A DNA stretch of 32,651 nucleotides, taken from positions 1 to 32,651 of the forward strand of contig CAKZMA010000922.1 of NCBI GenBank assembly GCA_937127375.1, given 5' to 3'. This DNA is from an uncultured Coleofasciculus sp. GTDB taxonomy: Bacteria; Cyanobacteriota; Cyanobacteriia; Cyanobacteriales; Coleofasciculaceae. Positions within the stretch are counted from its first letter, which is position 1; each line of letters starts with the position of its first letter. Both the position numbers and the translations under genes were made by a program. The notes beneath the pieces are model-generated. The model had not been told where the DNA came from and made no database searches. It saw only the letters and a program-made list of their open reading frames with translations. Below are positions 1 to 32,651 of the stretch, piece after piece.

Positions 1-32
1 CTACATACCCTTCCCTAGTTCCCTTGGTTCCC

Positions 33-68
33 CATCTCCCCCATCTCCCCCATCTTCCTCATCTTCCC
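33..68. repeat. 9-bp tandem repeat, CATCTCCCC type
   Basis: Four consecutive 9-mers are seen: CATCTCCCC twice, then CATCTTCCT and CATCTTCCC. The array ends just before the stop codon of the minus-strand TPR gene, so it lies immediately downstream of that gene. The unit resembles the AGCTCCCCC/AGCTTCCCC array at 3346-3390, which lies inside a coding region. Confidence 0.85.
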
Positions 69-69
69 C

Positions 70-540
70 TTAACTCAACCGCGCTGTGCATTCCAGAATC
101 AACTTTTGATTAATTAAAGAATAGGGTTGAATGTCCAACGCCCTGCGAAAGGCTGTAATTGCCGCTTGATAGTCCCCCAACGCCGCATGACACAATCCCA
201 AACCATGCAGTGCCCCAAAATGAATGGGATTAAGTTGGATAACCTGCTGACAATCGTCTCTTGACTTTTGATACTGTTTAAGTAGGTAGTAAAGAACGGC
301 TCGCCGATTCCACGCTTCGGCAAAATCAGGTTGCTCTCTAATAATCTGGGTCAGCAGCGCTTCAGCTTGTGCTGTTTCCCCGCCTTCTAATAACATCTGT
401 GTCTGCCCCAGCCGTTCCATACCGGAGATGCCCTTTTGATAGAACCAGATACGCCATAGTTCTTCGGTTGCCTGCTTGCGGACGTTTTCGTCAGGGTTTT
501 TTAGGTTCTCCAGTAAGGAATTGATGGATGATTCACTCAT
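70..540 (-). CDS. small TPR-repeat protein
   Basis: Encodes 156 residues. Two clear tetratricopeptide repeats fill roughly residues 74-141: AEAWNRRAVLYYLLKQY... followed by GALHGLGLCHAALGDYQAAI..., each with the usual W/L-G-Y-A-P pattern. The N-terminal 70 residues are helical and charged, probably a degenerate TPR or linker. TPRs are protein-protein interaction scaffolds, so no enzymatic role can be assigned. There is no signal peptide or membrane segment, so it is likely cytoplasmic. The ATG is preceded by an AGAGGA ribosome-binding-like sequence at sensible spacing. The gene stands alone, divergent from the next gene, and a CT-rich tandem repeat begins right after its stop. The TPR assignment is firm; the partner is unknown. 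Confidence 0.85.
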   Translation of the reverse strand: MSESSINSLLENLKNPDENVRKQATEELWRIWFYQKGISGMERLGQTQMLLEGGETAQAEALLTQIIREQPDFAEAWNRRAVLYYLLKQYQKSRDDCQQVIQLNPIHFGALHGLGLCHAALGDYQAAITAFRRALDIQPYSLINQKLILECTARLS

Positions 541-865
541 CTCTTGTCCTCTTTAACTATTGTGTAACGGATTACTCAGATTTATCGCCACTCCCCTATT
601 TTCCCGCCAAAATTTGAATAGAGTGCAGATTGCTGCGAGTAAAGATTCCATAAACTTTGCGGATGTACCAGTCTTATGACTGCATTTTGTAAAATGGGCA
701 GACTGATACTGAGTTTCCTTACGTTGTTAATTTTCGGTGGAAACATAGCTAGGAGAGTCATTCTAGCTATTGCACCACTCCAGTAAGGATGTTGAACAAA
801 CTAAAATTCAAGCAGTCAGTCCAAATCTCCCACAAGGGAATGTGTCTCCGCCGCTAGGAGGTTAT
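541..865. other. divergent intergenic region upstream of two genes
   Basis: About 325 bp separate the TPR gene (-) from the preferred ATG of the next gene (+). A small perfect hairpin, CAGTC-TTAT-GACTG, lies at 669-682. An AGGAGA motif at 751-756 would serve the alternative TTG start at 770. The region should contain promoters for both genes, but I see no convincing -35/-10 pair. Confidence 0.5.
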
Positions 866-1852
866 ATGAGTCCTTCTGTGAATCGGTCTACCGACTCACC
901 CCAGTCTTCTGGTGAAAATCTACCAGAAGCATCCAGTGTGCAACCGCCACACTCAGCCCCACCCAATGGCAATTCTCAAAACGTGACTAACTCATCTACT
1001 ACAACGGATTCAACCGGGACAATGCCATCAGATGTCCAACGACAACAACCCATTCCTCCGCCCAGTGAACCCATGCAGTACCGAGCAATCGGGCTGATTC
1101 GGGGAAAATATATGCCCTCTCAAGAGCAATTGACAAGGGGTACTCTACTGGCAGATGACGGTACCTTAATTGATGCCGTCTTACTAGGTCGGGTCATGAG
1201 TTTGGTGAAAAACCATCTCGATTTAGCTCTATCCCATCTTTGGGTCGTTTATCCTCGCACCAGACAACAAGACGGAAATTTGCACGTCCAAATTGTCGGT
1301 GTGTGGGAACCAGAAACACTCAATCAAGATCAAACGACGGCTTCAGAGTCAACCGACTCGCCACCGGAAGAGTCAACCTCTGAGCCACAAACGTCTCCAG
1401 ATCATCCTCAACCTGAACCAACCGAGCAATTACCAGAAGGTTATTTTTCAATTCGGGGTCAAGTCATTTACCAGTCGCGGGAGAATGAAGACGTTATTGT
1501 CAAAATCAAGCAGTCTCCCCGCAGAGAATCAGAGAAAACCAAATTTTTCAAGCTTCAGCTCAAGGGATTGCTTGGGGAAAAGGTGATTAATCACTTTTGG
1601 GATTTGCACGTCAAACTGCATACCAATACCCTGATGATTGAGGAGGGAAATGATATTGGTATTGTTCATGCACCCAAAAGGCAATCAAATAAGTTTCGTC
1701 CACGCAAAGGGTCAAGACCGAAAAAGAGTTTTCCCCGTCGTGGTTCGGGCGAAGATCGTTCGACAACAGGAAAAAGAACCTCACCCAAGCGTTCAGAACC
1801 CTTATCCAAACCAGTTCAACGTAAGGACAAGCCAGGTAAAGATAATTCCTAA
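866..1852 (+). CDS. cyanobacterial hypothetical protein, disordered N-terminus and basic tail
   Basis: I chose the ATG at 866 because a perfect AGGAGG stands 4 nt before it (856-861), giving 328 aa. An in-frame TTG at 770, with AGGAGA 13 nt upstream, would add 32 residues. The first ~70 residues are Ser/Pro/Gln/Thr-rich and probably disordered. A compact segment follows (YRAIGLIRGKY... through HLWVVYPRTR...VQIVGVWEPE). After an acidic Pro/Glu/Ser linker comes a second compact segment (YFSIRGQVIYQS...FKLQLKGLLGEK...). The last ~55 residues are strongly basic (Arg/Lys/Pro/Ser). The family looks like a conserved cyanobacterial protein of unknown function. The tail could bind nucleic acid, but that is inference from charge alone. 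No signal peptide or membrane helix is seen, and no operon partner is evident. Confidence 0.75.
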   Translation: MSPSVNRSTDSPQSSGENLPEASSVQPPHSAPPNGNSQNVTNSSTTTDSTGTMPSDVQRQQPIPPPSEPMQYRAIGLIRGKYMPSQEQLTRGTLLADDGTLIDAVLLGRVMSLVKNHLDLALSHLWVVYPRTRQQDGNLHVQIVGVWEPETLNQDQTTASESTDSPPEESTSEPQTSPDHPQPEPTEQLPEGYFSIRGQVIYQSRENEDVIVKIKQSPRRESEKTKFFKLQLKGLLGEKVINHFWDLHVKLHTNTLMIEEGNDIGIVHAPKRQSNKFRPRKGSRPKKSFPRRGSGEDRSTTGKRTSPKRSEPLSKPVQRKDKPGKDNS

Positions 1853-1992
1853 GCGGGATTCCTGATGAGGACGTGAGCTAGATTCCGCCGCCCATCCTGC
1901 GCTTCACCGATGAGGTAGAAGCAGTAGTTAGGGGCGGCTATGAGGAAGTGAAGTACCCCAACTTGCTTTGCTCTTATTTGTTTCGCGGTCAC
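1849..1992 (-). CDS. possible small ORF or gene remnant (47 codons)
   Basis: On the minus strand a GTG at 1992 opens an uninterrupted frame to a TAG at 1849. The translation includes VGVLHFLIAAPNYC, FYLIGEAQDGRR and NLAHVLIRNPA, which has a protein-like mix of hydrophobic and polar residues. It overlaps the last codons of the plus-strand hypothetical gene by 4 nt. There is no good ribosome-binding site. It may be a degenerate gene fragment, a translated dispersed repeat, or chance. I do not recognise the family. Confidence 0.2.
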   Translation of the reverse strand: MTAKQIRAKQVGVLHFLIAAPNYCFYLIGEAQDGRRNLAHVLIRNPA

Positions 1993-2021
1993 GTTAACAA
2001 TAAAGTGTTAATATAACAAAG

Positions 2022-2046
2022 GACAAATGACAGATGACAGATGACT
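2022..2046. repeat. 7-bp tandem repeat ATGACAG
   Basis: ATGACAG occurs at 2027-2033 and 2034-2040, followed by a partial unit ATGAC. Short heptamer arrays of this kind are common between genes of filamentous cyanobacteria. It sits next to the hairpin at 2048-2078 between two convergent genes. Confidence 0.7.
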
Positions 2047-2047
2047 G

Positions 2048-2078
2048 CTAATCCCACGACCTCAAGTTGTGGGATTAG
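2048..2078. terminator. strong hairpin between convergent genes
   Basis: A perfect 10-bp stem, CTAATCCCAC paired with GTGGGATTAG, encloses an 11-nt loop. It lies 1 nt past the stop codon of the minus-strand DUF39 gene and about 195 nt after the plus-strand gene. Neither strand has a long U-run after the stem (plus strand: TTTACTC), so it may be an mRNA 3'-end stabiliser or a repeated palindrome rather than a classical intrinsic terminator. Confidence 0.55.
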
Positions 2079-2079
2079 T

Positions 2080-3279
2080 TTACTCTATACTCAGTTGAGA
2101 ACCCCAGCGATCCTGAGGCAGAAAGGAACGATCCATGGGAATTGATGCCACGGGTTCGGTGAGAGTAAACTCTCCCCGTTCAATCCATTGCTTTAATTCC
2201 AAAGCAACTTGCCGTGAACGAAATACACTTGCCAAAGGTGCTGTCCGCACAGAGTTGCCGTCAATAGTAATGCGCCCCTGTTTTAGCTGGGCGTAACTGA
2301 CTAATCCGAAGGTGGGACGAACGCGACGGGGAATCGAGAAATCAACCACTGGGGCGACAATATCCTGATCCGACACAGCACAATGCTGAACCACCTCTTC
2401 ACTCAAGACAGGTAAAGGCACACCAACGCCCAACATCAGAGACGGACCATAATTTTTAAAGTAGCAACCCCGTACCCACTTGGGATTCATCTGCTTGGCA
2501 TCTCCAATTAACGCCAATGTAGCGGCTGGACCAATGGGGGTGTGATTGGGTAGGCGTTTCTGGAGGGGAAAATGTTGAGTCCCTTCCCAAGCGATATAAC
2601 CAATACCCCCACCCAAGAAAATTTGCGTACCAATCCCAATCAGCTTGAGTTCGGGATCATTGAGTAGCGGGGAAATTGCTCCCGGATTGGAGTAGACTGC
2701 ATTCCCTAATCTGGGCTGGAGCGGACCAAGATAAGTGTACAAGAGGCGATCGCCCCCATTGACGCCGACGATAAAATTCTGATAAAGATTGCGCGGATTG
2801 TAGAGATAGAACTGGTTAATCGTTTCGCGAGTAATTGTCGTATCACAAGAGGCTCTAGGATAACAGTCAGTCATCTGTCCAATCGCTCGTAACTGCACGG
2901 GTTTACCGGCAATCAAGTCTTCAATCACATGAGAACCACCTCGTTCTCTCGATTCCTCAATCTCCGGTAGATCCCCCATATCCGTAGAGTCCACCACTTG
3001 AGTCGCGCCTAAATACAAATCCACCGCACCAAAGCCAGCATAAGCAGGTACACCATCTAACCAACATTTACGAATCTTAATCGGGGGGTCGGTGTGACCT
3101 AAATTAATAATCGCGCCCGAGGACTCCATGGGTTCAAATGTACCTGTGGTAATCACATCGACGTTCTTAGCCGCCTGCGTAACACCGATATCGGCGACTC
3201 GCGCTTTTAATTCCTCGACCGTCCAGACGACTGCACGCCGATGGTAAATTTTGTCATTGATGTCAGCTAGGGTTCGCAC
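2080..3279 (-). CDS. DUF39 / homocysteine biosynthesis family protein
   Basis: Encodes 399 aa, matching the DUF39 (HcyBio, COG1900) family along its whole length. Characteristic segments are VDVITTGTFEPMESSGAIINLG, GVPAYAGFGAVDLYLGATQ and the Gly-rich IFLGGGIGYIAWEGTQH. Several Cys residues lie in family-like contexts (RKCWLDG, RASCDTTIT, VRGCYFKNYG). In methanogens a DUF39 protein works with a ferredoxin-type partner to make homocysteine from aspartate semialdehyde and sulfide. That role has been proposed for relatives elsewhere, but the CBS domains and iron-sulfur partner of the archaeal system are not seen in this protein or next to it. Translation starts at GTG with only a weak ribosome-binding site. 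The protein is cytoplasmic. Family call firm; biochemical role in this organism inferred. Confidence 0.85.
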   Translation of the reverse strand: MRTLADINDKIYHRRAVVWTVEELKARVADIGVTQAAKNVDVITTGTFEPMESSGAIINLGHTDPPIKIRKCWLDGVPAYAGFGAVDLYLGATQVVDSTDMGDLPEIEESRERGGSHVIEDLIAGKPVQLRAIGQMTDCYPRASCDTTITRETINQFYLYNPRNLYQNFIVGVNGGDRLLYTYLGPLQPRLGNAVYSNPGAISPLLNDPELKLIGIGTQIFLGGGIGYIAWEGTQHFPLQKRLPNHTPIGPAATLALIGDAKQMNPKWVRGCYFKNYGPSLMLGVGVPLPVLSEEVVQHCAVSDQDIVAPVVDFSIPRRVRPTFGLVSYAQLKQGRITIDGNSVRTAPLASVFRSRQVALELKQWIERGEFTLTEPVASIPMDRSFLPQDRWGSQLSIE

Positions 3280-3289
3280 GATAAAAAGT

Positions 3290-3345
3290 TGTTATTCGTC
3301 ATTGGTCATGGTTCATTGTTGATTGTTCATGGTTCATTGGTAATC
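3290..3345. repeat. degenerate ATTG/TTCATGG short repeat tract
   Basis: This low-complexity tract contains TTCATTG, TTCATGG, GTCATGG and GTTCATTGG units in loose tandem order. It occupies the space between the DUF39 gene start and the end of the AI-2E-family gene, running directly into the 9-bp array at 3346. It overlaps the last few codons of the AI-2E-family gene. Confidence 0.6.
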
Positions 3346-4494
3346 CGCTTCCCTAGCTTCCCCAGCTTCCCCAGCTCCCCCAGCTCCCCCATGTTCCTCA
3401 TCCCTTACCATATCAGCAGTGGGAGAGACAGCAAACGTTGTTGCTACAGGTTGAGTATCTTTGTGACTCGGATGACGCCATTCGTCAAGAATATCGTGGA
3501 CGAGAACCTCCTTGAGCCAAACGTGAGCCACTACTGTTAGGGGAAGGGCTAACAATAACCCTAAAAATCCAAAGAAGGTGACGAAAAATAACTGGGCGAG
3601 CAATGTTATAGCGGGTAGCAGGGATACCTGTTGCGCCATGACTAAAGGTGTGAGTAAATTACTTTCAACCTGCTGAATCACAATATATAGAATTAATACA
3701 GCAATGGCTTTCCAAGGCGAATCTAGCAGCGCGATCGCAATGGGTGGGATCACACTTACGACGGGTCCAAGATTGGGAATAAATGTTAAAATCCCCGCTA
3801 ACGTGGCTTGTGCCAGCGCCAGGGGAATTCCCAACAGCAGTAAGCCGAAAAAACTTAACAACGAAATGACTGCCATATTAAATAGAATACCGGCTAGCCA
3901 TCCTCGTAACGATTCATTACACCGCTGCAAAATTTCATCAACTCGACGCCGATAGAATGACGGAAAAAGGCGAACAAAGCTTTTTCGGTAAGGGTGAGGA
4001 TCGGCAAGGAGCATCAGTGTTAATACTAGAACAAGCAAACTATTCAGGAGGACACCCAAAGCATTATTGAAAAACGTGAATCCGCCCCCTAATAACCGAT
4101 TGATCAAGGGAGGAAGCTGTTGCAGTAACTGATTAATATCTGGGATGTACTGATCGAGCAATTCCGATGAAATATCTGCTTCTAATGCTTCTACCCACTC
4201 GATTAACTGTTCAATACCCAGGGAAACCAACTCAACCAGTTGTAAGAATTGCTCGGCAAAAGGAGGTACAATTATGAAGTAAAATCCAACCAAAACACAT
4301 AGTAGCAGAAAAAGCGACAGCAGAACCGAAACAAATCGCTGCATTCCAGAACGCTGGAATCGTTCTACCAGAATATTCAAGGCATTGAATATCACAATTG
4401 CGGCAAATATAAGCATGAGGATCTGCCGAATTTGCCACAAAATAAAGAGTGAAATAATAAAGACAATTATGCCAATCCATTTACCCAGACTCAC
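3334..4494 (-). CDS. AI-2E family transporter (UPF0118) membrane protein
   Basis: Encodes 386 aa with the AI-2E transporter/UPF0118 layout: two N-terminal membrane helices (GIIVFIISLFILW..., LIFAAIVIFNALNIL), a helix near residue 50, a soluble helical segment (~75-135), then a bundle of about five membrane helices. Family motifs include the LxGIPLALAxA segment followed by TFIPNLGPVVSVIPPI. Relatives export small molecules or act as Na+/H+ antiporters; the substrate cannot be read from sequence. The GTG start is supported by GGAGG (complement of 4502-4506), 7 nt upstream. The last ~20 residues (GGAGGAGEAGEAREADYQ) are encoded by a 9-bp tandem array, so the normal C-terminus has probably been replaced or extended by repeat DNA. 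Confidence 0.87.
   Translation of the reverse strand: MSLGKWIGIIVFIISLFILWQIRQILMLIFAAIVIFNALNILVERFQRSGMQRFVSVLLSLFLLLCVLVGFYFIIVPPFAEQFLQLVELVSLGIEQLIEWVEALEADISSELLDQYIPDINQLLQQLPPLINRLLGGGFTFFNNALGVLLNSLLVLVLTLMLLADPHPYRKSFVRLFPSFYRRRVDEILQRCNESLRGWLAGILFNMAVISLLSFFGLLLLGIPLALAQATLAGILTFIPNLGPVVSVIPPIAIALLDSPWKAIAVLILYIVIQQVESNLLTPLVMAQQVSLLPAITLLAQLFFVTFFGFLGLLLALPLTVVAHVWLKEVLVHDILDEWRHPSHKDTQPVATTFAVSPTADMVRDEEHGGAGGAGEAGEAREADYQ
3346..3390. repeat. 9-bp tandem array inside the 3' end of a CDS
   Basis: Five adjoining 9-mers are seen: CGCTTCCCT, AGCTTCCCC twice, then AGCTCCCCC twice. Read on the minus strand they encode repeated Gly-Gly-Ala and Gly-Glu-Ala, forming the C-terminus of the AI-2E-family protein. 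The unit length is a multiple of three, so gain or loss of units keeps the frame. Confidence 0.85.
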
Positions 4495-4860
4495 TGCCCA
4501 GCCTCCAAGCTACTCTAATTTAATCATGCTTGAAAATGGGAAAGCCAAGTACCTGGACACAAATTTTAAATTTTCTTATCTGAGTTAAGAATTGTAAAAA
4601 TTCACCAGTCTCTTGTTCCTGTTACCTGTTCCCCTTTTCCTGTTACCTGTTTCCTTGTCCTCACGCTTAACTTTAATTGTGTCCGACTCCCTATTGGCTA
4701 TTAATTTATGTCAAACCCGCCCTTATCTGCCCCATTTTCCCTGATCGAACTAATCTACCTGATCTACCGCTTCTCCCTTATCATCAATACAGACTGAAAC
4801 AAAAAACAACTTTTGCCATGATGCACTAGAACACAACTTCTATAGTGTAATGTAATACAA
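4495..4860. other. gene-free divergent region with a 15-bp direct repeat
   Basis: About 366 bp lie between the AI-2E-family gene (-) and the 111-aa hypothetical gene (+). TTCCTGTTACCTGTT is present twice, at 4616-4630 and 4637-4651, within a T/C-rich tract. The stretch should hold promoters for both genes, but I see no RNA gene and no convincing -35/-10 pair. Confidence 0.55.
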
Positions 4861-5196
4861 ATGTCTGTAAAGTACTTTTTTCTATCCGACGGCTGGACTG
4901 TGGGACGAGTGTGGGAGTTTGGAGGGCTTTGGAATGTCAATGCTTGGCGACGGGAACCCGAAATCATCCGCCTCAACCTTTGCATCTTGGAACAGGGGGA
5001 AAAGTTATGGCTATATCGGGTTGAGGATGCGGTACTGATGGTAGAAGTTAAACCGACACCGAATGCCTCACCCCAATCCGCAAAAACTATTGGTCAAGTT
5101 GTCCTCAAACGCTTGATGAGTGCAGAACAAGTGGTTGAGCGATTGACCACAGCGCCGAGTGTTTTGAATCTCTCCTCGGAAACGGGCGATGGATGA
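4861..5196 (+). CDS. small conserved hypothetical protein upstream of psbB
   Basis: Encodes 111 aa beginning MSVKYFFLSDGWTVGRVWEFGG. The protein is rich in Trp and beta-forming residues in its first 60 positions (WNVNAWRREPEIIRLNLCI, KLWLYRVEDAVLMVEV) and ends with a helical segment (QVVLKRLMSAEQVVERL). No signal peptide or membrane helix is seen. I recognise no named domain. Position directly upstream of psbB on the same strand is the only context, and a 250-bp gap with its own palindrome and leader hairpin argues against tight co-transcription. The ATG lacks an obvious ribosome-binding site, which is common in cyanobacteria. The ORF is likely real given its codon composition and compact fold-like pattern; its function is unknown. 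Confidence 0.6.
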   Translation: MSVKYFFLSDGWTVGRVWEFGGLWNVNAWRREPEIIRLNLCILEQGEKLWLYRVEDAVLMVEVKPTPNASPQSAKTIGQVVLKRLMSAEQVVERLTTAPSVLNLSSETGDG

Positions 5197-5206
5197 TGAG
5201 GGAGAT

Positions 5207-5234
5207 GTAGAGACGTGCCATGGCGCGTCTCTAC
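5207..5234. repeat. 28-bp dispersed palindrome, copy 1
   Basis: The arms are GTAGAGACGTGCCA and TGGCGCGTCTCTAC, complementary except for one G-T pair. The same element, 27 of 28 bases identical, lies at 6983-7010, so psbB is flanked by two copies. A related perfect palindrome is at 30112-30139. Similar palindromes are frequent in filamentous cyanobacterial genomes. Confidence 0.85.
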
Positions 5235-5328
5235 CGTCTCAAAACGTCCCCTGTGCTTGCAATCGTTTCTAACAAAAGTTACACTTCTTTAAAGTTAGAC
5301 TGACCTGTCTAGCTGTTTGGAACATAGA

Positions 5329-5350
5329 GGATAACCGGAAAAGGTCATCC
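5329..5350 (+). promoter_or_regulatory. possible leader hairpin upstream of psbB
   Basis: GGATAACC and GGTCATCC form an 8-bp stem with one A-C mismatch around a GGAAAA loop, about 95 nt before the psbB start. If the psbB transcript begins upstream of it, this would fold in the 5' UTR. No function is shown by sequence alone. Confidence 0.3.
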
Positions 5351-5444
5351 GTTCAGACTTCTAGGCGGGTAAGATCAATTTCTAATATCTTGATTCAAAA
5401 GAAGCGTCAAAGTAGAAACTCTATCTCTAGGAGGAGCGTAGTCG

Positions 5445-6974
5445 ATGGGACTACCGTGGTATCGAGTACATACAGTCGTCCTGAATGATCCAGGGCGTCT
5501 TATTTCTGTGCATTTGATGCACACTGCCCTTGTGGCAGGCTGGGCTGGTTCGATGGCTCTATACGAACTAGCCACATTTGATCCGAGTGATCCAGTCCTC
5601 AACCCCATGTGGCGTCAAGGGATGTTCGTGATGCCGTTCATGGCGCGTTTAGGGGTAACAGAATCCTGGCGGGGTTGGAGTATTAGTGGAGAAACAGCGA
5701 CAGATGTCGGCTTTTGGTCATTTGAAGGCGTCGCCGCTGCTCACATTGTTCTGGCAGGTCTGTTGTTCTTAGCCGCCTGCTGGCATTGGGTTTACTGGGA
5801 TTTAGAACTGTTTAGAGATCCTCGCACGGGTGAACCGGCGCTGGATTTGCCAAAAATGTTTGGCATTCACCTGTTCTTGTCGGGTCTTCTCTGCTTTGGC
5901 TTTGGTGCGTTTCACCAGACTGGGCTGTTTGGTCCGGGAATGTGGGTGTCTGATCCCTATGGTCTAACAGGTAGTGTTCAACCTGTAGCCCCAGCCTGGG
6001 GACCAGAAGGATTTAACCCCTTTAACCCAGGCGGTATCGTTGCTCATCATATCGCGGCGGGTATTGTCGGAATTATTGCTGGGTTATTTCACTTGACGGT
6101 TCGACCCCCAGAGCGGCTGTTTAAAGCGCTGCGGATGGGGAATATCGAAACAGTACTCTCTAGCAGTATTGCCGCTGTATTCTTTGCGGCGTTCGTCGTG
6201 GCGGGTACAATGTGGTATGGTTCTGCGGCTACGCCGATTGAACTGTTTGGTCCAACCCGGTACCAATGGGATCAAGGCTATTTCCATGAAGAAATTGATC
6301 GCCGTGTGGAAATGGCAATGGCAGACGGAGCTAGCCCCTCAGAGGCGTGGAATCAGATTCCGGAGAAGCTGGCGTTCTACGACTATATCGGCAACTCTCC
6401 GGCTAAGGGCGGTTTGTTCCGCACCGGTTCTATGGACAAGGGTGATGGTATTGCTGAAGCTTGGTTAGGTCATCCAGTATTTACTGATGGCGAAGGTCGG
6501 GAATTGACGGTGCGCCGTATGCCGAACTTCTTTGAAACCTTCCCGGTTGTCTTGACTGATGCCAATGGTGTCGTTCGGGCGGACATCCCTTTCCGACGGG
6601 CTGAATCGAAATATAGCTTTGAGCAAACTGGTGTTACAGCGACATTCTACGGTGGTCTTTTGGATGGTCAAACCATTGAAGAACCCGCTGTTGTTAAGCA
6701 GTATGCCCGTAAAGCTCAACTGGGTGAACCGTTTGAATTTGATCGGGAAACCTTAAACTCCGACGGGGTATTCCGTACCAGTCCACGGGGTTGGTTCACC
6801 TTCGGTCATGCGGTATTTGCTCTGTTGTTCTTCTTTGGTCATATCTGGCATGGTTCCCGGACTCTGTTCCGAGATGTATTTGCTGGGGTTGATGCTGACC
6901 TAGAGGAACAAGTCGAATTCGGTCTGTTCCAGAAAGTGGGTGATAAAACCACTCGGAAAAAAGAAGCGGTCTAA
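5445..6974 (+). CDS. psbB: photosystem II CP47 chlorophyll-binding protein
   Basis: Encodes 509 aa, the normal CP47 length, starting [21 protein letters not shown]47 is the inner antenna of photosystem II in the thylakoid membrane; it binds chlorophyll a and beta-carotene and passes excitation to the D1/D2 reaction centre. The six membrane helices carry the expected His ligands ([54 protein letters not shown]). The long lumenal loop lies between helices 5 and 6, roughly residues 260-450. AGGAGGAG at 5429-5436 is an ideal ribosome-binding site 8 nt before the ATG. psbT follows 156 bp downstream on the same strand. Copies of one palindrome flank the gene. The identification is secure. Confidence 0.99.
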
Positions 6975-6982
6975 ATATTGCA

Positions 6983-7010
6983 CTAGAGACGTGCCATGGC
7001 GCGTCTCTAC
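6983..7010. repeat. 28-bp dispersed palindrome, copy 2 (psbB-psbT gap)
   Basis: This matches the element at 5207-5234 in 27 of 28 positions, differing only at the first base. It begins 8 nt after the psbB stop codon and could form a stable hairpin at the 3' end of psbB mRNA. There is no U-run, so RNA protection or processing is as likely as termination. Confidence 0.8.
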
Positions 7011-7031
7011 CATAATCATGGAGGGCAAAAG

Positions 7032-7061
7032 GGCAAAAGAAAAATTAATTTTTCTTTTGCC
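7032..7061. repeat. perfect 30-bp palindrome between psbB and psbT
   Basis: GGCAAAAGAAAAATT is followed directly by its exact reverse complement AATTTTTCTTTTGCC. In RNA this gives a long A-U-rich hairpin. An extra GGCAAAA lies just upstream (7024-7030), echoing the heptamer GGCAAAA array at 28256-28290. Together with the neighbouring 28-bp palindrome it fills much of the psbB-psbT spacer. Confidence 0.85.
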
Positions 7062-7130
7062 TGTTTCGCTATTGTGGTTGACTGAGCAAGGTAAACTGGT
7101 AGTACAGCAGATAATTGGGTAAGTTGTGAC

Positions 7131-7226
7131 ATGGAAAGCCTCATTTATATCTTTGTTTTGATTGGCGCTCTAGGCGTTCTGTTTTTTGCGATCGCGTTCC
7201 GGGAACCACCTCGGATTGAAAAGTAG
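7131..7226 (+). CDS. psbT: photosystem II reaction centre protein T
   Basis: This 31-codon gene was found by reading the spacer after psbB. Its product starts [23 protein letters not shown] and ends REPPRIEK, matching PsbT: one N-terminal membrane helix (about residues 3-23) and a short charged stromal tail. PsbT sits at the dimer interface of photosystem II and helps stabilise the QA/QB region. Gene order psbB-psbT is conserved in cyanobacteria and plastids. A HIP1 octamer (7188-7195) lies within the coding region. There is no strong ribosome-binding site, so translation may depend on read-through from psbB or on a leaderless-like arrangement. Length and sequence are typical. Confidence 0.97.
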
Positions 7227-7234
7227 ATCCCTGT

Positions 7235-7262
7235 GGCGCTGTCTTCTCTCCTGGAGAGCGCC
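7235..7262 (+). terminator. possible hairpin after psbT
   Basis: GGCGCT (7235-7240) pairs with AGCGCC (7257-7262) around a 16-nt loop, 8 nt past the psbT stop codon. No U-run follows, so if it ends transcription it does so weakly; it may be a 3' stabiliser. Confidence 0.35.
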
Positions 7263-7330
7263 ATCGTCTCCCTGATGATTATGATTGATCGTGAATTTGA
7301 TCAGCTCTCTAGGATACCCTGAGCCTACAG

Positions 7331-7389
7331 GAGTCTATCTGATTACTTTTGCCGACAGGGATTCGAGCAGGAGGACATTAGATAGACTC
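7331..7389 (+). promoter_or_regulatory. long-range inverted repeat in the nrdR leader
   Basis: GAGTCTATCT (7331-7340) and AGATAGACTC (7380-7389) are exact inverted repeats 39 nt apart, ending about 50 nt before the nrdR start. In RNA they would close a large stem-loop; in DNA they could be paired protein-binding half-sites. Function unknown. Confidence 0.4.
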
Positions 7390-7438
7390 GTATCGGCTCA
7401 ATTTTCTGTATTTAACCAGTCGGAAAAGACTTGCTATT

Positions 7439-8011
7439 ATGCGATGCCCCTATTGTCAGCACACCGACAGCCGCGTTTTGGAGTCTCGTTCAACAGAAGC
7501 AGGACAAAGTGTTCGGCGTCGTCGGGAGTGTTTGCTTTGTAAACATCGCTTCACGACTTATGAACGGATTGAATTTGTGCCGATTACTGTCCTGAAGCGG
7601 GATGGTAAGCGAGAATCCTTTGACCGTTCTAAGTTATTACGGGGAATGGTGCGGGCTTGTGAGAAAACAGAAGTTTCCCAACGACGCCTAGAAGCGATAG
7701 TCGATGAGATTGAAGCTGAAGTTCAGCAGCACTATGGGCGGGATGTCACCAGTGATGAAGTGGGTGAGTTAGTCTTGCGCTACCTACGACACGAGAGTGA
7801 AGTAGCGTATGTCCGGTTTGCCTCAGTTTATCGAAAGTTTCAGGGCATTCGCGATTTTATCGAAACCCTAGAGCATCTCAGAAATAATGCTGAACGAGAT
7901 AACCCAGAAATATCGCCTATACCACCCGCTATTCCAAGTGAGTCGGATGATTCAGAGACATCAGCTAACTTAGTCACTCCTGCGTCAGAGGAACAACAGC
8001 TTTTACGATAA
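7439..8011 (+). CDS. nrdR: transcriptional repressor NrdR
   Basis: Encodes 190 aa. NrdR represses ribonucleotide reductase genes when its ATP-cone senses dATP/ATP. The N-terminus [17 protein letters not shown] carries the zinc ribbon, with Cys3, Cys6, Cys31 and Cys34 and the basic RRRRECL patch that contacts DNA. The ATP-cone domain follows (about residues 46-136: [19 protein letters not shown]... to ...[14 protein letters not shown]). The family is usually near 150-180 aa; here an acidic, Ser/Pro-rich tail of roughly 38 residues follows FIETLEHL and is probably disordered. The ATG overlaps no neighbour. It lies between psbT and rpsA, a common cyanobacterial arrangement. I do not see its own NrdR-box pair in the leader. 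Confidence 0.96.
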
Positions 8012-8124
8012 GAGGGGCTAAACCCTGATCAGGTAACGGTTTTATCATTACCATGATTCAGTATAGCTGATTTTTATGAAATTTTGTATACTTCTCGATC
8101 TCAACAGGGCGATCCAGATTGAGT

Positions 8125-8130
8125 TATAAT
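8125..8130 (+). promoter_or_regulatory. possible -10 element for rpsA
   Basis: A consensus TATAAT lies about 140 nt upstream of the preferred rpsA ATG. No good -35 hexamer stands at the usual 16-18 nt distance, so the call rests on the -10 alone. Confidence 0.3.
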
Positions 8131-8270
8131 TACCTGTCTGGACTTTATTAAATATTTTAAAATAAGGTTGAGACAAAGCAATGTAGGTGTAGGTGGCACA
8201 ATACCGACGTGCGAGTACATCGACAGGAGGCATAGTCATTACGGAGATTAAACAAGGAAACACAACGCAC

Positions 8271-9242
8271 ATGCTCAGTCAGAACACAAATACAATAGAT
8301 ATTGGCTTCACTCACGACGATTTTGCCGCCCTCCTCGACAAGTATGATTATCACTTTAGCCCTGGTGATATTGTCGCAGGTACAGTATTCAGTCTGGAGC
8401 CAAGAGGCGCTCTGATTGACATTGGTGCTAAAACCGCCGCTTATATTCCCATACAGGAGATGTCAATTAATCGGGTTGACGCTCCCGAAGAAGTATTGCA
8501 GTCAAATGAAACGCGAGAATTTTTCATCTTGACTGACGAGAATGAAGATGGACAACTCACCCTTTCCATTCGGCGTATTGAGTATATGCGGGCTTGGGAG
8601 CGGGTGCGCCAGCTTCAAACTGAAGATGCGACCGTTCGTTCTTTGGTTTTTGCCACAAACCGAGGTGGGGCGTTGGTTCGCATTGAAGGGCTACGGGGTT
8701 TTATTCCCGGTTCCCACATTAGCACTCGCAAACCGAAAGAAGATTTAGTCGGCGAAGAACTGCCACTAAAATTTTTAGAGGTAGACGAAGACCGAAACCG
8801 TCTGGTTCTCTCTCACCGTCGCGCTTTGGTTGAGCGCAAGATGAACCGCTTAGAAGTCGGTGAAGTGGTCGTTGGTTCGGTACGGGGTATTAAGCCTTAC
8901 GGTGCGTTCATTGATATTGGTGGTGTGAGCGGATTGCTACACATTTCAGAAATTTCTCATGATCATATTGACACGCCTCATAGTGTGTTTAATGTCAATG
9001 ATGAATTGAAAGTGATGATCATTGACTTGGATGCCGAACGCGGTCGGATTTCGCTGTCAACGAAACAGTTGGAACCTGAACCGGGAGATATGATCAACAA
9101 TCGGGATCAAGTCTACGATAAGGCAGAAGAAATGGCTCAGAAATATCGGGAGAAGATGCGGGCACAACAGGAAGGCGTTAATCCTGAATCTTCAGAAGAG
9201 GGGATTGAAGAAGAAGAGTTTGTGTCAGCGACGGAAGAGTAA
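8271..9242 (+). CDS. rpsA: 30S ribosomal protein S1
   Basis: Encodes 323 aa from the ATG at 8271, which gives MLSQNTNTIDIGFTHDDFAALL, the usual cyanobacterial S1 beginning. An upstream in-frame GTG at 8193 would add 26 residues unlike the family, and I reject it. S1 binds mRNA leaders and helps the 30S subunit initiate translation. Three S1 (OB-fold) repeats are visible: about 28-100 (GDIVAGTVFSLEPRGALIDIGAK), 115-180 (RSLVFATNRGGALVRIEG) and 195-265 (GEVVVGSVRGIKPYGAFIDIGG). This is the short cyanobacterial/plastid form, not the six-repeat enterobacterial one. The C-terminal 40 residues are acidic. AAGGAAA at 8253-8259 may be the ribosome-binding site. A strong terminator follows. Confidence 0.96.
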   Translation: MLSQNTNTIDIGFTHDDFAALLDKYDYHFSPGDIVAGTVFSLEPRGALIDIGAKTAAYIPIQEMSINRVDAPEEVLQSNETREFFILTDENEDGQLTLSIRRIEYMRAWERVRQLQTEDATVRSLVFATNRGGALVRIEGLRGFIPGSHISTRKPKEDLVGEELPLKFLEVDEDRNRLVLSHRRALVERKMNRLEVGEVVVGSVRGIKPYGAFIDIGGVSGLLHISEISHDHIDTPHSVFNVNDELKVMIIDLDAERGRISLSTKQLEPEPGDMINNRDQVYDKAEEMAQKYREKMRAQQEGVNPESSEEGIEEEEFVSATEE

Positions 9243-9292
9243 TTCCGGTGTCAGGGCAGGTTTATCTATCCAATAATTTTTGGGGTTTGAAC

Positions 9293-9317
9293 AGAGGGTA
9301 AATCCCTCTTTTTTTTT
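9293..9317 (+). terminator. rho-independent terminator of rpsA
   Basis: AGAGGG (9293-9298), loop TAAAT, CCCTCT (9304-9309), then an unbroken T-run to 9317. This is a textbook intrinsic terminator about 50 nt after the rpsA stop. Its T-run overlaps the stop codon of the convergent GT4 gene, so the two transcription units meet here. Confidence 0.9.
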
Positions 9318-10473
9318 AAAGATAGTTTTGCAGGACTTCAAGCGTTTTCTGTCCAGTTTTTGCCCAGCTGAATTGACGGGCGCGTTGAAGTCCGAGGGTG
9401 CTAAGGCGCGATCGCAGTTGGCTGTCGGTGGCGATAGAATGCATGGCTGCTGAGAGTTCCAGGGTGTTGTAAGGGTTCACTAGGATAGCTGCATCACCAG
9501 ATACTTCCGGGAGGGCGGAGAGGTTGGAGGTGATTACCGGAGTCCCACACGCCATGGCTTCTAGCACCGGGAGTCCAAAGCCTTCCCAGAGACTGGGGAA
9601 GATAAGTGCGATCGCGTTGTTGAGAAGTATGGGTAGTTGGTTGTAGGGAACATAGTTGAGGAATTTCACTTGATGGCTTAAGCCGAGGTGGTTGGCTTGG
9701 GCTTGCAGCTTAGGGGTGTAGCGTCGATCACTTGACCCGGCGATCCACAGTTCATAGTCGCCGCAGTTAGGCAAATTAGCAAAGGCGTTGATCAGTCGGT
9801 GTAGGTTTTTATAGGGGTCATGGCGTCCGATGTAGAGGAAATAGGGGTTATAGTTAGCTGAAGGTGCTTGATTGGGCTTGTTTTGAAACGCAGAGGGACG
9901 CAGAGGTTGGCGCAGAGGGGCGCAGAGGGGGTGAAAGTGGTTGGCGTCGTAAGCTAGGGGAGTGGAAGTGATTTTGGCGGCGGGGATATGGTAAAAGTCG
10001 GTAATGTCTCTGGCGGTGGCGGTGGAGTTACAGAGGATATGTTGGGCTTGGGTGAGGACTTGGGGAATATAGTAACGGAAGTAGGGGGTGAGGGGAGAGT
10101 TAGGTTTGGGAAAGCGGAGTGGGATTAGGTCATGAACCATTACCACGTAGCGACAATGGGTATTAAGGGGGGCTTCGGGGATAGGAGAAAAGAGGAGGGG
10201 AGAGTTTAAGCTGTAGTAGAGGCGGGGAAGTTGGAGTTGAGTCCATAACAGGCGACGGAAGTGACCTTTTGTTCCGTGGGCGGGGCTGAGATTGGCGGGA
10301 ACAGGGTAGTCGATAAAGTCAGAGGTGAGGGGAAAGTGGTTTGACGCGAGGGGTGAAATCAGTAGGGTAGGATTCAGGGGTTTTAAGTAGGGGAATAGGT
10401 TGGCAGCATAGGTGGCGATGCCAGTGGGTTGAGAAAATAGAATAGAGAGGTTGACTAACAGGGGAGAAGACAA
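9316..10473 (-). CDS. GT4 family glycosyltransferase
   Basis: Encodes 385 aa with a GT-B fold. The N-terminal acceptor half begins [26 protein letters not shown]. The nucleotide-sugar half begins near [21 protein letters not shown] and carries the family GT4 EX7E motif in [24 protein letters not shown]. It probably transfers a sugar from an NDP-sugar to the lipid-linked glycan on the cytoplasmic side; donor and acceptor are unknown. The start appears to be TTG, since no ATG or GTG fits. Between the domains, the segment [16 protein letters not shown] is encoded by four CGCAGAGG units (9888-9930), apparently a cyanobacterial short repeat that entered the gene in frame. It is the last gene of the minus-strand cluster, 26 nt after another GT4 gene. 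Confidence 0.9.
9888..9930. repeat. CGCAGAGG short repeat inside a glycosyltransferase gene
   Basis: CGCAGAGG occurs at 9889-9896, 9899-9906, 9911-9918 and 9921-9928. Such CGCAGAGG-type units are usually found between genes in cyanobacteria. Here they are translated into the Pro/Leu/Arg-rich linker between the two GT-B lobes. Confidence 0.85.
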
Positions 10474-10499
10474 GGTTAAATAATTGATTGAAGAATTGA

Positions 10500-11666
10500 T
10501 TAACTGAGTAGAGATTTATAGGCGTTGAGGGTTTCCTTCGCCGTTCTTTCCCAAGAAAATAGTTTAGCTCTTGCTTTGCCTTTTTGAATTAAGTCCTGGC
10601 GGAGTTGAGAGTCACTGATGATTTTTAAGATAGCCTCAGCTAACTCCATGGGGTCGTTGGGATCAATGAGAATAGCCGCATCTCCAGCGACTTCAGGGAG
10701 AGAGGAGGTATTGGAGGTAACCACAGGGGCGCCTAGAGTCATGGCTTCGAGAACCGGAAGACCAAATCCTTCGTAGTGGGAGGGATAGACAAAAACATCA
10801 GCGTTAGAGTAGAACAAGGCAACATGTTCATCACAGAGGTAGTCAAGATGATGGATATGGTGATTCCAGGGAGAGTTCTCAATGGCGGCAAATATCGGTT
10901 GATAATGCCACCCTTTTCTACCAATTAAGACTAAGTGATGCTCTAGTTTAAGGTTTTGTTTGAGTAAGTTAAATGCATTAATTAAGGTTTGGATATTTTT
11001 TCGGGGTTCTATGGTACTCACAAACAGAAGGTAAGGTGGTGAAAAGTCATAGTCAATGGATTCCATTACCTGATCCCTAAGATTGTTTTTCAAGTAACCT
11101 GATGAATAGCGGCTCGCCAGGGGAGTTACATAAATCTGTTGATGATTGACTCCTAAATAGTTGACAATATCGCGTTTAGAGCTTTCGGAAATCGTGAGAA
11201 TTAAGTCAGTCCACTGTAAGTATCTCTTAATTCTTTTTTTATAGGTGGCAACCGTGGCATCAATATACTCAGGATATTTAATAAAGCTTAAATCATAAAT
11301 ATTAATAAGTCTCCGGCTGTTTTTACAGGGATATACTGAATAATTGGTTCCCTGTACTATATCAGGTGAACCCAAGCAATTCTCAAAATACTGGGAAACC
11401 GCAACGTTAAATGGAAGAGATAATATAAGATTTGAGACTCTAACGGGTATAGGAATTAAGTAAAGAGGAGAAACTTGTTGTAGAGAGTATGGAAGAGAGA
11501 AACAACCACGCAGCAAATTTTTGAAGCCCGGTTGGTAAGCAATGCCTAGTTGAAAATTTTCCTGGACTTGTAGCTTGAGTAGGGATTCGATTAAATTTAA
11601 TACGTAAAGACCCACTCCACTAGGATTGGGTTGAACAGGAGTGGCATCAATGACAATTTTTAGCAT
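10500..11666 (-). CDS. GT4 family glycosyltransferase
   Basis: Encodes 388 aa with a GT-B fold. It begins MLKIVIDATPVQPNPSGVGLY, with the Gly-rich acceptor-lobe loop. The donor lobe includes YLLFVSTIEPRKNIQTLINAF and the EX7E motif in [25 protein letters not shown], followed by SSLPEVAGDAAILIDP. It resembles mannosyl- or rhamnosyl-type GT4 enzymes, but the sugar is not readable from sequence. Overall layout is shared with the downstream GT4 (9316-10473), so the two may be old duplicates acting on successive linkages. It lies 15 nt after the GtrA gene and 26 nt before the next GT4, consistent with one operon. A cytoplasmic or membrane-peripheral location is expected. Confidence 0.9.
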   Translation of the reverse strand: MLKIVIDATPVQPNPSGVGLYVLNLIESLLKLQVQENFQLGIAYQPGFKNLLRGCFSLPYSLQQVSPLYLIPIPVRVSNLILSLPFNVAVSQYFENCLGSPDIVQGTNYSVYPCKNSRRLINIYDLSFIKYPEYIDATVATYKKRIKRYLQWTDLILTISESSKRDIVNYLGVNHQQIYVTPLASRYSSGYLKNNLRDQVMESIDYDFSPPYLLFVSTIEPRKNIQTLINAFNLLKQNLKLEHHLVLIGRKGWHYQPIFAAIENSPWNHHIHHLDYLCDEHVALFYSNADVFVYPSHYEGFGLPVLEAMTLGAPVVTSNTSSLPEVAGDAAILIDPNDPMELAEAILKIISDSQLRQDLIQKGKARAKLFSWERTAKETLNAYKSLLS

Positions 11667-11681
11667 GAATTAAAAAATCCG

Positions 11682-12089
11682 CTAATTTTTGATTTTAAAT
11701 GACCAATAAAAGTTTAGGATAAAATTGCTAATAGGAATTAAAACTAGGGCAAGTAATTGGGCAATTCCATACCAGATCGAAAAAACATTCACCGCTAGAA
11801 ACATAATTATCGTATTTAATAATAAGCCCATCAAAGAGACAGTCAGGTAACGTGGGAAAGAAACGCGATGTCTATTCTTCGCTCTAAATGTCCACTTATA
11901 GTTCAGGATATAAGAAATAATCACAATAATGATAAATGCTAAAGCTGAACTAATTACGGGGTCATAGCGCAAAAGTTCTATGAATAAAGTTAAAAGAAAT
12001 ACATAGATCCCCGTACCTATCCCTCCAACCACTGCATATCGAATAAATTTATGGGTAAGCTTGGCTTTTCTGTATTTTTTAAATCTCAT
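11682..12089 (-). CDS. GtrA family membrane protein
   Basis: I chose the ATG at 12089 (135 aa, MRFKKYRKAKLTHKF...); a TTG four codons upstream is possible. Four membrane helices fill the protein: IRYAVVGGIGTGIYVFLLTLF, ISSALAFIIIVIISYILNY, VSLMGLLLNTIIMFLAV and AQLLALVLIPISNFILNFYWSF. FIRYAVVGG near the start and the NYKWTFR and FYWSF segments are typical of GtrA. GtrA/GtcA proteins are thought to flip undecaprenyl-phosphate-linked sugars to the outer face of the membrane for GT-C enzymes. A CsbB/GtrB-like GT2 (12979-13926) lies two genes upstream and two YfhO-type GT-C genes are further up, so a full three-part set is present. Confidence 0.9.
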   Translation of the reverse strand: MRFKKYRKAKLTHKFIRYAVVGGIGTGIYVFLLTLFIELLRYDPVISSALAFIIIVIISYILNYKWTFRAKNRHRVSFPRYLTVSLMGLLLNTIIMFLAVNVFSIWYGIAQLLALVLIPISNFILNFYWSFKIKN

Positions 12090-12143
12090 GGGTTTAACCA
12101 ACGATTAATCATGACCAGATACCTGTATTCGATCATATTGAGT

Positions 12144-12986
12144 TCAGCGTTTACTAGCAATGACATACATAATGTCATACAAGTTCAGATAGAAATACCA
12201 ATCCGTCAATCGGAGTCGCTTCAGCCAATGATACATTTTGGGGTTATTTTGCCGCAGCACAAAAATATTATAAGCAATATTGTCCACACTGCGATAAAAA
12301 CCACAATACCGATTGTAGACAACATCAAATCCATAATTGTTTAGCATTTTTTCCAGTGTTTTTCTAGAAAAGTAATGGACATGAGTCGGAGGATGAATTA
12401 ATCGCCAATTGCTTCTTCTGATTCGTGCATTCAGACTGCTAATGTCACCGGTTGTGATAGCCAGAAGCCCACCGTTATTCATCTGTTTGCTGATCTTTTC
12501 AATATAGAAGTGAGGTTGACCTATATGTTCAATTGTATCCCACATACAGACAACATCAAACCTCTGCTCACCAAAGTCATGCTTCAGCAAATCTGACTGA
12601 ATCGCATCGAGGTGCAAGGTTTCACGGGCATATCGAACGCCTTCTTCGGTAATATCGATTCCCTGAACGTGATCAAAGTAATCCTGGGCAAACTCCAGGA
12701 AAAATCCGTAAGCACAGCCAATTTCCAGTAAATTCCGGTGAAACGTGGGGTTGAGAAATCTCTGCAGTGTTTTCAGTCGTAACTTGAAATTATTCTGCAT
12801 AACTTTTTTATCCGCGACATAATCGCTATACTCTTCTCCGAAGAAATAATTTCGGCTATAAAGTTTAAATAGTTCGGCATCAGTCAGGTTTAAATCAGCA
12901 ACCGTATGACCACACCGCTGGCATTTTAGCAGACCTTTATAGACCGATTCATGCTGCGTCGTTCCACAAACAATACACTCATTCAT
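12144..12986 (-). CDS. zinc-ribbon class I SAM methyltransferase
   Basis: Encodes 280 aa. The N-terminus has a zinc-ribbon-like set of four Cys (Cys4, Cys7, Cys22, Cys25: ECIVCG...LKCQRCGH). A class I methyltransferase domain follows, with motif I LLEIGCAYGFFLEFA near residue 86 and the later DVVCMWDTIEHIGQP and GGLLAITTGD strands. This layout is frequent among sugar and polysaccharide methyltransferases. It probably methylates a sugar or a glycan-lipid intermediate; the substrate is unknown. Its start overlaps the 3' end of the GT2 gene by 8 nt, so the two are very likely co-translated. The last 60 residues are aromatic and positively charged and could contact the membrane. Confidence 0.87.
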   Translation of the reverse strand: MNECIVCGTTQHESVYKGLLKCQRCGHTVADLNLTDAELFKLYSRNYFFGEEYSDYVADKKVMQNNFKLRLKTLQRFLNPTFHRNLLEIGCAYGFFLEFAQDYFDHVQGIDITEEGVRYARETLHLDAIQSDLLKHDFGEQRFDVVCMWDTIEHIGQPHFYIEKISKQMNNGGLLAITTGDISSLNARIRRSNWRLIHPPTHVHYFSRKTLEKMLNNYGFDVVYNRYCGFYRSVDNIAYNIFVLRQNNPKMYHWLKRLRLTDWYFYLNLYDIMYVIASKR

Positions 12987-13926
12987 CGCGATGAAAATTT
13001 ACCTTGTCTTCAATAATGTAGTGGGGTCTACCTTTAACTTCATCAAAAATTGCGCCAATATACTCTCCAATTATACCTAAAAAAATGAGTTGTACTCCAC
13101 TAAATATTGACACTAAAAAGACTAGAGTTGTCCACCCCGAAGGCAGGGAGGCATAAATAAAATATTGAACGACGGATATAAGGGCATAGATTAAGCCAAA
13201 TAGGGCAAAAATAAATCCTGTAATAATGGCGGCTTTTAGCGGTTTTTTACTAAAGGAAACAACCCCCTCTAATCCAAACTGAACCATCCGGTTGAGGGAA
13301 TATTTACTCCGACCGGCTTTCCGTTTTCTGACTTGAAAGTAAATACTTGTGCTTCTAAATCCCACCCAACTAAAAAGACCTCGCAGAAATTGGTTTCTTT
13401 CTCGAATTTTATGTTTAAAGGTTTTGGCTACACGGTTAGATATTAATCTAAAATCGGCAGCACTTTCATTAATGGGGACGTCTGAGAGTTTGTTGATGAT
13501 TTTGTAGAATAGTTTAGATGTCAAACGTTTAAAAATACTAATATCCTTGGAATCTTGGCGAATTGTATAAACAATATCATAGCCTTGTTCATACTTCATC
13601 AACATTTTGGGAATCAATGAAGGGGGATGCTGCAAATCGCTATCTAGCATAATCAAAACATCAGAATCACTATGATCGATTCCGGCTAGTAGTGACATTT
13701 GATGACCAAACCGAGACGACATCAATAGAATCTGTACAGCTTTATCCTGTTCAGCGATTGATTTTAATATTTCAAAACTCGCATCGGTGCTGCGGTCAAC
13801 CACAAATAAAATTTTGGACTGATAACGCGGTGATAATCCAGCTAGCACCCCTGTAAGTTCCGTGTAGAAATCGTTGATTACCTCTTCTTCGTTGTAAACC
13901 GGGCTAATAATCGTCAAGGTTTTCAT
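12979..13926 (-). CDS. CsbB/GtrB-type GT2 polyprenyl-phosphate glycosyltransferase
   Basis: Encodes 315 aa. The GT-A domain fills about residues 1-225, opening TIISPVYNEEEVINDFY, with DSDLQHPP (Asp95/Asp97) as metal/donor-binding motif and the QFLRGLFSWVG and RKAGRSKYSL segments typical of CsbB/GtrB/DPM-type enzymes. Two C-terminal membrane helices follow (AAIITGFIFALFGLIYALIS and TTLVFLVSIFSGVQLIFLGIIG). Members load a sugar from an NDP-sugar onto undecaprenyl phosphate on the cytoplasmic side. The usual DDGSTD segment reads VDRSTD here, a departure worth noting. The gene lies 17 nt after the reductase-like SDR and overlaps the next methyltransferase gene by 8 nt. The likely products would be flipped by the GtrA protein and used by YfhO-type enzymes. 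Confidence 0.9.
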   Translation of the reverse strand: MKTLTIISPVYNEEEVINDFYTELTGVLAGLSPRYQSKILFVVDRSTDASFEILKSIAEQDKAVQILLMSSRFGHQMSLLAGIDHSDSDVLIMLDSDLQHPPSLIPKMLMKYEQGYDIVYTIRQDSKDISIFKRLTSKLFYKIINKLSDVPINESAADFRLISNRVAKTFKHKIRERNQFLRGLFSWVGFRSTSIYFQVRKRKAGRSKYSLNRMVQFGLEGVVSFSKKPLKAAIITGFIFALFGLIYALISVVQYFIYASLPSGWTTLVFLVSIFSGVQLIFLGIIGEYIGAIFDEVKGRPHYIIEDKVNFHRDE

Positions 13927-13943
13927 CGTCGATTTGAGCGGTT

Positions 13944-14861
13944 CTAATGGTGGGCATTGCTCTCCGAAAAGATTGAATGTATCACTGTCTCAAGGTTGGT
14001 TTTAGGAGTATAACCCAGCAGCGTTTGCAATTTTTCAATGCTACCATAATGAACGGGAACATCAACAGGTTTGAATCGTGCGGGATCGGTTTGAATGTCT
14101 ACATCGATATTAGCTATCTCGATCAGCTTGTGCAGTAGATCACTCATGAGTATACCTTGTCCCGAACAAACATTAATCACCTGTCCATACGCTGTTGGTG
14201 TCCGGATTAATTGCCAGTAAATTTTAATCACTTCTTGGATATCAATAAAATCTCTGGAACTGCTTAAATTGCCGACGTTGATGATTGAAGGGTGTTGACC
14301 TTGGGCGATTGCCGTAATCTGTTTGACAAAGCTTTGGATAGACAGATACTCGGGCATACCAGCACCAATTATATTAAACGGTCTGACCATAACTAAGGGT
14401 CTCCCTTGTCTGGATAAGGCAAGTCCCATTAACGTTTGGGAAAGTTTACTAATCCCGTAGTGACTATAGGGACAGGTTGGCGTCTGTTCATGAATGGGAA
14501 CTTGTTCAGGACTCACTAAACCATATTCAGCCGATGTCCCCACTAACAGGACAGGACAATTCTCATAGCCTGTAATCTCTAAGGCATGCAAGAGTGTCGC
14601 GGCATAGACGGTATTAACCTGGTATAACAACGTGGGGTTAGTAGAACGGGCGACACCAGCTAAGTGAAACACATAGTTTGGCTGGACAGCTTTAATGGTG
14701 TTTGCCAAAGCTGAAACCTCAGCCGTATCCGTTAAATAGTAATGATGTTCAGAAGCAGGTTGAGTGCCAAGGGTATGAATTTCTATTCCCTGACGTTCTA
14801 GATAAGGAATCAGATGCCGTCCGCAAAACCCACCCCCACCTGTGATTAGGGCTCTTTTCAT
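13944..14861 (-). CDS. NAD(P)-dependent SDR, GDP-4-keto-6-deoxymannose reductase-like
   Basis: Encodes 305 aa of the extended short-chain dehydrogenase family. The Rossmann motif TGGGGFCG (Gly8/Gly11/Gly14) is at the N-terminus. The catalytic Tyr135-xxx-Lys139 lies in PYSHYGISK, and the active-site Ser in VGTSAEYG, a pattern close to RMD-type reductases (GSSxxYG). Proteins of this type reduce or epimerise NDP-4-keto-6-deoxysugars to the finished sugar. Its ATG overlaps the TGA of the nucleotidyltransferase gene (ATGA), which in turn follows a 4,6-dehydratase-like SDR, so it is probably the last step of a three-gene nucleotide-sugar pathway. GDP as the nucleotide is inferred from resemblance only; an epimerase role is possible. 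Confidence 0.85.
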   Translation of the reverse strand: MKRALITGGGGFCGRHLIPYLERQGIEIHTLGTQPASEHHYYLTDTAEVSALANTIKAVQPNYVFHLAGVARSTNPTLLYQVNTVYAATLLHALEITGYENCPVLLVGTSAEYGLVSPEQVPIHEQTPTCPYSHYGISKLSQTLMGLALSRQGRPLVMVRPFNIIGAGMPEYLSIQSFVKQITAIAQGQHPSIINVGNLSSSRDFIDIQEVIKIYWQLIRTPTAYGQVINVCSGQGILMSDLLHKLIEIANIDVDIQTDPARFKPVDVPVHYGSIEKLQTLLGYTPKTNLETVIHSIFSESNAHH

Positions 14862-15574
14862 AGATTGGGCAGAAATTCAGCTTGTCTTGATTCAAATATT
14901 TCAGTGGCTGTTCGATAGTCGTCCATTCTGCCAATATCAAGCCAGTAACAGGATTCGCGATAACAATGAACTGGATGACCATCTTGGCATAATTTCAGCA
15001 TCAGGTCAGGAATATCTAGATAGTCACCAACCTTTAAATAAGGCTGTATGGCATTTTTATTAAGAACATTCACGCCCATACTGACATCAAAATGATAGGT
15101 AGGTTTTTCCACGTAACGCACTAGCTTTCCTTGATCATCCGTTTCCAGGACGCCAAAATCGACCTTCACGTCCCGTTGATAGATACCAATGGTGGCTGCT
15201 GCACCCTTATCTTTATGAAAAGCAATTAGATTCTGGTACTTTAACGTCGTCATTAAATCACCATTCATAACCAGAAAATCATCCTCTAATTGCTCCATCG
15301 CCAGAGCAATTGGACCGGCGGTTCCCAAAGCCCGTTCCTCGAATGAATAGCTAATATTCAAGCCCAGACGTTCACCCTTTTGAAAAAAAGCCTGAAGCAA
15401 TTGGCTTAAATATCCCACAGCGAGGATGACATCCGTGATTCCTGCACCTTTGAGTTGCCGTAAGATAATCTCCAAAATCGGATAGTCACCCACGGGCATT
15501 AGTGGCTTAGGAAGCACAGTGGTGTAAGGATGTAGCCGAGTTCCTCGACCACCGGCGAGAATTAAAGCCTGCAT
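14858..15574 (-). CDS. sugar-1-phosphate nucleotidyltransferase
   Basis: I chose the ATG at 15574 (238 aa), which gives the family start MQALILAGGRGTRL and has GAGG 9 nt upstream; a GTG five codons earlier overlaps the previous stop. The fingerprint GGRGTRLHPYTTVLPKPLMP includes the catalytic Arg and Lys23. FLVMNGDLMTT supplies the metal-binding Asp, and FGVLETDD and VEKP are further NTP-transferase landmarks. The enzyme activates a sugar-1-phosphate with an NTP, giving an NDP-sugar and pyrophosphate in the cytoplasm. It lacks the C-terminal beta-helix acyltransferase or CBS additions of larger relatives. Flanked by and overlapping two SDR genes, it probably makes their substrate. GDP- or CDP-sugar are both possible; the sequence does not decide. 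Confidence 0.9.
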   Translation of the reverse strand: MQALILAGGRGTRLHPYTTVLPKPLMPVGDYPILEIILRQLKGAGITDVILAVGYLSQLLQAFFQKGERLGLNISYSFEERALGTAGPIALAMEQLEDDFLVMNGDLMTTLKYQNLIAFHKDKGAAATIGIYQRDVKVDFGVLETDDQGKLVRYVEKPTYHFDVSMGVNVLNKNAIQPYLKVGDYLDIPDLMLKLCQDGHPVHCYRESCYWLDIGRMDDYRTATEIFESRQAEFLPNL

Positions 15575-15585
15575 TGATTTAGACC

Positions 15586-16575
15586 TCACACAGCATACTG
15601 CTCTGATTTAAAAAGAGTTGGGTTATTTGAGACAAAGGTAATTACTTCTTTCAACCCAGCCTCCAGTGAATACTGGGGTTGCCAGCCAGTTCTTTCCCTG
15701 GCTTGTGTATTGTCACAGATGAGCTTGAACACTTCGCTTTTACTCGGACGCACTCGACGGCTATCGAGAACAAGGGGTTTGTCACTCTCCATCAAGGAAA
15801 GAATTGTTTTGGCTAACTCTCCAATCGTAATCCCTTTGCCAAAACCGACATTAGTCACCTTGCCAATCGTCTGTTCCGATTCTGCCACGTTGATAAATCC
15901 CCTCACTGTGTCCTTAACATAAGTCAAATCGCGTACTGGGTCTAGTGATCCTAAACGGATCTGATTTTGGGTTAAGGCTTGACTGATGATGCTGGGAATC
16001 ACGGCGCGGGCTGACTGACGTGGACCATAGGTATTAAAGGGTCGAATTGTGGAAACGGGTAAACCAAAGGATAGATAATAGCTTTCAGCCATTTTATCAG
16101 CACCAATTTTAGACGCCGAGTAGGGGGATTGACCCTGCAAGGGATGGTTTTCGTCAATGGGGGTATAGATAGCCGTACCGTAAGTTTCTGAGGTTGAGGT
16201 ATGAACAATCCGTTCGAGGTCGAAGTTTCGTCCTGCTTCTAGGACATTCATCGTGCCTTCGATATTGGTGCGAATATAGCTGCGGGGAGCAATATAGGAA
16301 TAAGGTATCCCGATTAGCGCCGCCAGATGAAAAACAACGTGCTGGTTTTTGACCTGGCGATTGACGAAATCACTATCCTCAATATTGCCAGCGACGGCAT
16401 TCAGGGCGGCTCGATGTTGGGGCGACAATAATTCCAGATTACCCCAATTGTTTTGCGAGTTGTAGTGGATTATCGCTGTAACTTGAGCGCCTGCTTCGAG
16501 CAACGCTTCACATAGATGACTACCAATGAAGCCACCTGCGCCAGTCACGACAACGTTTTTGCCAGTCCACCTCAT
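15586..16575 (-). CDS. NAD-dependent sugar 4,6-dehydratase-like SDR (LegB-like)
   Basis: Encodes 329 aa, extended SDR family. NAD-binding TGAGGFIG (Gly12/Gly15/Gly18) is at the N-terminus. The active site shows Thr128-Ser-Glu130 in TSTSETYG and Tyr152-xxx-Lys156 in PYSASK. The Thr-x-Glu pattern fits 4,6-dehydratases rather than simple epimerases. NNWGNLELL and SYIAPRSYIRTNIEGTMNVLEAG resemble the LegB/LLPSF_EDH group, which dehydrate NDP-N-acetylglucosamine. The ATG has a good ribosome-binding site (AGGAG-type) and opens the left operon after a 244-bp gap. No LegC-type aminotransferase is seen in the window, so a legionaminic-acid pathway is not supported here. A 6-deoxy-hexose product is the more modest inference. 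Confidence 0.87.
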   Translation of the reverse strand: MRWTGKNVVVTGAGGFIGSHLCEALLEAGAQVTAIIHYNSQNNWGNLELLSPQHRAALNAVAGNIEDSDFVNRQVKNQHVVFHLAALIGIPYSYIAPRSYIRTNIEGTMNVLEAGRNFDLERIVHTSTSETYGTAIYTPIDENHPLQGQSPYSASKIGADKMAESYYLSFGLPVSTIRPFNTYGPRQSARAVIPSIISQALTQNQIRLGSLDPVRDLTYVKDTVRGFINVAESEQTIGKVTNVGFGKGITIGELAKTILSLMESDKPLVLDSRRVRPSKSEVFKLICDNTQARERTGWQPQYSLEAGLKEVITFVSNNPTLFKSEQYAV

Positions 16576-16600
16576 TCCTCACTCCTTACCTAACTGATGG

Positions 16601-16662
16601 AGAAGACTTGCGATCGCGCCATCCCTCAATGGGCTGCAATACAGAGTACATAGTAGTCTTCT
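16601..16662 (-). promoter_or_regulatory. probable promoter region of the left operon, with an 8-bp inverted repeat
   Basis: AGAAGACT (16601-16608) and AGTCTTCT (16655-16662) are exact inverted repeats just upstream of the LegB-like SDR start at 16575. A HIP1 octamer lies between them. The gap after the YfhO genes is the natural place for a promoter driving the left operon, but no firm -35/-10 pair is visible. Confidence 0.3.
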
Positions 16663-16717
16663 GGATGTACATTGTCGGTATCATACCATGATGACTGGAT
16701 CAAGGAAGTCTAAATCG

Positions 16718-16810
16718 AATGGCACGCTGATTAAGGCTGGTGGGCAGTACCCATCCTACGCTATATTAAGCGTTTTGCTGATCCGCAAATGCACGCTTTT
16801 CAGTGCCATT
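16718..16810. mobile_element. MITE-like 93-bp element
   Basis: The ends are near-inverted repeats: AATGGCACGCTGA on the left and TCAGTGCCATT on the right, differing by an indel. Inside is GGTGGGCAGTACCCATCCTACG, a member of the GTGGGCA-TGCCCAC palindrome class also seen at 30000-30014. There is no coding capacity. It ends 10 nt from the stop codon of the YfhO-type gene. Confidence 0.4.
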
Positions 16811-16819
16811 GAGTCTAAA

Positions 16820-19648
16820 TCAATTAAGTCGTTCCTGGCTACGCGACAGTTTCCAGCCTAAATAGGCTAATAAAACCAGAGACGCACTACTTACGCCCAA
16901 GCCAATATGAAAACTGACCGGATTGAACTCAAAGGTAACCCGATGCTTTCCGGCGGGAACTTGAACACCTCGCAGGACATAGTTGGTTTGAAAGATAGGT
17001 GTCGTTTTACCATCAATTGTGGCTCTCCAACCGGGGTAATAAACATCACTTAATACCAGGAAAGCTGGAGAGGTTGAATCCGTCTGAATTTCGATTTGAC
17101 TATTTGATAGACTGATAATTTCGGCAGTCGCTGCCACGTCTGGATTCTGGGCTTTAAACCTTAGCGGTGCTTCAACCAAAGCCACTTGCTCAGGTTTGTA
17201 AGTGCGCCCATCCGGTAATCGAGAGGATTGAATCGCTTCGAGGACTTGATTAGGCTTTGCACTGATAACTTCTGGGACTAACCAGGCTCGAGGCATTGCC
17301 TGTAAATTTTCATAAACCATGGTTTGGTTAATATCCTCAACATGATGCCAACGTGCGGTGTTTGATAATTCGGTGATTGGATAAGATTGATTCGTGGTTT
17401 TGTCAATAACACTGATTTTTTGGAGGCTAATAGAGCCAACGGGACTTATCCACTTAAGCGATAGACGTTTCACATTGTTTAACGAGTTCAGAGGAAGAAG
17501 ACTTACATACTGATGACCCTGACAGCTGGGAAAAGACTCTCGCACTACCGGAAAACTTTCAAAGATTGGCGCTTTCCGATGTTTCATTTGAGGACGTACA
17601 TCGGTACAATCATAAGCCCATTCCGACGTATCTCTCCCAGCCCGCAGGCTTTGAGTCATACTCTTGCCATTGGTATCACGAACTTCAATACGCAATACTT
17701 CAGTATTATCCGCTATTTGTGCAGCACACCCCAATGAACTCACAATACCAATAGCGGTTGCCGGAATAGAATCAGGAACCTGAAAATCCACAGAATTAGG
17801 TTGGACAACTCCACAACCTGAACCCAAGGATAGGCTTAAATTATCCTGAGACCAAGAGACGCCGTTGGCATCAGAAAGGGTTGATACTTTAGGGATAAAT
17901 ACATACCGTATTGATAGAATATCTAAACTGTGATTAGACCGAAATCCCCAGTTTCCCTGCACCTGTCCAGCGGGGTTCATCCCCAGGACTTGGCTAATTC
18001 TAGACAGAATGAGAGGTCCATAGCCACTGGAATTAGGAATCCCCCATAGCCGTGATAAATTAGGAGCTAATGCGTCACGACCAGCATACCCTCCTTGAAT
18101 AGGTAAGATACGTTGGTGATTTTGATTGAGACGCTCCTTGTACGTTTGGGCAACTACAGTTGGTTGAAGAGCGTTTTGGTGTGGGGATGATTCTTGCCAT
18201 ATATAAAACCAGCCAAAACTACCCAAGTCAATGATTAAAACTAAAACCAGCAGCGGTTCAATTAACTTCAATGTTCTCCACTTGCCCCAGATGAGCAAAA
18301 TCGCTACAGCGATCGCGAAAATGACTAGAGGCACTGCCAAGGCTCGATTAGACCAAGGCAGCAATGTGAGTTGCCGAAAACCAGCCTCACTCGCTTGGGC
18401 TTTAAGCTGATTGGCAAAACTGAAAATTCCGATTAAACTAATCAGCATTACGCCCGTGCTGACTGACACTATTTTCAGGATAAGACGATTCGATACAAGT
18501 TGCTTTTGGATACCGACAACCCCTAACCCGGCTAACACGCTGACCCCTAAACTCATCTCCATAAAATGACGTGTTGGTGCGCGAAATTTGTTGTAAGCTG
18601 GGACATAATACATAATCCGAGCCAGGGGAGTGGCATCACCAAGACTGAGCAATAGGGCAAACACACTTACACCAATCCAAAACCATTTAAGTGGCTTGCT
18701 CGTAGTTGAGAAAAATCCGATAACAGCTAGCAGAATTGGCAGGAGTCCAATGTAGCCCGTTAACTCAGAGAGATTGGCTTCACCAAAGTAGTTAGGAACA
18801 TTGTAAAATGAGTCTGGGAAGTAGTAACCAAATAGATAGGGGAAAAGGAGTTGAATAATTTGATTAACGGGTAAAGCAATACCGGCAAACTCAGAAAAGG
18901 TCAGCTTAGCTCGTACTGTCAGATGACTGAATTCCAGAGTCGGAATAATTTGAATTGCGGCTAAGGCGATACCCAAACTTAATACTAATACACACCATTT
19001 GTAATAGTTCCAGCGACCAACTGGAGCCGAATTCCCTCGAACTCCAATATAAAAGATACTTAACCCAATTCCATAAACAAACATTTGTGGATGTCCAGCC
19101 AGAAAATTACAGGCGACCCCACAGACGCCAATGATTAGCCAGTGAGCTGTTAGGTTATCCCGCAATTTTTCCCACGTCCAGATCAGCAGTGGTATCCATA
19201 GAGCGCTATGAATCATTGCCGTGTGCGTCAAATGTGACATCATGAAGCCACTCATGCCGTAGACAAGACCACTGACAAGAGCAGCTAACGTTGAACCCGT
19301 CAGGGTATAAACATAACCATAAGCAAAACAACTCGCTAAGATATAGGCAGAACTAAAAAAAACGTTCCAAGAATTGGGAATCAGGGAAAAAAAGAGAGAG
19401 AGAGGATACCAGGTTTCAACTTGCGGATCTGCCGCAACGGGAAACCCAGACAGGATCAAGTTTGTCCACAGTACTCTGGGTGAATAAAATGCCGGGACAT
19501 AGTAAATTAATCCATCTGAAGGCGCCAGTAATCTTTCGGAAAATATGACAGGGGAAAAGAATAATGTGTAGAACGCTGGAAAAAATAAAATCGGCAACAG
19601 GACAGAACTGAATTGGCTCCCTGGTTTAAAATATAGGTTGAACGGCAT
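16820..19648 (-). CDS. YfhO-type GT-C membrane glycosyltransferase, paralogue A
   Basis: Encodes 942 aa. The first ~480 residues hold about a dozen hydrophobic helices. The first extracytoplasmic loop carries APSDG (Asp45) and AADPQVETWYP (~72-82), matching the acidic loop of YfhO/GT-C enzymes. The C-terminal half is a large extracytoplasmic beta-rich domain ending in SDVYYPGWRATIDG and a final membrane helix (GLGVSSASLVLLAYLGWKL). In Bacillus and Listeria, YfhO transfers a sugar from undecaprenyl phosphate to lipoteichoic acid; the acceptor here must differ because cyanobacteria lack teichoic acids. The gene follows paralogue B by 19 nt. The 3' end shares a near-identical DNA stretch with paralogue B (16872-17053 versus 19735-19916). 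Confidence 0.87.
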   Translation of the reverse strand: MPFNLYFKPGSQFSSVLLPILFFPAFYTLFFSPVIFSERLLAPSDGLIYYVPAFYSPRVLWTNLILSGFPVAADPQVETWYPLSLFFSLIPNSWNVFFSSAYILASCFAYGYVYTLTGSTLAALVSGLVYGMSGFMMSHLTHTAMIHSALWIPLLIWTWEKLRDNLTAHWLIIGVCGVACNFLAGHPQMFVYGIGLSIFYIGVRGNSAPVGRWNYYKWCVLVLSLGIALAAIQIIPTLEFSHLTVRAKLTFSEFAGIALPVNQIIQLLFPYLFGYYFPDSFYNVPNYFGEANLSELTGYIGLLPILLAVIGFFSTTSKPLKWFWIGVSVFALLLSLGDATPLARIMYYVPAYNKFRAPTRHFMEMSLGVSVLAGLGVVGIQKQLVSNRLILKIVSVSTGVMLISLIGIFSFANQLKAQASEAGFRQLTLLPWSNRALAVPLVIFAIAVAILLIWGKWRTLKLIEPLLVLVLIIDLGSFGWFYIWQESSPHQNALQPTVVAQTYKERLNQNHQRILPIQGGYAGRDALAPNLSRLWGIPNSSGYGPLILSRISQVLGMNPAGQVQGNWGFRSNHSLDILSIRYVFIPKVSTLSDANGVSWSQDNLSLSLGSGCGVVQPNSVDFQVPDSIPATAIGIVSSLGCAAQIADNTEVLRIEVRDTNGKSMTQSLRAGRDTSEWAYDCTDVRPQMKHRKAPIFESFPVVRESFPSCQGHQYVSLLPLNSLNNVKRLSLKWISPVGSISLQKISVIDKTTNQSYPITELSNTARWHHVEDINQTMVYENLQAMPRAWLVPEVISAKPNQVLEAIQSSRLPDGRTYKPEQVALVEAPLRFKAQNPDVAATAEIISLSNSQIEIQTDSTSPAFLVLSDVYYPGWRATIDGKTTPIFQTNYVLRGVQVPAGKHRVTFEFNPVSFHIGLGVSSASLVLLAYLGWKLSRSQERLN

Positions 19649-19667
19649 AGAATTTATGTTCCATTTG

Positions 19668-22568
19668 TTAAGTCATGCTTGGGTTATCTATCTTGTTCTG
19701 GCTTCGCGAAAGTTTCCATGCTAAATAACCCAACAAAACCAGAGACGCACTACTCACGCCCAAGCCAATATGAAAACTGACCGGATTGAACTCAAAGGTA
19801 ACCCGATGGTTTCCGGCGGGAACTTGAACACCTCGCAGGACATAGTTGGTTTGAAAGATAGGTGTTGGTTTACCATCAATTGTGGCTCTCCAACCGGGGT
19901 AATACACATCACTTAACACCAGGAAAGCCGCAGAAGTGGAATCCGTTTGCACCTCAACGTGGGTATTCGATAGACTCAGAACTTGGGCAGTCGCTGCCAC
20001 GTCGGGATTTTTGGCGTTAAAGTTGAGGGGTGCTTCTACCAAAGCCACCTGAGTCGGTTCGTAAGGGCGCCCATCCGGTAATCGAGAGGATTGAATCGCC
20101 TCAAGTACCTGCTTAGGCTCAGCACTGACAACCTCTGGAACTAACCAGGCTCTAGACATAGCTTGCCGATTCTCATAAACATGAGCGCCCCAGTAGCCTC
20201 CACCATTGGAGGGTTTTTCCCCAGAAGCTGGAATATCCGGCATCCGCCGCCACCGATTTGGGTTACCTATAGCGCTGGAAACTTCTGTAATCGGGTAGGA
20301 TTGCCCGGTTGACTGATTAATCAGACTCATCTTATGAAGGGTAATTGCACCCGATGCGCCAATCCATTCCAACTGGATGTCTTGAACCGGATTCATCAGG
20401 TTGAGGGGTAGCACGCTGAGGTAATTGTGGCGCTCACAATCGGGAAAAGAGGGTCGTTTATGGGGAACACTGCTAAAGATGGGCGCTCGTTTATGCTGCA
20501 TTTGAGGTCGTACATCGCTACAGTCATAAGCCCATTCCGCCGTATCTGTGCCAGCACGCAGCGTCTGAGTTACAGTCTCTCCGGTGACATCCTGTACTGA
20601 AATTCGCAAGACTTCTGCATCATTAGACAACCCTTGGGAACAAGCCATGGAACTGACCAGTCCAATCGCGGTGACTTGAGGCTGAGAGGGTACATAAAAT
20701 TTAACCGAGTTCGACGGATTAGTCAGACAATCTTGCCCCAGACTGAGGTTCATATCTCCACTATGCCAACCGATGCCTTGGCTGTTGGTTATAGGGGTCA
20801 ATCCCCAACGAGGGATGAAAATATAGCGCACAGCCATCAGATCCAACGTCCGGTTCGAGACTCCCGCCCATTGTCCCCAAACATTTCCGGCTGCTCCCAT
20901 GGGAAATAACTCACTATATCGGGATAACATCAACGGTCCGTAACCGCTAGCGCTGGGAACTCCCCAAATCCGGGAGAGATTGGGCGGCATTTCATGGAAA
21001 TTTCCGCTTGCCCCTCTCGGCGTTAAGATCCGCTGCTGACGTTGAGTCAGTTTATCTCGGTATTGGGCAATAACAGTCGTCGGGGTTAAGGCATCTTGAC
21101 TCGGTGCACCATACCGCCACTCATAAAACCAGCCGAAACTGCCGATATCAATCACTAGCAACACCAATACCAGAACACCCCATTGAGAGGGTTTGGCGTT
21201 GATTGAATAGAGAACCACGGTTATCGCCAGCAAAAAAATGACTAGGGGAACTCCTACCGCAGGATTCGTCCAAGGCAGAAAACTCAGGGGTTGAGAACCC
21301 GCTGCTATGGCTTCTGACTCTAGCGCACCGGAAAAAATGAAAATACTGGTTAAGGCAATGAGGAAAATGCCAGCACTAATCTTAATGATCTTAAAGCGCA
21401 ACAGTTTGGAAACCGCTTGGGTTTGAATCGCGGCAACCCCCAACCCTGCCAGTACACTCACTGCCAAACCCACTTCCATCAGGTGCCGCGCTGGGGCGCG
21501 AAACTTGTTGTAGACAGGTAGATGGTAGGTCAAATAAGCCAACGGTTTCCCCAAGGCGAGTAAGAGGGCGATCGCACCCGCACCTAACCAAAACCGGGCA
21601 ATGGGTCGATCCCGATGTACGATAAATCCAACTATCGCCAGCATTAGAGGCAGTAATCCCATATAACCCGCCATTTCGGTGAAATTCCAGCCACCAAAAT
21701 AAGGGGGATCGTAAAAGGAATTGAACGGTCCACCGCCACCAAACAGATAGGGAAACAGAAACTGCAGAATTTGTTCTATTGGTAGCGAAAAGCTAATAAA
21801 CTGATTGAACGTCATCCGCGATCGCAATCCCAATCCTGACAACTCGGCTGTCGGGATCAGTTGAATCGCCGTCAGACTTATACCTAGGGCGATAACCGCC
21901 AAATAGGTTCTATAGTACCTCCAGCGACCCACGGCTGCTTTCCCACCGAGACAAAGAACATAGATTGTACTCAGACCCAAGCTATAAAAGGAAATTTGGG
22001 GATGTCCTGCCAAAACACTACAACTCACAGCCAAAGCACCGATAACAAACCACAGGGGACGGATGCGATCGCGCAGCCTGTCTGCTGTCCAAATTAGCAG
22101 GGGCATCCACGCCGCCCCATGAATAATCACCGTATGACCCAAATGAGCGATCATAAAGCCACTCATCCCGTAGATGATACCACTGACTAAGGCTGCCAAT
22201 CGCAACTGGGTGAGGCTGTAAACATAGCCATAAGTAAAGCAACTCGCTAATACATAGGCACAGAGAACAAAGGCATTCCAAGAGTTAGGAATAAGCGAAA
22301 AGAATAGAGAAATCGGATACCACGTCTGAGTCTGGGGATCAGCCGCTACCGGGAATCCCGACAGAATCAAATCCGTCCATAAGGTGCGAATCGAGTAGAA
22401 CGCGGGAACATAAAAAACAATTCCATCTCCTGGGGCAAGCAATCGCCCTGAGAAGATGACTGGCGCAAAGAAAAGGGTATAAAGGAGTGTAAAAAATAGG
22501 ACGACTGAGAGCGGATGAAGGATGCCAGACTGAAATAATTTTTTTGTGCTGAAGCTAATCAATTTCAC
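19668..22568 (-). CDS. YfhO-type GT-C membrane glycosyltransferase, paralogue B
   Basis: Encodes 966 aa, with the same plan as paralogue A: an N-terminal multi-helix GT-C region with APGDG (Asp48) and AADPQTQTWYP, a big extracytoplasmic domain, and a final helix. Alignment by eye shows conserved blocks throughout (for example YGMSGFM, LAGHPQ, YNKFRAP, IWGVPSASGYGPL, WAYDC). Compared with A it has an insertion of about a dozen residues (GEKPSNGGGYWGAH) before VYENRQAMSRAWLVPEV. The GTG start is preceded by GAGG. It sits 8 nt after the double GT4 gene and 19 nt before paralogue A. Function is inferred as in A: sugar transfer on the periplasmic side. Whether the paralogues differ in sugar or acceptor cannot be told from sequence. 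Confidence 0.87.
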   Translation of the reverse strand: MKLISFSTKKLFQSGILHPLSVVLFFTLLYTLFFAPVIFSGRLLAPGDGIVFYVPAFYSIRTLWTDLILSGFPVAADPQTQTWYPISLFFSLIPNSWNAFVLCAYVLASCFTYGYVYSLTQLRLAALVSGIIYGMSGFMIAHLGHTVIIHGAAWMPLLIWTADRLRDRIRPLWFVIGALAVSCSVLAGHPQISFYSLGLSTIYVLCLGGKAAVGRWRYYRTYLAVIALGISLTAIQLIPTAELSGLGLRSRMTFNQFISFSLPIEQILQFLFPYLFGGGGPFNSFYDPPYFGGWNFTEMAGYMGLLPLMLAIVGFIVHRDRPIARFWLGAGAIALLLALGKPLAYLTYHLPVYNKFRAPARHLMEVGLAVSVLAGLGVAAIQTQAVSKLLRFKIIKISAGIFLIALTSIFIFSGALESEAIAAGSQPLSFLPWTNPAVGVPLVIFLLAITVVLYSINAKPSQWGVLVLVLLVIDIGSFGWFYEWRYGAPSQDALTPTTVIAQYRDKLTQRQQRILTPRGASGNFHEMPPNLSRIWGVPSASGYGPLMLSRYSELFPMGAAGNVWGQWAGVSNRTLDLMAVRYIFIPRWGLTPITNSQGIGWHSGDMNLSLGQDCLTNPSNSVKFYVPSQPQVTAIGLVSSMACSQGLSNDAEVLRISVQDVTGETVTQTLRAGTDTAEWAYDCSDVRPQMQHKRAPIFSSVPHKRPSFPDCERHNYLSVLPLNLMNPVQDIQLEWIGASGAITLHKMSLINQSTGQSYPITEVSSAIGNPNRWRRMPDIPASGEKPSNGGGYWGAHVYENRQAMSRAWLVPEVVSAEPKQVLEAIQSSRLPDGRPYEPTQVALVEAPLNFNAKNPDVAATAQVLSLSNTHVEVQTDSTSAAFLVLSDVYYPGWRATIDGKPTPIFQTNYVLRGVQVPAGNHRVTFEFNPVSFHIGLGVSSASLVLLGYLAWKLSRSQNKIDNPSMT

Positions 22569-22576
22569 CCCTCACC

Positions 22577-24967
22577 TCACACCAAATTCAACTGAGTTAA
22601 ACGGTTAAACAATCGCTGGGATATCACCTGCCAATCAAATTTCTCTTGAACATACTGTCGGGCATTTCTAACACGAAGTTCTTTATTTGTCAAGTTTTCG
22701 GCTGTTAGATCCGCGATCGCCTCAGCAAAGTCCTCGATATCAACCACGACACAGTGTTTTCCCCCTTCTACCCCCAAACCCCTGACACCAATGGGTGTCG
22801 AGATCACCGGAATCCCAGAGGCAAAGTATTCTAGCATTTTCAGATTAGTGCCAGAGCCAAAAGTGACAGGGTTGAGTGCCACATCAGCCAAACCTAGGAT
22901 AACCGCTTTAGTTTCGTCATCAACGACATCCATAAAACCGACATTGGCAGGTCTTTTTTCATGCTTAAACGCCAAACCTACACTGCCAATAATTAGAAAA
23001 TTCACTTGAGGGAGTTGCTCAGCTATCTGAAAAATAGAACCCACGGCTGCCAGATTTGGACTGTGCCAGCTTCCCATAAACAATGCCGTAAAACTACTAG
23101 CATTTAAGCCTAACTTAGATTTTTGGCAATGGCGCTCTTCTAGAGAAACATAATTCACCGTTTCTCTATCCACACCATTCGGCACTTCCAAGATTTTGCT
23201 GGAATCTACACCATAAATTTGGTTTAAACGTTGAGCATCCTCTTGACAACACACCAAAATTAAAGTACTAGCCTGACAGCATTCCTGCTCAACCTGGCGA
23301 GTCGCGTCAAGTAATTTCTGCCCCGTAGGATTATCAGGCAGAACTCTTTGTTTTAGCACCACTTCTACATCTTGGGCTTCATACCATAAGGGCTGATTAC
23401 TAACCGCTTGAATCGCTGGCAATAGATAAGGGTGACAAGCCACAATAAAATCGGACGTTGCCGTAGACGCTCTTAACGCCTCAACATAAGCCGGCGTCAA
23501 CTGATAAAGTTGTGGCATCACGATATCGGTAATTGGCACTCCAACCTGTTGCTCAATCCCTAACTCTTCCCGTTGATGCTGATCTGACTTGGGAATTCGT
23601 ATTTCCCACACGCCTGGGGCAATTTCACCCCTAAACGGGACTTCATGAGCGTGAGTAAACGTGACAAATTCGATATCGAACCAACGGGCGAGATAACGGT
23701 ATAGATGAAACACCCGAATTTGTCCGCCTCCCCGAGGCGGGAAAACAGGAAACGTGAGGGCAACTGTAATTTTTTTGCGCTCGTTTCGGGCTGTAGTCGT
23801 GATGTATGGCTTGGCGTCACCTAGCAGTTTGGCAACCGTATTGTCCCAGGTAATATCTTGCACCAACTTACGACCGATAAGCCCCATCTGTTGCGCTTCC
23901 TGTACATGTTCACACAGATAATCAATCCGTTGGGCGATCGCCTGAGGGTCAGGTGGAACACAATAGCCTGTTTCCCCATTCCGAACAAACTCATTCGGAC
24001 CTCCGGCATCGGTGGTGGTGAGTACAGGCTTACCACTCATCATCGCTTCTATGGTCACTAGCCCATAATCTTCGTTGTCGGGAACATAGGGTACAACTAA
24101 AGCATCAGCATACAGCGCCGTGAGTTGCTGATCATTAACAAACCCCAGAAAAACAATTCGTTGATCATCGCCTGCGAGTTGCTTGAGACTATCCGCATCA
24201 GGACCAGTTCCAGCAATTTTCAGGTTGATATTGGATTTAACATACTGCATCGCCTCCACTAATAAGCGAACCCGTTTGGGTCCATCGAGTCGGCTGACGG
24301 TGAAGAGGTAATCGCTATTACCTGAGTGAAAAAACTTCAGATTTGAGGGAGGATAGATGACATGAATAGAACTATCAACTGGAAAGTAATTGGCGCGATT
24401 GGCTACAGTATGAGAGATGGCAGCATACTTGGCAATTGCGTCCGGTTTCAAGGCAATACCATCCAAAAAATGCACAATCTCTCGTGCGAGTGAACCGGGA
24501 AATTTGAAGGTATCTAGGGGTAAATCTGGGCAGCACCGTAGCTGTTCTAACCGATCAAAGAATTCGTTCAGTGCTGTTCTTAACCCTTGATTATGCCCCA
24601 TGAATTCCTGTAGACCCCTAATCTCTTTATGCGGGGTCACATAGTTTTCTGGGCAACCCGTCAAGTGATAAGTATCATATAATCCGCGCAACCGATGTAA
24701 CATATAGCAAACGTGGTTGCCATGTTGCACCATCCAAGCCGGATACTTTCCTGAAATGATCAGATCGAAATGAGTCAGGTCAAGGTTTGAGAAATGCCTG
24801 TAGCTATCGAGTAACTCCCAGAAATTTCGTTCTGGACTGGGTATTTTCACCAACTCAGCCTGATGGGGAGTGTCCTGGTTAATCGAATTTAAGAGTCCCC
24901 ACCAGAGATTTTCTGCACCCCCAATTGTAAACGGAACTGGACTCGGAGCAATAATCGCAATTTTCAT
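22577..24967 (-). CDS. double-headed GT4-GT4 glycosyltransferase
   Basis: Encodes 796 aa, about twice a normal GT4 enzyme. The first module (about 1-390) begins MKIAIIAPSPVPFTIGGAEN and carries EX7E in NEDYGLVTIEAMMSGKPVLTT. The second (about 398-796) begins KITVALTFPVFPPRGGGQIRV and carries FGSGTNLKMLEYFASGIPVIST. Each module seems complete, so two linkages may be made by one polypeptide, as in bifunctional O-antigen polymerases such as WbdA. Module 1 resembles the separate GT4 at 25903-26943 (TDAGGPNEFV/TDSGEPLEFV and the following GxTGxxVxPxPxAIAQ pattern), suggesting duplication and fusion. The gene starts 3 nt after the upstream methyltransferase stop. No membrane helix is seen. Confidence 0.88.
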   Translation of the reverse strand: MKIAIIAPSPVPFTIGGAENLWWGLLNSINQDTPHQAELVKIPSPERNFWELLDSYRHFSNLDLTHFDLIISGKYPAWMVQHGNHVCYMLHRLRGLYDTYHLTGCPENYVTPHKEIRGLQEFMGHNQGLRTALNEFFDRLEQLRCCPDLPLDTFKFPGSLAREIVHFLDGIALKPDAIAKYAAISHTVANRANYFPVDSSIHVIYPPSNLKFFHSGNSDYLFTVSRLDGPKRVRLLVEAMQYVKSNINLKIAGTGPDADSLKQLAGDDQRIVFLGFVNDQQLTALYADALVVPYVPDNEDYGLVTIEAMMSGKPVLTTTDAGGPNEFVRNGETGYCVPPDPQAIAQRIDYLCEHVQEAQQMGLIGRKLVQDITWDNTVAKLLGDAKPYITTTARNERKKITVALTFPVFPPRGGGQIRVFHLYRYLARWFDIEFVTFTHAHEVPFRGEIAPGVWEIRIPKSDQHQREELGIEQQVGVPITDIVMPQLYQLTPAYVEALRASTATSDFIVACHPYLLPAIQAVSNQPLWYEAQDVEVVLKQRVLPDNPTGQKLLDATRQVEQECCQASTLILVCCQEDAQRLNQIYGVDSSKILEVPNGVDRETVNYVSLEERHCQKSKLGLNASSFTALFMGSWHSPNLAAVGSIFQIAEQLPQVNFLIIGSVGLAFKHEKRPANVGFMDVVDDETKAVILGLADVALNPVTFGSGTNLKMLEYFASGIPVISTPIGVRGLGVEGGKHCVVVDIEDFAEAIADLTAENLTNKELRVRNARQYVQEKFDWQVISQRLFNRLTQLNLV

Positions 24968-24970
24968 AGG

Positions 24971-25885
24971 CTATAGACGGGTTGCCGTGAAGGCAAAGCG
25001 GGCATATACTAACGGATCGACATCGGCAGCATTTTTCAGATAGTAAAACTCAAATTTGAACCGATCTTGGACTGGCTTGATAATTCGTTGGTAAAAAGAA
25101 TCGGGACTATAAAATCTCCCATGTCGGTTTCCCCATCCTTGAGCGCAGTATAGGGTTGTGTCTGGATCAAAGACTACACCCGCCGTCGCGCTGACTGTGG
25201 GATCTGTTTGAGTCGCCGCTTGTTCATACAGGTAAAAAGGAACCACACACACTTTCCCACCGGGCTTGAGAACGCGAGATAATTCATCAAATAAGCGAGT
25301 ATCTGCATCAGCTTCAAAATGTTCTAAAGAGCAAGTTAAAGCCGCCTTGGAGGCAAAATTATTGGGTACAGGCATGGAACAAGCATCTCCGCCAATTTGA
25401 TTACCCTTGATCCCCGGTGGGTACATAATGTCTTGGCTATAGGTCGTCGCACCCGTTAGTCGGCGATAAATTTCTGGGATGGGAGATTGTTCACTGGCGA
25501 TATCTATAAATATGTCTTCCGCGCTCACGTTTAATAGAGTAAGGGTAAGATAATGCTCAAGAGATTTTTCAACTTGATTACCCCGATAGTAGTCAGGATA
25601 CCGGGTTTTGTATTCGGCATTATTAAAGTATTTTTGATAATTACCCCAATTCATCTCATACTCACAAAACTTCATCCCCGCCTTGTGAGCCAGTCTGAGA
25701 ATGTTACGGACTTTTGCAGGGGAAGTATTGTCAATTGCTGTGGGGACAACGTTCCATCCAGATTTTTGTAGGGATGCCATACCTGCGGCAAAACTCAGAG
25801 GAATCACGTCGGGGCGATAGATATAGTTCGAGTTATCTGGTTTAATTGGATTGAGTTTGGAGAGTATTCTGAATAAAGCATTCAT
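24971..25885 (-). CDS. class I SAM methyltransferase-like protein
   Basis: Encodes 304 aa. The C-terminal half has methyltransferase features: a degenerate motif I (DIFIDIASEQSP), a late strand with the ALTCSLEHFEAD acidic loop, and LSRVLKPGGKVCVVPFYLYEQ, a typical post-motif II/III region. The first 115 residues are of a type I do not recognise and hold an aromatic-rich segment (CEYEMNWGNYQKYF). It probably methylates a sugar or lipid-linked intermediate. It lies 17 nt after the 346-aa GT4 gene and 3 nt before the double GT4. The canonical GxGxG is missing, so loss of catalytic activity cannot be excluded. Confidence 0.72.
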   Translation of the reverse strand: MNALFRILSKLNPIKPDNSNYIYRPDVIPLSFAAGMASLQKSGWNVVPTAIDNTSPAKVRNILRLAHKAGMKFCEYEMNWGNYQKYFNNAEYKTRYPDYYRGNQVEKSLEHYLTLTLLNVSAEDIFIDIASEQSPIPEIYRRLTGATTYSQDIMYPPGIKGNQIGGDACSMPVPNNFASKAALTCSLEHFEADADTRLFDELSRVLKPGGKVCVVPFYLYEQAATQTDPTVSATAGVVFDPDTTLYCAQGWGNRHGRFYSPDSFYQRIIKPVQDRFKFEFYYLKNAADVDPLVYARFAFTATRL

Positions 25886-25902
25886 TAAATGAACCTCAAC
25901 TT

Positions 25903-26943
25903 TTAATATAAAAGCTTCTGCACCACATTCTCCCAGGATATATTCAGGGACTGATACCGTTCTAATCCAGCTTTTCCCATTTCAGCCGCTGCTTTTTGAT
26001 TGAAGTATAACTGATCAATAGCCTGCGCGATCGCCTCAGGTTCCGGTTCAACGACTAACCCAGTTTGCCCAGTTACAACAAACTCTAGCGGTTCTCCTGA
26101 GTCAGTGCAAATAATCACTGGCTTTGCCGCCAGCATTGCCTCTAACGTTATATATCCATAGTCTTCATCATAAGCTCCAAAAAAAATACCCAGGCAGTGA
26201 GCATAAAATCCCAACAACTCTGCATCTGTAATTCGTCCAATTAGACGAACTCGTTGATTAAGATAAAGCTGTTCAATAAGCGATTGTAAATCTTTTCTTC
26301 TGCCCCCATCACCTGCTAAAATAGCTGTAATTGGAGACTCAACAAAACTCATCGCTTTGATCAACAATTCTTGTCGTTTCAGACTTTCTAAACGACTAGG
26401 ATAAAAAATATAAGGTTGAGCCGGTTCATTGTAGAAATGAGTCGTCAACTTAGGTGGATGATAGAGAGGGATTGATCGGATATTATTAAAACGCCAAAGA
26501 CGAGCAGCAACTGTTTTTGAATTGGCTAGTATTTTTTTGCATTGTTTTAAGGATATATTGTCACTCTTAATAATTTCTTCTCTAAGCATTTCGCCTTCAT
26601 TATTATGAGATAATGTTTTACTAAAAGACGTATTCCATAGTTCATACACAGGTCTATACTGATGAATAATCCAAGCAATTTTGTGATCATGCTTTAGATA
26701 GAAACTTGGGAATTGGAGACAGATGACTAAATCAATACTGTAGCCATTCATATTTCCAAAATTCTCACTTTCCCAAATCTTCATGCTCCGTAGCACTTCA
26801 CTCACTGGGCTAAAGCGAAAGGGCATGGAAATTATTTCAACTTCGTGACCTAATTCGCATAAGAAGTTGGCTAAACCTGTCGTGTGATTATCCGCACCGC
26901 CACGAATAAAAGGAACTTGAACAGTAGCAATAGCAATTCTCAT
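25903..26943 (-). CDS. GT4 family glycosyltransferase
   Basis: Encodes 346 aa, GT-B fold. It starts MRIAIATVQVPFIRGGADNH, with the Gly-Gly acceptor-lobe turn, and its donor lobe holds YPSRLESLKRQELLIKAMSFV and EX7E in DEDYGYITLEAMLAAKPVIIC. It is slightly short for the family but complete. Sequence and layout match module 1 of the 796-aa enzyme, so the two are likely paralogues using similar substrates. The ATG overlaps the TGA of the coiled-coil methyltransferase gene (ATGA), suggesting translational coupling. Base composition is more AT-rich than in the neighbouring double GT4 gene. Confidence 0.9.
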   Translation of the reverse strand: MRIAIATVQVPFIRGGADNHTTGLANFLCELGHEVEIISMPFRFSPVSEVLRSMKIWESENFGNMNGYSIDLVICLQFPSFYLKHDHKIAWIIHQYRPVYELWNTSFSKTLSHNNEGEMLREEIIKSDNISLKQCKKILANSKTVAARLWRFNNIRSIPLYHPPKLTTHFYNEPAQPYIFYPSRLESLKRQELLIKAMSFVESPITAILAGDGGRRKDLQSLIEQLYLNQRVRLIGRITDAELLGFYAHCLGIFFGAYDEDYGYITLEAMLAAKPVIICTDSGEPLEFVVTGQTGLVVEPEPEAIAQAIDQLYFNQKAAAEMGKAGLERYQSLNISWENVVQKLLY

Positions 26944-28208
26944 GGCTTGTACCCAATTAAAGCAAAGTCACGAGAAATGCTGAGATAACTCTCTAAGGTA
27001 TCAAATTTCACGTTTGATGAGGCTAAAAGTTGTGACCGATTGTCTTGTTCGGCAAAAAAATAAGACTCGGCATTAATGAAACCTTTTAAACTAGCGATGT
27101 AAGCAATTGTATCAGGATGGATGGGATTGACATGAGTCGGATCGCGGTAAAAATCTCCTGATCCGACGAAAAGATTGCGGGGGTTTGGTGTTTCAAAAAT
27201 GATCAACCCACCGGGCTGCAAAACTCGCATCGTCTCATCGAATAGTTTCATAAGAACGGCAAACGGTAAGTGTTCAATTATATGAAAGCCAGTGACTGCC
27301 CCCAAACTACTATCAGGCAAATCTTGTAAATACGCGATCGCCTCTGCTTCTATAACCTCAAAACCTATTGTATGGCATTGTTCTAGCATCACTTTATTTA
27401 TATCTATCCCCCGCGCTGAATATCCCGATTTTCGCAGCAATTCTAGCCATTCACCCCTGCCGCACCCCACATCTAAAATGGGGGATTCAGGTGTACCAAC
27501 TTTGGCATCTTCAATCAAGGGTAGGTAGACATTTAACGTATTCCGAACCTCCTCGCGACTTCCACGAAATTGGTCTTCAAAAGCCACATAAAGTGCATCG
27601 AGTTGGTGCGGCTCTTCATTTCTCAACGTTTGCAGTTGTTCTGCACTGAAAGGTTCTGGTAATCGCGGTCGCGCTGCTTCTAAAAATAAGGTAATTAGCC
27701 GCTTCTGTTGCGTTAAGTCATTCTTGAGATAGCTATCGTTTTTGATATAACGTTCATCCATCGCTTGCAACTGTTCATTGAGATGCTTTTCTGTTGCAGT
27801 AAGATAAGCGCTTATTTCCTTCACTTGCCCTTGAAGATCCATCACTTGATCAATGAGTTTTCGGTTTAGTGTCAGGGACTCTCTGATAGCTTCAATTAAA
27901 GAAAAATTAATTGCTCGTTGCTCTTTAAATAGAAACGAGTACAGCTGTAGCGCCAATTTCTGTAACGGTTGGCTTAGAGAAAACGGGAAACGGTTCAGTT
28001 TTTGAGGGAATTCGGTGCGAACTTGAGACTTTAACTGAGCGTTATGCAGTAAATTCTCGATATGGTTTATCGTTAGAGTATGATTGACTGAGGGAACTTT
28101 TATTGTCTCTAAATTTCTCTCCAAAATAGGCTGACGGCGAGCCACCTCTTCTCTAATTTTTTTGATCAATTGATCAACATTAATTTCTGAATTATTGGAT
28201 TCAATCAT
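26940..28208 (-). CDS. coiled-coil class I SAM methyltransferase
   Basis: I chose the ATG at 28208 (422 aa). A TTG at 28274 gives a longer frame, but its first residues translate the GGCAAAA repeat array. The N-terminus (MIESNNSEINVDQLIKKIREEVARR) and a later segment (about 105-165, LIDQVMDLQGQVKEI through EKHLNEQLQAMDERY) are predicted coiled coil. The methyltransferase domain starts near residue 240 with ILDVGCGRGEWLELL, followed by AVTGFHIIEHLPF and RVLQPGGLIIFETPNP, a full class I motif set. Proteins like this are common next to ABC-type polysaccharide exporters, where methylation can end the chain. It lies downstream of wzt and overlaps the next GT4 by 4 nt. A chain-terminator role is inference. 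Confidence 0.85.
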   Translation of the reverse strand: MIESNNSEINVDQLIKKIREEVARRQPILERNLETIKVPSVNHTLTINHIENLLHNAQLKSQVRTEFPQKLNRFPFSLSQPLQKLALQLYSFLFKEQRAINFSLIEAIRESLTLNRKLIDQVMDLQGQVKEISAYLTATEKHLNEQLQAMDERYIKNDSYLKNDLTQQKRLITLFLEAARPRLPEPFSAEQLQTLRNEEPHQLDALYVAFEDQFRGSREEVRNTLNVYLPLIEDAKVGTPESPILDVGCGRGEWLELLRKSGYSARGIDINKVMLEQCHTIGFEVIEAEAIAYLQDLPDSSLGAVTGFHIIEHLPFAVLMKLFDETMRVLQPGGLIIFETPNPRNLFVGSGDFYRDPTHVNPIHPDTIAYIASLKGFINAESYFFAEQDNRSQLLASSNVKFDTLESYLSISRDFALIGYKP

Positions 28209-28255
28209 AACCGGATAAGTCGTCGGACTGTCATTAAAGTTAACGGTTGAGATTA

Positions 28256-28290
28256 GGCAACAGGCAAAAGGCAAAAGGCAAAAGGCAACA
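28256..28290. repeat. 7-bp tandem array GGCAAAA
   Basis: Five perfect-register heptamers are seen: GGCAACA, GGCAAAA three times, GGCAACA. They lie between the wzt-like gene and the ATG of the coiled-coil methyltransferase gene, where they fill part of its leader. The same GGCAAAA heptamer appears at the edge of the psbB-psbT palindrome. Confidence 0.9.
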
Positions 28291-28368
28291 GTAAGGATTG
28301 ATCGGCTTTTTCACATTGCTTAGTACAGCACACCGAAGTTATGTCTAGGTACTTACCACCCTAAATTT

Positions 28369-29655
28369 TTAAGACATTAGACAAAGAACGTCATTAGTCT
28401 CTACATCAACTTTTATACTCGGATTTAGATCGACAATCCCTTCACAGTGATTGCCATTAACCACTTCAAAAACAACTAAATCATCAATCCAATCATAACT
28501 AAATCCTTCTTCAGAGTGGATACCTACGGTTACTGTGTAAACTCCTTTATGCAGATAACAAGGGAGTTGAAATCGAACACTCACCTTCTGTCCAATGTCT
28601 GATTTAGGTAATTGGCAGTTCATTAATTTGGTATTTGTTCCATACATCACTAACCCCATCAGATTTCTAATGGAAATACCTATGACCAGATCAGATAATT
28701 TGGCTTGGCTCTGTAAGCGAAGCAAAACCTGAAATGACGACCCTGTTTCGATAGTTTTAACCTGGCGGTTATTGGCATCTAAAATATTCACATCCTTGAT
28801 GACAGCGAGTTGGTTTCCATGTCTATGTTTCTGTAAACAATCTATTTTTGTATAGGATTGTTTTTCCTGATTCAACTCAAGCCTTTTTCTGGGTGAAAGA
28901 ATCTCTTGATTATTTCGTGTATTCTCTGAACTCAATAGAGCAATATAATGGTCAACGACTGTTTTAGGAGTACCCACCTCAATGATTGAACCACAATTCA
29001 TCAGCGCCGCCCGATTACAGAGCATCTTAACGCTAGCTGAATCGTGGGAGACAAAAAGAATGGTCACTCCTTGCTCTTTAAGCTGGCGAATTCGTTTCAT
29101 ACAACGCGCTTGGAATCGGGCATCACCAACAGCCAAGGCTTCGTCTACGATTAATATTGTGGGATCGATATTCGCCACCACAGCAAAGGCTAGGCGAACA
29201 ACCATGCCACTAGAATAGGTTTTGACCGGTTGATCGAGAAAATCACCGATATCAGCAAAAGCCGCAATGCTATCAAACTTTGCTGCTATTTCTTCCCGAC
29301 TTAACCCCAGAATTTGACCATTAAAAAAAACATTTTGTCGTCCGGTAAATTCTGGGTTGAACCCACTTCCAAGTTCCAGCAAAGCAGAAACTCGACCATT
29401 AACCCACACCTCACCGGTGGTGGGTGTCAGGGTTCCGGCTATGATCTGTAGCAGGGTACTTTTCCCTGAACCATTCTGACCCACAATACCCAGAGTCTCC
29501 CCAGGGGCGACGTCCAGGTTGATATCACGCAATGCCCAAAACTCTTGGGCGCGGCTCTTTCCTGGCAGTACTATTTCTTTGAGTCTATCTAGGGGACGGT
29601 TATAGCGCTTATAGCACTTGGAGACATTTGTCAACGAAATCGCTATCTCACTCAT
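28369..29655 (-). CDS. polysaccharide ABC transporter ATP-binding protein, Wzt-like
   Basis: Encodes 428 aa from the ATG at 29655; a GTG one codon upstream is possible. The N-terminal ABC domain (about 1-245) has Walker A GQNGSGKST near residue 60, signature SSGMVVRLAFAV, Walker B ILIVDEALAVGD and the H-loop in FVSHD. The C-terminal domain (about 285-425) is beta-rich and matches Wzt-C, which in O8/O9a-type systems binds the modified end of the finished glycan. Energises export of lipid-linked polysaccharide across the inner membrane with the permease Wzm. No Wzm is visible next to it: the upstream 550 bp are gene-free and an O-antigen ligase-like gene follows. The gene may be helped by a permease encoded elsewhere. 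Confidence 0.92.
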   Translation of the reverse strand: MSEIAISLTNVSKCYKRYNRPLDRLKEIVLPGKSRAQEFWALRDINLDVAPGETLGIVGQNGSGKSTLLQIIAGTLTPTTGEVWVNGRVSALLELGSGFNPEFTGRQNVFFNGQILGLSREEIAAKFDSIAAFADIGDFLDQPVKTYSSGMVVRLAFAVVANIDPTILIVDEALAVGDARFQARCMKRIRQLKEQGVTILFVSHDSASVKMLCNRAALMNCGSIIEVGTPKTVVDHYIALLSSENTRNNQEILSPRKRLELNQEKQSYTKIDCLQKHRHGNQLAVIKDVNILDANNRQVKTIETGSSFQVLLRLQSQAKLSDLVIGISIRNLMGLVMYGTNTKLMNCQLPKSDIGQKVSVRFQLPCYLHKGVYTVTVGIHSEEGFSYDWIDDLVVFEVVNGNHCEGIVDLNPSIKVDVETNDVLCLMS

Positions 29656-29757
29656 CACACCATTTGGGTTTTAGTAACCTCTAGAGGACATCAGCTCACG
29701 CTAATCGCGTCGCTGTTCAATTCACACACCACACTAAAACAGTATCAAATAAACTTG

Positions 29758-29776
29758 CCTAGCGCACCTCGCTAGG
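29758..29776. repeat. 7-bp-stem palindrome
   Basis: CCTAGCG, loop CACCT, CGCTAGG. A perfect small hairpin in the repeat-rich gap, about 100 nt upstream of the wzt-like start. Confidence 0.6.
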
Positions 29777-29812
29777 TCTTGGGAGCATGTCAGAACAGAA
29801 AATGTTCTTGGA

Positions 29813-29842
29813 GGTTGGGTGGGGCGTAAACGTTACCCAGCC
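29813..29842. repeat. GGTTGGGT/ACCCAGCC palindromic repeat
   Basis: GGTTGGGT (29813-29820) and ACCCAGCC (29835-29842) are complementary with one G-T wobble around a 14-nt loop. The pattern resembles GGTTGGGT-type palindromes that recur in cyanobacterial genomes. Confidence 0.6.
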
Positions 29843-29999
29843 GACAAAGGTAATATGCTCCTTGGGTCTTGCCAGTACTGACCGATGCTTTCCCTGTGCA
29901 GTTCCAACATCTTTAGGACTTACACATAGATTCTACTTAGGGTTATTGGTATCCTCGATAAGCATTTGGGCAGTGTTTCCACCCTTGATATACCGTAGG

Positions 30000-30014
30000 G
30001 TGGGCATTGCCCAC
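30000..30014. repeat. GTGGGCATTGCCCAC palindrome
   Basis: Two 7-bp arms, GTGGGCA and TGCCCAC, surround a single T. A related, less perfect form lies inside the MITE-like element at 16718-16810. Confidence 0.7.
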
Positions 30015-30111
30015 TAGCATACCAGTCAGTACCCTTCTACTTTGGGTAAGTCAGGTGTCGGGTGTAGTTTGTCTAGCAGTAGACACATCGATTAGGACTT
30101 TCCACACCATT

Positions 30112-30139
30112 GTAGAGACGTTGCATGCAACGTCTCTAC
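30112..30139. repeat. 28-bp dispersed palindrome, perfect variant
   Basis: Arms GTAGAGACGTTGCA and TGCAACGTCTCTAC are exactly complementary. The outer nine bases match the two psbB-flanking elements; the core TTGCATGCAA differs from their TGCCATGGCG core. This form is very common in cyanobacterial genomes. Confidence 0.9.
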
Positions 30140-30209
30140 CCAGAGGTAGCAAATTGTTGTTAAATTCATTGCATTTAAAAAAAAATTGAGCCAATTATCT
30201 CTCTTGAAG

Positions 30210-32195
30210 TTATTTGCTATCCTGCAAAACCTTGTTTAACTGAATACCTAAAGGTCTTTTATCTAAACTAACTCCCAAATTTATCGGTGTGAAGCACCTT
30301 GATGTTTTAATTTGCAGTGAAATATTAGAACCTGTTTGTAATTGAGAGATATCCAATCTTTCCTGATACTCACCTGGAGAGTCAATCAGACGTTGGTCGT
30401 GAGCAATCCTTTGTCCTTGTTGTTCTAAGTTGAAGTCAATGGTCAGAGGACGCCTTTGAACATCAGCATGATGAACAATATAATTGAGGTTGAGATAATT
30501 CCCAGTTACTGTATAGGTTTCTTCAAACAGACCGCTAGTCTGGCGATCGCTGTATTCAGCAGGTTCGTAACAGAAAAACTTTGATTGGAACGGCAGTTTA
30601 CCATAGCTAGTTTTTACTTCATAAATCGCTCCGACGACTAGGGCTGTTATCATGGCTATCAGGACATAACGCCAAGCTTTAGGCAACAGTATAAGACTGA
30701 TTGTCGGGGAAATTGATTTTTCTGGTTGTTCATCTACATTAGATGCTCCTAGCAAAATAAATAGTAAGAAAAGCAGGTTAGGTATCAACAGGGAATGACC
30801 ATAGAGATTTCCCGAAAATAGTCCCACGATCAGTACAGTGATAATTTCCGTGGATCGATTTCTTAGGTACAGACCTTGGTAAAGAAATAAAGAACAAAAA
30901 ATAACCAACCCAACCAGACCCGTTTCCACGAGAATTTGCAGAAAATAGTTATGAGCATTTTCTCCATTATGTGTCGCAAAGAAATTAGACTGGCTAAACT
31001 CAGCAATTGAACTTTGGCGATAAAAAATGCCCTTACCTAAACCCAGAATGGGATAGTGGCTATACATTAATAGATTGGAACGAAATATGTCAGGTCGCTG
31101 ACTTAGGGCAGTGTTAAAGTCTTCAAACGATTGAGATTGTAACACTGAATCAAGTCGGCTGAATAAACCTCTGTTATCCCAGTGAACACTTAAATAAGCT
31201 GTTCCTAAAACTAGAATAAACCCCAATAAAACTGTTGTTGCCTTACCTTGCTTTTTAGTCAGAAAAACAAAAAACAAATAACTAATAACGACAATACCTA
31301 ACATGACAATCGCAAAGCGAGAAGCACTAACAACGACTCCAGCAACCGCCAGGAATGAAAAAGCCCCGGCTATCCATTTAATCAGGACATTAGTGCTGCT
31401 TAAATAATAGAGTCCCCCCATAACAGCGGCTAAAGCATATCCACCAAAAGGGTGAATATCGGGGAGAAAACTGTTGACACCCAGCGTGACACCGTCTCTG
31501 TTGTAACCCAATCCTGTTAGTTTTGACCACAGTGCATAACCTAAAATAATGGTTGTAGCTATAGCTAGAGGTATTAATAGGCTTTGTTTTAACTGTGACG
31601 GAGTGCGGATTAGGTTGAGTAACCTGATGCTGAGGGTAATCGCAGCGGTAAAAATAACCAGATCTCTGAGCGGAAAATAGTCATCATGAAAGCTGAGGTA
31701 GCGGATATTAGCGAGATTATAGAAAAATCCTTTAACAGAGTAGGGAGATACAGACTGATAAAGATTGCGAGATATAGCGATCGCGACGGTTATAATAATA
31801 ACAAGGTGAAAAGCAATTAGCAGGGATTCAAGTATCCTAGCTTGATCCCAGTCTGTATTGCGCTCAATTTTTAATCGCTTGGTAAAAACATATAGAAGAA
31901 ATAGCCCGAATAAAACCCCAATCACACAATCTAGGCTTAAAATATCAGCCATGGGAATGGCGATATTAAATAGGGCTTTAGTTTGAGGAAAAATACCTGC
32001 TGTGAAGGGAAGTAAAAATACTAAAATACCGATACCATAAAGAGGATAAACCACCGTTGATATCAATATCCCTAAAAATAGGACTACATTAACCCAAGGA
32101 AATACGTTATAAGCGTTGAAAAAAACTTGGATAATGAAGCAAGTAATCAGAAAAATCGTTGAAGCAAAAAAGTGAAATTTTATTACCTTAGTCAT
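30210..32195 (-). CDS. O-antigen ligase/polymerase-like membrane protein
   Basis: Encodes 661 aa. About 12 membrane helices fill residues 1-520 in the pattern of the O-antigen ligase/Wzy_C family, and a beta-type C-terminal domain of about 130 residues follows the last helix (YVLIAMITALVVGAIYEV). The family hallmark lies in the large loop near residue 405: THNGENAHNYFLQILVETGLVG, holding the key His in the periplasmic loop. Such proteins either join the finished polysaccharide to lipid A-core (WaaL) or polymerise repeat units (Wzy). With an ABC-type Wzt nearby and no Wzx, ligase is favoured, but this cannot be settled from sequence. It lies 26 nt after the CapD-like gene. Confidence 0.87.
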   Translation of the reverse strand: MTKVIKFHFFASTIFLITCFIIQVFFNAYNVFPWVNVVLFLGILISTVVYPLYGIGILVFLLPFTAGIFPQTKALFNIAIPMADILSLDCVIGVLFGLFLLYVFTKRLKIERNTDWDQARILESLLIAFHLVIIITVAIAISRNLYQSVSPYSVKGFFYNLANIRYLSFHDDYFPLRDLVIFTAAITLSIRLLNLIRTPSQLKQSLLIPLAIATTIILGYALWSKLTGLGYNRDGVTLGVNSFLPDIHPFGGYALAAVMGGLYYLSSTNVLIKWIAGAFSFLAVAGVVVSASRFAIVMLGIVVISYLFFVFLTKKQGKATTVLLGFILVLGTAYLSVHWDNRGLFSRLDSVLQSQSFEDFNTALSQRPDIFRSNLLMYSHYPILGLGKGIFYRQSSIAEFSQSNFFATHNGENAHNYFLQILVETGLVGLVIFCSLFLYQGLYLRNRSTEIITVLIVGLFSGNLYGHSLLIPNLLFLLFILLGASNVDEQPEKSISPTISLILLPKAWRYVLIAMITALVVGAIYEVKTSYGKLPFQSKFFCYEPAEYSDRQTSGLFEETYTVTGNYLNLNYIVHHADVQRRPLTIDFNLEQQGQRIAHDQRLIDSPGEYQERLDISQLQTGSNISLQIKTSRCFTPINLGVSLDKRPLGIQLNKVLQDSK

Positions 32196-32221
32196 CAGCG
32201 AATATACATTGAATTTAAGTA

Positions 32222-32651
32222 TTATCTGTTACCGATTCCCTGTTCCATTGCTGACTGTTTACAGACAGGGTAATCTTCCAGAACCGTAATACAATGCTGA
32301 GCGGTTTTCCAGAGACAGTCAGGAGGTAAGCTAGCCGTAGTCGCCTCTAAGAGAGTAGCGATCGCTTTTTCCCGAGATAAGGGTGCTGGCGGTTGACTGG
32401 AGACTGCTAAAATTTTGGGGTGAGCGGTGGGTATGACTTGTTCTTTCGCACAGACTAAGGATTCATGCAGTTTCTCACCGGGACGCAATCCGGTAATCTT
32501 AATTGGGATATCCAGGTCTGGGATGAAACCCGCTAGGTGGATCATTTGTTGTGCCAGGTCTAAAATTTTCACAGGTTGACCCATATCCAAAATTAGGGTT
32601 TGACCGGATTGTCCCACAGCAAGGCTTTGAATCACAAGCTGAGAGGCTTCA
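32222..32651 (-). CDS. CapD/FlaA1-like polysaccharide biosynthesis protein, C-terminal part
   Basis: The frame stays open to the window edge, so only the C-terminal ~143 residues are present. EASQLVIQSLAVGQSGQT, ILDMGQPVKILDLAQQMI and ITGLRPGEKLHESLV match the end of CapD/WbpM/FlaA1-type proteins, which are UDP-sugar 4,6-dehydratases with N-terminal membrane helices in long forms. The catalytic part and NAD site are outside the window. These enzymes often act near the first step of polysaccharide repeat-unit synthesis. Its place upstream of the ligase-like gene, same strand, 26 nt apart, ties it to this locus. The last ~50 residues are a variable tail. Confidence 0.85.
   Translation of the reverse strand, partial: EASQLVIQSLAVGQSGQTLILDMGQPVKILDLAQQMIHLAGFIPDLDIPIKITGLRPGEKLHESLVCAKEQVIPTAHPKILAVSSQPPAPLSREKAIATLLEATTASLPPDCLWKTAQHCITVLEDYPVCKQSAMEQGIGNR

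Follow-up and report, generated by a model that had tools for sequence, protein, structure and literature searches.

The window, by which we mean the whole analysed stretch of 32,651 nucleotides from an uncultured Coleofasciculus sp., contains a tight same-strand cluster in which genes for a GtrA-family protein, a GT2 glycosyltransferase and two YfhO proteins lie among those for Wzt, methyltransferases and GT4 enzymes. An ORF check of the window located all of the named proteins on the minus strand, as follows.

9316..10473, minus strand: GT4 glycosyltransferase of the polysaccharide locus (Glycos_transf_1; 64% identity to the Trichocoleus counterpart, in the same place)
10500..11666, minus strand: GT4 glycosyltransferase (64% identity to Trichocoleus, 74% to UBA8803)
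11682..12101, minus strand: GtrA-family membrane protein, proposed Und-P-sugar flippase (PF04138, 78.5 bits)
12144..12986, minus strand: SAM methyltransferase with an N-terminal CxxC..CxxC, proposed to methylate the donor sugar (PF13489; 8-bp overlap with the GT2 gene)
12979..13926, minus strand: GtrB/CsbB/PgfS-type GT2, proposed Und-P-sugar synthase (DxD at D95 and D97, C-terminal hydrophobic helices)
13944..14861, minus strand: SDR closest to GDP-6-deoxy-lyxo-4-hexulose reductase, RMD (2pk3, E 4e-47; 6x3b, E 1e-35)
14858..15589, minus strand: sugar-1-phosphate nucleotidyltransferase closest to mannose-1-phosphate guanylyltransferases
15586..16575, minus strand: LegB-like NAD-dependent 4,6-dehydratase (TSTSETYG, YxxxK; TIGR04180, 438.7 bits, cut-off 475)
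16820..19648, minus strand: YfhO-family GT-C protein B, 942 aa, proposed Und-P-sugar:polysaccharide glycosyltransferase (PF09586, 56.9 bits)
19668..22568, minus strand: YfhO-family GT-C protein A, 966 aa (PF09586, 79.6 bits; AlphaFold model and structure matches)
22577..24967, minus strand: tandem GT4 glycosyltransferase of the locus
26940..28274, minus strand: methyltransferase adjoining Wzt, possible chain-end modifier (kept beside Wzt in loci L028-L030, L033, L037 and L039)
28369..29658, minus strand: Wzt, an ABC ATPase with a Wzt C-terminal domain, predicted to export the polysaccharide that presumably serves as acceptor (PF14524, 118.5 bits; PF00005, 83.8 bits)
30210..32195, minus strand: Wzy_C/O-antigen ligase-type membrane protein (PF04932, 69.4 bits)

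Most neighbouring genes overlap or lie less than about 45 bp apart, and co-transcription of the cluster is therefore likely; the single larger gap, of 244 bp, separates the YfhO pair from the LegB-like gene. The Pfam scores confirmed the families, coordinates and common strand that a first-pass annotation had given for GtrA, the GT2 and the two YfhO proteins. The SDR/nucleotidyltransferase/SDR cassette, which it had named as a possible source of the donor, was indeed found near the GT2 on the same strand, between YfhO and GT2.

Both YfhO proteins scored above the Pfam gathering score of 28.5 for PF09586, and their assignment to YfhO/GT-C, declared beforehand to be refutable by a profile search, thus held. 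The best-matching stretch was the final 80 positions of the profile; in protein A, positions 88-439 of the profile matched too. A sequence search of the PDB with YfhO returned chance ribosomal matches only, so that a fold search was needed. Protein A was modelled with AlphaFold from a 10-sequence alignment (mean pLDDT 73.8, pTM 0.73). VIA-align 2 matched the model to AftD with a Z score of 25.7 (588 residues, rmsd 5.2) and also to yeast STT3 (Z 24.7), PglB (20.8), AftA (19.7) and ArnT (17.9); AftD was the top rank in Foldseek as well (E 1.7e-9). The modelled protein A has a clear GT-C fold, in line with the first-pass annotation of the YfhO proteins as GT-C; of the trio for which that annotation proposed structure prediction, the model covers one YfhO. 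In the model, a GT-C membrane core (residues 1-510) and extracytoplasmic beta domains (approximately 580-927) are followed by a C-terminal helix that closes the chain. Alignment of 10 divergent sequences showed that D48 is invariant and D77 nearly so, and D48 comes after the first membrane helix of the model, at the place of the first extracytoplasmic loop, in which GT-C enzymes have a conserved acidic residue. This conservation is as expected for a GT-C enzyme, with a catalytic role predicted for D48. Protein B, which is 58% identical to protein A, retains the counterparts of both D48 and D77.

The GT2 (PF00535, 83.7 bits) has a GT-A domain with a DxD motif (LDSD at 94-97), C-terminal membrane helices and a characterised homologue, which place it among the GtrB/CsbB-type polyisoprenyl-phosphate GT2 enzymes. 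Its best PDB relative is GtrB of Synechocystis (sll0501, 5ekp; E 8e-64 over residues 4-307), which makes Und-P-glucose (PMC4728340). Its best NCBIfam model is PgfS (NF047588), with a score of 281.2 bits that falls under the equivalog cut-off of 500 and does not make it a PgfS member. The usual VDDGSxD motif is altered in the GT2 enzymes of the window, UBA8803, Lysobacter and Silanimonas (VDRSTD, VDQSSD, VDPGGD and MDPSPD); since these four share the nucleotidyltransferase cassette, their sequences indicate a GT2 subtype that is tied to it. The VDxSxD variant was also considered as a sign of a GDP donor, and rejected because DPM1 uses GDP-mannose with an ordinary DDG motif. GtrA matched PF04138 over profile positions 1-117 of 117, well above the gathering score of 26.1, as a full-length small membrane protein; its ORF runs over 11682-12101 from a TTG or over 11682-12089 from the ATG chosen in the first-pass annotation. 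It shares 49-53% identity with GtrA of the Fischerella and Trichocoleus loci, and a sequence search of the PDB with GtrA gave no match.

Because the reductase and the nucleotidyltransferase are nearest to GDP-sugar enzymes, the cassette of guanylyltransferase-like enzyme, LegB-like dehydratase and RMD-like reductase points to a GDP-6-deoxyhexose, of the D-rhamnose type or an isomer. The LegB-like enzyme matched 297 of 297 positions of TIGR04180 with a score below the cut-off, which makes it a close relative and not an assigned member; as both it and the GT2 lie below curated cut-offs (TIGR04180 and PgfS), their families do not reveal their substrates. As the methyltransferase gene overlaps that of the GT2, the donor sugar may be methylated, perhaps as an O-methyl derivative; a homologue of this methyltransferase (12144..12986) lies beside GT2/YfhO in loci L028-L031 and L033. 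L-acofriose, an O-methylated 6-deoxyhexose, has been described in the LPS O-chain of Anabaena variabilis (Weckesser 1974, as cited in PMC4148955). We hypothesize that a sugar like L-acofriose, in one configuration or another, could be the product of the locus.

YfhO is rare, with a match in 17 of 386 cyanobacterial genomes and in 3 of 39 relatives. In 5 of 20 YfhO-bearing genomes, GtrA is at most 10 kb away from YfhO, against 0.07 expected (P ~4e-9), under a null of uniform placement that ignores shared ancestry, so that the five loci do not count as five independent events. Conserved linkage of the three families in relatives, on which the first-pass annotation had staked its proposal, is thereby supported. 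The YfhO-GT2-GtrA trio lies in a Wzt locus in four other cyanobacteria (Fischerella, Trichocoleus and genomes G094 and G219), which share with the window the layout Wzt-methyltransferase-GT4-YfhO-GT2-GtrA. On a gtr/gml-like definition (GT2, flippase and GT-C genes linked to one another and to an O-antigen locus), the linked cases are the window and loci L028, L029, L037 and L039. A tree built from 30 YfhO proteins placed both window copies in a 7-member cyanobacterial clade (SH-aLRT 100) comprising window A, window B, UBA8803, Trichocoleus FACHB-40, Fischerella PCC 73103, G219 and G094. All loci of this clade contain Wzt, the Wzt-side methyltransferase, GT2 and YfhO, and GtrA lies beside or close to the GT2 in every one except UBA8803. 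This closest relative lacks GtrA at the locus despite having the same GT2, donor cassette and a YfhO, so, judged by gene content, the three genes need not occur together in one cluster; the UBA8803 flippase may be encoded elsewhere or be dispensable. In 14 cyanobacterial genomes with YfhO outside the clade, no GtrA was found nearby, and the cyanobacterial YfhO proteins thus do not form one system. A weak YfhO match near a fused GtrA-GT2 protein in G293 was tried as a further case and discarded, since the profile of the window YfhO family did not support it.

The donor genes vary among these loci. UBA8803 shares 77-85% identity with the window in the donor cassette, 86% in the GT2 and 73% in the methyltransferase. 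Lysobacter and Silanimonas likewise have nucleotidyltransferase, LegB-like, GT2 and YfhO genes in one group, with identities to the window of 27-43% (nucleotidyltransferase 41-43%, dehydratase 27-31%, GT2 39-42%). The Fischerella, Trichocoleus, G219 and G094 loci have a different GT2 (32-34% identity where measured) and no nucleotidyltransferase at the locus. Judging from these comparisons, the donor module was swapped while YfhO and GtrA were retained, and the loci with the Fischerella-type GT2, lacking the cassette, probably use another sugar.

No teichoic acids are known from cyanobacteria, and the first-pass annotation had argued that the acceptor would be new because lipoteichoic acid is missing. 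This argument is not supported, since the genes lie inside a Wzt locus in five cyanobacteria and Und-P-sugar systems of several components are already established as modifiers of LPS/O-antigen in Gram-negative bacteria (PMC8035078). In Klebsiella, the gmlABC system acts on an O-antigen exported by the ABC transporter Wzm-Wzt, and the partial dispensability of gmlA fits the absence of GtrA in UBA8803 (PMC12797948). The acceptor is most likely the polysaccharide of the same locus. In keeping with this, a membrane acyltransferase, another type of exported-polysaccharide modifier, occupies the slot beside the single YfhO of UBA8803. The window Wzt is 67-71% identical to those of Fischerella, Trichocoleus and UBA8803. 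In Fischerella and Trichocoleus, whose loci carry the same YfhO clade, Wzm is the direct neighbour of Wzt; no cognate Wzm was found beside the window Wzt, and the rest of the genome (90% complete) holds copies of at most 30% identity only. In UBA8803, a 77%-identical Wzm is encoded on the contig that carries Wzt, at a distance of approximately 38 kb, so the wzm of the source organism may lie beyond the end of this contig.

Sliding identity and segment trees gave conflicting groupings along the YfhO genes. For residues 1-510, protein A clustered with UBA8803 (support 100/100) and an A+B grouping was rejected (p-AU 4e-6); for residues 515-795, protein B clustered with UBA8803 (89/98) and A+UBA8803 was disfavoured (p-AU 0.04); for residues 796-960, A clustered with B (97/97) and A+UBA8803 was rejected (p-AU 0.0013). 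The segment limits were set after viewing the sliding plot and the p-values are optimistic; the results for the first and last segments are strong even so. Third-position identity between A and B reaches 0.94 in one 50-codon block, compared with 0.24-0.58 before residue 788. These conflicting groupings and the high identity at the 3' end indicate that A and B recombined, most recently at the 3' end. On these alignments, the tandem genes appear as mosaics in which the catalytic core, the periplasmic domain and the C-terminus each have a history of their own. The breaks lie close to the border between the membrane core and the outer domains, and the single YfhO of UBA8803 looks like a fusion of an A-type head and a B-type tail.

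We propose, with a probability of about 0.68, that the locus encodes a transmembrane glycosylation set of several components that serves specifically the surface polysaccharide (O-antigen) made by the locus itself; from the computed families, one GT-C model and the linkage we infer the reactions, donor, flipping and acceptor. The nucleotidyltransferase, LegB-like dehydratase and RMD-like reductase would produce an NDP-6-deoxyhexose, most likely GDP-linked, and the GT2 would transfer the 6-deoxyhexose to undecaprenyl phosphate at the cytoplasmic face, with the adjacent methyltransferase methylating the sugar before or after lipid loading. GtrA would then move the lipid-linked sugar to the periplasmic face, where the two YfhO GT-C enzymes, via the invariant D48, would add it as a side group to the Wzt-exported polysaccharide, each probably at its own position.

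Protein glycosylation resembling that by PgfS-PgfM1-PgfE-PgfM2, with surface, S-layer or pilus proteins as targets of the GT2 and the two YfhO proteins, would account for the best NCBIfam match of the GT2 and for the weak NCBIfam matches of both YfhO proteins to PgfM1 and PgfM2. In the pgf system, too, a single GT2 is accompanied by a pair of large membrane proteins and by a sugar epimerase (PMC5856776), and the structure matches of protein A include the protein glycosyltransferases STT3 and PglB. We nevertheless regard such targets as improbable, because the PgfS score is far under its cut-off, AftD, a polysaccharide enzyme, is an equally good fold match, and every close relative has the context of a Wzt polysaccharide locus.

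An unlikely alternative is that the system modifies another exported glycan (capsule, released exopolysaccharide or LPS core), made by Wzx/Wzy or a different route, instead of the Wzt-exported chain. The window contains a Wzy_C protein and a Wzt without an adjoining Wzm, the UBA8803 locus continues into Wzy-like and other polysaccharide genes, and Wzm/Wzt of Synechocystis can serve exopolysaccharide instead of O-antigen (reviewed in PMC4390846). However, the Wzm genes that adjoin Wzt in Fischerella and Trichocoleus argue that ABC export is the usual context of this YfhO clade. The missing GtrA of UBA8803 and the recombination within the tandem genes could also be read as decay among unrelated neighbours, with the YfhO tandem redundant or inactive and the GT2-GtrA pair serving a GT-C enzyme elsewhere in the genome; this is very improbable, since neither YfhO reading frame is interrupted, the invariant loop Asp is present in both proteins, and four further cyanobacteria show the linkage as well.

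The proposed O-antigen-modifying set would resemble gmlABC of Klebsiella pneumoniae O2, which performs side-chain galactosylation of an ABC-exported O-antigen, in combining a proposed flippase, an Und-P-sugar synthase and a side-group transferase in a wzm-wzt-type locus (PMC12797948, PMC7556023). It differs in that the transferase belongs to the YfhO family and is present in two copies, that a donor cassette and a methyltransferase are built in, and that the flippase candidate is of the GtrA type, whereas GmlA is described as another type. The same three protein families form CsbB-GtcA-YfhO of Bacillus subtilis, Listeria and Staphylococcus aureus (PMC8035078, PMC7389260), in which, however, the acceptor is LTA or WTA, the sugar is GlcNAc (probably a 6-deoxyhexose in the window) and the genes lie outside an ABC O-antigen locus. 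The gtrA-gtrB-gtr(type) cassettes act on Wzy-type O-antigen. Like the window, these cassettes of Shigella and Salmonella phages combine GtrA and GtrB with a polytopic membrane transferase (PMC3259042), although they are phage-borne, transfer glucose in Shigella and use a different transferase family. PgfS-PgfM1-PgfE-PgfM2 of Streptococcus mutans shares the GT2, two large membrane proteins of weak sequence similarity and a sugar-nucleotide enzyme, but modifies proteins from an operon without GtrA or polysaccharide export genes (PMC5856776).

The type of machine, in which a sugar is loaded on a lipid, flipped and transferred outside, is thus already known, and this combination appears undescribed in cyanobacteria. 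Among open-licence papers, which makes these absences weak, our literature search found nothing relevant on YfhO in cyanobacteria and only actinomycete work on GtrA/GtrB with cyanobacterial O-antigen. The new elements, whose function is predicted from sequence, are a YfhO transferase within an O-antigen-type locus, a donor cassette built into that locus and a tandem whose copies have recombined. YfhO-type GT-C enzymes, so far linked to the modification of teichoic acids and proteins, would thereby gain a likely role on Gram-negative O-antigen. Few studies have addressed how cyanobacterial surface glycans are made (PMC4390846), and the locus, with genes for making the donor sugar, methylating it, loading it on a lipid, flipping it and transferring it, offers a defined set that predicts an unusual O-chain side group; its carriers include the culturable relatives Fischerella muscicola PCC 73103 and Trichocoleus sp. 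FACHB-40.

The mosaic structure raises the further, doubtful possibility that the tandem YfhO genes act as a recombination-driven diversification module, in which swapping of core, periplasmic acceptor-side and C-terminal domains would pair donor use and acceptor site in new ways and so vary cyanobacterial O-antigens, with the UBA8803 copy as a fusion product. If so, the resulting variation would resemble the serotype variation caused by phage gtr cassettes. The 'YfhO-like' family, Component 27 of an AlphaFold database survey, also consists of large bacterial membrane proteins that carry a YfhO annotation and are related to STT3/PglB (PMC10584680).

The two tandem YfhO-family genes (16820-19648 and 19668-22568), which encode proposed GT-C sugar transferases, were 86% identical over their final 480 bp, locally up to 97%, and approximately 50-70% identical outside this stretch. 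Each of three segments of the tandem yielded its own, differing tree. The two genes are mosaics, and the single YfhO gene of the closest relative, UBA8803, resembles a product of fusing both tandem copies.

In UBA8803, a membrane acyltransferase (Acyl_transf_3; L030:12963-14219) adjoins the single YfhO gene and belongs to a different kind of modifier of exported polysaccharides. Two or three adjacent YfhO-family genes were also found on a Blastocatellia contig (L031:3867-9815) and in the cyanobacterial genomes G136 and G348 (L052:8422-16236 and L053:8635-13381); carrying more than one copy is common in this family. One further gene of the cluster encodes a protein whose position is occupied in relatives by GT4 proteins of other architecture:

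22577-24967, minus strand: tandem GT4 protein (796 aa) with two GT4 domains

No Wzm gene was found adjoining that of the ABC exporter ATPase Wzt in the window (28369-30210 region). The 550-bp gap between Wzt and the Wzy_C gene contained no ORF of at least 80 aa and carried the palindrome GTAGAGACGTTGCATGCAACGTCTCTAC. The Wzm match of UBA8803 was located approximately 38 kb from Wzt and was broken across two frames, with a stop.

The GT2 encoded at 12979-13926 and those of UBA8803 (L030) and loci L033 and L034 formed a subtype diverging from VDDGSxD; among the aligned GT2s, this subtype was restricted to loci with the nucleotidyltransferase cassette. A GtrA-GT2 fusion protein of 336 aa was encoded near a weak YfhO match in a 2.1-Mb cyanobacterial genome (G293; L042:6249-7259).
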